A DNA stretch of 64,000 nucleotides from Phorcus lineatus (Eukaryota > Mollusca > Gastropoda > Trochida > Trochidae): contig OV121081.1 of NCBI GenBank assembly GCA_921293015.1, positions 4,588,001-4,652,000 on the forward strand. The letters are read 5' to 3'. Below, in pieces: positions 1 through 64,000 of this stretch. Numbering within the stretch: position 1 is the first letter of the stretch; every line of letters begins with the position of its first letter. The position numbers and the translations under genes were made by a program. The notes below the pieces were generated by a model. It had not been told where the DNA came from. It saw only the letters and a list, made by a program, of their open reading frames with translations, and did no database searches.

Positions 1-411
1 TGGTTTTTCTTTGATTCCGACGAAACATTTGATAAATTTGATTTAGGCACCAAAACTACAACACCACAATAACCCAGTACATGACGTGGTTTCCTGCACT
101 GACACAGTATTATGGAGTGTATCCATAGGGAAATCGCCGTCCCCGAGTGTGTTTTATAAACACATGGTAAATATATTTACAAACGTTACAAACGCTTATA
201 AAACCAGGAAACATTGTACTTGTAGATGCACTGACATTTAGAGATGACAGAATATCATTCCAAACAAAATATCACTGAATTATCATCGCCTGTTGAATAA
301 AGTTTCAAAATTCATTTTGACATTTCAAAAAAGACAAAGTAAAATTCTTTCAACAAATGCCGGAGTTGAAAGTTTTCCTATTAGTGATTTGATTCATAAC
401 AAATCTCTCAC

Positions 412-3400
412 CTGCATCATAAAATAACTGGACAGCGAAGATACATTCTCCTTTTCCATGATTTCACCCTTTCCAAGATTCGCAAGACTTCTCAGAAATT
501 CCTTATGATAAAATAATGATATTGGCATTTACCTGTTGTGCGTACGTTGTCATAATCTCGCTCAAAACAGTTTGAATTAACCAAGAAAGGTGACACATTT
601 GACAGTATGAATGTCTATGGTCAACCATGACTTAAAATTGTCAGTATATATATACATGTATGTAGGACTCAGATCTGTGGCGGGTCTCTAGTCTATGGCG
701 GATCTCCTTATCTGTGGCCATCCTCCACGCAGGCGGTCTGCGCACCTCGGACTTCCGCCTTCGTAGTGCTTACAGACCCGGTTATATCCCAAAATCCCTA
801 CAGCCCATTACCCCTACACCCCAGTTCCCCTACAGCTTGTTATAACAACACTGACAGTTACCTATCTGGATTAATGGAATCACCCTAACTGGTGATTAAG
901 TGTACAGTAGAAGTCAGTCTGATTAAAATGGACCGTGTTCTGAGGAGTAAAAATTTCAAAATTCTGACTCTATCGAGATTCAAACTCTAAGGGGAGAGGA
1001 TAACCTAGACAGATAGAGTTCGAATCTCGATCAAATGGTAGTGTGGACGTCTTTCTCGGGGAGACATGTTTGTGACATTTTGATTGACAACATAGAATAT
1101 GATGGAATGAAAATATGAAAATAAAGGAACTAATTTAGATTTGAAATATTTGTATTTAAACATAAAATATGAAATATGCTTTGACAAATGTATGTATGTA
1201 TGTTTTGGTTTTCGTACTAATCTTAGCTCAGTTGATGCTATATTTGCCCTCCATTCATTGATTAGTCGTACTCTAAATAGCAATAAGCGATTGTATTGTG
1301 CATTTGTGGATTTTAGAATTGCTTTTGATTCATTTGATACGTGCTAAATTATGGTATAAATTGGCAAAATTGGGTTTCAGAGGGAAGTTATTTTTGGTTA
1401 TTCGTTCTTTATATCTTCATGTAAGATATTTTGTGAGGATTGGTGGTTTTGATAGTCAGTTTTTTTTAGAAATAATCTTGGTCTAATGCAGGGGGAGGTC
1501 TTGTCGAGGGTTGGGAACTCGAGGTAAATATTGTTAAAACTAAGATAATAGTTTTCAGAAAAGGTGGTAAAGTTAAATCGACCGAACACTGGCTTTATAA
1601 TGGTACGGTTATTGATGTTTTTAACTATAATAACTTATTCTCGAAGGCAACATCGCAGTTGTCCGATCAGGGTAGGAAGGCGCTCTTTTCCATATATCAT
1701 ATTATTATATTATTTCCATAATAATACTAGGTCATTGTCATTGAATCCCGAATCTCTTTTATTCGTTTTTGATTGTTATGGTTGCAGTATATTATTTTAT
1801 GCATGCGTATTAAAATTATTATTACACATGTCAATCAGTAATAAAGTTTATACCCCTTTTTAGTTGTAATAATGTAACGATATTGTGTAACTTGGGTAAA
1901 TATTTATATAACTCTACTTTATTGAGAAATAATTTGATAAATAATTGTTGATAAATTGTAATTGTACATACTCCTTAATACTCTTATTCTATTGATACAG
2001 ACAATATTATGAATTACTGCACCAACTTCTAAATGCCTTTGAAGAAATCCTTATTTTATTGTCATCATGTTCAACATCCACATCCTGTAATAAAGAATCA
2101 GTCTGGGTGAGTCCATTGTGTTGCAAGAGGGAACAAATTAGAGATTAGCAGTGCAGTGGACCATAAACTTGTTTTGATAAGCTGTAGGGGTAATGGGCTG
2201 TAGGGGTTATGGGGGACTATCCCTGCGGGGGGGGGGGGGGGGGGGGGGATACTTCAAAGAGAAAGAAATGAATCTGGTTTAATAAAACGATATTCAACGA
2301 AGCTATGAAATTGTCTACTCTTAATTTACAGCCTTTGTGGATAAAATAATTATTTTGAAGCACACAATCAAAACAGGACTGTCATTTCACTGTTTTAACA
2401 AACACAATGTTGTTTTCTCAGCATTGAATGAACATAATTTTCTTATCATAACCCTAACTTTCCTCTATCAACGCCTTTATTTCATTCATTCATTTGACAA
2501 GTGCAAATTTAAGGACTGTCATAAGAAACTAGACATCAGCTAAAAATTATTCTAAATGATATTTCAAAAAATCCAATCCAACTTATCAAATCTTGAAATA
2601 TTAAAAATGTGTGCTAATTTAAACATTATACACACATATTGATATATCAAAAAACAGCATTGTTCTAGGGTCAGTATAATTAACCTTAATTAGATTCTCC
2701 CTCATTGTACAATCTAAATTTGAAAAAACTAACAGGTTTACTAAAAAGTTTACCTTAATAATTAATGCATGAATTTTTTTAATTAGATACATTATTATTG
2801 AAATATCATTAAGCTGCTGTTACTCTGGCAATGAAATAACTTCCAGGGCTAGATAAACATGACAAAAACATTAGATTTCCAAAAAGTCTAAAATGTTATG
2901 CCAAAAAATTTATTTAAACATCTTATAATTCTGAATTGCAATAATTCTGCAAATGAAAAGGAAGAACATTGAAGGTGAAGGTGCAATCTGTGTGGATATG
3001 TGCGCTATATAAATGGCCCTATTATTATTATCATTATTATTATTATTTACAATTTTTGTTTTTGACAAAAAATGGGAAAACTGTTAAAAACGTGTTTCAA
3101 GTGATAATAAAAACGACAAAATAAAAGGATATTCATCTAAGGAAAACTACATTCCTTTGATTTTGATAGTTGTTTTCGTGGTAAATTCAAAGATATTTGT
3201 CAGGAATTTTGCAATCGCATTTGGTCTGTATAGGCATAAGTGCATTTATAGTAATCACAGTGCCGAAATCTCTTATTGATTGTGCATTAAAAAATCTTCA
3301 TAAATAATTTTAACCCGAAATTTCAGGATTATAAACTCAAGGATAGCAAAACTGTAAAACCCAAATAAGGAAGAAAAAGTAGTCGGGCCGGCATCTATAC

Positions 3401-6400
3401 AAACAACGTATTTATGACATCAATAATGTGAAGGGAAGGATTGATTTCAGTTCAGATATTATATTCTGTATTTAACATTCTATTCTAATCTATATCTAGA
3501 GTATAGGAAGGTAATACAATATATAATATGCAATTGAACAGGCTTTAAAGTTGGTGTGGATTGTATTTACATTTATGACTGGCGATTCATGTAGACATAA
3601 AGTTTATGCTACAAATTACTTAAAATAAGCTGAATGTTTGTACATATGCCTTGAAGATAGAATGATTTAAATAGTGTCTAATATCAAAAGTACTGAAGTC
3701 ATGAATTAAAAAAATCCTAATTCATATAAATGAATGTCAGTTTTTCAACTTACTGTCAGCTTTTTCAGTGACAATTTATATTGAGTGAAATATGTACCAA
3801 AATTCCAAATTGACCCTGTTATAAATATCTGAATATCTTAAATACAGAAAAGGACCACTGATTATATATTCGAATGAATTGAAACAAATATGTAATTCTA
3901 TTTGCTGTACATATCTTATGTATTTATTAATCAAAGGAAGGCTCATCGATTTTTGTATTTGAAAATATCTGGCTAAGCTTGTTATATAAATCATCATATA
4001 TTGATTTAGGTCCAAAAAGAAACTAATAAAATTAAATATTCTAATTATATTCAATCAAAAGAAATGTAAAATTTCTTTATTATTTTTGTAAATGGGAAAA
4101 TTATGTGATAATTGTGATTATTTTATATACGTATCATTTAAACACTGAAATATTTCAACGACAATGTTACCAATCAACGTAGCGTCAGGGACTATAAAGA
4201 ATCGAGGGTAGTCTGCTTTTGTTGACAGACACGGAGAATCTCACCTGTCTTCATAACCTATCCCTACGAAAGAGGACTGTCCTCCATACATGCGATGATA
4301 TCTATTTTCAAACGTGATTTAAAGCTTACTTAATAAAATATCCATAAAAAGATACTATCGTAATCCCCCGCCATTTAGACGACGGCGCCATGCTTATAAG
4401 GGTAAAGGCCAAGGGTCAAATGTTAATGGTAGCGGTTCACGGCAGGGATGTGTAAGCCGGGCTTGACATGCGCACATCCCTGTTTGGAGGATGATTTGTG
4501 GCGCGTTTGATTGTTAGACTGTTTCATGACGTCATTCTAAGTGACGTCATTGTGCGATGACGTCATAATAGCTAACTGTTCCCGTCATAAGGCCCAATTG
4601 CGTCGCTAGCGAAATAATTAGGGAAGACACAGAGAGATATTGCAAACGGATAACGACCAAATAATACGAGTCCATATCCCAAATACGAAAATACATTAAA
4701 CATGTATGCCTTACATGTAAATAAGACAATTACGGCTTTATGCCACATCAAATGTGTTTACTTTCTAGGATCTTTCTAGCCCTCGGTGAGTCTGTCTTCT
4801 TTAGCCCTAAGATAGGCCTATTAACAGACTTAGGAGATAAATCCCTTCTGTTGGTTTTTTTTTGTTTTATGTCGCGCATTTTTCACCCTTAAATTTGATT
4901 TCAAACCGAGCTTGCGAGGTTGAAAATGTTAATTTAGGGGTGAAAAATGCACGACATACAACCCCAAAATCCAAAACAGAAGGGATTTATCTCCATTCTA
5001 ACATGACTAATTAGAAATATAATGAGGAACTAATTTGCCTTGCGCAACAACAATGTGATTAGGTCGAACCAGTACAGACCGGTTCCACTTGCTTTCGAAA
5101 CTACGGTACAGTTCATTTTCAAAGAACACGCTTCAATAATAAAAAACAGATATCAAAATATAAACCAACAGGTTAAAAAAAACCTTAAGTATTTATATCA
5201 TTGAGGATAAAATCAACTAAAGACATTTTTTTTTATCCCGTCAGAGTTACGTTTTCAAGTAAATACATAGGACACCTATCACCCCTGCAATACCGACAGA
5301 TTTGGGACATATTGGGGCAATATAAAGGTTTTTGATACGACCCCCATGCTTGTAACAACAAGGATTAGTTCACCAACCATGACCTGCCGGCATTCAGAGA
5401 CATCCCCTACCGACAAGGACTGACCAAACTTCTCACGCAAGATGTGAGCTGATTGAATAAACGATCAAGAAAGCTTTATAGTTTGTCATGGTTGATTACA
5501 CTGTCTGGAAATGTGGTCACTTATGAATGAGAGGGGAGAAAGGAGAGGAGTTTCTAAAGTTGAAGAATAACGTAACGGTAAGAAGCGAGCTCGGTTTGAA
5601 ATTAAATTTATTGATAAAAAATAAACTACTTCGACAAAAACATACCACAGAATGGATTTATGTTCTAAATTTCATTTTAAATAATACGGTTTTCTCAATG
5701 TCTGCATAAAAATCATTTTAAATTCAATTTGCTGTTGTCTGTAAGGCGATGAAACCAGTAAGTTCAGCGAACGGAGTTTGTAAAAATGTTACGACCCAAA
5801 CCGGGAAACGACCCAAACAGGGAAATCTATATACACAATGTAAATAAATCCAATTGCCTCATTGAAAATAATTAAATGGTGTGGTTAAGTGAAAAAAAGC
5901 CTTTGCGTGCCAAGAAAAACAGCTTATGTTTTAATTAGCCTATTTTCGACTGCGTCCGCTTAGAAAGTCGAGCGCGATTTGCCCCGTAGCTGCAAAAGAA
6001 GGATTGCGTTGTGGAAACGAACCATAATCACTGTACCTTCTTTCTGCTCACGCTGTTTGAATATTGCTGTTAATTAAAATAGCTTCGATTCTCTTTCTTT
6101 ATTTTTTTATTTGCTGTCTGACAAATATTTTCTCAATATTTCCATTATAAAAAATAAATTGAGCTTAAAAACAAAAATTAAACGTATGTAATATTATAAA
6201 TAAATGATATTTATCAGTTATTTCTATAAAAAAAAAACATTTTAACTTTATTCATCTTTGACTATCTCATAAAAAATAAATTTGAAAGGACGCTAGAACC
6301 AAGGAAACAGGAAAACCAAAACAAAGAGTTTAAAGATAATCCTTATGTCATGAGGTCTTAGGTTGAAGTAAAAAGGTGAATGCGAATATGAAAAAGTTGA

Positions 6401-9400
6401 GACTTTGAGTTAAATACATTTTTTGTCGACTTCAGTCTTGAGTTATTGGGTAGCAAAAAGCATTGACCGAAATTAGAGTTCAATTAAATTAGAAAAATAT
6501 TATAGGAAAAAATAAACGTATAAATGTGTTAAACAAATAAAACAGAAAATGAACAGTCATGAGTTGAACTGCATTTTGAAATATTTCAGGGACAATGCAG
6601 AAGATTTAATTTGACCTCTGTGTTCAAACTGTCGCATTGGACGTAGATAGGTTATGCATCTTATATTCAATTATCTCGCAATATGTAATGTATATATTAT
6701 ACATTGTAGAGTTATTTGAAAAAATTGATAACTTTGGCTAAAATTTAATCTATTTTTTTTAATGCTGTATCGAATACGTGATAGAAATGGTTGAATTAGG
6801 TTCAAGATAGATTGCTCAATTTAGGATTACCAATATGAATATATATCCAAAAAAGTTTCCCTACATAGGCCATATGTCGTCAGTTCAAAGTTAGATAAAT
6901 TTAGCATCTTAGAAAAAATGTCAAATGTACAATAGTGAACAATACAGCGCAATAATCAGGATAGATGATATTGGCGATTTAAGTCATATTTAACAAATCA
7001 GAAAACAAATGGTAAATTTTCAAAAGTTGACTAACGAAATTATGCACCGGAACATGTTAAAACAAAGCGAGTTTCCCGTTTTGTGTCGAGGTCCTGTCCA
7101 AATTCCCAAAATTCGAAACTATGCCAAATATCTAATAGTGGACACAAGGTAGCCAAACTTGCCGGATTACCATGTATAATTACTCTACACGTGTAAAAAA
7201 CAAAACTGCGCACCATTTGGTCGAAAATATAGATTTTAAAGGCGTTTTCCCGTTTTGGCTCGATCGCCTGTCAAAATTAACATATTCAAACCTATGTAAA
7301 ATATCTAATTTTTGACACAAGGTAGCCAAACTTGCTAGATATCCTTGTATCATGATTATATACGTTCAAACGAAATTGCGCACCATCGGGTCAAAGGAAT
7401 AGATTTTAAAGATTTTCTCCCGTGTTCTGTCAAAAATAATTTATCAAACCTATGTAAAATATCTAATACTTGACCAATTGTAGCCAAACTTGCCAAATCA
7501 TATTGTATCATGATCATATACATGTTCAAACAAAATTGCGCACCATGGGGTCAAAAGTAGAGATTTTAAAGGCGTTTTCCCGTTTTGGGTCGAGGTCCTG
7601 TCAAAATTAATATATTCAAACCTATGTTAAATATCTATTAGTTGACACAAAGAGGCCAAACTTGCCAGATCATCTTGTATTAAGATTATATACACGTTGA
7701 AAGAAAATTGCGCACCATTGGGTCAAAAGTATAGATTTTAAAGACTTTTTCCCGTTTTGGGTCGAGGTCATGTCAAAATTAACATATTCAAACTTATCTA
7801 AAATATCTAATACTTGACACAAGGAAGCCAAACTTGCCTGATCATCTTGTATTATGATTATATACACGTTGAAAGAAAATTGCGCACCATTGGGTCAAAA
7901 GTACAGATTTTAAAGACGTTTTCCCGTTTTGGGTTGAGGTCATGTCAAAATTAATATATTCAAATCTATGTAAAATATCTATTAGTTGACCAAAGGTAGC
8001 CAAACTTACCAGATCATCTTGTATCATGATTATATACAGGTTCAAACAAAATTGCGCACCATTGGGTCAAAAGTATAGATTTTAAAGACGTTTTCCCGTT
8101 TTGGGTCGAGGTCATGTCAAAACTCAAAGCTATCCCACAAATCTGATACTTGACCAATGGTAGCCAAAACTTGTCAGATCATTGTGTGTAAAATATGCAA
8201 TATGTTAAAAAAAACCCAAGTGCGCTTTATTGAGTCAATAGTATTGATATTAATTCCGTTTTTTTACTTTGAGTTGAACTATATCAACAGAATATTACGC
8301 CAAAAATCTAGTATAGGTCCAGATACAGGTGAACACGTAACAAGATTAAAGGATTAAAAGCAAGTGTTTTGATCAAGAATAACATGACAATTGAGAACAA
8401 ACTGATAAGAACGTTGATATTTTTATCTTCTTCTATAATAAAAAAAAGTCCCTAAGAAGTATAGGTCCAGATACAGGTGAACACTTAACAAGATTTAAGG
8501 ATTAAAAGCAAGGATTTTGATCAAGAAATGTGGCCCCTATTAGAAGCAAAATACCTAAATAACTTGTTTTGTGTACAGACTTGAGTTACAGATTTGGTAA
8601 ACCTGTCAAACCTATTGATATAGTGTATGAATCCTCATGTGCTACAGATCCTATGCCTCCATTTTTTGTAACTGTTTTCATTGTATTATGAGCCCTATAG
8701 ACTATAGAAGAACACGAATCGTTACTAATAACTTTAATGAAGCAGATACATTTTATTATCAACTTAAGATAAACATAACATGTAGTTGATAAGTGCCACA
8801 TTTCAATATGATGACTTGAATCTTATGGAAGCTCTGTGCAACAAGACTACATGATATTTTTATGTCAATAAGTCAAGCCTTCTCTGAACAGATACGTAGA
8901 CGAAGATTAATAAAATGAAATAATTATTTTTAGAATAACGCATACCGCATAAGGCTATGTAGTTTAATATTTAAGATGTTTAAGTCTTCTTTAATTAACA
9001 ATAAATATGATTAAGATATGTTCATGGAAATGAACGCAAGAATGACAGTTGGAGTTATATTCAATTCAGCAAGGGGGCATTGAAATGTTTTATTCTAGAC
9101 AAACCATGTCTTTTGTCTCACTTTAAACAGTCTAAGTCATAGTTACGCTAATTTAAACTATAAGAAGACACAAGAAGACCAAGAAATTGAAATCAGAAAC
9201 AGAACTTCGTTATTTTCCAAAATTATGTCAAAGTCTAATTTTCAGTATACTCGCGCTCTAGGAGTCTTCTTGAAGATTTTATAGCTTTCGTTAGAGCACC
9301 TTTGCACTACATACTTTCACTTCGCTAAAATATAGAAGTCGTGTCGAAATTTGTCGGTAACCAAGTCTAGATCTTGCCCAGATCCTCAGATTTTTCTATT

Positions 9401-10945
9401 GAAATATGGTGGTTTTTCAGCTTTGGCGCAGCATTCTGATTGCTGATATTTTTTTTACCCAAAACTAATTCATTGTTTGAATATTGAGTCTCTTGTATAG
9501 TAATGTTTGCCTTGGTATTTGAGAACATAATTTGAGTGTACTCTATGTGAGTTCTCATTTTGAGTGTTAATTAAAAATATGGATATTATTTTTTTTTATC
9601 GCTACGATACATATCATGTGGCATATATCCGCCCGTTCATATAATTATAATTTCTGTAACAGAACTAAACACTTCTGAAAGAAAATATGTCGTATTGTTT
9701 TAATGGAAATTTGAACTCATTTTTCGAGTAAAAATCTTTGCTTAATACTATTCCCCATGATTCAATACCTTTGTGGACAGGGTCAATTTTGCTATATATT
9801 GCAAGATTGCATTTTGACTCTGTACAAATGTAGCTTTGCTTTGAGGGGAAAAGGTTTTGTTAGTATTACAAAGAGGTACGTCACCAATTCTGAGAGACTT
9901 GTGTGAAATGTGATCATTTGAAGATCTATTTTTATCAAATTACTGTGATATTAAAACTCAGACTCAAATGGAAATGCTTAAAGCATAATGATAACAACAA
10001 TTTTGGTCCAGTGTAAGTTAACGTTTGAAAATAAGGAAAACACTCGCATGATAAAGTGTAATGATGTAAAATTTTCGTTTTTTGGTTTCGTCAGGTAATT
10101 AAGCAATATTTGAATTTATGTGAAACGTGAGAAGTAGACTGTTTTTCCATTCATGAAACATTTATGGCACGAAGCTAGGATATTCCGTACAAAAATATTA
10201 TGTTAATTTTTGCACTTATGCTTACTCAATGAACAAATTAGGGGTTTTACATTTTGACAATCAGCAAAGGAATTATCTTTTGATCAAATGTCCGCATTTA
10301 AAACATCATTTCAATTTAGTTATTACCCACCCATCGTAAATCTATCGGTTAAATTAAAAAAACCCATGAAAGAGTCCATCTGTTGTAATGATAAACACTG
10401 ATAGTGATCTCCTCAATCAATAACTAATATCCTCAATCATTGTCAAAATATGTATTATCATTATTTAGATTCTCCCGCTTATGCACAGAAAAATAATAAA
10501 CGGAAGTTTTCTTAAAACATAATATGAAGACCTTCACTGATCATGCAAACAAATTCAGACACATTTCTGACAGGGATTAGGTAGATAAAACACTTATTTA
10601 CTTACAAATGTTTTGAATGAAAACCGAACAACGCGAAATCACATTGTCAGTTATTATGAATACTAGATACGAGGGGAAGTGAATAAGTTCATCGAGATGG
10701 AAATAAAACCGAAGCCAATGGTTGCGATATTGATTTCATTTTTCAATATATGTTCCCTGGACCTTGATGCACTTAGCCCTTTTGTCGTTGAGCCTGTCTA
10801 TGCCGTTACTGACTGGCGCCTCATCCATGCATAAGTAGCTGCCTTGAGTTCGTCATCATGCCAAATCTCGTACCACGCAGGTTTAATTTCAAACTGCGAA
10901 ACAGATAGAAGTTGCTTTTGGACCCATCTGGACTGTAGGGGGTAT

Positions 10946-10977
<32 letters not shown>

Positions 10978-13900
10978 ATGTTAAAAGCCAAATTGTTGAA
11001 ACGCAGCCTGTTCGATACTACTCTTGTGCACTGGAGCGTTGTCATGAAGAATCATAACTCAAGCAGTCAACATGCCTCGCTTCTTCCTCTTGATTGCCGC
11101 TCTCTATCACTTCAACAAGTCAGCATTCCCAGAAAATGGTCGCCATGATCCTGCGAGCAGAAGGCTTAGTTCTGAACGTTTTGAATGAGTAGAGTGCTTG
11201 TGCTTTCATTGCATGTGTTCTTGCTTGGTGTCAGGATCCCCGTGATGAATCCATTTTCTTGCTCTGTAAGCAGACGGGCATTGAAGTTCTCGAGATCAGC
11301 ATCGTAGGTGTCAAAGAGCTCACAACTGGATTCAACTTTTTAGTGTTGATCTTGTGCAGTTTCGTGATATCCATCTTGCAAACACCTTGGTCAAGTGCTC
11401 ATGGATTATGATGCAAACACTTCCGTGAGACATGCCACACTCTGAAAATATCTCGTTCACCTATATTCTACGATCAGACATGATTAAGCACTGGACCGGT
11501 GCAACCATATCATCTGTAATGGTTTCAGCAGGCCTTCCTGACCGTGTTTCATCTTCTAAAGAGCTGCGACCCCGCTTAAACTCAGTTGACCATTTTGTAA
11601 CAGTAGAATATTGAGGGGCTACTTGCCCATACACATTAGTCATATGTTGATGTTGCATCACCCCTTCTTTTGTGAGAAACTTCATTACCGCACGATGCTC
11701 AGTTTGAGTACTTTCCATGATTACAGGAGGGTACCTCTGTTCAACAGGCTGTAAATCTCAAGTAAATGATCGGGAAGGGTTGTTGATGTCTGTAAACAGT
11801 CATCAGATGGCCTATCTAAATAATGACATAAACGATGGTGTCTTTAGGGGTGTATCAATAGTCACTTCTCGGGTTATTGACTTCAGCTCGAATAACTTTT
11901 TAGATAATACCAACTCAAATGCAATCTGCTACCTGAATTGTTTTAATGTTTTTGTATGACTAATTGATGCGCATCCTATTTTCAATCATTATCGCAACTT
12001 CTTAGCTTTATAATGTCGCCCAAATAAACTGATTAGCATACAATTGTTACCTTTTGGCAATGGCACCACAAGTTAAGCATATGTCATTTGAACAACTCAT
12101 ATAGGATCCTTTAATGTTTAACTTATTTTATAAGCCGATCAGACCTGAAAGGTATGACATCACCAAAACAGACGACTCCTTAAATTGAAACTTGGGAGGT
12201 TATACCTTGCACCCAGGTGATCCTAATTTGTAGATTTCGTCTTGACCGCCGTTCAAATACTGGCGTTGCAGACTACTGAACCTGAAACATTCTATCGCCT
12301 TTGTTTCAGACAAGACATCAGTCATGCTTGGAATATAAATAAATATGAGTAATTTCTTATTTCAACTTTTTCAACATGCTATAACTAAGGAAGATAAACA
12401 TTTTGATAATTGATAACAGTTTTTGACATGGTTATCCATCAAATTAATACGATTATCTACGGGAGAAATTATACTCACTTGAAATTAATTGTAATATTTA
12501 TCGAAGTAGTTTGGGGTTGATGTCAAGTTAATCATGACCTTAATGCGAAAATTATTGGAGACTTATGAAGGCTGGAAAAAAAGTGTAGTAACTTAAGCCT
12601 TAAGTTAAGAATGGTTCAGGACTCAACTTTGTCGTTACCAACTGACAACATCCATATTAATCAATCCCCGATATTTCAGTTTAAGAACTTTAACTATATT
12701 TTGTAATTGAGTTTGAAAGTAGTCTATAGTCACTTACCAGAAAATTCCTCCACAAAACTAAAAAAACAAAATATGATAATCTTTAAATATCAACCACTCC
12801 CCTCAGAAGGTAATAACAACCGATTTATAAGTGTGATAACTTTTATAGAAATCAAAAAGCCAACCTTTAGATTATCAAACTAAATGCAAGGCCATATACT
12901 TTGAACTTTAGAATTCAGAAATTATTTCAATGTATATATTGGCCAAAATCAATAGATAAAGACTGTTGGTGTTTATCAAATCTGATCAAATAAGAAAAGC
13001 ATCAAAAAAGTAATTTTATGCTAATGAAATCATGATAATATGATAATATGCCTTTAAAAAGTGATGCACTATATTCAAGTTGACACCAAGTGAAACCTCT
13101 TGATTATAAGTCAACTGTGCTCAAACCAATGACAAAAGTTATCTACGAAATCAAGAACAATGGATTAGTATGCTGGTTTATATACCATAGGGCGTTATTG
13201 TAAAGAGACAAAATGTTTCTAACAACAACCCTATGGAGCCTTATAAAAATTATAAAAAAAATATTTAGGTTTGTTTGCCAAACTTCATGACACACGGTTA
13301 TCTGGAAGGTTTAGCTACCATTGATGAACTATTAGATATATGGTAAATGTTTGAATTTGTTATTTTCGAAAATAAATCGGGAAAACGTCTTTAACATCTA
13401 TATTTTACTCAACAGTGCATAATTTTGTTTAACATACCTAGATTCATGAGACACGAAGATCTGGAAGTTTGGTTTTCTTTGGTCAACTATTGAATATATG
13501 ACCTCGACCCAAAACGGAAAAAACGTCTATAAAATTTGTATTTTCGACCCAATGGTGCGCAACTTTATTTCAACATGTATATATTCAAAATATACGATGA
13601 TCTGCCAAGTTTGGCTACAATGGTGCGCAATTTAGTTTTGACATGTGTAGAGTCATGATACAGGATGAACTGGCAAGTTTGGCTACCATTGGTCAACTAA
13701 TAGATATTTTACATAGGTTTGAATATTTCAATTTTGACAGGACCTCGACCCAAAACGGGAAAACGTCTTTAAAATCTACATTTTTGTCCCAATGGTGCGC
13801 AATTTAGTTTTAATATGTGTAGAGTCATGATGCACGATGACCTGGAAAGTTTGGCTACCATTGGTCAACTGATAGATATTTTACATAGGTTTGAATATTT

Positions 13901-16900
13901 CAATTTTGACAGGACCTCGACCCAAAACGGGAAAACGTCTTTAAAATCTACATTTTCGACCTTATGGTGCGCAATTTAGTTCTAGCATGTATATAACCAT
14001 GATGCAGGATGAACTGGAAAGTTAAGCTACCTTAGTTCAAATATTAGATATCTTACATAGGTTCAAATTTGTTAATTTTGACAGGACATCGACCCAAAAC
14101 GGGAAAACGTCTTTAAAATCTACATTTTTGTCCCAATGGTGCGCAATTTAGTTTTAATATGTGTAGAGTCATGATACAAGATGAACTGGCAAGTTTGGCT
14201 ACCATTGGTCAACTAATAGATATATTTTACATAGGTTTGAATATTTAAATTTTGACAGCACCTCGACCCAAAACGGGAAAACGGCTTTAAAATCTACATT
14301 TTCCGCGTAATGGTGCGCACTTTAGTTTTAATATGTATATGATCTTGATATAGGATGGTCTGCCAATTTTGACTACCATTGGTCAACTAATAAATATTTT
14401 TCTTAGGTTTGAATATTTTCATTTTGACAGGACTTCGACCCAAAACGGGAAAACGTCTTTAAAATCTATATTTTCGACCCAGTGGTGCGCAATTTTGATT
14501 AAAACATATATAAAATAAAGATACAACATCATCTGGCAAGTTTAGCTACCATTGGTCAAGAATTAGAGTTTTGGCTTTGGTTTGAATTAGTTAATCTTGA
14601 CGGGATTCCGACCAAACACGGGAAAACACCTTTAAAAATATAGATATATAGATTCATGATGCGGGATTATTTTTTTATAATGTTGGCTACTTTTGATGAA
14701 CTGTTAGTTATTTGGCATATTTTGAAATTGTTCTTTGGACCCTGGACCTAAACGGTAAAATGCCTTTAATTCTGAACTGCACACCTAACAGTGCGCATTT
14801 TATTTCTCAAAATGTTTAGCTATCAGATACACTTTTTTTGGTAAAAAATGTAAAATTTTGCTTATGTGTTATTGAATACAATTTCGACCAAATGCGGTTG
14901 GAAAACAGAACGAAATCTATTCTTCTGCCGAGGGTATGCATTTAAGTTTTAAAACAAACAAATTTATACTCTATGTTATGCTTGTATACATTTATATGAA
15001 TTGTTAAACCTTTAATTTATGAAACCTTGATATGGCGTCTTGTATGTATGGTTTTTTTTTGTAATGTGCGGAAATGTTTTAGAAGGAAATCTATCAAAAT
15101 CTTTTTTGTTTTTTGAAAGTTTATCTCAGAAAAATTACACTTATGAATGTATTCATATGTAGCTGGTAAATAGTATATATTCTTCTCCTTGTCCGATGAC
15201 AGTAGATTGAAAAAGTTTGGAAAAGTTTATTTCTTAAAATGTTCCCCAATGAGGTTAATATCTATCCCAAATGCATTATTTTCAGAGGGTCAAACACTTC
15301 ATGACTCAGTCTGATTATTAGTAATCGTAGAAGAAAAACGAAGCGAAAACTGTTATAGAACTAGACTATGCCGCACGCCATACAGAGGTTTATTCACCTG
15401 TTAAAAATACGTGGTTTGATAAATCCACTAAATATTTCATTCAGCTTTCTTTATCAATGCACCAAACCACTCAAAATCAATATAGTGACATATATAAGAC
15501 TGGAGATAAAGTATACATAACTAAATATCACTAACTCTGTCACATTCAAAAGTGTAAACAATAAAAACAAAGTAGGACATTAATGTTTACATTCATTTTT
15601 TAGATTACATAAGCACGAAAAATATGTCAATATCTTTAAAAGTGATTTACCGCAACTGAACATAGTTGTCCCTATTTAGGTTTAAAAGGGCCTCTAAGAC
15701 ACTATCATTGATATATTGCATGAAACACAAATGACAAAAATGAGTGATTTATACCAAATAAACCTTTCCAAATATCATGGACCTCTAGTCAATGATTTTC
15801 AATTTGCCGTAATCGTTTTCCATTTAAACTACATTACAAGTTTTCAATTACTTCCTTCACGTGATCTAAAACTCTCCGCAGCAAATTATGGAAATGAGTT
15901 GAGTCTAAAACTTGGATCGATTTCCCCGGTTTGGTGCGCGTATGAATGTGAATCGTTCGTAAATATTTAGAGGTGATTATTAGCGAAATAACCACTCAAA
16001 AATTGATTGTGGTAACCAATCAGAAAGCAGTATTTTCATTCTAGTTTTCGTGTCATGTTAGAATATCTTTTTTAACCCTTGGATACCTGTCGACGGATTT
16101 TAGGGTAAGTTTGTCTAGCGTAAGGTTTGGTTAATCATTGCAGAAAAATACAAAAAAAGGTACAAATGTCAGGCATTTGAAAATCTGCTATAGATTTGGA
16201 AATCCGCCACAGATTTGAGGCCTGCCATGGATTCGAGTCCTACGTATATTCTTGGTTTTGATAGTTTGTTGGACTGTCAAGACATTCACGCTAGAAAAGG
16301 GTATCTCTTGATCTCAATCAAATATTAGCTCCCAACATGACATACGGTATGCATGTCTGATTAAAACGAAATGCAACTCTTCCTTTTATAACAATTTCAT
16401 TCTGTTGAAGCTGGACATCACATAAATTGGGTTGTCATTAAGTGAATATAAAATATTGACAAAATGTTAAAGCACTTACCAATGCTTTTACATATCGTTA
16501 GTTCCAAATGTATCAGAAAAGACTTGTTGGTACACTGTAAATTTTAAGAATGTGATACAATATATTGATAACATACCCAATCAGGTCGACCTACAGGAAT
16601 CCATACTATAAGTGGAACAAGCACGTTTTCTCCAAACTGCTTCATCAAATCAAAGATCTTAGTCTTTGCCTGCATTCAAATAAACGCATTGGTTATTTTC
16701 GAATAACGATGAATTAAAAAACGATTTCCAAGACGGTAAAGCATGTATACATGCCTGTCTCATTGATAATAAATATTTGAAACAAATGCATGTTGATGAA
16801 AGATCAATGGTTAATATTCATAGTGATGAAATGAATGATAGAATTAAATGTTTAATGGACAGAAAGTGATTGAACAATTAATAATTATAGAAAGTAAGAC

Positions 16901-18502
16901 AACTTTGGGTGAATTGTTGTAGAATAAAATGTTAAACAGAAGAAGTGAAACATTTTTATGCGTGCATTTATCAATTGTAATATAATCACTTATAAAGAAA
17001 GTAATACTCTCGAAAACCTTTGCCGTATGTAATTTACAAAACTCTCACTCTTGCTAGAGTAATACACGGAATGACACTCATTTGTGAGAGTCATATGACA
17101 GACTTCATTGACAGATAAGAAAAACAAATTATGGAAGACAACTTCTTTGACGTATGTTGACTTCTTTGTCGCTTTGAGCACGACCTTAGTGGTGTGGAGT
17201 CAAGCGCAATTTTATTATTATTATTATTTTTATTATCATGTTTACGTCGTTATCTGCAGTTGTCGAATCAGGCCCAGAGTCGATATCTTCCTTTGTAGCA
17301 TAACCATCCGTTATGAAGATGACTCGGGGTGGAATTCGGTGACGCTTGGACATAGCCCTGCCTGTTTGAAAGAAGGAATACGTAGACTATTTCATATGAG
17401 TATCAGTTTATGTGTTTGCAATAGAAAATGAACGATGTCAACGCTACATCAAAATCAATCCGGTGAACCCGCTCGCAAACTCGTTTGTTTCCACAACATT
17501 TTGAATAAAGCTTTGACATCGTTCATTTTTCACTGCAAACACACAAACTGACATTCAATTCTTCAGGTATAATCAAAACAAAATCATAAAACTTCAGTCA
17601 ATCAAATCAACAGTCTGTCCTTTTTCTTCTATTCACAATGTCCAAACTTAGATAACCTAAAGGCTATGGCTAATGGTCTAGGCGAAGGAATAGTGGTCGA
17701 TCGTTTACAGCAGTAACACGTACAAGGCATTTCCATTACTTGTTACTCACGACTGTCGGTCGAAAGGCATGGATTAGAACTTGATCTAAAAATCTTAAAA
17801 TCTTTTTCAAGAGTATCGTATTAAATTAATATGGATTACCCGCTGTATGAGCCTTTTTGTTTGTATAAGGACTAAGTTGTGAACACAAGAGTTGAAAACA
17901 GATCGACATGCATAAATATCATAGACGGGAGTTTCGCAACGTCTTTAATGGACTCGAATGCATTTTGAAACTTAATTTCTTGCAGTACTATCAACAAGAC
18001 GTTTCGGCTCCATGATCCTTTCAAGATTCATTGTTGCTGCATTCTATTTCTTTGATTTTATATTAAAAACAGGTGTTTACAAAATTACGAAGTTATACTT
18101 ACTTTTCCCAAATAGCGCAGCTACACATACACAGAGAGCGGTGTATATCGGGCTCCGTCCTCCACAGGTGAGGCCGTCTACAAACGATCATAAAGCTTGA
18201 GTATATCTGAATGAAAAACTTACCAACCTACAACCATATTATGTTTAATGTCAACACAACTTCATTCCTTTATTCATATGAATTTACTTAGTATCTCCAT
18301 ACAAATAATATGTAAATCGTCTAAAACGTTATATCGGATAAAATCATTCATGCTACTTATTACTTTACCTTGTCCATAAAATGTTTAGACACAGGGACAA
18401 TATTTATGTAAGAAACAATAAAAAGGTAAAGATAAAGTAAGTAAAATGTGCAACAGAAATATCTGAGATTTTCAAGTGTCGTTGTTTTTCCTTCCCCATT
18501 TG

Positions 18503-18563
<61 letters not shown>

Positions 18564-21500
18564 TTAATGTATAAGTCTTTTATCTTCAAATACTAAATAC
18601 CAATTGCATCTAAAACTTGACCGTAGTCGTTGGTCGGATGTTGTACTACTCTGACATCATTTCCAATAGCTATTATTCCAACATTTTCCTCGAGGGAATG
18701 TTCTTCAGCAACCCGTTGAATACCTATAGAAGAACATAAAATGGGATATATAACAAAATGACTTATACTGAAGTAAAATTTATTAGCGAAACTTTGAAAG
18801 GAGTTTGATAAAACATAGTGATGCAAATTTCACATAATTCAGAGTTCCTCATACTGACAATTACCTTGAAAATACTAATGAATGCAATGACCGAAAGAGA
18901 TCGTTCCATTTGAGTTAGACTAAAAAGGTTACTTAATGATGTCATGGCAATGTGACATCGTCATGCTTATGACGTTGTGAGGGACCGACTTTTTAAAGCA
19001 CTTTCTTTATAACATTTTTCGTCGTAACATCTTTCCATAACGTAAATATCTACACATTCTCGAAGTGACCATTTCTTCATCTGTTGTAAATACTCAAATT
19101 TCCCATTAAACGTAAATATTCCTTTACATTCCTTATGAATTCCTTTTATCAGCAATAAATACAAGCATTGTAAAAATATGCATAAAGGTCTCGTATTACC
19201 TCTGAGCACTCCTCTTGTGTTCGTACGTTGCATATTAAGTTACCTTGACCCCTGACCGAGGTCATGTATTGTTTACTTCAGGGTCACAGCTGTCAAACTT
19301 TCGCGGGTAAGTTTCGCCATTCCGAATGTCAATAAAGTTAGATCTTATACCTATTCATGATTAAGATTCCACAAGACGACACAGAGTTCCACCCGATTCC
19401 ACTAGATTTTGTAAAGTGACGTATATGGTAGGCTATGAATAGAGTCGCCGGTCGACTTGATCCAGTTGGCTTTACATCATCAAACTTCATCCTTGTTGCG
19501 GTTTTTGGGTTAGTTGGGTTACTTAGAAATTTAAGGAGGATTATTATTGTATCGTAGTATTTTTAGACTCATACGATTATTGATAGGATGAAGTAGTATA
19601 GAAGTATTTGGCCTGTACTGAAGTAGGCCAAGTGAACACTTGCGCCGTAATTAAAGTTTTACCGAAGTGTTTAGGGTATTATTTCTACAGTTATGAACAT
19701 GATGGAGACTTTAGTGCAAAGTGCAAATATTGTTTTAAGTTGATATGAATAAATAGCAATTGCTTTGCGTCAATCTGATTCGCTGAACACGGTAATAGAA
19801 GTTCAGTTCATACCTCCATTAACTTAATTTCGTGACGTCACATCATTTTAAGCCACGCCCAACGACGGAAGTCTATTTGTTAACAAGTTACGTTTTTCTA
19901 AAAATAGCAACTCTTTGTGCAATGCCACTTCTTAAAGTAGGTAAATAAAACATTTACATAATTCAGTATGAAATAATTATTGTTGTAGTCCTTTTCATAA
20001 TAAACAAGAGAGCTCTATCAGATATAACAACTGATCGTGTTCCACCCCACGAAGGCAAATGTCATTGTACAATGCTCTCGCGGCCGTTGCAGGGAGGCTG
20101 GCAAAGTAAGTTCATCAACAGAGTTAAGCTTGGCTCCTCAACAAGTTTAAGAACTGTGTGCTGTTTAATCATATTCCGTTAGATCGAGATCATAACACCA
20201 CCAGTATATGGCATCTACGAGGGTAAATTCGGCTGGTTCCTCTCCGAGTTCTACGTTCGCGATTTGATTTTGAATCGTTCGTGAACTGAGGCAGTGATGT
20301 AAACAATATAACGTAGCGCCAATAATCTGACAAACCTTGTTTATATGTTATATAGGTTTATGTTTACTTTTTTTTATTGACAAGTAGAGCCTGGTGCCTG
20401 TGGTTCATGGAGGAATAAACTTAAAAACCGATGTGCAAACTCGTTATAACTCCATGAACTTAATAAATGTTGAAATCAATTCTTAAGTAATTTGCGGCAA
20501 TGAAGCTTAGCATTTAAGCTTGGGAATTGTTGACACATAACAGTGTGATTTCTGTAGTGTTTGGATGTGATAAATCCATTGAACTGTTTATATTCTGCTC
20601 TATTGAATATAGAAGTTATTATAATAATTCATATCTAGGCTGACATATTCCTGGTAGCTGATATATTATTGTTGACGTTTGATATTGGTTATCATTTGTA
20701 TGATCTCTTTCATTTGAATTACCTAGGAGTCAGATTTGACTGAATTGCTATTATGTAAATCTCTCTAGTTTTTTGTTAATTGTAGATCTTAAGGGGTATG
20801 AAAAGCCATATCAGCCGCTGTTCATTCAGACTACAAAACATCGGTACAGAGACCTGAAGAAGGCGAAGACTGAACAGAGCGCAACGCAACAACGCTATTG
20901 GCAGACTGCAAGCAGGAGCGACGCAGCGAGATGTTGCAACACAATTTGGCGTGTCCAGACAGACCATCTCTTCATTGTGGACCCGTTTCAACACCCGAAA
21001 CAGCGTTGATGATAGGCCAAGGTCAGGCAGACCAAGGTTGACTACTCGGGCCCAAGATCGGTACATCCGACTGCTCCATCTTCGGGCACACACCAGGACA
21101 GCAACGTCAACAACAACGCAGATACCAGGCCTGCGTCGAACTTCCGACCAAACCGTACGCAACAGGCTGAGAGAGGCTGGACTTTTTCCACGACGACCGT
21201 TCGACGTCCCGTTTTCACGCAACGTCATCTGGCGGAACGTCTCCAGTGGTCTCAACAAAGGATGAGATGGGCACGTGCAAGGTGAAGAACCGTTCCCTTC
21301 ACTGATGAGTCCCGTTTTCTGCATCGACGAAGTGATGGACGAGCACGTGTATACCGACGTCGTGGAGAACGTTATGCTGCCAACTGTGTTCAGGAGGTTG
21401 TCCCATTTGGAGTTGGGAGTGTTATGGTGTGGGCCGGGATTCGTCACGGTGTTAGGACACCCCTTGTGCATGTTGTGGGTAACCTCACAGGACTACGGTA

Positions 21501-23690
21501 TAGGGACTTGATCCTACAGCCTTACGTTATTCCACACGTCAACTTCCATGATGGTCTCTTACAGCAGTACAATGCTCGACCACATGTAGCACGTGTTTGT
21601 CAAGACTTTTTACATCGTAACAATGTCCAGACATTGCCATGGTCAGCCAGGTCACCAGATTTGTCTCCAATTGAGTATCTCTGGGACGAACTGGATCGAC
21701 GCGTGCGCAGTAGGAATCCACCACCCCAAACACTTCCAGGACTTCTTGCAGCACTTCAGCACGAATGGCAGAACATTCCACAGGCTGTGATTGATAACTT
21801 GATTGCATCCATTGGTCGTCGATGCCAAGCAATAATCAATGCCAATGGTGACCATACCCGATACTGACATATGTGCACCCCTGTGATGTTGAAACACTTG
21901 TGCACCTGTGCATTTCAAGATCATGCTTATTCTGAATAAAATTTACTGAACAAAGATCTTCAAACAGCGTTTTAATTTTCATTTCAATGTTTAACTTGAT
22001 TCTGTAGTCTTTATATTGAACTTTGAAAGTCAGTGTAAAAGTTTAGATTTGGAAGAAAAATTATACACTTAGAATCAACAATGTAAAATTAATTCTGACA
22101 TACATCAAAGAACCATGCTATAAAAAACTTTACTTGAGTCACTAAACAAGTCGGTATATAGTGTAATAAACATCAAACATATTATAAGAAATATATATGA
22201 CATCTTAGCCACTGAACAAATTATATACGATATACGCACTAAAAATTCTATAAATATTTTTGACTTAATTCAGTGAACAAGTTAGCATAAAATGTAATTA
22301 CGTGTTATCAGAACTTTGACTTACATGCAATATGCTGAACAAATTAATTTTTGAGTGAGTGAGTGTTTATTTGTAATCACGGCCACATGGCCTAAAGTAC
22401 AATAATCATGTATACATAAGGTCACAGCGCATGGACATTGACATGATTGCTTACATAGGTAAGTTACGTTTAAGATAAATTGCAAGATTTTTTAAGCATT
22501 CAACATTCTGTGAAGACATTAGCAAATTAAATTTTTCTCGCGTTGGATAGGTATGAAAATAGCTTGGTAACAACATTTTTCTACTTTCATTATGATATGG
22601 ACAGACTAACAAAAAGTGAAATTCGTCTTGGATAACGTCATAATTACATTTTGTACATTTCAATAAATCAATATTTACATTTGTATCGTATCGAACTTGC
22701 TGTATGTTAAGTTTATGGTTCATGCATCTAAATTTACACAGAGTTCTAAGTAAGTCTCTATCTGAAATAAGCCGTAATATGTGAAGTTCTGGTTCGAGAA
22801 TACTCTTGTAAGAGCAATAGTTATGCAAATATGATGATGAACATAATTTACTTTGCCATATTAGAAACTGAATATCTTTACATCGTTGTTTAAAACATTG
22901 CATGAAAAATGAGGTGTCGCCACAATCGTGGGAGATCCATACATATGAAAAACCAGTCTCCATTAACAACGTCCGAACATGTGACACCCAACTGATACCA
23001 CCATGGTCGTCATATGATTTAAGCATTAAAAAGCAGGCCTTTGGAACAAATTAATGTTTATTAATGAAACAATTTTACCTTAATCCAAAAAACAAATTAT
23101 TGAGTAATGATATTACCATCAACAATGGTGTAAGCAATTTGCTTGACTTCATGCAGCCAATGTTCACCAATACTCCCCGAAACGTCGATACATAGAAGGG
23201 TATCCATAGAAGACTCGGACCGAGGGGGAGGTTTCTCCACTTGATAAAGGAAGACATGTTACTCAATATATAATCATAAAGTTCTAGATGACATGTGCAG
23301 ACAAATTATTGTTTATTAAATGGCTGTGACACATCTATAAAGAGGTTTATAATGTTGTCATTTTTTCCTTAAAGGTTTTTCATACATCTCGCAAAACGGA
23401 TTGGTCATGATTAAACCGATGATTATTTTTTTCCAACTGGTTGTAACATACATTTGTATCTATAAAGAATTTTATAAAGTTGTAATTATTTCCATAAAGA
23501 TTTTAATACATCTCGCAAAACCAAATGTCTACATGATTTAAATCATGAAATTGCCGTCAACAGTTTACGAACAATCGTGTGTATGTAATGTGATTACCAT
23601 CCTTAAGCACCGCAGCCACACATCTCAGCAAGAGAAGGCTGACTGTTTCAAATATTGATCGAAGGAGACGTTTGGCGTCTTCAAACACTT
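412..23690 (-). CDS. Copy A: tandem paralogue of the vWA / MIB-HERC2 / WWE gene (both ends incomplete)
   Basis: Seven exons: 23598..23690, 23117..23239, 18601..18723, 18103..18177, 17246..17361, 16577..16669, 412..501. Phases agree throughout (238 codons in view). The first encodes a hydrophobic segment, RLLRSIFETVSLLLLRCVAA, absent from copy B only because B's homologue lies beyond 64000. It leads into the MIDAS exon (LLCIDVSGSIGEHW), then NVGIIAIGNDVRVVQ, DGLTCGGRSPIYTAL, RVIFITDGYATKEDID, IVWIPVGRPDW and the bridge exon EFLRSLANLGKGEIMEKENV. The remaining domains should lie left of base 1. The 5' start is not found: the frame needs one upstream base, and no in-frame ATG precedes the first exon. 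Two introns are swollen by transposons (16.1 and 4.4 kb against 1.6 and 1.9 kb in B). Coding sequence shows no break, so it is not a visible pseudogene. Confidence 0.82.
976..1032. repeat. Short inverted repeat
   Basis: ATCGAGATTCAAACTCT pairs with AGAGTTCGAATCTCGAT 23 bases further on. The right arm resembles a tRNA B box (GTTCGAATC), so this may be a scrap of a tRNA-derived SINE. Confidence 0.3.
1141..1860 (+). pseudogene. Non-LTR retrotransposon reverse-transcriptase relic
   Basis: Fragments in successive frames match the RT core: SSVDAIFALHSLISRTLNSN then RLYCAFVDFRIAFDSFD, the palm segment upstream of the catalytic FADD box. Then AKLWYKLAKLGFRGKLFLVI, and after a deletion KTKIIVFRKGGKVKS and TQLSDQG-like TSQLSDQGRKALFSIY from the region after the palm. 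Frameshifts and the missing FADD box make it dead. It resembles the LINE type whose 3' ends appear at 22.4 and 52.1 kb. Confidence 0.65.
2227..2248. repeat. 22-base G homopolymer
   Basis: Uninterrupted G run shortly after CTGTAGGGGTTATGGGGG, the same lead-in motif as the G run at 10946. Confidence 0.9.
2249..2949. other. No gene seen
   Basis: AT-rich sequence between the G tract and the SINE tail. An open frame at 2337..2543 has no recognisable motif and no homologue elsewhere in the window. Confidence 0.3.
2950..3052 (+). repeat. 3' end of a SINE with trinucleotide tail
   Basis: GTGCGCTATATAAATGGCCC followed by an imperfect (TTA)n run is the typical 3' terminus of a class of metazoan SINEs. 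The 5' tRNA-like head is not visible, so this is a truncated copy. Confidence 0.5.
3053..4500. other. No gene seen
   Basis: AT-rich intronic insertion sequence without exon-like or transposase-like frames. A more GC-rich patch starts near 4360 and leads into the CRE cluster. Confidence 0.3.
4527..4565. promoter_or_regulatory. Cluster of three CRE palindromes
   Basis: TGACGTCA occurs at 4527, 4542 and 4558, spaced 15 and 16 bases. This is the full CREB/ATF consensus. A GC-rich stretch lies just left (4360..4510). It may belong to the inserted element rather than the host gene. Confidence 0.45.
4831..4996. repeat. Inverted repeat at the left end of the large element
   Basis: GAGATAAATCCCTTCTGTT and, further in, TTTTTCACCCTTAAATTT recur as reverse complements at 4932..4995, forming a stem of roughly 65 bases with an irregular centre. 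Confidence 0.55.
5766..6900. other. No gene seen
   Basis: AT-rich interior of the large element, left of the satellite array. No long frame and no similarity to other parts of the window was noticed. Confidence 0.3.
7030..8215 (+). repeat. Satellite array, left arm, about 170-bp units
   Basis: Roughly seven units. Anchor motif TGCGCACCATTGGGTC recurs near 7207, 7378, 7537, 7708, 7883 and 8053, so the period is 160-175 bases. Each unit also holds CCCGTTTTGGGTCGAGGTC and GTAGCCAAACTTGCCAGATC. The first and last units are the most diverged. The short frames through it are repeats of one another, not genes. Confidence 0.9.
8309..8527 (+). repeat. Direct repeat, two 70-base copies
   Basis: TATAGGTCCAGATACAGGTG and the next 50 bases occur at 8312 and again at 8460 with a few changes, separated by about 78 bases of unrelated sequence. 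Confidence 0.7.
8530..10660. other. Spacer between inverted arrays, no gene seen
   Basis: AT-rich sequence. A 63-codon minus frame at 9367..9558 starts with ATG but shows no motif. Nothing supports a gene. Confidence 0.3.
10740..11718 (-). pseudogene. mariner-family transposase relic
   Basis: From ATG at 11718 it reads HRAVMKFLTKEGVMQHQHM then TVTKWSTEFKRGRSSLEDET and RSGRPAETI, the paired helix-turn-helix and GRP hook of mariner-type transposases. After a frame change come SECGMSHGSVCIIIHEHLTK, then ILHDNAPVHKSS around the second catalytic Asp, and PYSPDGSKSNFYLFRSLKLN near the third. Several frameshifts and stops separate these blocks, and a G/C homopolymer sits inside the usual HPPYSPDL motif. 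It is on the minus strand, inside the large element. Confidence 0.8.
10946..10972. repeat. 27-base G homopolymer inside the mariner relic
   Basis: Uninterrupted G run after CTGTAGGGGGTAT. It interrupts the transposase reading frame; on the minus strand it would encode polyproline. Confidence 0.9.
11720..13255. other. Spacer between inverted arrays, no gene seen
   Basis: A plus-strand frame at 11717..11959 and other short frames carry no motif. The first few hundred bases may be mariner 5' flank; no clear right terminal repeat was found. Confidence 0.3.
13260..14800 (-). repeat. Satellite array, right arm, inverted relative to the left
   Basis: The same 170-bp unit in reverse orientation: GACCTCGACCCAAAACGGG and ATGGTGCGCAATTTAGTTTT recur near 13553, 13622, 13793, 13967, 14137, 14310 and 14484. 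One unit is only about 68 bases long. Edge units are diverged. Together with 7030..8215 it forms a giant imperfect palindrome with a 5-kb spacer. Confidence 0.9.
14800..15935. other. Interior of the large element, no gene seen
   Basis: AT-rich. The 84-codon frame at 15716..15970 overlaps sequence shared with the short element at 29.6 kb and is broken there, so it is unlikely to be a gene. Confidence 0.3.
18507..18562. repeat. (AT)n microsatellite
   Basis: About 28 TA dinucleotides, 38 bases past the donor of the copy A exon at 18601 in the transcribed direction. Confidence 0.95.
18955..20770. other. Copy-A-specific intron sequence
   Basis: Copy B has only about 300 bases here (61860..62160). 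A minus frame of 88 codons at 18967..19233 starts with ATG and is Cys-rich near its end, but I find no supporting motif. Just upstream of that ATG is a GC-richer patch with GACCTCGGTCA and GGGGTCAAGGT. A single CRE (TGACGTCA) occurs near 19833. Confidence 0.3.
20773..21960 (+). mobile_element. Tc1-like DNA transposon copy
   Basis: A palindromic AGATCTT occurs at both edges (about 20784 and 21955), bracketing the transposase relic. The element is absent from the matching intron of copy B. Base composition is clearly richer in GC than the surroundings, as expected of a fairly recent arrival. Confidence 0.65.
20845..21867 (+). pseudogene. Tc1-like transposase, inactivated
   Basis: Frame 1 reads RNNAIGRLQAGATQRDVATQ then FGVSRQTISSLWTRF and DDRPRSGRPR: helix-turn-helix and GRPR hook. 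Near 21200 a frameshift leads to QWSQQRMRWAR, an in-frame TGA, VPFTDESRF (first catalytic Asp intact), VPFGVGSVMVWAGI, then LLQYNARPHVARV and WSARSPDLSPIEYLWDELDR, ending in TAC TGA at 21867. The second catalytic Asp (normally QQDNARPH) is Tyr. Frameshift, stop and lost catalytic residue make it inactive. Confidence 0.9.
22349..23043 (-). mobile_element. 5'-truncated LINE with 12-bp target-site duplication
   Basis: GAACAAATTAAT flanks the insert at 22337..22348 and 23044..23055. The insert ends in TGAGTGAGTGAGTG repeats on the plus strand (the element's 3' tail). The minus frame at 22451..23026 gives the C-terminus of ORF2: LCKFRCMNHKLNIQQVRY, then CTKCNYDVIQDEFHFLLVCP, the Cys-Cys-His-Cys zinc knuckle typical of these elements. 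The frame is open over 190 codons, so insertion is fairly recent. It sits in the first visible intron of copy A only. Confidence 0.85.
23598..23690 (-). CDS. Copy A most 5' visible exon, hydrophobic segment
   Basis: A 93-nt exon with acceptor GATTTGTAG and donor GTAATC. It encodes VFEDAKRLLRSIFETVSLLL then LRCVAAVLKD, an amphipathic-to-hydrophobic stretch just ahead of the vWA domain. The LLLL run could be a membrane anchor or simply a buried helix. Its donor phase completes a Val codon with the MIDAS exon at 23239. The corresponding exon of copy B would lie past the right edge. Confidence 0.6.
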
Positions 23691-24488
23691 CTACAAATCA
23701 ATCAGATATTTAAGCACATGATTTCTTTGATTAGTCATTTTAGAAGTTGATTTGATTTTACTTGATAAATAGTAAGTTAAAAAGCTGGTCAAACAATGCA
23801 CCTGAGCAAAGAAATCTACAAGTTTGTAAATATGTTTTACAAACCACTGATTTGCTGTAAATGCTGTTTTAAGAATTGATTGGTGTACTTACATTTAATA
23901 AGAGCATCGTTGTTTTACCATTATTATCATTACATTTACATAACATTTTTATAAGAAATATTGCAAAATATATGTTATTGCACTCACAAATTAGTTTACA
24001 TCTCTTGATACGAAAGACATACAAAACGTTTAAACAATTTCCGATGTCAAAGATCCTTATTGTCATCTCTATAGCATGCCTTTTCAGAGGAGTTCACTAC
24101 ATGATAAAGGGAACTGATCACTCACTACGAGACTGTGTCCTGTCGCCATCAGAGATGCTTCCACTGAAATCACATTGAATTCGTACAGATAAATACCTAT
24201 AAATATCAATTGACAAGGAAAAAAAGTATGAGTATGTTCACAGGAGTTTTTGTACTCTCTGATAGTTCAATACATCAAAGTACTTCACCAAAGGCCTGAA
24301 AAATGGAAAACTAGCCTAAATATACAATATATAATATAACAGTCAGAGTGTGAAATAGACATTTTAAACATCGTTTCTTTTCGTAACGATTTAGTGAGTC
24401 AATACACATTTGCGATCGGATTTTACATCGAGGTGCTGATATTGGTTGCTCGGTGCTTTCCGAATGAAGCCAAACACTGTGCACTATC

Positions 24489-24584
24489 AAACGGCTAAAT
24501 GATGTGCTTAGGCGAGTAAAGGCATCTTTTCAATTAAACGGCTAAAAGATGTGCTGTGGCGAGTAAAGGCATCTTTTCAATTAA
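24489..24584 (+). repeat. Two tandem 48-base copies
   Basis: AACGGCTAAA(T/A)GATGTGCT followed by GGCGAGTAAAGGCATCTTTT occurs twice in direct succession. Confidence 0.85.
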
Positions 24585-24927
24585 AGTTAGCGGCGCAATG
24601 TATGAGATTAAATAGGAAAGCAAACCTTATTGGCCAATATTAGAGAAACAATATGATCAGGTATACAGATATTGATCTATGTTTATTTAAATTGAACAAA
24701 GTAAAATCAATATTTCTTCGTCGCGAATAAAACTCATATCATGGTCACCACCAATGTTGATCATATAGGAAGTTTTACCAATGATATCTCGGTTCCGTAT
24801 CTATTCATACGTTCTTTAATCATCATGGTTTCAAGTTTGAAATGTACAGGCATTTCCGAGGGACGGGGAGTTCTGCAAATATATCTTATAACATGAATTT
24901 AAGGAAGCCCTTCAAATTTCTTTCTGC

Positions 24928-26975
24928 TTAAAGACAGCCCATAAAAGTCCTGAAGATATCATCTACCCCCGTCTTGTCTGTGACCATCATGATGGCTGAT
25001 TCTCTATCCTCGTGTGTGAACACGAAAATCAGAGATCCTGAGAAGATTTGTACTAGTCTTGCACTATAATTCTCCTGCATGCTAGTTTAAGAGTCTTTAA
25101 GACTCTTACATATTGACGTCGTTCAAAATCCTAAAATGTTCCCAAAACAACTGTGTCATAAGATGTTGGACGCTAACTTTAACTTTTAACTTACGATTGA
25201 TCTGCTTGCACTGTTTTCTTCAAATTAAAAGTGACGCTGGAGTTCCCAGACGTTTCAACTGCAACAGATGAAGCATAACGATAAAGCATAATCAATGACA
25301 ACTTTTCATTTGGAATGATAATCATGTAATGATTAAAAGTGTTAATAGTTGAAAGTTTACTGTGGAAACCTTTTCAAGTGTGTTAACAAGGTCTACTTTT
25401 AGTAATTTCAGAACTAATGACCTTGAACTTTGATTTAAATGTGAACATTTGAATATGTCAAAAGAATTTCGTTGGGGCATAATCAACAAATAATTAATAT
25501 GAGTTCTAAAGAACGTATTTTTGCTTTCAAAACTTGATAAAAGGTAGAACGTGGCCTTACCCAAGGTTGCACAATCAATGATCATGTTCATTGGGTATAA
25601 CAAACGGAAATGATAAAATCTATGAATACTTAAGATAAAGGATTTTCGCAAAAAAGACATCGCTGTGACCTTTGAAAATCATTTGAGACAATCTTTTTTA
25701 AATCCTGGTGATTGTGCTTATCAGGCCGTCATGCGGCGATTATATTTTAACAATAAATTGATACGCACTTATGAAGTCGCCTCCTTGTTTCACAACATCG
25801 TTATCAAGATGGAAGAAGTAGTTGTTTTGCCCAAGTTGCATAACATGTCCTGTGCGTTCGATATATTGAGCTTCTGTCTGAGTTTCTTTGTCTTGGCATT
25901 CTGGTTTTGCAGAGACTCCTTTCTCCTGGGTACCTGGCAGTATTCGATTTTCGTCAATAACATGTGTAATTATTTTTTCAATGGTGAATTATGCCATTTA
26001 TCGGTGAAAATCAGTATTTTCACTGAGTGAAATAATGTAACAATCATATGACGTCATCTGTGACGTCAAGAAACAATTGAATGACGTCATGCAACGGCCG
26101 CGATTTAGCTTCTTCATTCATATAGTTCATGTCATTTGCGAGGTTTTGGGAAACATAATAAACAGAACATTTGACATTTCTCGTGGAATAGTATGTATAC
26201 TTCACTCGATGAGATAAACACGCTATCCGACGAGAAATTTAATGTCAAATATCCTCTTTTTATTATACTCTCAGGAACATAACCATCTTTAAACAGTGTC
26301 TTGCATCTAATAGTCATTTCTGTCCGGTAATATATCCTTAAGTGAAACAGAGTATGTGATATGATCTTTTATGTGGCTTGAATTAGAGTTAATACTTGTC
26401 TTTGTTGCTGCTGTAAATTAGTTAAATTACGTTTGAGTCTTTGACGAGCGCTATTGTCCGGTTTTCGATAAAAACAAGCACAACTGAACAAACTGAACTA
26501 ATAAACATTAAGATGCTGATTTTCAGAAACAGCCACTACTTCTCGATTAAATAGCACCATTTATGAAGTTTGACAAATTTGAAACAAAGAACAAACTTTG
26601 TGGCCCTTTGAGTGGTTGCATTTCCTTCTGTTGTAAAGATGGAGAGACGATGTAGTTTTATATATCTGGTAGAAACTATAAGGTTTCATCAACGGACGAT
26701 GACTATGTCACCATTGAGTAGACGATCATTTTTCACTGTATATGTATTTGTCGCCAAATAAAATCATGTTCTCATACTTTCGACCGAAACGCAAGTTTTT
26801 GAAGCAAAAACCTTGTTCAATTCGCCCTAAACTCCAACCATGGTTTTATTTGCATGAAGGTTACGAACACGATTGTAAAGCTTATTTCTATGAATATTAT
26901 ATATTATATTAATAGAAATAATTACCTGAACGGCGACCTTTTTGAGACATTGTAGTAGTATTGAGCCAGCGGTAT
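24928..26975 (-). CDS. Gene C: unrecognised gene, last four exons
   Basis: Exons 26926..26975, 25769..25925, 25195..25258 and 24928..25081, each with good acceptors (GTTTGGCAG, GTACCCAG, CTGTTGCAG, TTAAACTAG) and donors (GTAATT, GTGCGT, GTAAGT). Phases 1-0-1-2 match at every junction, and the joined frame is open to a TAA. It reads TAGSILLQCLKKVAVQ, then a charged segment (CQDKETQTEAQYIERTG), then HVMQLGQNNYFFHLDNDVV, ETSGNSSVTFNLKKTVQADQ and finally LVQIFSGSLIFVFTHEDRES to the end. I do not recognise the family. The GSLIFVF strand followed by an acidic turn and helix suggests a small alpha/beta fold at the C-terminus. The first exon needs one upstream base; the 42-nt exons in the repeat units upstream end in exactly that phase. 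Confidence 0.6.
26049..26089. promoter_or_regulatory. Cluster of three CRE palindromes
   Basis: TGACGTCA at 26049, 26061 and 26082. The cluster lies in the gene C intron 124 bases before the exon at 25925 (minus direction). No transcript start was identified. Confidence 0.45.
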
Positions 26976-28261
26976 CTGCCAAACAAAAAGACAGAAATGA
27001 CGCATTATATTATTAACCAAGATGCATGTGAGATGCTGAATATGGATCATACATGGTTCTCCTTTTTGTCCTTACTCCTTTTTTGTTAAAGGCCAAATTC
27101 ATCACAGAGATCGAGAATTACACGATGGTTGATTCAAAAGAAAAAATAATTTAAGATATTATTTTTGGGGATACGAAATTATAACATCAATAGAGGACTG
27201 ATATGACAAAGTCTTCTCCCCTAAGCTATTTTATCCCTCGGTATTTAAAAGTTCATAATGATCACAAACATGATTTACAATATTTCCTTTGAATTATGTG
27301 AGTTTTTCAATTAATCAATCTTCATTTAATACTAACAGGTCATAGGTCTAAAAGTCTAAATATTGCAATTCAATATAAATATAAATGATGATGTGATTTT
27401 ATAGACAAATCATGAACTGTGCATTACCGTCATGGTCTGCTATAAATGCGTGGTTTATAAAAATAGCAAGATTCTGAATCCAACAGAAAGCCTACAGTTT
27501 GATGAAGATAAAAAGTTGTCCTTAGTGGGACGAGTATATAAGATTATTTAAGGTATTGTTTCTACGTAACTTAACTCGTATAATAGATACATGAGCAAAA
27601 AAATATTCATCTTCCAAAACATGATTTACATAGTCTCTCCTCTCAAATTCATATCAAGCGTGTTTGTGAAAAATAAGTAAATTAATTTTGTTTTGATTCA
27701 ACAGTTTTCTTCTTTCATTATTTGCAACATTGCAAATGACAATTTCTCAATTGAAAACGGTGCATTTTACTAGTTTCTTTATGTCATAGGAAAAATAAAT
27801 TTAATAACATATAATGCTCAAAGAAGATTGCCTTTACAAATTCATTTTACAATTACATGTTATTTATAATTTATTATTTTTAAAGCATATCAAGCATATG
27901 CAGTTCCTCTTGTTTGTAATACATGTTATTATGTATAAACCGATTCAGGCTTTCCAGCGGTGTTCATACGATCGGTTTCTTCTGATTGCCTCATGTTGTC
28001 TCAATGACCACTGGTTTTTTTCATGATATGTTACAGCCAAAATACCATACGTCCCGTGTGGTGTTCAAGTATTTCCTCTAAACTTGCATCTATATCTCTT
28101 AAATGCTTAATTGATTTTATTTTCTTGTTGAAAATGATAATTTAAAAAATCGCCATATAGATCACAGGACGACGAATTCTGCGTCCCTCTTGTCTTTGTG
28201 TCTGCTATAAATGAGTCTTTAAAATTACAGGTACATGAATAAGAAGAGTATAAATGGGCAA
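26400..28261. repeat. Diverged relics of the repeat unit
   Basis: Segments near 26500..26700 (GATTTTCAGAAACA, then ACTTCTCGAT) and 27600..28261 (GACGACGAATTCTGCGTCCC, TCTGCTATAAATGAGTCTTT) match parts of the units at 29.8, 37.5 and 44.5 kb at lower similarity. The gene C exon 26926..26975 lies between them. Confidence 0.45.
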
Positions 28262-28439
28262 CTGATATATTATTAAACCGTAAGTAATATTACGTTTAAC
28301 TAGTTTGGTAAAAATCAATGCTTAACCATTCAAAATAAATATGTTTGTGTTAACAAACGATTTCAACTGAAATTCTCATTCTCGTTTTTGAAAGTTTTGA
28401 AAGTACAGTAAAATATTAATCACTATCTACGTCAGAGTA

Positions 28440-28730
28440 TTGAACTCGTCTGATCAGTATTTTGCAAAGGGGAGTAACTCTTCAAAACATTATAAAAGAA
28501 GTGTATAAAAGAGCAACTCAGTACCATTTTATATGAAATATGACAGAGAGATGTCCATATGTCCAGTGCCAAATTTACATCGATGCCGCTATGATATTGG
28601 AATATTGAGCAATTGGACGACTGGGTTTATGTTTACATTCGCGGACCATATCGCAGAGATGAAGTCGTTTTGACCCATTTAAGACTTGTGGCATTGACAC
28701 AAACATTTCATTGACAAAGATATGTCCAAA
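28440..28730 (+). pseudogene. ORF X relic in unit U-1
   Basis: Aligns to ORF X with an internal deletion of roughly 90 bases after the YEI segment and a changed frame. The 3' part reads DDWVYVYIRGPYRRDEVVL then THLRLVALTQT, beyond where the U2 copy stops. This suggests the ancestral frame was longer than any copy now in the window. Confidence 0.3.
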
Positions 28731-28749
28731 ATTATATTATTTCATTTAG

Positions 28750-29704
28750 GAGACAAAGCTCGCAAGCTCGGTTTGAAATTAAATTTAGGAGTGAAAAATT
28801 CACGACATACAACCCCAAAATAAAAAACAGATTTGAACCCATTCTAACTAATTAGAAAAATAATGAGGAACATATTTGCCTAGCGCAACAACAATGTGAT
28901 TAGGTCGAACCAGTACAGACCAGTTCCATTTGCTTTCGAAACTACGGTACAGCTCCATTTTCAAAGAACAGCTTCGACAAAAAAACATATCAAAACATAA
29001 AACAACATGATTTTAAATAAAACCCCATTAATTCACTGAGGATAATATCTAAAATGAATTTTTTTTTATCCCGTTGGAGATACGTTTTTCACGTAAGTAC
29101 ATAGGTCACCTATCGCCCCTACAATACCGACAAAGTCTGACACAATCAAGGGACGTTACTTTAAAAGTAGTTGTTTACTGCTAGCGCTAACTCCTCACGC
29201 ATCAAGTGAACTGATTGATTAAACAATCAAGACAGCTTAATTTATACTTTAACATGGTTGAATACACTGTCTGGAAATGTGGTCACTTATGAATGAGAGG
29301 ATGGAAAGGGAAGCAGTTTGTAACGTTGAAAAATAACATGTCTCCTCTGTTCACTTGACGAATAGCTATTACCGCGCGTTACGGTACGAAGCGAGCTCGG
29401 TTTCAAATCAAATTTAGTGATAAAAAAATATAGTAGTTCGACAAAAAATAAACCTTATAATGGATTTATCTTCTAAATTTCATTAAAAAAATACGGTATT
29501 CTCAATGTCTGTGTAGAAATGATTTAAAATTTATTTGCTGTTGTCTGTAAGGCGATGAGTGCAGTAAGTTCAGCGAATGAATACGTGTATGAATGTGAAT
29601 CAGTCGTAAATATTCAGAGGTGATTATTAGCGAAATAATCACTCCAAAATTTATTTTAGTGACCAATCAGAAAGCAGTATTTTCATTCTAGTTTTCATGT
29701 CATG
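28750..29704. mobile_element. Short form of the GGAGA...TTAGAA element
   Basis: Unit U2 runs uninterrupted across this position (TTTCATTTAGTTTTTGATTG at about 44427), while here TTTCATTTA and GTTTTTGACTG are separated by 955 bases. TTA flanks both sides. The insert begins GGAGACAAAGCTCGC and ends ATGTCATGTTAGAA. Its left and right parts match 4896..5766 and 15937..16055. Confidence 0.6.
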
Positions 29705-30945
29705 TTAGAATTAGTTTTTGACTGAAAAGTTCTCTTATTTTATATTCATACACTCATATAGAAAATCTATCGAAGACAAAATTCTGCGTCACAACTACAT
29801 GTATATTAGTTAATTGACTTACTTAACATTATAAACCGATATTTGTCTGTGTGTCTGCTGTAAATAAGTCTTCAAAATTACAGGTTCATTGTCACTTAAC
29901 TGAACTGATAGGCATTTAGGTGATGATTTTCAGAAACAACCACGTCTTCTCGATAGAAAAACACCATATATGAAATTTTACATATTCGACTTAAATTAAT
30001 ACCTTATGCCCCTTTTAGGTGCATTGTGTCCCTTGTCAAATGTATTTCAGTAAAATTTCTTGTATTGGAGACACTATTGTTGTCTGTATGTGACCTTTTC
30101 CTTAATTGATACAGTAAATATTGAAATACACTTATGTAGGAAAGATGAGAAAGTGCAAATTCCTTGAGGTTATTGCAAATAAAAACCAACGTTTCAGTAG
30201 ATACCAACATCGTCATCATCAGATTATGATAATTTCCTGTCCAACTATTTATGTTGATACATATGTATATTTCGTAAAGAGTTATCATTTCATTTAATCT
30301 GATCAAGCTTGGAAAAGATAAAGGCGTAATTCGAAAAATAAACAAAAAGCATAAAAGTAATAAAAAACCTGCATCATAAAAATAGAATGATGACTGATTT
30401 TTTCAAAAAGGTTTACTATACATCAATTCTTTACGGAAAAAAACTGTCAGACAATTCAACCTCAATGGTTATTCTGGGGAAGAAAAATATTCATACTTAC
30501 AGCCATGATTTGGACTCCTGCTCACATTAGATTTCCAGAGAGAGAAAAGGACTTGTCGATAGTAAACTTTTAGTGGATCAAGTAATGGTGCAATTAAAAA
30601 TGTATTTTATGTCAAATTTCTTTCATTTCTTTGTTTCATTGAAGTAGATTTTGTGTAAAAAAAAATTCATACCTAATTATTGTGTCAATCACGAGCAGAA
30701 GAAAGCCACCTTGGCATGAGAACAACACAATAATCTGTGTTGAAACTTTCAAATCTCCGACAAAGAAGACATTACCCATCTATTTCTTTTCAATGTAAGT
30801 CATCACTTCATAATGTGTTTTTTTTCTAGTTCAAAAACCCGTTTGATTGGAACTAATATTGTGTTAAAGAAAGAAATGCGATCTCCTTTCAAATGTCATT
30901 AGAGTGGGATAATAAAGAAGATCACATGAATGCTTGTAATCTTAC

Positions 30946-30987
30946 CTATGTTAGCCAATCTATGTTGATGAATCTTTCAAAGTGAAA
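30946..30987 (-). pseudogene. Decayed copy of the gene C candidate exon (unit U-1)
   Basis: Aligned to the U1/U2 exon it has one inserted T and one deleted A, so length stays 42 but the phase-1 frame meets TGA after two codons. Splice sites remain intact. In phase 0 it reads FHFERFINIDWLT then TAG, so if the incoming phase were different this would be a last exon; I favour decay. Confidence 0.35.
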
Positions 30988-31193
30988 CTGAAAGCAAACT
31001 GTTTTCCTATTTTAGAAATAGCTCGATTCAAGTACATGTAGACTCTTACCTCAGTTTCTTCAGAGATCAGGGTCACAAAAACCAAATATTGTGAAAGGGT
31101 TTACTTACAAGCTGTAACTTCCTCATAAAAACGATATTTATACAATAAACTATACAAGGACTGGGAATTAGAAATAATATTTACTAGGTGATA

Positions 31194-31255
31194 TACATAT
31201 ATATATATACACTATGTATATATATATATATATATATGATAACAATATGATATAT
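31194..31255. repeat. AT-rich microsatellite
   Basis: Broken (TA)n runs at the junction of unit U-1 and the L1-like element. Confidence 0.8.
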
Positions 31256-32854
31256 ATATTCAGTTAAAAAATCATTGTCATCATGTCTTTACATACATTC
31301 AACTAAACTTTAATTTGTCATCATTTCTACATGGAATATTACTACTTGTCATTCAAAAAGTACACATCGACTGGTATTTCAGATCATTGTTATTCATATT
31401 ATTATTTATGGTCTATAATAGTATAAAGATACTGATACTACCTAAGCTAATCTTTAACCAGTGGTCTTCATTGTTTTCAAATATAAACAATTTGTTGTTT
31501 TTTGTTGATATATATTTTTCTATTTTTATTATCTGTTTTAGAGATTTGTAAAAGAATTTAAATATAGGAATTTCCCTTCATATGCTCATGTTATGTATGT
31601 ATTTCTTGGCTATATAATATGGTTAACAAGATGAGTCAAAAAAGACTATAGCTATAAACTTAGATAAGACAGAATCGGGTATTTTTGTCTTTTAAGAACA
31701 TTTCTAATCGAGACCAAAATGTTTTGATATGCTTACAATAATAAAACACATGTTCTACATTTTCTTTCTCTTCCATACAAAACGAACATATATCGGCATC
31801 AACAATTTTCATGTACAACAACTCACGCTTGGTATAAATCTTCTTATGAATGAATCTGTATTGGAAATCAATCAGTTTAACATCTTTTGCACATTTACTA
31901 AATCTAGTAAATATACCTTTCCAGTTAATCTCTTCAAGATGTCATAAAAATGTCTACAACCATGAGGTTTTAGCATATTTCTTAATGCTTCTGAAATATT
32001 AATATTTTCTTTGAAAAACATTTCCTCAGAAATAACTTTTCTCCATTTAATAGGAATTTCTAGTAACATTTTATTGTTATGTAGTATAGTGCCTTTTAAA
32101 TCATATCTATTTTTCAATTGTTAAAAAGACAAAATACCGTTAGAATCTAATATTACAGACTCCTTTTAAAAATGAAGACTTGATAATAAAATTTGTATGA
32201 ACAAACTGATGATTTATCCAAAGCAGTTCAATATATCAATATATCCCCTATTTTATTTCCATCACATTTATACAGCCTGTAATAAGTGTTCCAGGATTCC
32301 AGTACACTTCGTCAAAAAGGGTTTTCTAAAGTAACACATGTATCAATATTAGCTCCCAAGTTTGAATACATAATCAACTGGAAAGTTTTTTTGTTGTTTA
32401 TCATTTCTATTATGTCGCTGTAGATATGATTATTTTAAGGAAGTGACAAATGCATTATATTTATCATTCGTAACCCTCCCTCATCATAGTTTCGCATAAT
32501 ATTTTCCCGTTTGATTTTATCTTTTTTACCGTTCCATAAAACTTAAAAAATTAATTTATTAAGATCTTTGATGAAAGAGTTTGGCGGAATAGGTAAAGCT
32601 GTAAGTTTCTAGAGTATTCATTGCTGCCCGTAAACTATTTTCAGATCCATCTAAAACAATTCTGTATCGTCAGCATACTGTCCTATCTTGTGTTCAGTGT
32701 CATGAAAAACAATACCCTTGATTTCCTTTTTTTGCCTTATCATTATCCCTAATATTTCTACCACAAACAAGAAAAGGTATGAGGAGATAGGAAATGTGGA
32801 AAGATGACAATTTTGTGAAACCAAAGATTGATTGTTGTTTATCAATATTTGAAT

Positions 32855-33475
32855 TCATTTTATTATATTTGTTCCAAACTGAAATTTATTTAACACACAT
32901 ATTATAAAACCTTTTGAAACAGTGTCAAATGCTTTTTCAAAATCAATTGATACAAGAAGACCACGCTGTTTCCTTATTTTAGTTTCAAATATAATATAGT
33001 ATAATAAGCGAATATTATCACTTATACATCGACCTGATATAAATCCTGTTTGGTAACTGTGTATTAGAGTTGGTAAAACTAATTTTAGCCTATTTGCAAT
33101 ACATGAGCGTAATATCTCATAAAGAATATTTAAGGGTGTTATTGGTCTCCATTTCTTTAACAAAGTCCAATCTTTAACTGGCTTAGGTATGCACGTAATT
33201 ATTCCTTGGTTAATTGTAAGACTTAATTTGTCATTATTTAATACTTCTAGAATATACCTGTATACCCACGTTCCTAATTCTTTCCAAAAAAACTTTAAAA
33301 ATTCTACTCTAAACCTATCAATACCTGGGCTTTTATTATTCTTCATAGCCTTTATTGTTGCAGCAACTTGCTGTTTTTCCATAGGTCTGTCTATTGCTTT
33401 TTGCAATATCTTGTATAGGGGTTTACATGTCATTGAGGGTGTTTGTATCACGTGTTTCACTTTCGGGTATAGCAT
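32855..33475 (-). pseudogene. Reverse transcriptase segment of the L1-like element
   Basis: 206 codons open, covering RT motifs 0-3: NNKSPGIDRFRVEF, PKPVKDWTLLKKWRPITPLN, QTGFISGRCISDNIRLLYY and LVSIDFEKAFDTV. The catalytic YADD box follows after a frame change near 32680. Inactive as it stands. Confidence 0.85.
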
Positions 33476-33576
33476 ATAATTTTTGATAAAATTTCATTTG
33501 TTCTTGCAATATCTCTGCTCCTGTAATGATATCCCCATTATCTTTCAGCATTTTAGTTATAAGTTTACTTGTATAG

Positions 33577-33889
33577 ATGGGGCGCGGCATAGCGCAGTGG
33601 TTAGCGCGTTCGGCTTCGGATCAAGAGGTCCGTGGTTCGAATCCCGCCAGGGGCTCGGCAACTTTGTCTGCAGTAGAGAACTGTTCTATAAGCAGTCAGG
33701 TTTGGGTGCAATGCTACACTGAATTTCATTGCAGTCCCACCCATGGTTCGCTAGTTCCAGCCGATGCTCGCAGGTTTCACCCAGTGCATAGCCACAATGG
33801 TGTTGCGGGCTTTCTACCTGCAATAATACTAGCAGCCGCGATATACGTGAAATAATATTGAAAGCAGCGTTAAACCCCATATTACCTCT
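33577..33889 (+). mobile_element. tRNA-derived SINE inside the L1-like element
   Basis: The head is tRNA-like: TAGCGCAGTGGTTAGCGC (A box), then GTGGTTCGAATCCCGCCAGG (B box). The body is followed by GCAGCGTTAAACCCC. A 9-bp target duplication CTTGTATAG flanks it at 33568..33576 and 33890..33898. The host LINE reading (EKPT..F and LITKML) continues on either side, so the SINE came later. It is not a functional tRNA gene: the cloverleaf halves do not pair as a full tRNA and the unit is 313 bases. Confidence 0.9.
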
Positions 33890-34502
33890 CTTGTATAGTT
33901 TCGATTTTCAAAATGACAAAAAAACTTGTTGGTTTTTCACCTTCCTCATACCATCGGATTCCACTTCTTATTTCTTGTCCTGTACGTTCTTCCTCTTAAA
34001 TATTATTTTCGCTTTTTATAATTGTGATAAAAAAATTTCACCCACATTTTGAAAGTCCTCACTAATCTTGTCTTCCAAAATAAAGATCTTTTCTTAAAAT
34101 AGAGTGTCCGAAATAGTTGATTTGATATTTTCATCAGTTGCTTTTAAATTGTACAAATTCGAGTACTGTTCCTGACTGTACTCCTTTTTATATATCTATC
34201 AAGTTTTGCTTTACCAATTTGTATTTATCAGCTATCATACAGAGGGATGTATTTAACTTCCAATAACCTTTTCCCTTTTCTTAATCAAGTGCGTTGGAAA
34301 AAGAAATGTTAATTGCGGAGTGATCTGATTTGTAACCAGGTAAAATGGCGATTTCTTGTGTTATGAAATGTATTTTTTCTGAAGTAATAAAAAAAATCTA
34401 ACCTGGCTTTTTGTCTTGGTTTTGTCTTACACCATGTATATTTCTTTTCATTGTTGTTGAATTATCTCCTTACATCAACCAGGTTCCATTTTTCAATATA
34501 TT

Positions 34503-34859
34503 CTAAAACAAAATCCCTGCTTTTGGGTTATTGATATTTCTATAATTTTCTAGATCTACATTCGGATTAAGAACTAAATTCCAATCGCCAAAACTTACTA
34601 TAGAGTCGTTATCAATGTGACCTATCTTGGAAAAAAGGGTATTATAGAACTGTGGTTGATCTGTATTTGGACCATATATATTTCCAAGTGTAGGACGTAA
34701 ACCCTGTAAAGTGAGATCGACTATCACATTATTTCCATTTTCATCTTTACTAAACGTATGTATTTCTTTCTCACAGTTATTATCTAATAATATCGCTACG
34801 CCACGTGCATTCGATCTAAAGGGTGCTATTATACAATCTAAGCCCCATTCGTTTCTCAT
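34503..34859 (-). pseudogene. Endonuclease segment of the L1-like element
   Basis: Open minus frame covering the APE endonuclease middle: GLDCIIAPFRSNARGVAILL, TLGNIYGPNTDQPQFYN, DSIVSFGDWNLVLNPNVDLE. The NIYGPN and GDWN blocks are the catalytic Asn/Asp regions of the family. The upstream CLQDIH box has Asp where the family has Glu, consistent with decay. Confidence 0.8.
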
Positions 34860-35649
34860 AATATTTTCTGTGTTTTCGTCTATATGTATATCCTGGAGAC
34901 ATATGACAGAGTAGGTTTTTTTTTATCAATACTTCCTTACGTTTCTGTTTTTGTGCTAGGTCTCTACAGTTGGCTGAAACAATTTTGATTCTAGCATTCT
35001 CATAGTGTAAGTAAAGACAATATCAGTATGCACAAGACTTGAACTGATTTGTTTTTTTTTTCTGTTATGAGAATGTCATTGTTAAAGAGTTTAACATTGT
35101 ATGACATTGTTGTATTGTTTAGTGGGCCACACTTACACTTGTTTTGATAGTCTTAGCTGGCAGTGTCTAGAATCATCTATTCTAGAATGTTCTATCTATT
35201 TCTTGATTGCTTGAGTTGGACATTTCTGACTGGAGTTTATCGTGGATTTTTAAAGAACATTCTGGAAGGCTGGCATTAGAACTCTTACTCATCTTGCGTC
35301 TTACAATCAATTTTGCGATCTGTTATCTGCGCTTATTATCTGCCATGCCACTGTTTTTGGATACCTTTACAAGCCAGATTGATCTATCTCCTATCAAGAC
35401 CCACTGACTGTTTTCTACATTCATCAAATGTGTGATTCATAAGGACTGGTGAATATATTTATTTAGCTAATTCGTGTGACGCATTTTATATTGTATTATA
35501 ACTTGTATTAGCTTGATATTGTTCTCTTAAACACTTTGTTTATTATTTGATTGATTAAATTGTAAATAATATACAATTGTCTTGTTATGTTTTGCTGGTT
35601 TGACTGGGAACATTTTCTTATAACAAATAATTTCGTAACATTTCATATA

Positions 35650-38402
35650 TATATATATGAAAAAACAAACAAAATTCAACTTCAGACAATTTAACTTCAA
35701 TTGTTATTCTGGGGGAGAACCATATTCATACTTCCACTCCTCTGCTCACATTCGATTTCCAGAGGAAAAATTACTTGCCGATAGTAAACTTTAAGTGGAT
35801 CATTCTATCAAGAAAATTTCTTTCATTTTCTTTGTTTCATTGGAGTCAATTTGGTGTTAAGATTTTTTCATATCTCATTCTTACAAGTTTCTAATATGGA
35901 ATAGTACAATATACATTAACAAGGATTATTCAAATTTAAACTTACAGTATTTATAAGATGATACTATGGAAGTTTAAGGAGAGCTTAATAACCGAGACAG
36001 AGGATGCCAAATGTTGACATAAGTACAACTTAGCCTTTTATTATCATTTCAAAATGTACTATTTGAACAGAACAGCTTTGATGTTGTTTACCTGAAGTCA
36101 ACTGATTGAACTTGGAAAAAAATAATGATGTTTAAGGTATTAAGCTTCAATGATACTGATACAGATTAAGTCATTACATCTCTGAGAGGCACTAGAGAAG
36201 TTGGAATGACGACTATGAAAAAGAAATGTATGGTGTGTAGGTCTCAAGCAGAAGAAAGCTACCTTGGCTTGAGAACAACACAATCATCTGTGCTGAAACT
36301 TTCTAATCACCGATAAGGAGACATCATCCATCTATTTCTTTTCAATGTAACTCATCACTTTATATTGTGTTTTTCTAATTCAAAAACCCGTTTCATTGGA
36401 ACCGATATTGTGTTAAAGAAAGAAATGTTATCTGCTTTCAAATGTCAATGTGCAATAATAAAGAAGTTTCACATGAATGTTTGTAATCTTACCTATTTTA
36501 GCCCATCTATTTTGATGAATTCTTTGAAGTGAAACCAAAAGCAAACTGTTCTCCTTTTCTATGAATAGCTCGATTCAAGATGTAGTCTCATACTTCCATC
36601 TTTTCAGAGATCAGGGTCACAAAACCAAATATTGTGAAAGGGTTTACTTACAAGTGGTGACTTCCTCATAAAAACGATAATTATACGAGAAATTATATAA
36701 GACTGTGAATTGTAAATACTATTCACTAGGTGATGTATTATAAAACCGGAAGTGGAATTAAGTTTAACTAGTTTTGTAAAAATCAATGCTTAATCATTCG
36801 AAATAAAAAAAAATGTGTTATCAAACGATTTCAACTGAAATTCTCATTCTCGTTTTTTAAAGTTTTGAAAGTACAGACAAAATATCAATCACTATCTACG
36901 TTAGAGTATTGAACTCGAATGATCAGTATTTTGCAAAGGTGAGTTACTCTTCAAAACATTAAATAAGAAAAGTATTAATGGGTAACTCAGTACCATTTTA
37001 TATGAAAGATAAGAGGGAGATGAATAATTTCTATATACGCTGTTATAATGAAAAGGTACTTGCTCATGTAGGTCTGGCTAGCAAATCGTGACTATCAAAA
37101 GTTCACGTTTGCATTGAGGAATTTTTGTCCAGTCATCTATGCAGCTATGAATAGGCAATTATTGATCAATTGGACGGCTGGGTTTATGTTCACATTCGTC
37201 GACCATCGAAGAGATGAAGTCGTTTTGACCCATTTAAGACTTGTGGTCTTGACACAAACATGTTTTGGGGAAAAGAAATGTAAAAAAGAATGTTATTTCA
37301 TTTAGTTTTTGTTTTATTTTGATTGAACGGTTCTCTACTTTTATTTTTTACAACAATTCAAAAGACATAAAATTTAGCAAAATAATATCAAAGAATCATT
37401 AATTTTCATAGTCATAGAAAAATATATCAACCACGAAATCGGCATCCCACTTACACGTATATTAGTTAAATGACATAATTAACATAACAAACTAAAACTT
37501 GACTTTGTGTCTGCTATAAATAAGTCTTAAAAGTTACAGGTTCATGGTCACTAAACTGAACTGATAGGCATTTAGGTGATGATTTTTAGAAACAACCACT
37601 TCTTCTCGATAGAAACACTATTTATGAAATTTTACATATTTGACTCCAATTTCATACCCTGTGCCCCTTTTAGGTGCCTTGTGTCCCTTGTCAAATGTAT
37701 TTCAGTATAATTTATTCTATTGGAGACAATGTTGTTGTCTTTACGTGACCTTTTCCTTAATTGATACAGTAAATATTGAAATACACTTATGTAGGAAAGA
37801 TGAGAAAATGCAAATTCCTTGAGTTAATTGCAAATAATAACCTACGTTTCAGTAGATACCAACATCGTCATCATGCAGATTATGATAATTTCCTGTCCAA
37901 CTATTTATGTTAATACATATGTATATTTCGTAAAGAGTTATCAACTCTTATAATCACGTCAAGCTTTGAAAAACTCTTGGACAAAATCCAGGCGTAATTC
38001 GTAAAAAAAAAGAAAAAGCTTAAAAGTAATAGAAGAATTGCATCATAAAAATGTACCAGATGTTGACTATATATATGCAATAAGGTCTACTATACATCAA
38101 CAGTTTACTGGGAAAAAATTGTCAGACAATTCAACCTCGATGGTTTTTTTTGGGGGAGAACCATTTTCATACTTCCAGCCATGATTTGAACTCCTCTGCT
38201 CACATTAGATTTCCAGAGAGGAAAAATGTCTTGTTGATCGTAAACTTTAAGTAGATCATTATCCGGAAATGATGCAAATAAAATATATTTTATTTAAAAT
38301 TTCTTTCGTTTTCTTTGTTTTTTATTGGAGTAAATTTGATGTAAAGATTTTTTCTTATCTAATTTTTACAAGTTTCAAATATGGAATAGTACAATATACA
38401 TT
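35650..38402. repeat. Repeat unit U0
   Basis: Contains the segments TCAGACAATTTAACTTCAAT, AACAAGGATTATTC, the decayed 42-nt exon, an X relic (36900..37305) and the TCTGCTATAAATAAGTCTTA segment. Its right end runs directly into U1 with the same CTCCTCTGCTCACATT, AGTACAATATACATTAACAA order, showing head-to-tail arrangement. Confidence 0.65.
36493..36534 (-). pseudogene. Decayed copy of the gene C candidate exon (unit U0)
   Basis: Coding content is intact (SLQRIHQNRWAKI) and the donor GTAAGATT is kept, but the acceptor CAG has become TTGG, so the exon could not be spliced in normally. Confidence 0.35.
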
Positions 38403-38871
38403 AACAAGGATTATTCAAATTAAAACTTACAGTATTTGTAATGTGATACTACCAAAGTTTAAGGAGAGCTTAAAAACCGAGACGGATGATGACAAATGTT
38501 GACATTACTACAACTAAGCCTTTTATTGTCATTTCAATATGTACAAATTCAACAGAACAGATTTGGTGTCCTTTACCTGAAGTAAACTGATTGAACTTGG
38601 AGAAAATTAATGATGTTTAAAATATTCAGCTTTAGTGATACTTGGCTTGAGAACAACAGAATCATGTGTGTTGAAACTTTCTAATCACCGATAAAGGAGA
38701 CATTATCCATCTATTTCTTTTCAATGTAAGTCATCACCCATATTGTGTTTTTTCTAATTCAAAAACCCGTTTGATTGGAACTAATATTGTGTTAAAGAAA
38801 GAAATGTTATCTGCTTTCAAATGTCAATGTGCGATAATAAAGAAGTTTCACATGAATGTTTGTAATCTTAC

Positions 38872-38913
38872 CTATGTTAGCCCATCTATGTTGATGAATT
38901 CTTTCAAGTGAAA
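38872..38913 (-). CDS. Candidate upstream exon of gene C, copy in unit U1 (intact)
   Basis: Same 42-nt exon as in unit U2 with one residue different (SLERIHQHRWANI). Acceptor and GTAAGATT donor are both intact. It is the intact copy nearest to gene C's exon at 26975, but with two decayed copies in between. Confidence 0.4.
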   Translation of the reverse strand, partial: FHLKEFINIDGLT

Positions 38914-39909
38914 CTGAAAGCAAACTGTTCTCCTATTCTATAAATAGCTCGATTCAAGTACATGTAGACTCGTACCGCCATTTCTTCAGAGACAAGGGAA
39001 ACAAAACCAAATATTGTGAAAGGGTTAAATTACAAGCGGTAACTTCCTCATAAAAACGATAATTATACGAGAAACTATATAAGACTGGGAATTAGAAATA
39101 ATATTTACTTGGTGATATGTTATAAAACCGGAAGTGGAATTAAGTTTAACTAGTTTTGTAAAAATCAATGCTTAATCATTCAAAATAAAATAATTTGTGT
39201 TAACAAACGATTTCAACTGAAATTCTCATTCTCGTTTTTGAAAGTTTTGAAAGTACAGTAAAATATTAATCACTATCTACGTCAGAGTATTGAACTCGTC
39301 TGATCATTATTTTGCAAAGGGGAGTAACTCTCCAAAACATTATTTAAGAAATGTATTAATGGGCATCTCAGTTCCATTTTATATGAAATATAACACGGAG
39401 TTGAATAAAGACCATATACGCTGTTATATTGAAAGGGTACTTGCTCATGGCTAGCAAATCGTCACTATCAAAAATTGACATCTGCATTGAGGAATTTTGT
39501 CCAGTGCCTAAATATATCTATACCGCTTTGAAAAAGGCAAATATTGATCAATTAGACGGCTGAAGATATAAAGTCGTTTTGACCCATTTATTACTTATGG
39601 TCTTGACACAAACATTTATTGGACAAAGATATGTCCAAAATTATGTTATTTCATTTAGTTTTTGATGGAACAGTTTCTACTTTTATTCTTTACAAAAACA
39701 GTTTTAAAACAGTTTTAGAAAAAGCATAATTGGACATGTAAGTTATGCAACAATGTAAAGTACACATATTTCCTAGCTACGAAAAGCTTTCATTTTCACA
39801 GTCCTATTACACACAATATGATGATCCGATTAATCATGTAGATTTAGATTAATTCGTCTTCTTATAGAGACAAAAGCCCAAGAAAATGTCATTCTTATTG
39901 ACAAATACC

Positions 39910-40194
39910 ATGGTTGTCGGGAAATATGAATTATATGTAATGAATTTGAGTCCTGTAATGAGGCTCGACTATAATCAAATTTTCGTCATTTTCTCCAGAA
40001 GCAAAATGCTTGGAAACCAGAAATCTTTGCTAACGGTACTTGAAATATTCCATGACCATAATCCAAAGATGTGGAGTCCATGTGCTAAGGAGTCACGTGC
40101 TAAAGCTTATTTTCGTCTTCTCATTCAGAAACGAAACTCTTTGTATGATGAAATCTTGCACAGATGCTCCTTGCCTATTGGGGATTTAAGTTGA
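39910..40194 (+). CDS. ORF Y, first copy: 94-residue unknown protein
   Basis: An open frame starting at an ideal Kozak context (ACCATGG) and ending in TGA, in unit U1. It reads MVVGKYELYVMNLSPVMRLD then IFVIFSRSKMLGNQKSLLTV, FHDHNPKMWSPC and a basic RAKAYFRLLIQKRN helix. No signal peptide, membrane segment or known motif is seen. The second copy at 45198 has the same start, stop and length but differs at eight residues out of ten base changes. That lack of silent bias means it is not clearly under purifying selection, so it could be a chance ORF in a repeat. No gene family recognised. Confidence 0.35.
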   Translation: MVVGKYELYVMNLSPVMRLDYNQIFVIFSRSKMLGNQKSLLTVLEIFHDHNPKMWSPCAKESRAKAYFRLLIQKRNSLYDEILHRCSLPIGDLS

Positions 40195-41318
40195 TAGATA
40201 TTGTGACCACGTGAACCCTAATAAGGTAGACATGTAGCCTTGTAGCACCTTCTTTGATATATCAGAAACAATCTGATGAGTTACAGAGTGACCGGCTCTA
40301 TTCATTCTTCTTTATATATATATTAGATTTGTGTTTCTTGTCAACATAGTATAGGTATATAGGGAAACATCCTTCATTATATTAATATTATTTCTTTTAA
40401 AAAATGGATATAAATTCAATTCTATAATAATCATAGTTATGTATTAGCTGACATTTTAATTCATACTTTTTTCTTATGATCAGCTTCACATACATAAAAT
40501 ACAAGCCACTCATCTTCAACAACTGATATGCCATTGGATTAATTTAATAAACAATGCCTCATGATTTGTTTGTTTGAAGTTACATCTATGTATCTACCAG
40601 TGTCTACTGCTTATTTAAAGTTACAGAACCGAAATCGTGAAACTATGATTTTTAAACATTAAGAAATATAATTTTTTACCAAGTAGCTCCCCGCATTTAA
40701 TAAAGATTTAAATTGCTTATAGTAAATACATTTGATGTTTTTCTAAAGATTAGAGTAAATTATCATCTACCCGAATAATTCAATGAACAATTTATATAGT
40801 TATCAAAGCAAAACACCATTACAATTTCATAATTCATGACTATCATTAAGGTTTTTTACATACTTTTTATCATCATTTTTTAAATTTCAGAATTCGTGAA
40901 CTTGAACTTTGACCTTAAAGTATGAATATGTATAAAAATTCACAGGTTATATAATGAACAATTTATTAGTGAGTTCTCAAAAACCTATTTGGTCCTAACA
41001 TGGACCTATCCAATATCTGGTGACTTTCGATATTACACTATCAATGAGCACTTTTCTTGGGAAAAACAATTATATGTTATAAGCAAAATATAGCATTTTC
41101 CCAAAGTCGTGTGAGAACATTGTCAAGTCTCAGTAATTCGCTATTTTATAGGTTTCAGAACTTTTGATCTTATATATGAACGTGTCCAAGAATCCAAACG
41201 GGGTATTGTGTAGGGAGTTATATGTATTTGAACTCGGAAAACATTGCTTGGAAAAAAGTTACAAGTAATTTAAAAGCACAGGCAAAGGCATTTGATAGTG
41301 CTAAAACAGAACCCCGGC

Positions 41319-43200
41319 CTTGCTCCGGGCTGATGGTGTTATTTTGAAGAATTTCGCTGCCTGCTCAGGTTTAAACATTAATTACCATAAAAGTATGTTT
41401 ATTTGGATTGGGTCTAAGAAAAATAACACTGAAAACATTTGCTCGCATATCCCCTTACGTTGGTCAAAAGAACCCTTTTAAATACTTGGCATTATCTTCA
41501 ATGTTGATCTTCAAAATATGATAAAGTCGAATTTCGAAAAACAATTTGAAAAAGCTAGAAAACTTCTATTCTTATGGTCCACAAAGATACTAACTTTAAA
41601 AGGAAAGGTAACAATAATAAAATCCCAAATACACCCATTGTTTACACATCTCTTCACATCCCTCCGAGACCCAGATAATGACTTTTTTAAACGTCTAGAT
41701 ACTATTTTACATATATTTATATGGTCTGACAAAAGAGACAAAATACAGAGAAAAATGTTAACAAATGACTTTTTACATGGGGGTCTTAAAATGACTGACT
41801 TTCCTAATTTTAATAAATATCTAAAAATCAAATGGATCAAACGAATATCAACAGATGGCCTTTGGCAAAACTTATCTAAATTATGTTTTTATCCATGTTA
41901 TGATCTCACTTTGTTTTACTTCCAAAAACGAGGGTTACAAAGAACAAGTAAACTGATAAAAAAAAATTCTTTTCAGAGAGATGTTATAACCAGTTACGCA
42001 GAACTGCGAAGTGACGATATATCTGATATCAGTTCTTTCTTAGAAACCCCATTGATGAATTTTGTTGCAAACAAAGATGTAAATTTCTTTATCCAATGGC
42101 ACGATAACGGACTAAAACACGTCTATCATATTAAAAAGAAAGAAAGTGAAATCAAAGAGTATAAATCAATTCAAAATGAATTCAATATACGCGATACATA
42201 TCTAGCTTATTTCAAATTGCTTAAATATCTTCCCAATGAACATATTTCCACTTTGAAAAATCAACAGCAGATTCTCCCTATGATCATTCCTGTTCAAAAT
42301 TGCAACTTATTAGAACGTCTTATTCGCTCCGAAGATTGCAAATTCATATACCAACTCTTGTGTGAACAAAATCAGGTCTCATTGGAAATATTTTGCCATA
42401 AATGGGAAAGCAAAACTAATCATGTCATTACGAAAAAGCACATGTCAAAGTGCTTCAAATTAATAAAAAATCATCTATCGACAACAAAATCAGAAACTTT
42501 CAATATCGACTTCTACACAGAATAATTGTGACTAAAGCTTTTCTTTACACCATTGGGCGTAATGATGATCAGCGATGCTCTTTATGTGAATGTGAAAATG
42601 AAACGATTGAACACTTGTTTTATTGCTGCTATAAAGTGCAGTTACTTTTAGAAAATTGTCGGATATGGTTTGAAAATGAAACCGGTCATAATATTGATTT
42701 TAATCTCTTCTCATTTCTCCTTGGCGACCCCAACGATAGCATTCTTGTCAACTTTCTATTTACTATCATTAAAAAGTACATCTACAGATGTAAGTGTATG
42801 ACCAAAGAATTAAACTTTAAACATTTAAATAACATTATAAAGTTTCACTATGATGTTGAAAAATATATATTTGGTGAAGATTATGAAACTATTTTGAAGA
42901 ATTGGACTGGCTGCTTCTCTACTTAACCTTTTCTATTATCTCCCCTATCCTTCCACTTTTTCTCTATCCTCTTTATTTTATCTCTGTCTCCTCATTTCTT
43001 TCTTTTTTCTATATTAGGTAATAAGTTTACACACGATATACTTATAATTACTAATAAGAACTTTACACAACTCTTCAACACGTAGAGTCGAAATCAATGT
43101 AAAATCGTGGTAAGTTCTGTGTAACAAACAAAAATTAGAATTATACACGTCCTTGTTTAATCTCACCTTAAAAGAAAATAAAAACAAAAAAGATAAAAAA
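41319..43200 (+). mobile_element. 5'-truncated L1-like element
   Basis: Begins within ORF2 after the RT (LKNFAACSGLNINYHKSMFI, LRWSKEPF, a stop, then ILGIIFNV). It continues through frames 41518..42525 and 42450..42926, which join by a one-base shift near 42490 (NFQYRLLHRIIVTKAFLYTI, RCSLCECENETIEHLFYCC zinc knuckle). It ends with a pyrimidine-rich 3' UTR and an A-rich tail at about 43200. Orientation is opposite to the 31.4-35.0 kb element. It sits exactly between units U1 and U2. Confidence 0.85.
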
Positions 43201-43637
43201 AGCAAGGATTATTCAAATTGAAACTTACAGTATTTGTAATGTGATACTTCGAAAGTTTAAGGAGAGCTTAAAAACCGAGACGGATGATGACAAATGTTGA
43301 CAATACTACAACTAAGCCTTTTATTGTCATTTCAATATGTACAAATTCAACAGAACAGATTTGGTATCCTTTACCTGAAGTAAACTGATTGAACTTGGAA
43401 AAAAATTAATGATGTTTAAGATATTAAGCTTTAGTGATACTTGGCTTGAGAACAACAGAATCATGTGTGTTGAAACTTTCTAATCACCGATAAAGGAGAC
43501 ATTATCCATCTATTTCTTTTCAATGTAAGTCATCACCTCATATTGTGTTTTTTCTAATTAAAGAGAGAAATGTTATCTGCTTTCAAATGTCAATGTGCGA
43601 TAATAAAGAAGTTTCACATGAATGTTTGTAATCTTAC

Positions 43638-43679
43638 CTATGTTAGCCCATCTATTTTGATGAATTCTTTCAAGTGAAA
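43638..43679 (-). CDS. Candidate upstream exon of gene C, copy in unit U2 (intact)
   Basis: Forty-two bases between acceptor TTTGCTTTCAG and donor GTAAGATT, encoding SLERIHQNRWANI and ending in a single G. That G joins the AT of the gene C exon at 26975 to make Asp, giving RWANIDTAGSILL. The exon recurs in three other repeat units, which lets decay be compared. Reading phase and splice sites are the only evidence; the exon before it was not found. Confidence 0.4.
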   Translation of the reverse strand, partial: FHLKEFIKIDGLT

Positions 43680-44057
43680 CTGAAAGCAAACTGTTTTCCT
43701 ATTCTATAAATTGCTCGATTCAAGTACATGTAGACTCGAACCGCCATTCCTTCAGAGACAAGGGAAACAAAACCAAATATTGTGAAAGGGTTAAATTACA
43801 AGCGGTAACTTCCTCATAAAAACGATATTTATACAAGAAACTACATATAAGACTGGGAATTAGAAATAATATTTACTGGGTGATATGTTATAAAACCGGA
43901 AGTGGAATTAAGTTTAACTAGTTTTGTAAAAATCAATGCTTAATCATTCAAAATAAAATAATTTATGTTAACAAAGGATTTCAACTGAAATTCTCATTCT
44001 CGTTTTTGAAAGTTTTGAAAGTACAGTAAAATATTAATCACTATCTACGTCAGAGTA

Positions 44058-44339
44058 TTGAACTCGTCTGATCAATATTTTGCAAAGGGGAGTAACTCTT
44101 CAAAACATTATTTAAGAAATGTATTAATGGGCATCTCAGTTCCATTTTATATGAAATATAACACGGAGTTGAATAAAGACTATATACGCTGTTATATCGA
44201 AAGGGGACTTGCTCATGAAGGTCTGGCTAGCAAATCGTCACTATCAAAAATTGACGTCTGCATTGAGGAATTTTGTCCAGTGCCTAAATATATCTATACC
44301 GCTTTGAAAAAGGCAAATATTGATCAATTAGACGGCTGA
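44058..44339 (+). CDS. ORF X, most intact copy: unknown
   Basis: Open from a candidate acceptor AAAGTACAG at about 44025 to TGA at 44339; no ATG at the start, so if real it is an internal or last exon. It reads NSSDQYFAKGSNSSKHYLRN, VPFYMKYNTELNKDYIRCYI, ERGLAHEGLASKSSLSKIDV and CIEEFCPVPKYIYTALKKAN. Related copies occur at about 28440..28730, 36900..37305 and 39300..39560. Those have frameshifts (the U1 copy lacks eight bases after GCTCATG). In the U-1 and U0 copies the frame continues further into a segment containing DEVVLTHLRLV. I do not recognise it. Confidence 0.3.
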   Translation: MNSSDQYFAKGSNSSKHYLRNVLMGISVPFYMKYNTELNKDYIRCYIERGLAHEGLASKSSLSKIDVCIEEFCPVPKYIYTALKKANIDQLDG

Positions 44340-45197
44340 AGATATGAAGTCGTTTTGACCCATTTATTACTTATGGTCTTGACACAAACATTTATTGGAC
44401 AAAGATATGTCCAAAATTATGTTCTTTCATTTAGTTTTTGATTGAACAGTTTCTACTTTTATTCTTTACAACAATTCCAAAAACATAAAATTCAGCAAAA
44501 TAAAAGCGAAGAATCATTAATTCTCATACACTCATAGAAAAATCTGTGGACGACGAAATTCTGCGTCACGACTACATGTATATTAGTTAAATGACTTACT
44601 TCTTCAAAATACAGGTTCATTGTCACTAAACTGACCTGATAGGCATTTAGCTAATAATTTACATAAACAACAACATTTGTGAAATTTGACATATTTGACT
44701 CCAATTACACACCTGTGCCCCTTGTGCATAGTGTCCCTTGTCAAATGAATTACAGTATAATTTTTTTTAATCGGAGACACTGGTGTTGTCTGTACGCGAC
44801 CTTTTCCTTAATTGATACGGAATTGAAATACACTTATGTTGGAGAGCAGATGGTAAGAACTTCCTGACCAATTATTTATCTATTAATTTTTAAGATATTA
44901 AATGGATTTTGAACATTTACAAAAGCTTTATAAAATTGGGTGACACGTCTGTGATCACGTCATGTTTTAAAACAGTTTTAGAAAAAGCATAAGTGGACAT
45001 GTAATTTATGCAACAATGTAAAGTACACATATTTCATTTTCTTAGAACCTAGCTACGAAAAGCTTAAAGTAGCACTTTCATTTTCACAGTCCTATTACAC
45101 ACAATATGATGATCCGATTAATCATGTAGTTTTAGATTAATTCGTCTTCTTATAGAGACAAAAGCCCAAGAAAATGTAATTCTTATGGACAAAGACC

Positions 45198-45482
45198 ATG
45201 GTTGTCGGGAAACATGAATTATATGTAATGAGTTTGAGTCCTGTAATGAGGCTCGACTATAAGCATATTTTCGTCATTTTCTCCAGGAGCAAAATGCTTG
45301 GAAACCAGAAATCTTTGCTAACGGTACCTGAAATATTCCATGACCATAATCCAAAGATGTGGAGTCCATGTGTCCAGGAGTCACGTGCTAAAGCTTATTT
45401 TCGTCTTCTCATTCAGAAACGAAACTCTTTGTATGATGAAATCTTGCACAGATGCTCCTTGCCTATTGGGGATTTAAATTGA
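45198..45482 (+). CDS. ORF Y, second copy
   Basis: Homologue of the ORF at 39910 in unit U2, same 95 codons including stop and the same ACCATGG start. Differences: Y to H, N to S, N to K, Q to H, L to P, A to V, K to Q and S to N. Upstream homology between units continues about 250 bases and downstream about 120 bases into an AT tract. It may be an exon of a larger plus-strand gene, since a pyrimidine-rich TTCTTATAG lies 49-54 bases upstream in both. Confidence 0.35.
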   Translation: MVVGKHELYVMSLSPVMRLDYKHIFVIFSRSKMLGNQKSLLTVPEIFHDHNPKMWSPCVQESRAKAYFRLLIQKRNSLYDEILHRCSLPIGDLN

Positions 45483-45603
45483 GTGATATTGTGACCACGT
45501 GAACCCTAATAAGGTAGACATGTAGCCGTGTAGCACCTTCTTTGATATATCAAAGACAATCTGATGAGTTACAGAGTGACCGGCTCTATTCATTCTTCTT
45601 TAT

Positions 45604-45622
45604 ATATATATATATATATATA
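45604..45622. repeat. (AT)n tract
   Basis: Short TA run at the right edge of the Y segment. U1 has a shorter one at the same place (40314..40322), after which U2 carries about 630 bases that U1 lacks. Confidence 0.7.
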
Positions 45623-47551
45623 TCCCCGATTCTATGTCTATATAAAGCAAGTGTATAATTACTAATGCATGCTTAATTCAAATGAAATAGTCTAATTTAC
45701 TTTTGATTTCTAAAGCTGGCTCCGTCAGAGTAGAAAAAGTCCCGATGATATACAAATTGTATATAAGCTTATTTTTATGGTTTCATAAGTTTCATAGGAT
45801 CAAACAAGGATTTCATTTGCTTTCTTAAACACGTTTATATTCTGCGGATATATGTAGACAGACTTAAGTCTAGAATTTATTTATACTGAACCAGGTGTTA
45901 GAGACCTTCAAATGCGTGCAAATAGCAACTTACATAACCTTTTCGTTTCGCAGTCTTATTTGGTAACATTTATCAAATACTGGTATTAATTCACTACACC
46001 ATTTTCAACCGGTATTACGTTATTGATTATTGATGGATCATGATTCTCGGTTTCTTGAAGCCTTTGTGAACATGATATATTTCTTTTACTTAAAAGTAAC
46101 TTAATTCGCAAACAGGGTTCCTGGATGATTCCTAGGAATATACGACACAATACCATAACAGACAGACTGACTGACGTTTTATTTAGTAACAGGCCTCCAG
46201 CCCAAAATACACATACACACTTTTTATTATAACATCCGCATAATTACCTATTTTCACTTAGATTTGTGTTTCTTGTCAACATAGTATAGTTATATGGAAA
46301 CATCCTCCATAATATTAATATTATTTCACTTAAAAAATGGATATAAATTGAATCATAGTTATGTATTAGCTGACATTTTAATTCATACTTTTTTCTATGA
46401 TCAGCTTCAAATACAAAAAAATACAAGCCACTCATCTTCAACAATTGCCATTGGATTTACTTAATAAACAATGCCTTTGATTATAAGTTACATCTATGTA
46501 TCTACCAGTTTCTACCGCTTATGTAAAGTTACAGAACCAAAATCTTGAAAATATGATTTTTAAATATTGAGAAATATAATTTTTTACTAAGTAACTCTCC
46601 GCATTTAATAAAGATTTAAATCGCTTATAGTAAATACATTTAATGTTCTTTTTCAAAGATGATTGCCAGGATTAGAGTAAATTATCATCTGCTTGAATAA
46701 TTCAATGAACAATTTATAGTTACCAATTTCCAAATCCAAAATGAAACGGAATGTTTTTAATCTCTGTTGCCTATGAATGTTTGCCTTCATTGGCTAGTGA
46801 TATAAGCATGTAATAACATTGTTTTGGTAATCTTTAGTCAGGCATGTTAAGAAGTGTACACCAGTATTTCTCAGCTTTAGTTGTATAAGTCAATTGTAAA
46901 GGCACTCTTAAGCAAAACACCATTACAATCACAAGAAAATGCAGTCACAACTAGAATCCTTCAGAATTCATGACTTTCATTAAGGTGACTTTACAAACTT
47001 TTTATCATCATTTTTTAAATTTCAGAACTCGTGAACTTGACCTTGAATTATGAATATGTATAAAAATGCACAGGTTATATAATGAACCATTTATTCGTGA
47101 GTTCTCAAAAACCTATTTGGCCCTAACATGGACCTATCCAATATCTGGTGACTTTCGACATTACACTATCAATGAGCACTTTTCTTGGGAAAAACAATTA
47201 TATGTTATAAGCAAAATATAGCATTTTCCCAAAGTCGTGTGAGAACCTTGTCAAGTATCAGCAATTCGCTATTTTATAGGTTTCAGAACTTTTGATCTTA
47301 TATATGAACGTGTCCAAGAATCCAAACGGGGTATTAGTAGGGAGTTATATGTATTTGAATTCGGAAAACATTACGTGGAAAAAGTTACAAGCAATAGAAA
47401 AGCACAGGCAAAGGCATTGGATAGTGCTAAACAGAACCCCGACCTTGGTCCGGGCTGCTAATGGTGTTATCTAACGTCCCTTAAAACTTACATCGCGGTA
47501 ACTGTATCTTACCAAAAATTGTCCACACACACAGACATTACTTATAAATAA

Positions 47552-48096
47552 TTTATTTTTGCAAAAATGAACATTCTTACACCTGTTATTTAGTCATGAT
47601 TTTCTTTTAAATCATTAAAAACATCGTTAAATTACACATCTTAATTAAAAACAACAACCCGTACGTCATCTTATTCAAAATTATTTACAAATTATCAGCT
47701 GCGTCTTTTTTAAAAGCTAAATCATAATTGCAACGATATGACACTTGTCATCCGAGGAAGGACTCTATAGAGTTCCACAAAAAACATGTTCTTCAAATAG
47801 GGGTTGATGATAGGAATGCGACATTGAAATGAATCCCTTCGCAGAAATACTGAAACGTTTGCATGCAAAATGTATATGGTCATATGGTGCGACTGGCAGT
47901 GACAGGAATGTATGCTGAGAATTTGACATGTAGAGTCATTGAAGAATATTTACACAAGATAGGATCGATCGGACTAGTTCGCTACAGCTGATCATTTTGA
48001 CAATCAATTGATCCGACATGAAGGAATGTTTATAAAACCCACGAAGTTCGGTCATCAATGGCTAGTTCACAGCTAATCATCTCGTCTCTGCTCATG
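47552..48096 (-). other. Probable 3' UTR of copy B with polyadenylation signal
   Basis: No coding signal follows the stop at 48097. Minus-strand AATAAA occurs at 47552..47557 in an AU-rich context, a plausible cleavage signal. The repeat unit that fills 43.2-47.47 kb ends just beyond it, so the gene's 3' boundary and the repeat's boundary nearly coincide. Confidence 0.35.
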
Positions 48097-48773
48097 TCAT
48101 TGACGACTGAAACAAAAGAAGAGAATGTTTCTCTTTGATATTCGTTTTGATCAGTTAAACTGAAAGGAAAATTATCGAATTATTATATTTTCGTCCAAAT
48201 GACGTCACCCTTTGCCTCATGAAGCATTGTTATGGCATTACAAGACAATGAAAGGTTATCTCAATACTCCATCATGTGATTGCCCTTGAACCATTGCTTT
48301 CTTCAATCTTTTTTTCTATAAAATAATAAAAACTAAAATTCGATATATCTTTCCTAATACTATATGTATTATTTGTATATATCATGGAAAAAAATGCTAT
48401 ACGTCAAGACTCCAAGATATATAAATGGAGGGGGTCTTTTCGACACGAGATGTCAAATTTATCTTACCCCCTTTAACGTTTAACGATATTTTCATAATTC
48501 AGGATGGGATAAATGTTTTATCCGTTAATGGAATTTTTACCTCATCATGTTGGTATTGTTACCTCCTTATCCTATCTATATGTCTTTATGTTCACTTATA
48601 ATAACCTTTACTGAAACGTTGCCCTCGTTACAATAAAGATACATAAATACATAAATACCTTGTCTTTCTTGTCATAGGGCAGTAAAATTGTTACCACAGC
48701 AGGACAAAGTTATTAAAAACAAGGTACCTGGCATGTATGGTTAACTTTGATCTCATTGCCCTTAAACTTACAA
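48097..48773 (-). CDS. Copy B C-terminal tail exons and stop
   Basis: Exon 48728..48773 (46 nt, acceptor TTTTCCAG, donor GTACCT) reads IVSLRAMRSKLTIHA. Exon 48097..48106 follows acceptor TTTGTTTCAG and adds two codons then TGA. Phases (1 in, 2 out, 2 in) agree. The tail is short and basic with no domain. The final exon is supported only by the acceptor and phase, so the true last exon could differ. Confidence 0.5.
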
Positions 48774-51700
48774 CTGGAAAATTCAACATTTAGAAAACAC
48801 AGGTACATACTTATTCGATCAACATCTGTTTTTGATCCACCTTGTAATTGTCTTTCATGAAACGGCTTTTGAATAATGACACGACATCTGTAAAATAAGA
48901 AATATCTAAACGTAAATAGATAAAGACCACCTCCTACGGCATTATGGCACATTAGAAGAATTAGTAGCATCACTTTGTAAAGCGTTAGCTAAAATTATAG
49001 GGAAATGGGGATAAACGTTCAAGAGGCCAAATTGTTTCTCTTTTTTTCTGTAATTCAAGCAAAAATGTTTAACTTTATATCAGAAGAAGGATTAAACATG
49101 CTTTAGAAGATATAGCAAAGCAGTCATCAATCTTAAGTACAATACAAACAAGGGTACTCCTGAAAATACTGGTTTAAGTCAAATCATTTGTTTATAAGAA
49201 AATAAATATCGTACATAAGGGTCTTATTACCTAATCTATAGAATCAGTGTCAGTTTTGAAGAAAACTACCATTGTTATAGATTTAATATAATCAATGTAA
49301 ACTTACGATTCAGTGCCTTTCTTCACCAAACAAGAGCGACCTCCCTTCATGTATTCCTCTTCCAGTTTCTTAGTGGCCTCTCTACTGTAGAGTCGCCACT
49401 GGCCCAAGCCGTCCTTCCACCGCCAGAATACGTGGGGAGTCTCCAGGGAAGGCAGCTCTTTCTCCTCTACAACAGAGTTTAACTAGCGCATAGAGAATTA
49501 TACATATTAGAGACTATATTGATTACCATTGGTTCAAACAAGCCTTACATCAATAACGTCAGGGTTTGAAATTGCGATTCAGATAACAGTTTGGTTACGT
49601 GCGTTCCTAAGTGGTTTAGTTCAAACATAGTGAGGTTCTGTATGGTTTGGATTAAGCATCGTATTGTCCTGTTTGATATTGTTCAAGCATTGTGCGGTCA
49701 TGTATGGTTTGGTTCAAATATCCTGCGGTCATGTATGGTTTAGTTCAAGCATCGTGTGGTCCTGTACGGTTTGGTTCAAGCATCGTGTGGTCCTGTACGG
49801 TTTGGTTCAAAAATCGTGCGGACATATATGGTTTGGTTTTAACATATCGTAGACCTGTATTGTTTTGTTCAAGCATCATGCATGGTTTGTTTCAAGCATC
49901 GTGTGGGCAATTCTCACAACTCAGCCAAAGGCATCGCAAGAAGAGTATACAGTAGAACACGGAAATAACGAACTCCATGGGACCAACGAATTTTGTTCAC
50001 TATATCCAGTGTTTGCTATCCGCGTTTGGCCACCATCTTGGATCATCTTCACGGGACTTAAAACATTGTGCGGTATATCCGATTGTTCGCTATATCCGAG
50101 TTCGTTATATCCGTGTTCTACTGTAATCTTTTACCGCTCCCAGGTCTCCTGATGGTGCAATCTAGTATTTTGGAAGGGTATATTTCTTTTAGAATGCCAC
50201 TTCTGACCTGTCATTGAATTTCGGGTCGTCATCTTTTATTTCACTAGGTAGTGTACATGTATGTTTGCAAACAACAATAGTTTACATATATATCAATTCC
50301 TTCTAAAAAATTAAACTTTCATGTCATTTACAATTTCCTCCTGTCAGTACATATGTACACTATTTGTATCAAATTAATCCCAGATGATTTGGATCTCCAT
50401 CGGAAAATTATCTATATGATATAAAAGAATATACATGCAAAACAAAAAACACCTAATCACTCATTGCTAACCTTCTTTGTTTTTAACATGCATACTGCAC
50501 ATTAAACATACAAAGGCTTCGTTAGGCCTTTGAATTATACTTAAGGTGTGTCCTGACATCTTGTCACTTTCTTGAGCCTATATACACTGGATTCTGGAAT
50601 AGACGTAACAATAACTTCCCGTTGACCTTCTGTGCACTCCTCAACGAGGTAGATGATGAGACATTAACACAGTACCTCATTGGCAGACCTGTTGATACAG
50701 TTCTGGACTAAGAACTTATGTGTGACTTTCAAAACAGGTGTGCAGCGTATGTCATGTCAACCATGGCAATATATAACAGAGAACTGTGCAGAAAGAGTTA
50801 TCACCCATGATGCAGTCCCTAAATCAAGTTACTCTTAAACAACAGCTAGAATGTGTACATACAGGAACTATCCTAACATCTCTTCTTAACATAAACACTT
50901 CTTCAAATTTCGTAATGTAAATGTCTCGAACTGTTCATTTCATGTATCCCATAATCTCCTTATGGAGGAAATAAACATAATGATGATGAATTTACCTTTC
51001 ACACCAGGTACAGATGATTGTCCCGAAGGAGGTTGTGTTGAAACTTTCTGGGGTGTTGGACTTTGGATTACTGGCTTATCCGCTTGACTGAAAGTATTTA
51101 AGCCGCGTTTAATTTGTATTGGTGATCAGTTTAGAAAAGCTGTACATGTTCACAACATCAAATGAGAATGTCAATAAAACATTTTTTAAAACTATCTCTT
51201 TGTTTAAGGTATGCGTGTGATTGAATGCATTATCGTTGAGCGAAAAAATATTTCCTAAACAAAATAAGTCTTAATTTTAAGTAGTGATTTAGAATGTTCG
51301 TAATCTTGATTTAAAAAAGGCATTTTGTGTATATTATGTCAAGTTTAGCTTTTTAAAAAATAAATGGTGATTATGAGACCAGACTTGTATAGTACTTACC
51401 AAATTTTAAGTTCCATCTTTCCGTCGCAGCCGTATTTACAGGGAGTGATTTCTCCATTTGACCAACGGACCTGATAATAATTTGAAAATCACTATGTAGT
51501 TGTCGTTTGATACAAATTGTAACTCTACATACACTCACAAAGAAAGTAAGAAAACTAGCCGATATCTCCATGAAGTAAGGTCGTCATTTGGAATGATAGG
51601 GTCTTTGGAAATAATTAAAAATTCATTGACGTCAACCATAAAAAGAAACAAATTGTAACCCTACATACACACTCAAAAAGAAAGGAAGAAAACTAGCCGA

Positions 51701-54700
51701 TATATCTATGAAGTTAAGTCGTCATGTGGAATCATACGGTCTTTGGAAAACAATTATTTAAAATGACTGAAAACGTCAACCATAAAAATAATCAATTATT
51801 ACCCTGACTCACTATAATCAGAGAGAAACTTGAACTGAGCCGAAGATAATTGTAAGTAGTCTTGAACAAAATATACAAATAAATACACTGTATAATCCCT
51901 ATTATCAATATATGCCTGATTCGCTCTTGCTTTCACACTAGCCTACAAAGACTTTTAGACAGTTAATTCGTAAACATACCATAAATAGACAAGTTATTTG
52001 CAATATTACCATTACTTAACATATCAATCAATCTTTATTTCCGACTGAAGAGGCCTCAGGCCTATGTACATATACAGAAGTAGTTGGGATTTACATGAGT
52101 TAATTCTTTGCACTTTAGTGATATGACATATGTTCTGTACTTAATTGCTGTAGATGTACATAGCCAGATTTTGTATTGTACATGTAATTTGATTTCTACT
52201 GTTCATTAGATTACAGAATTTTATAATACTTGGATGGACATAGTAGTACTGTTTAATATACTTACATCGTAATGCATTATATACTGGACAAATAAAAAGA
52301 AAATGGTGTTCGTCTTCTTTTTCATTTAAAGTGCAAAGTGTACATATTCGGTCTTCCTTTTTAACACCTCTATATTTACCAGTTTTGATTAATAAATCGT
52401 GTGAAGAGCATCGAAAGCGTGCCTAAATTTCTTTATATCAATACATGTCAAGTAGGTTTCTTTGAATAAGTCGTTATTAAATTGTGAATAGTAAAATATT
52501 TACTTGACAAATGATTTTTATCACACCATGTTTGAAGATAAATGTCTTTAAGTCGAACAGTTAGGGAATTAATGAATAATGATTGATCTGACATTCTACA
52601 TACAGATCAGTCCAAATGTTTCCAAAGCCAATAGAAAATAAAAAGTTTCCAACCTGGGATACCCAATTTCTTTGTCCATTCTTGTTATACAAGAACATCA
52701 TATTATAACATTTTTTTGGTATTCTATTAGGAGACAAAGCTAAAAGTTTCAGCCAATATTTGACTGCATTTATAGAGGTGTAAATATTAATTGGGAACCT
52801 TCCTAGTTCTCTATAAACCATAACACTAGGTGTACTTAATTTTACTCCTAGATATCTTTTACATAGATGTAATAGATGAACCTTTTCAATTGTATCTATA
52901 TTTAGTAAACCCCATATTTCCAACCCATACAATAATTTTAATTATTTTACTATCAAAGATTTAAAAAAAGAATTTGTACGAGAGATCACCTTAGATATGG
53001 GTTTGTTAACAAATAGAAATAAACACTTTTTTTCTAGCTTGGGTTGCTGCCTGGTTGAAAGTTCCAAGAAAGGTTTTTGCAGAATTATATACCCAAATAT
53101 TTATAAAGTGAAGTTGTCTCCAGTCGCTCTTCTTTGAAATACCTATTTCCGAACATAAATGCCTTTAAACGCCACAACACAATCTTACTATCCCTTCTTG
53201 CCCCTCACTGTAACATAACCAAACACCTGAAAAAATTTGCAACCACTAAAATGCACCAGGTTTGTATGCACGTGGATTCAAATCAATTGTATAACATCTA
53301 TTGCATATCATTAAATGTAAACTCAAGTATTAAACTGTCGTCTATGTATTCATGATTTTAATTGTTTCCAATAAAGAGAATAGGATGTAGAACATCACCT
53401 TGACCATTCCATCTTCTCGTTTCCTCACAACTACACCGTAGTTTCCTTCTCCTCCATCTAAGTTTCCGTATGACCAATCAGAACCTGCCACGCAATAAGA
53501 GATCTTATCAATGCTATAATGATAACTTGTGGGTGTCTTATTTAAAAGATTTGAATCTTAGAGCCTCTTTCATTATAATGTGGGTGACATAAAGCAAAAG
53601 GTCATTTTCGTATTGCAATGTGTTGCATACGTAAAATCACTTTTTGCCCAAATGACAATGATATGATGGAAAGGAGTTTGATTGTAGAAATGAACGCATC
53701 TAACTACGCAAAACTATCGTCAGTCTCGAAATGTCCAACTTAATCCTTGCTGACTTGATACCAGCGCCCTTCTGGTGATATTTAGTTATCTTTTAGTAAT
53801 CTCCAGTTTCCTCCCTTACCGTGGCCAATCGTAGACGCCGTGTCATTTGCGATATAATAAAAATGGCCGCGCCCATTGAACGTGACCTGTATGGTCAGAT
53901 AACAAGAAGTTTGGCATTGAGAACCTTTAAAACAAGAATATTGACTTTATTAATGCAATGAGGGACGAAAAAGGTGCTTTTGTTGTTATTAGGACCGATT
54001 GTGGGAAATAATTAACGTACATGTATGAATGCGCCCTATATTCTTCAAATGGAAAGTATGAAGGAGGTCCTTATATATCATCATGGATCTAACATGTATA
54101 TTGTTATTTAAGTTTTAAAAGTAAAGTTTTAAAGTGTTGAGTTTTAAAGTAACTGCACAACTATCCGGTAAAATCACTATTATCAGGGTAGGTCTAATTA
54201 TAATTCAATTGAATAATTAATACCTTTGAACGAAACAAAGTAATATTATCATTAAAAGTAATTTAATGAATTTTGGTTGTTATTAAGATTCTAGTTTATG
54301 CATTTGCAAACTAGAACAAAAATTCTGATACAAAAGTACATTGTCTTAGTTTTACCGGGCATTCATGGACACTAGCTTGGACACTATGTCAAAAAATTTG
54401 TATGTTTAAAAAAATTACCATAAATCTCTTGATAACATTCAAGGTAATTTATTTCAGAATAATGTGAACATTTTATTCAACTGTGTTCTATCTCTATCAT
54501 GAAATAATATTTTTGCAAATATTCTAAACCATGTTTTATCCTCTTTATATTTGGCGGCATGGTTAATCTTGTTATTCGGGTCTTATTTATGTCATATATG
54601 GAATGTTACATTCCCAAATGTGAAATATGAAATATGAACTGTGAAAATACCACTGAAGACTTCATATCAGTGAACATGGAAAATAATAACACTTAATATT

Positions 54701-57700
54701 ACAAACTTTGCACTATTTTAAAATTTATATTGACAACATGCTATTTAAAGGGGACACATTGTCATACCTGTATTTTGACTACAAGTAGTTTTTTGAAAGA
54801 AACAGTTACATTTTTAGTGTTATGACATCGAGGTATGTTCAAATTTAATCGGTTGATTTTTATGAAACATATACTCAATGTTTCGGTTCAACAGGTATTC
54901 AATACAGTTTATGCAAGCACAAATGACAAAAACAATTGTACGATGAAAGGAAGTAAACTCCTTGCGGTCCTAATGTACCGAGTCATTTCTACAAATCATG
55001 GTCTATTTTCTATCTCGAGTTTGATAATTTTATCGAAGCATTTAAGATAACATTCTTTGCCAGCCCCTGTCCGCAGTTTGGTTATTGCACAATACTTGCG
55101 CTTATTGACTATAAACATGAATGAATTTGAATTTATCGTTTTTGCTTTAAAGGCGGCACGTTCTCTTTACAAATCTTGCAGTCGAAGGACCGCCATGGTT
55201 TTTCGAGTCCCGGGATGTAGCTTTTGCAAGGAGCTTTCTGATTGGATTTATTCCTATCTAATCCTTTGCAATAAGCTAGAAAGCAAGCACAGAAAAGTCT
55301 TAGGTCGGCAGAAAGGGTTGAGTTTGACAGTTCGAGATGAAATGAAAATTTCCATAAACAGTATAGATCTTAATGGCAACACGAACAACTACGATCGTTA
55401 TAAGAACATTTTTTATTTCTCAATCTCAATCTTCATGAAATAAATGAAATCGTAAATGATATCTTAAAGTTTACTCGTGCTGTTACCTCGTTGAACCTTG
55501 ACACCTATCGCTATGAGTTCATCCTTCTTTACTTCTCTCGGTTCATCAATAATTTTCAAGTCGTATTTCCCGTCAGCTCCATAACGGTAGCGACATACTC
55601 TATCGTTCAAATCCCAATTAACCCACACATACTCTGAAATGGAACAGTTTTTTATATTAAAGATACAGCTACATTGTTTTCATAGTAACGACACTTAAAG
55701 GCACTGGCACAAAGCCGTATTTCATAAACACAACGAATGCACGGTTACTGCATACACTTCTTGATAATTACAAACTATACAGCGCCTTTACGAATATTTA
55801 CATTATTAAAAAACCACCATCGTTCATGAGACGACTTTTGAGTACATCATAATCAAGTTCATTTATTTCTTTAATTAGATTTAATGTCATCGATATTTTA
55901 TTAATCACGCATCCAATTCAAACGTAAAAAAGCGATGGACAAATATTATATTCTTTTTGGAATTTAGTTTGAGCCAAGTTTTAAGTGAGGCAGGGGTCTT
56001 TTTAGTCTGTTGATGTTTGTGGACTTAGAAATAAACAGCACTTACCTGCCCCAAATGTGAGGAAAAGTGGGCCAAAGAACAAACCCAAGTACAAGTATAA
56101 GATCAAGAAGCGACCTACTGTCATCCTTGGAATGGTTAATGATTGTCCCTGGCCCCCCTGAGTCCTGTTCCTCGAAACTCCAATCTGAACCCCGGACAAC
56201 CCGCGTGCCAATGGGTGGAAGAGTTGACACAACGTTGATGTTCGTATAGTCATCCGGGTACTTGTCTGGGTCTACTTTTCCCTTTCTTTCGAGTTTTGCC
56301 CTAACCGCTTCCACAACAACTTTCTGGGTGAAATGATTTAACATCTTTGTATCTTAAAAATTTTATAAGCATCAACCAAGTCAATTTAGGCCTTAACAAG
56401 CTGCAAATATTTACATAAGAACATATTTTCGGGACACCTGAATCTTGATTGTAAACATACACGGCATTTCCGAGTATTTACTTACTCCCACATACTCAGA
56501 ACCGTCGTGTCTTTCCACATTATAGTTATTATCACTAATTTTCCTTGAATAATTTCCAATGAAATTTAATCATGCAAAGCGTGTACCTGTTCATCGTCGG
56601 TCATGTCGCCTATGAAGGCACTGGTCACATCCTGGATCATATCCACAACATCCTGTCCTCTTCTCTTATCGTTTTTCACACAAAAGTAAATTCGCCCAAT
56701 GCTTTCCTAAAATGTTGAGATATGTTGAATAAGCACTGATGGCCTTTCTTAATGCATCCTTTAGTATTCAACTATGAATTTAACCACTGAATACGAAAGG
56801 ATCAATCAACAAGACTTTCAGATGATCCTCACTCAATATTGATGGGTTTTCTTTGACTACGACGGAGCATTGAGTGAAATTTGATTTGAGCACCCAATCT
56901 ATAAAACCACAATAACCCAGCACCTTACGTGGTTTCCTGCACTGATACACTATTATGGAGTGTATTCATATGGAATACACTCCATCCCTGAGTGTGTTAA
57001 ATAAGCACATGGTAAACATACAACTGCATATCGAATGTATGTTCACTTACCACTGAATCGTAGTGCAAATATGTAATTTCGGTTAAGTTTGTACTTCAGC
57101 AAAACTTCTTGAACTTATTTTGAGATCGTCTGGTCTCTCGTGCAAAAATTAGAAGTTTGGCATGTTGAAGTAGGCAGAAGGGGTTATTTTCGAAATTTCG
57201 ATTTTGTTAGTTTTTGTAATAAAATGTTCCATATCGACTCTCTGGGAAGAAAATTAAGCGCAATCGCATTAACTTAATGCAAAGGAACAAACATGACTAA
57301 TTTTCAAAGTAGTTCATAGGATTATAAAAGATTTTGTAGAGAAAAAAACCCTTTGTGTTTTAGAAATATTGACCCCCTGGTCACTTCAATGACCTGCCGA
57401 AACTGTTTCGGTAAATTGTGTGGCATGGTAATTATTTGCCTGAAAGAAGGATGGTTCTGCACATCTGTATTGAAAATTCAACATCATACGTTTCTTTTTC
57501 CCAATGCTATGATACCTCAAAGGCATCCCAAATTACAATATATTCGAACTAGTATACCCAGTTATGTGAAAAAACTTTTGATTGCAGCTGTATTTTCAAA
57601 TGTTTTCAGTGCACAGTACACACTTATATAAACAAGGAAACTTGTAGATGCACTGACATTTACAGATGGCAGAACATCAATGCAAACAATAACGTCAATA

Positions 57701-60700
57701 AATTATCATCGCCTATTAAATAGGGGTCAAAATTCATGTTGACAATTTCAGAACATAGCAATGTCAAATGTTATCAATAAATGCCAGAGTTGAAGGCGCT
57801 GCAAGTAATGATGAGATTCACGGAGGAAATCAAATCCCTCACCTGCATCCTGTAATAACTGGACAGCGAAGATACATTCTCCTTTTCCATGATTTCACCC
57901 TTTCCAAGTTTCGCAAGACTTCTCAGAAATCCCTTTTTGATAAAATAATCACATTGGCATGTTCATGTTGTACGTAAGTAGTCATAAACATAGTCTCGCA
58001 AAACATAAGAGAGCGCACAAGTAGATCGTTTATAAACATGCAAATTTCATTTTGAAATAAGGAAATAGTGTGAAATTAACGAAAAAAGGTGTCAGATTTC
58101 ACACGATGACTTTCTATGGTCAACCATAACTTAAATTTGTTGGTTAATATTCTTTAGTTGTTGTACTGTCAAGACATTCACAAGGCGAAAACGGTATCTC
58201 GGGGATCTTAATCAAATATGAGCTCCCAACATGACTTTCGGGTTACTTCCCAAAACACCCACAAAGGTAAAACACCCACATCCCAGAACACCCACAGTCA
58301 TATTTCATGGTTGATTGAGTTTACCTACTTGGATAATGGAATGACCCATTAGTTGTAACTCCTAATGAGACTTGTTTGAAAAAAGAATAACAAGAAACAT
58401 ATTACTATATACAATACAAATTATGAACAAATACAAATAACAAAAATGTTGAAAAATCAAAACACAGTTGCACAGAGCAGTTGTTTAGTTTTAAGAATGA
58501 TAACATTCAAAGGTCTGTTATAAACACCTTTAAAACAAAACAATATATTTTCTTCATTCAAATATAATTTTCCTTTCAATGCCGAGATGGTTTCAATTGA
58601 ATCATTGCATAAAGGATATGTCTGGGATTCTACATATCCTATCTTGAATAAAAGATTATTTGAAGTCAACATATAGTGTACTGTTTTGAATTGAAAACAT
58701 CGGAATTCACTACTTTGTGTACACCTTTTGCCATGTGATTAAATTTTTTCAATTCAGTTTCTGTATATTGTTAAATTAATGCCAATGTTCTTCCCGTTCA
58801 TCAAATGTTTTTACTGTTGTAGCTTTGGGTTTAATAAATTCAAATAGAAGAACATTGCTGATCGTTTATTTTGGACAAAATTAAAGGCAGGCTTGGGCTT
58901 AAGAGACATTTTGTCATGAAATTTGCAGCTGCGCAGAAAAGATGATACTGATCGGCAATATGTTGATTCATAATAGATAAAACATCAAATAGATTTTTCT
59001 TGAGGTAAGATGTTATGTTGACTTGATTACCAATTGTACTAAATGTATATACTTGCTGAAAATAATATATTTTATATTTTAGATATGACAAATATGATGT
59101 GTTTGAAACAATTATATTTTATGTTAACAATATTAGAGTTATGATGTGTAAACATGGAATAAACATATAATTTTTCATTCATGTGTTCTTTTACATATGA
59201 ATTGGAATTGTCCATTATCAAATGATAGGTGAGTAGCTGTGCACTGGCCCATGTCAAACTGTGGGTGTTTTACCACTGTGGGTATTTTGGGAAGATACCG
59301 ACGTACGAAATGCATCTCTTTCTTTGATAACAGATTCCATTCCGTTGAAAATAGACATCACTTTAGAAGTTGGGTTGTCATTAAGTGATATACAGTAAGT
59401 TTGACACAAAATTTATTCACATGCCAACGCTTCTACATATACTAGGTTCCAATTGTATCAGAAAAACACATGTTGGTACACTGTAAAATATAAGAATGTG
59501 ATACAATATATTGATAACATACCAAATCAGGTCGTCCTACAGGTATCCATACTATTGGACTTGGAACCAGTTCGTTTTCACAAAACTGCTTTATCAAATC
59601 AATGATGTAAATCTTTGCCTGCATACAAATAAACGCATTGGTTATTTTCGAATAACATTGGATAAGAAAAATATTTCCTAGACGTGAAAGCAAATATATA
59701 TGCCTCTCTCATTGATATTAATATTTGAAACAAATACATGTAGATGAAAGATCAATTGTTGATATAGATATTGATGAAATGAATAATTGACTAATTTATT
59801 AGATGGGCTGTAAGGGATTTAACAATTAACAATTATGGAAAGTAAGACAGTTTCTGTGAATTGTTGTAGAATAAAGGTGGGATACATACATTTTGAAATA
59901 CCCCAGTCGTTATTACAATTTAAGTTTAACAGAAGAAGTGAATCGTTTTCAATACGTGCATTCATCAATTGTTATAGAATCACTTATAAAGAAATTGATA
60001 CTCTCCAAAAATATTGCCATATATCATTTACAAAACTCTCACTCTTGCTGGGGGTAATATCATAATGTTATCAGTCATATTACAGACTTCCTTGCCAGAT
60101 AAGAAAACCAATTTATGGATGGCAACTTCTCAAATGACAGACTTCTTTGGCGCTTTGAGCACGCCATTAGTGGTGTCGAGTCAAGCGCAATGTTAGTATT
60201 ATTATTATTTTTATTATCATGTTTACGTCGTAATCTGCAGTTGTAGAATCAGGCCCAGTGTCGATATCTTCCTTTGTGGCATAACCATCCGTTATGAAGA
60301 TGACTCGGGGTGGAATTCGGTGAAGCTTGGACATAGCGCTGCTTGCTTGAAAGAAGGAATACATAGAGGATATATAATAAGTATACATGACATACCATGT
60401 TCCCGAGGTCGAAGTCGAGATAATTAAAAAGAACAATAAAAACTACTTCAAAGTTAGGCGGATTATCCGCTGCCAGCGCATTTGAAACGTCAAGGTAACC
60501 GCAAACTTTGCCGTAAAAATTAACAAGTGATATTTTACCCTAAGACATCGTAGCTAAAACATGAATCCTGAAATGAAAACGGTCGAAGGTAATAAAAAAA
60601 ATAGTTTCGTCACTATTATCGTCAAACTCAATCGGAAGTTGGTTATTGCTTATACACGTAACACTTGTCTAAATGAAAAAGTCTACATTATGCCGAGTAA

Positions 60701-63337
60701 CTTTCATTTATGATTAGCGCAGTTAGTCCGCAATATCATGAATTTCTGGAAATAAGCGTGCGGTAAAGTTTGAGTTGGAATTTTTATCGTTGCTAAATGT
60801 TACTGGTTCAGAGGCTAAGACAAAATTTGCAGTACTCCGCTGTCCAATTCCTCATACGGTGAGAAATTATAAAAATAATTGCTTACCAGTTTGTGTTTTT
60901 GCAATAGAAAATGCACGATGTCAAAGCTACATTAAAACTCTCCTGTGAATCCGCTAGCAAGCTCGCCTGGTTTGCAGTGCTATCAACTAGACGTTTCGGC
61001 TCCATGATCATTTCAAGATTCGTTGTTGCTGCATACTATTTCTTTTCATGTTAAAAACAGCGTGTTAAATTGAAGAATCCTTGTTGATACTTACTTTTTC
61101 CACCTAGCGCAGCCACACATACACAGAGAGCGGTGTATATCGGGCTCCGTCCTCCACAGGTGAGACCATCTAAACATCATAAAGCTTGAGCATATCTGAA
61201 TGAAAAACTTACCACCTACAATTTGATAACCATACTCTTTTGAATGTTTTCATGTCAACACAACTCAATTCCTTTATTCATATGTATTTACTTAGTATCT
61301 CCATACAAATCATTATGTAAATCGTTTAAAACATTATATTGTATAAAATCAATCATGCAACTTATTAATATACAATATCCATAAAATGTTCAGACACAGA
61401 GACACTATTTATGCAGGAAACAATATCAAAGGAAAAAGTGTGATATAAGTAAAATGTATAACAGAAATATCAAAATGTCGTCGTTTGTCTGTTCCCTTCT
61501 TTATTTCTTCTTATATATATTTTCAACTTCAAATATTTGATACCAATTGCATCTAAAACTTGGCTGTAGTCGTTAGTCGGATACTGCACTACTCTGACAT
61601 CATTTCCCATTGCGATAACACCAACATTTTCCTCTAGAGAATGTTCTTCAGCAACCTGTTGAATACCTGTTGAACAAGAAATGGAAAATATAACCAAAAT
61701 GAATTTGGTAAATAATTTCTTCGAAAAGGAGATTGAACAGAACAGAAGGATGCAAATTTGACATAATTCAGAGTTCCTCACACTGACAATTACCTTGAAA
61801 ATACTAATGAATATAATGACCTAAATAGATCGTTCCATTTGAGTCAGCCTAAATAGGTATTGTACACGTTAACCATATTAGGTACCAAAGACTCGGTTAT
61901 GATAATTGAAAGTTCCATGGTTTAAGACAAATAATCATAAAATACACTTACCATAAACAGTACAAAACGCAATTTGACCAAGTCATGAATGAGTTATATT
62001 TCATAAAAGAAGACACGAGGGTGATATTCTATTCATCATCCGAAATCATTTTTCATTTCGATTTAGTGAAACATATAAATTTCCGAACTCGATAGACTCA
62101 CAGTGCGGTGATGTAAAACAATTGTTCACAATTGTTCAGGACATTCTTCAAAATCTAGTGTAAAACGATATCTCCTGTGGAACTAAGTTTTGAATGACAA
62201 ATAATACACTTAGGATCATCAATGCAAAATCAATTCTGACATACGTCCATGAAGAACCATACTATAAGAAACTTTGGCCTAAGAGTAATAGAGGGGTCCG
62301 CATGACGGGATCTCTAAAAGAACTGTAAAATGCAACCTAGTCCTTCAAAAAAGCTTAAATGAGATTTTTCTTATAGCATTATTTTTCTATACAATAATAT
62401 ATCCCTTATAGGCAACTGCAACCAAATTCTTAAAACCATCAAAATACACGTTTTCATAGGACAGAAGAGACTTTATGTAATTTGAGGTAATTTGGTTGCA
62501 GAGAGAAACTAAACGATCATATCGCAAATGTTTGAACTTTACCTGGCTGTTTATTTACGTTTTAATGAAATATCGTGTCCCGCTTCGCTATCGTTTCTGA
62601 CAAAGTTGATGGAAAGTTTCCACTAAACAAGTTAAATCTAACATTTTTTATAGCTTAGCATGTCTTGGTAAGTATTTATGACATTCTTTGACCAAATTGT
62701 TCCTAAATTGCCATTTGTTTTTACAACGTGGTCCCGAGACGAATTCGAATTGTTGTCAAATCTGAACACAGTTCTCATTGGCTGTAACAGATGCCTCTGA
62801 TTGCAAACTAATTTTGACAGAAAATAAACAATAAGTAAGTTTAATGACTAGTTTCTATCTTAAACCGATCAAAATCAATAACGAATAAGTAAAAAGGAAC
62901 CTTAAATTAAAATTGTATTGACAATGTTTGTTGCTGTATTAGCCAATGGAAAGACGTGTTACGTAGCGCATGGCATTACGTCACTCATTGTGTCAGAGGG
63001 AACATGTCAAACCGAAACTGTTGATTAGATCGTTTTCTCGTCAAATTAGGTAAATTTGAAGTGTCCTGCAACCAAATTGATCTGATAACCTTTCAAAATA
63101 GAATTTTATTACTGCAACCAAACTCGAAAATTACTCGATTTCATGATGATTTTCCATTTTGCAACCAAACTCTAGGATTCCTTATAATATAAGATGTTAC
63201 AGTCAACTATTTCAGCTTTCAGAATATCTTCATCATCTGGACTATTTTCAAGGACTAGGTTGCATGTCATAGACGTTTTAGATACCCCGTCATTCGGACT
63301 CCTCAAGTACTCTTAGGCAGAAACTTTACTCAAGTCA

Positions 63338-63393
<56 letters not shown>

Positions 63394-63735
63394 ACTAAAC
63401 ATCAACCATGTTTTAAGAAATATATATGACATCTTAGCTGCTGAACAAATTATATACAATATACGTCTATAAGTATTTTAGACTTAATTCAGTGAACAAG
63501 TAAGCTTAGAATGTACTTACATGCTATGAGAACTTTGACTTAATGTATAAGGTGTTTGTCAACGCGGAAACAATTTTACCTTAATCAAATTACAATTAAC
63601 TAATGATATTACCATCAACAATGGTGAAAGCAAATTGCTTGACTTCATGCAGCCAATGTTCCCCAATACTCCCCGAAACGTCGATACATAGAAGGGTATC
63701 CATAGAAGACTCGGACCGAGGGGGAGGTTTCTCCA
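48097..63735 (-). CDS. Copy B: vWA / MIB-HERC2 x2 / WWE multidomain gene (5' end off window)
   Basis: Sixteen exons read right to left: 63613..63735, 61544..61666, 61095..61169, 60227..60345, 59523..59618, 57843..57932, 56587..56706, 56119..56323, 55487..55633, 53399..53484, 51400..51470, 50996..51087, 49307..49466, 48811..48887, 48728..48773, 48097..48106. All have AG acceptors and GT donors; phases agree at every junction and the total leaves one open frame of 546 residues ending in TGA. Order: vWA (residues about 10-180), bridge (180-249), MIB/HERC2 1 (about 285-355), MIB/HERC2 2 (about 362-418), linker (419-450), WWE (about 455-530), short tail. The frame enters needing one upstream base, so at least one 5' exon lies past 64000. 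MIB/HERC2 domains occur in Mind-bomb and HERC2 ligases and WWE in PAR-binding proteins, but no RING, HECT or PARP domain is seen: an adaptor role is inferred. The last two exons are the least certain. Confidence 0.85.
48811..49466 (-). CDS. Copy B WWE domain, two exons
   Basis: Exon 49307..49466 encodes PHVFWRWKDGLGQWRLYSRE followed by ATKKLEEEYMKGG. This fits the WWE pattern: two spaced aromatic positions (WRW, QW), the YS turn, then an amphipathic LE..Y..G helix. Exon 48811..48887 supplies CRVIIQKPFHERQLQGG and SKTDVDRI, in the place where WWE domains have their last strands and basic end. WWE domains in RNF146, Deltex and HUWE1 bind ADP-ribose polymers or help ubiquitin transfer; this function is family knowledge, not seen here. 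Neighbouring phases (1 in, 2, 1 out) are consistent. Confidence 0.8.
49611..49908 (+). repeat. 31-bp minisatellite
   Basis: About nine degenerate copies of GGTTTGGTTCAAGCATCGTG followed by TGGTCCTGTAC. The two central copies (49760..49821) are identical. Located in the intron between the linker exon and the WWE exon of copy B. The open frames across it are repeats, not genes. Confidence 0.9.
49950..50123. mobile_element. pogo/Tigger-type MITE
   Basis: 26-bp terminal inverted repeats starting CAGTAGAACACGGAAATAAC with one mismatch between ends, flanked by TA on both sides (49948..49949, 50124..50125). Length 174. The CAGT-start, TA target and ATAACGAAC motif are typical of pogo-family MITEs. 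It directly abuts the minisatellite. Confidence 0.85.
50996..51087 (-). CDS. Copy B Pro/Ser/Gln-rich linker exon
   Basis: A 92-nt exon with acceptor ACTTTCAG and donor GTAAAT. It encodes CQADKPVIQSPTPQKVSTQP followed by PSGQSSVPGVK: a low-complexity, probably disordered tether between the second MIB/HERC2 domain and the WWE domain. Phase 2 in and phase 1 out match both neighbours exactly, which is the main support since the sequence itself has no recognisable fold. Confidence 0.7.
51400..53484 (-). CDS. Copy B second MIB/HERC2 domain, two exons
   Basis: Exon 53399..53484 gives GSDWSYGNLDGGEGNYGVVV then RKREDGMVK. Exon 51400..51470 gives VRWSNGEITPCKYGCDGKME then LKI. The two exons join at phase 0 and follow the preceding domain with only a short connector (VKKDELIAIGVKVQR), so the two MIB/HERC2 domains are adjacent as in Mind-bomb proteins. 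The intron between them (51471..53398) contains a degraded LINE. The WSNG, KYG and DGKMEL segments match the family pattern. Confidence 0.85.
52020..53170 (-). mobile_element. Degenerate LINE 3' part in the intron between MIB/HERC2-2 exons
   Basis: From right to left: LWRLKAFMFGNRYFKEERLE then YKYLGI; frame 52561..52932 with MYGLEIWGLLNIDTIEKVHL and LCKRYLGVKLSTPSVMVYRE; then RICTLCTLNEKEDEHHFLFI with the zinc knuckle. It ends in ACTGAAGAGGCCTCAGGCCT-type 3' UTR at about 52040. Same general type as the copy at 22.35 kb but older, with frameshifts. Confidence 0.75.
53485..55486. other. Intron of copy B, no gene recognised
   Basis: A plus frame of 128 codons at 55057..55443 begins without ATG; inner Met codons exist but no motif is recognisable. 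The opposite strand is also open for about 70 codons (PWRSFDCKICKENVPPL). A TTTAAAGGGGACACATTGTC motif at about 54746 resembles the start of a transposon. I cannot name the element. Confidence 0.3.
55487..56323 (-). CDS. Copy B first MIB/HERC2 domain, two exons
   Basis: Exon 56119..56323 ends with PPIGTRVVRGSDWSFEEQDS and GGPGTIINHSKDD. Exon 55487..55633 continues as YVWVNWDLNDRVCRYRYGAD and GKYDLKI. This is the MIB/HERC2 pattern: G-x-RVVRG-x-DW near the start, then W-x-NG-like segment, YRYG and DGKYDL. The domain is known from Mind-bomb ligases, where it binds substrate tails, and from HERC2. A stronger-looking GTAAGT donor at about 56045 would keep the frame open 24 more codons, but joining it to the next exon gives a stop. 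The GTAGGT donor at 56118 restores the full domain, so I chose it. The upstream half of the exon (EAVRAKLERKGKVDPDKYPD) is charged linker. Confidence 0.88.
56587..57932 (-). CDS. Copy B bridge exons between vWA and MIB/HERC2
   Basis: Exons 57843..57932 (30 codons, GFLRSLAKLGKGEIMEKENV then a Ser/Tyr-rich end) and 56587..56706 (40 codons, ESIGRIYFCVKNDKRRG then AFIGDMTDDEQ) are both phase 0 at each end. Copy A holds a matching first exon at 412..501 with only a few changed residues. The segment probably finishes the vWA fold with its last strands and helices, but I do not recognise a separate domain. Donors are GTGAGG and GTACAC, acceptors AAAAAG and TTTTAG. Confidence 0.8.
57010..57625. other. 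600-base segment present in copy B intron, absent in copy A
   Basis: Copy A runs from AAACACATGGTAAA (about 160) to GAAACATTGTACTTGTAGAT with only 50 bases between. Copy B has about 620. A plus frame at 57353..57631 (MTCRNCFGKLCGMVIICLK) has no ATG at its start and no recognised motif. Confidence 0.4.
58246..59294. mobile_element. TIR element of about 1.05 kb in copy B intron
   Basis: Left end CTTCCCAAAACACCCACAAA; right end reversed CTTCCCAAAATACCCACAGT; both continue with GGTAAAACACCCACA. Copy A reads across this point without it (CAACATGACATACGG). The interior is AT-rich and holds a LINE fragment, so this is a non-autonomous element. Confidence 0.65.
58442..58760 (-). pseudogene. L1-like ORF2 C-terminal scrap
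   Basis: Minus frame reads HYMLTSNNLLFKIGYVESQT then YPLCNDSIETISAL, the zinc-knuckle region of L1/Tx1-type ORF2 (compare RCSLCECENETIEHL at 42.6 kb), with the second half lost. Confidence 0.55.
59523..63735 (-). CDS. Copy B vWA domain, five exons
   Basis: Exons 63613..63735, 61544..61666, 61095..61169, 60227..60345 and 59523..59618 encode a von Willebrand A fold. The first exon carries LLCIDVSGSIGEHW, the hydrophobic strand plus the DxSxS metal-ion-dependent adhesion site. The second gives the next helix and strand (NVGVIAMGNDVRVVQ). The third has DGLTCGGRSPIYTAL, in the place of the MIDAS threonine loop. The fourth has RVIFITDGYATKEDID, the classic strand ending in TDG. The fifth has IVWIPVGRPD. 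Introns 1-3 are phase 1, introns 4-5 phase 0. Metal-coordinating Asp, Ser and Asp are present, so the site looks functional. There is no signal peptide in view, so location inside or outside the cell is undecided. Confidence 0.85.
62276..63318. mobile_element. Long-TIR element of 1.04 kb with 9-bp target duplication (MULE-like)
   Basis: AGAAACTTT occurs immediately outside both ends (62267..62275 and 63319..63327). The left end (G)GCCTAAGAGTAATAGAGGGG and the reversed right end GCCTAAGAGTACTTGAGGAG continue similar for about 70 bases (CATGACGGGATCTC, TGCAACCTAGTCCTT). Interior repeats TTGCAACCAAA several times and has no transposase. Nine-base duplications with long inverted repeats fit Mutator-like MITEs. 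Copy A has the empty site at about 22130. Confidence 0.8.
63339..63385. repeat. (AT)n microsatellite
   Basis: About 23 TA units in the first visible intron of copy B. The corresponding place in copy A reads GGTATATAGTGTAATAAAC, with only a trace of the repeat. Confidence 0.95.
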
Positions 63736-64000
63736 CTTGATAAAGGAAGACATGTTACTCAATATATACTTATAAACTTCTAGATGACATGATCAGACAA
63801 ATTATTGTTTATTAAATGGCTGTAACACATCTATAAAGAGGTTTATAATGTTGCCATTATTTCCTTAAAGGTTTTTCATACATCTCGCAAAACGAAATGT
63901 CTCATGATTGAAACCATTGATTATTGTTTATCAACTGGCTGTGACACGTCTATAAGGATGTTTATAATGTTGTCATTATTTCCATAAAGGTGTTTCATAT

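Follow-up and report, generated by a model that had tools for sequence, protein, structure and literature searches.

Does a single gene on a contig of the gastropod Phorcus lineatus join a vWA domain, two MIB/HERC2 domains and a WWE domain in one protein without an enzyme, and what would such a protein do? The gene in question, here called A, lies in a window of 64,000 nucleotides (contig OV121081.1, hereafter C1, positions 4,588,001 to 4,652,000) and is read from the minus strand.

Exon chain of gene A and its paralogues

Fifteen exons of A, running from window position 63735 to 48030 (Table 1), join in phase to give 558 codons with no stop. A preliminary description of this DNA had proposed a phase-consistent single exon chain, and this is borne out, in that the exons are collinear on the minus strand and their splice phases agree. 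The sixteen exons it had counted become 15 when splice sites and phases are followed, and the span it had given, 48097 to 63735, is correct at its start but falls short at its end, since the stop codon finishes at 48030, 67 bases beyond. This stop codon is common to P16, B, and C, three of the paralogues described below. For E10, an acceptor chosen by eye (53484) was then checked for AG and phase, E14 was placed by its likeness to other copies, and E12 is the least certain exon of the chain.

Table 1. Exons of gene A and pieces of copy B, in window coordinates
Feature	Position	Strand	Content	Basis
E1	63613..63735	-	vWA first strand, MIDAS DVSGS	Acceptor/donor and phase
E2	61544..61666	-	vWA	Splice sites/phase and paralogue comparison
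E3	61095..61169	-	vWA second metal loop GGRSPI, Ser replacing Thr	Splice sites/phase and paralogues
E4	60227..60345	-	vWA third metal motif FITDG	Splice sites/phase and paralogues
E5	59505..59618	-	vWA	Splice sites/phase and paralogues
E6	57843..57932	-	vWA C-terminal helix, assigned by eye	Splice sites/phase and paralogues
E7	56587..56706	-	vWA-MIB linker, conserved with P16	Splice sites/phase and paralogues
E8	56119..56323	-	Conserved stretch and MIB/HERC2 domain 1, first half	
E9	55487..55633	-	MIB/HERC2 domain 1, second half, and domain 2 start	
E10	53399..53484	-	MIB/HERC2 domain 2	
E11	51400..51470	-	MIB/HERC2 domain 2 end	
E12	50996..51087	-	Low-complexity linker	Phase only, weak likeness in P16
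E13	49307..49466	-	WWE first part	
E14	48811..48887	-	WWE second part, bears altered pocket position	
E15	48030..48106	-	Conserved C-terminal tail and stop	
Copy B, five vWA exons	16559..23237	-	Second copy, partly in window	
Copy B, next piece	412..501	-	Remainder left of window, C1:4587839-4576116	

Gene models of the paralogues were made by spliced alignment to the chain of A, and full chains come from A, B, and P16 alone. The whole exon chain of A could be placed in P16 (C1:16088360-16101860), 11.4 Mb away, where all 14 intron phases equal those of A and 13 of the 14 introns fall at the same residue (a hand count from exon lengths). The two copies are 49% identical, with a dN of 0.45 and a saturated dS, a divergence that speaks for long constraint. 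Copy B (C1:4611237-4576116) has every part between E1 and the tail, in 16 aligned pieces that give 528 codons with no stop. Between A and B, dN/dS is 0.53 overall, 0.32 in the vWA domain, 1.24 in MIB domain 1, and 0.47 in the WWE domain; the value of 1.24 comes from about 29 changes in a single pair, and we do not take it as a sign of diversifying selection on MIB domain 1. P28 (27961062-27968206) carries the part of the chain that starts at the second vWA exon and reaches the WWE domain, with one small extra piece, and spliced alignment did not find its E1 or tail. Much of the chain was also placed in N (4670499-4663251), where the E5 piece looks spurious and spliced alignment did not recover the last four exons. 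Copy C has no vWA match and, as aligned, a stop at the start of the second part of its WWE domain.

Gene A extends past the window, by one further 5' exon and an N-terminal domain, both of them conserved. The 5' exon, X4 (64190-64089), joins E1 in phase and has a match in P16 at 16087429 (E 0.002, small search). The N-terminal domain is a 165-amino-acid open stretch at window coordinates 68498-68004; exons between it and X4 are probable only. Neither X1-X2 nor X3-X4 joins in phase without additional small exons. Searched against the genome (E up to 10), this stretch gave six matches, namely A, B (two entries), P16 (16081943), a place at 5194112, and N (4673643), all of them 5' of a family unit and on that unit's strand, so that the domain is collinear in four units besides A. 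The matches at 5194112 and in N were weak (E 1.2 and 5.7). In a small search, the 5194112 stretch matched A at E 1.9e-4 and P16 at E 8e-6, and the alignment of A to N scored 71, whereas 500 shuffles averaged 29.7 and reached at most 53. The corresponding stretch in copy B contains 5 stops, and B may thus lack the domain. Nothing exceeded a Pfam cut-off in the N-terminal domain (the top match, Pro_sub2 in one paralogue, reached 22.0 of the required 25 bits); against solved structures, the stretch from A alone had no match and an alignment had none better than E 0.18.

Domain content and a putative adaptor role

In the joined 558 amino acids of A, Pfam models for MIB_HERC2 (89.1 bits, in two stretches), VWA_2 (52.1 bits), VWA (37.4 bits), and WWE (28.9 bits, a weak match) all exceed their curated cut-offs. 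Scanned one exon at a time, only WWE did so, with MIB_HERC2 and VWA falling below theirs. VWA_2, MIB_HERC2, and WWE are likewise above cut-off in P16, and no further Pfam domain reached cut-off in A, P16, or P28. The combination of a MIDAS-type vWA, tandem MIB/HERC2 domains, and a WWE domain in one chain, put forward in the preliminary description, is confirmed by this check, and that A is a real gene with this domain architecture is nearly certain. Of the 14 first exons read, 13 have the first MIDAS motif, DxSxS; the exons read were those of A, B, P16, and N and 10 more fetched as matches to E1, among which L087 is the exception. A, B, P16, P28, and N all have the Asp of the third loop; the position of the second-loop Thr holds Thr in P28 and Ser in the other four.

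The same description had noted no visible catalytic domain, and in the parts scanned this stands. Pfam scans of the 558 amino acids of A and five upstream open frames revealed no enzyme domain and no match to ZZ, ankyrin, RING, HECT, ART, or zinc finger models. We also looked for a hidden catalytic exon by setting open frames from the region around A against P16, P28, and N: at E values up to 0.002, no other collinear conserved segment emerged, in a comparison that set aside a few noncollinear matches (A 70302, 57678, and 52326) and, having missed the short exons E12 and E14, is not exhaustive and could overlook another short or diverged exon. A literature search by titles and the beginnings of abstracts found no paper that brings MIB_HERC2, WWE, and VWA together and none on this family; the architecture can be called new only with respect to that literature.

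Since the protein is built of binding modules and no enzyme was detected in it, an adaptor would be the simplest and likeliest role. Our preferred reading, held tentatively, is a duplicating family of intracellular, nonenzymatic adaptors with an altered WWE pocket; we infer the intracellular location, metal binding, partners, ligand, and adaptor role. In order, its members would comprise an N-terminal domain of unclassified type, a low-complexity stretch that varies, the vWA domain with its MIDAS, two MIB/HERC2 domains, a linker, the WWE domain, and a short tail. A divalent metal would let the vWA domain grip a partner, the MIB domains would hold a peptide from a substrate or a ligase partner, and the WWE domain would serve as a protein contact or as the reader of a ligand other than ordinary poly-ADP-ribose (PAR). 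Gain and loss of copies would yield a diversified set.

The nearest competitor, which we consider unlikely, is that these proteins are pseudo-ligase decoys, which, through RING-less MIB domains, would vie for the substrates of Mind bomb or HERC/HECTD-type ligases and thereby block ubiquitination instead of promoting it. Such a decoy would account for a MIB pair that is kept and aligns to MIB1, and for the failure of Pfam scans to find a ligase domain, but the conserved vWA and WWE domains would be superfluous in a simple decoy. Sequence cannot tell a decoy from an adaptor.

The WWE pocket

A buried glutamine (Q153 in RNF146, Q668 in ZAP) makes a bond to adenine in PAR units, and the ZAP variants Q668A and Q668R failed to bind PAR, according to PMC8853533; PMC11269756 describes this glutamine as highly conserved and making a dual hydrogen bond in every structure of that study. 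The WWE domain of P28 had five matches among solved structures, including DTX1 (E 0.0016) and, weakly, ZAP (E 0.36), and in the ungapped HMMER alignments to these two, both weak matches, a Glu lies under that Gln. Counting from the same strand start as in P28, the pocket position in 16 ungapped family WWE domains holds Glu in 15 (P16, P28, L011, L047, L048, L062, L063, and L073 to L080), Ala in one (L081), and Gln in none, the second WWE exons having mostly been found with family queries that themselves carry Glu. A Gln-bearing DTX1 query found the same second WWE exon in L011, L047, and a P16 duplicate and failed to do so in others. The count covers 21 of the 22 known WWE places on C1 (18614567 was left out), two of which (L049 and L082) were unreadable. 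The WWE domains of A, B, and C have one extra residue at the pocket place, leaving the residue ambiguous: it is Glu in each if anchored on the preceding hydrophobic residue and His, Gln, and His, respectively, if anchored on the strand start.

As controls, we used ordinary WWE domains from the same genome. Among 18 WWE matches off C1, 11 were fetched and 8 were readable, with L056, L060, and L061 dropped for having no alignment above threshold; all 8 (L050 to L055, L057, and L059) have Gln at the pocket. An Arg eight residues before the pocket place is found in all 16 ungapped family members and in none of these 8. The pocket Glu is thus a conserved feature of the family, neither random nor a mere loss of Gln, and together with the family-only Arg it points to selection.

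The preliminary description had cast the WWE domain as a reader of ADP-ribose polymers, a role that these residues do not support, with A itself ambiguous. An adaptor whose WWE domain binds PAR would be in keeping with the scores above Pfam cut-off in A, P16, and P28 and with the Trp pair and C-terminal Arg that, by eye, are still present in many copies; but with the adenine Gln missing from every ungapped member and kept in every control, and with both ZAP substitutions at this residue failing to bind, we regard PAR reading as improbable. A shade less probable still is a switch of ligand, in which the pocket, through its conserved Glu, would favour a different base (guanine, for example) and family members would sense some nucleotide that is not ADP-ribose. 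Glu or Asp can pair with guanine, and the Glu and upstream Arg set family members apart from ordinary WWE domains, but a salt bridge from the Arg may neutralize the Glu, and it is at this very pocket that A, B, and C have their insertion. We attach a similarly small probability to an extension of this idea, that these proteins form a new class of sensors for ligands inside the cell. One conserved residue would have re-tuned the WWE domain from adenine to another base, and its linkage to a metal-dependent vWA and to MIB domains would let ligand binding switch what reaches the ubiquitin machinery.

A family on one contig and its relation to known systems

A query of 297 amino acids from the joined exons matched 132 places in the 958-Mb genome (E up to 10), of which 119 lie on C1, while 13 elsewhere are matches solely to the MIB part. 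Chaining these 119 matches with 12 more WWE or MIB matches, typed by hand-assigned query ranges, gave about 33 family units, all on C1, at 4.5 to 5.2, 16.1, 18.6 to 18.8, 28.0, and 32.6 Mb. Only the best candidates were scored, making the gene number approximate and the unit counts lower bounds: at least 30 of the 33 units have any MIB match, at least 25 have vWA and MIB, and at least 16 have vWA, MIB, and WWE. In eight of the 33, the matches are to vWA only, to MIB only, or to neither, and these incomplete units, with the stop in copy C, suggest that some units may be decaying. Tandem spread, decayed-looking copies, and long constraint fit a birth-and-death family. Elsewhere in the genome, contig C12 bears two arrays of eight haemocyanin units (16 matches) that resemble mollusc-type haemocyanins in solved structures and mark the animal as a mollusc, probably a gastropod.

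Chaining itself requires order, and the order of exons was therefore tested separately on the 119 C1 matches. Of the neighbouring matches no more than 6 kb apart, all 80 pairs share a strand and follow the expected order, whereas shuffled labels (n = 1,000) gave 39.8 such pairs on average and never more than 51. Widening the distance to 12 kb gives 83 pairs in order, 5 out of order, and 5 on opposite strands, and 20 kb gives 85, 11, and 9, respectively. The exon order of the family units is not due to chance. That the vWA and MIB/WWE parts are separate adjoining genes, as the roughly 16 kb between the fifth and sixth pieces of copy B and the lack of vWA in copy C might suggest, is barely credible against this agreement in strand and order and the conservation in P16 of the linking exons E6 and E7 with their phases; collinearity and conserved intron phases make it unlikely that the two sets of exons belong to separate transcripts.

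WWE and MIB/HERC2 modules thus occur in a large, apparently nonenzymatic family, and nature has replaced the WWE residue whose mutation abolished PAR binding in ZAP (PMC8853533). This raises the question of what ligand a Glu-type WWE domain binds. Tandem expansion also makes these genes candidates for mollusc adaptors that evolve fast and serve intracellular defence or stress responses; a part in immunity or stress would be plausible.

Parts of the chain have counterparts in known systems. The vWA domain of P16 resembles the bacterial model NF010238 (E 8e-7), but at 28.4 bits against a curated cut-off of 432 bits, and bacterial vWA models in general match far below their own cut-offs. Among solved structures the vWA domain had four weak matches, one to a "VWFA domain-containing protein" and three to PSMD4/Rpn10 (E 0.003 to 1.7), the best of which spans 58 residues, a weak and partial likeness. 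PARP4, the vault PARP, has a vWA domain in an ADP-ribosylation setting (PMC4245714); in contrast, Pfam scans gave the family vWA no accompanying VIT, BRCT, or PARP match. Deltex, RNF146, and ZAP/PARP13 share the WWE domain by Pfam but differ in that the family has no ligase, ART, or zinc finger match and has the adenine Gln replaced. With HECTD1 and HERC2 the family has the MIB/HERC2 domain in common (aligned to HECTD1 structures 2dk3 and 3dkm), without a HECT match in Pfam scans. Mind bomb (MIB1/MIB2) E3 ligases have two MIB/HERC2 domains, a ZZ finger, ankyrin repeats, and C-terminal RINGs. Both family MIB/HERC2 domains align to MIB1 (4xi6) and stand in tandem as they do there, but in place of the ZZ, ankyrin, and RING parts, which had no match in Pfam scans, the family has a vWA and a WWE domain.

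Arginine ahead of the altered WWE pocket residue

All 16 ungapped family WWEs read on C1, the contig carrying the family units, have an arginine 8 residues ahead of the altered pocket residue, and the same place holds an arginine in 0 of the 8 readable, ordinary WWEs encoded outside C1 in this genome.

Copy C and gene N

Copy C, a further family copy some 33 kb from copy B, gave equal scores for two exons in the genome search with the joined-exon family query, and this search found no vWA match for the copy. As aligned, its WWE contains a stop within the second part. Copy C looks like a decayed recent duplicate. In gene N, a family paralogue, a long, acidic open frame rich in Asp and Glu is placed between the N-terminal domain and the vWA.

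Locations of the features described
Feature	Location	Strand	Remark
Gene N (L069), neighbour	C1:4673142 downwards	-	
Copy C	C1:4554066-4544491		MIB to WWE; ~33 kb from copy B
LINE-like fragment	window 22451-23050	-	
LINE-like fragment	window 32855-33493	-	
LINE-like fragment	window 34503-34922	-	
LINE-like fragment	window 41482-42926	+	
LINE-like fragment	window 52144-52422	-	zf-RVT match sub-threshold (Pfam)
Two open frames	window 20858-21867	+	inside copy B span
172-base tandem repeat	window 7072-8122		
172-base tandem repeat	window 13550-14637		
31-base tandem repeat	window 49598-49881		
Units resembling the 31-base repeat	C1:4578030-4578295		

Repeats and mobile elements

The 31-base repeat lies within the intron preceding the WWE exon of A, the vWA-MIB/HERC2-WWE gene of the window, and the similar units adjoin the WWE of the second family copy, B. 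By eye, the consensus units of the two 172-base arrays appear to be reverse complements of each other.

The five LINE-like fragments resemble LINE-type reverse transcriptase and endonuclease; when open frames of the A region were compared with the paralogues, sequence similar to the zf-RVT-matching fragment was found near paralogue P28. The two frames inside copy B resemble what we take to be a Tc1-like transposase.
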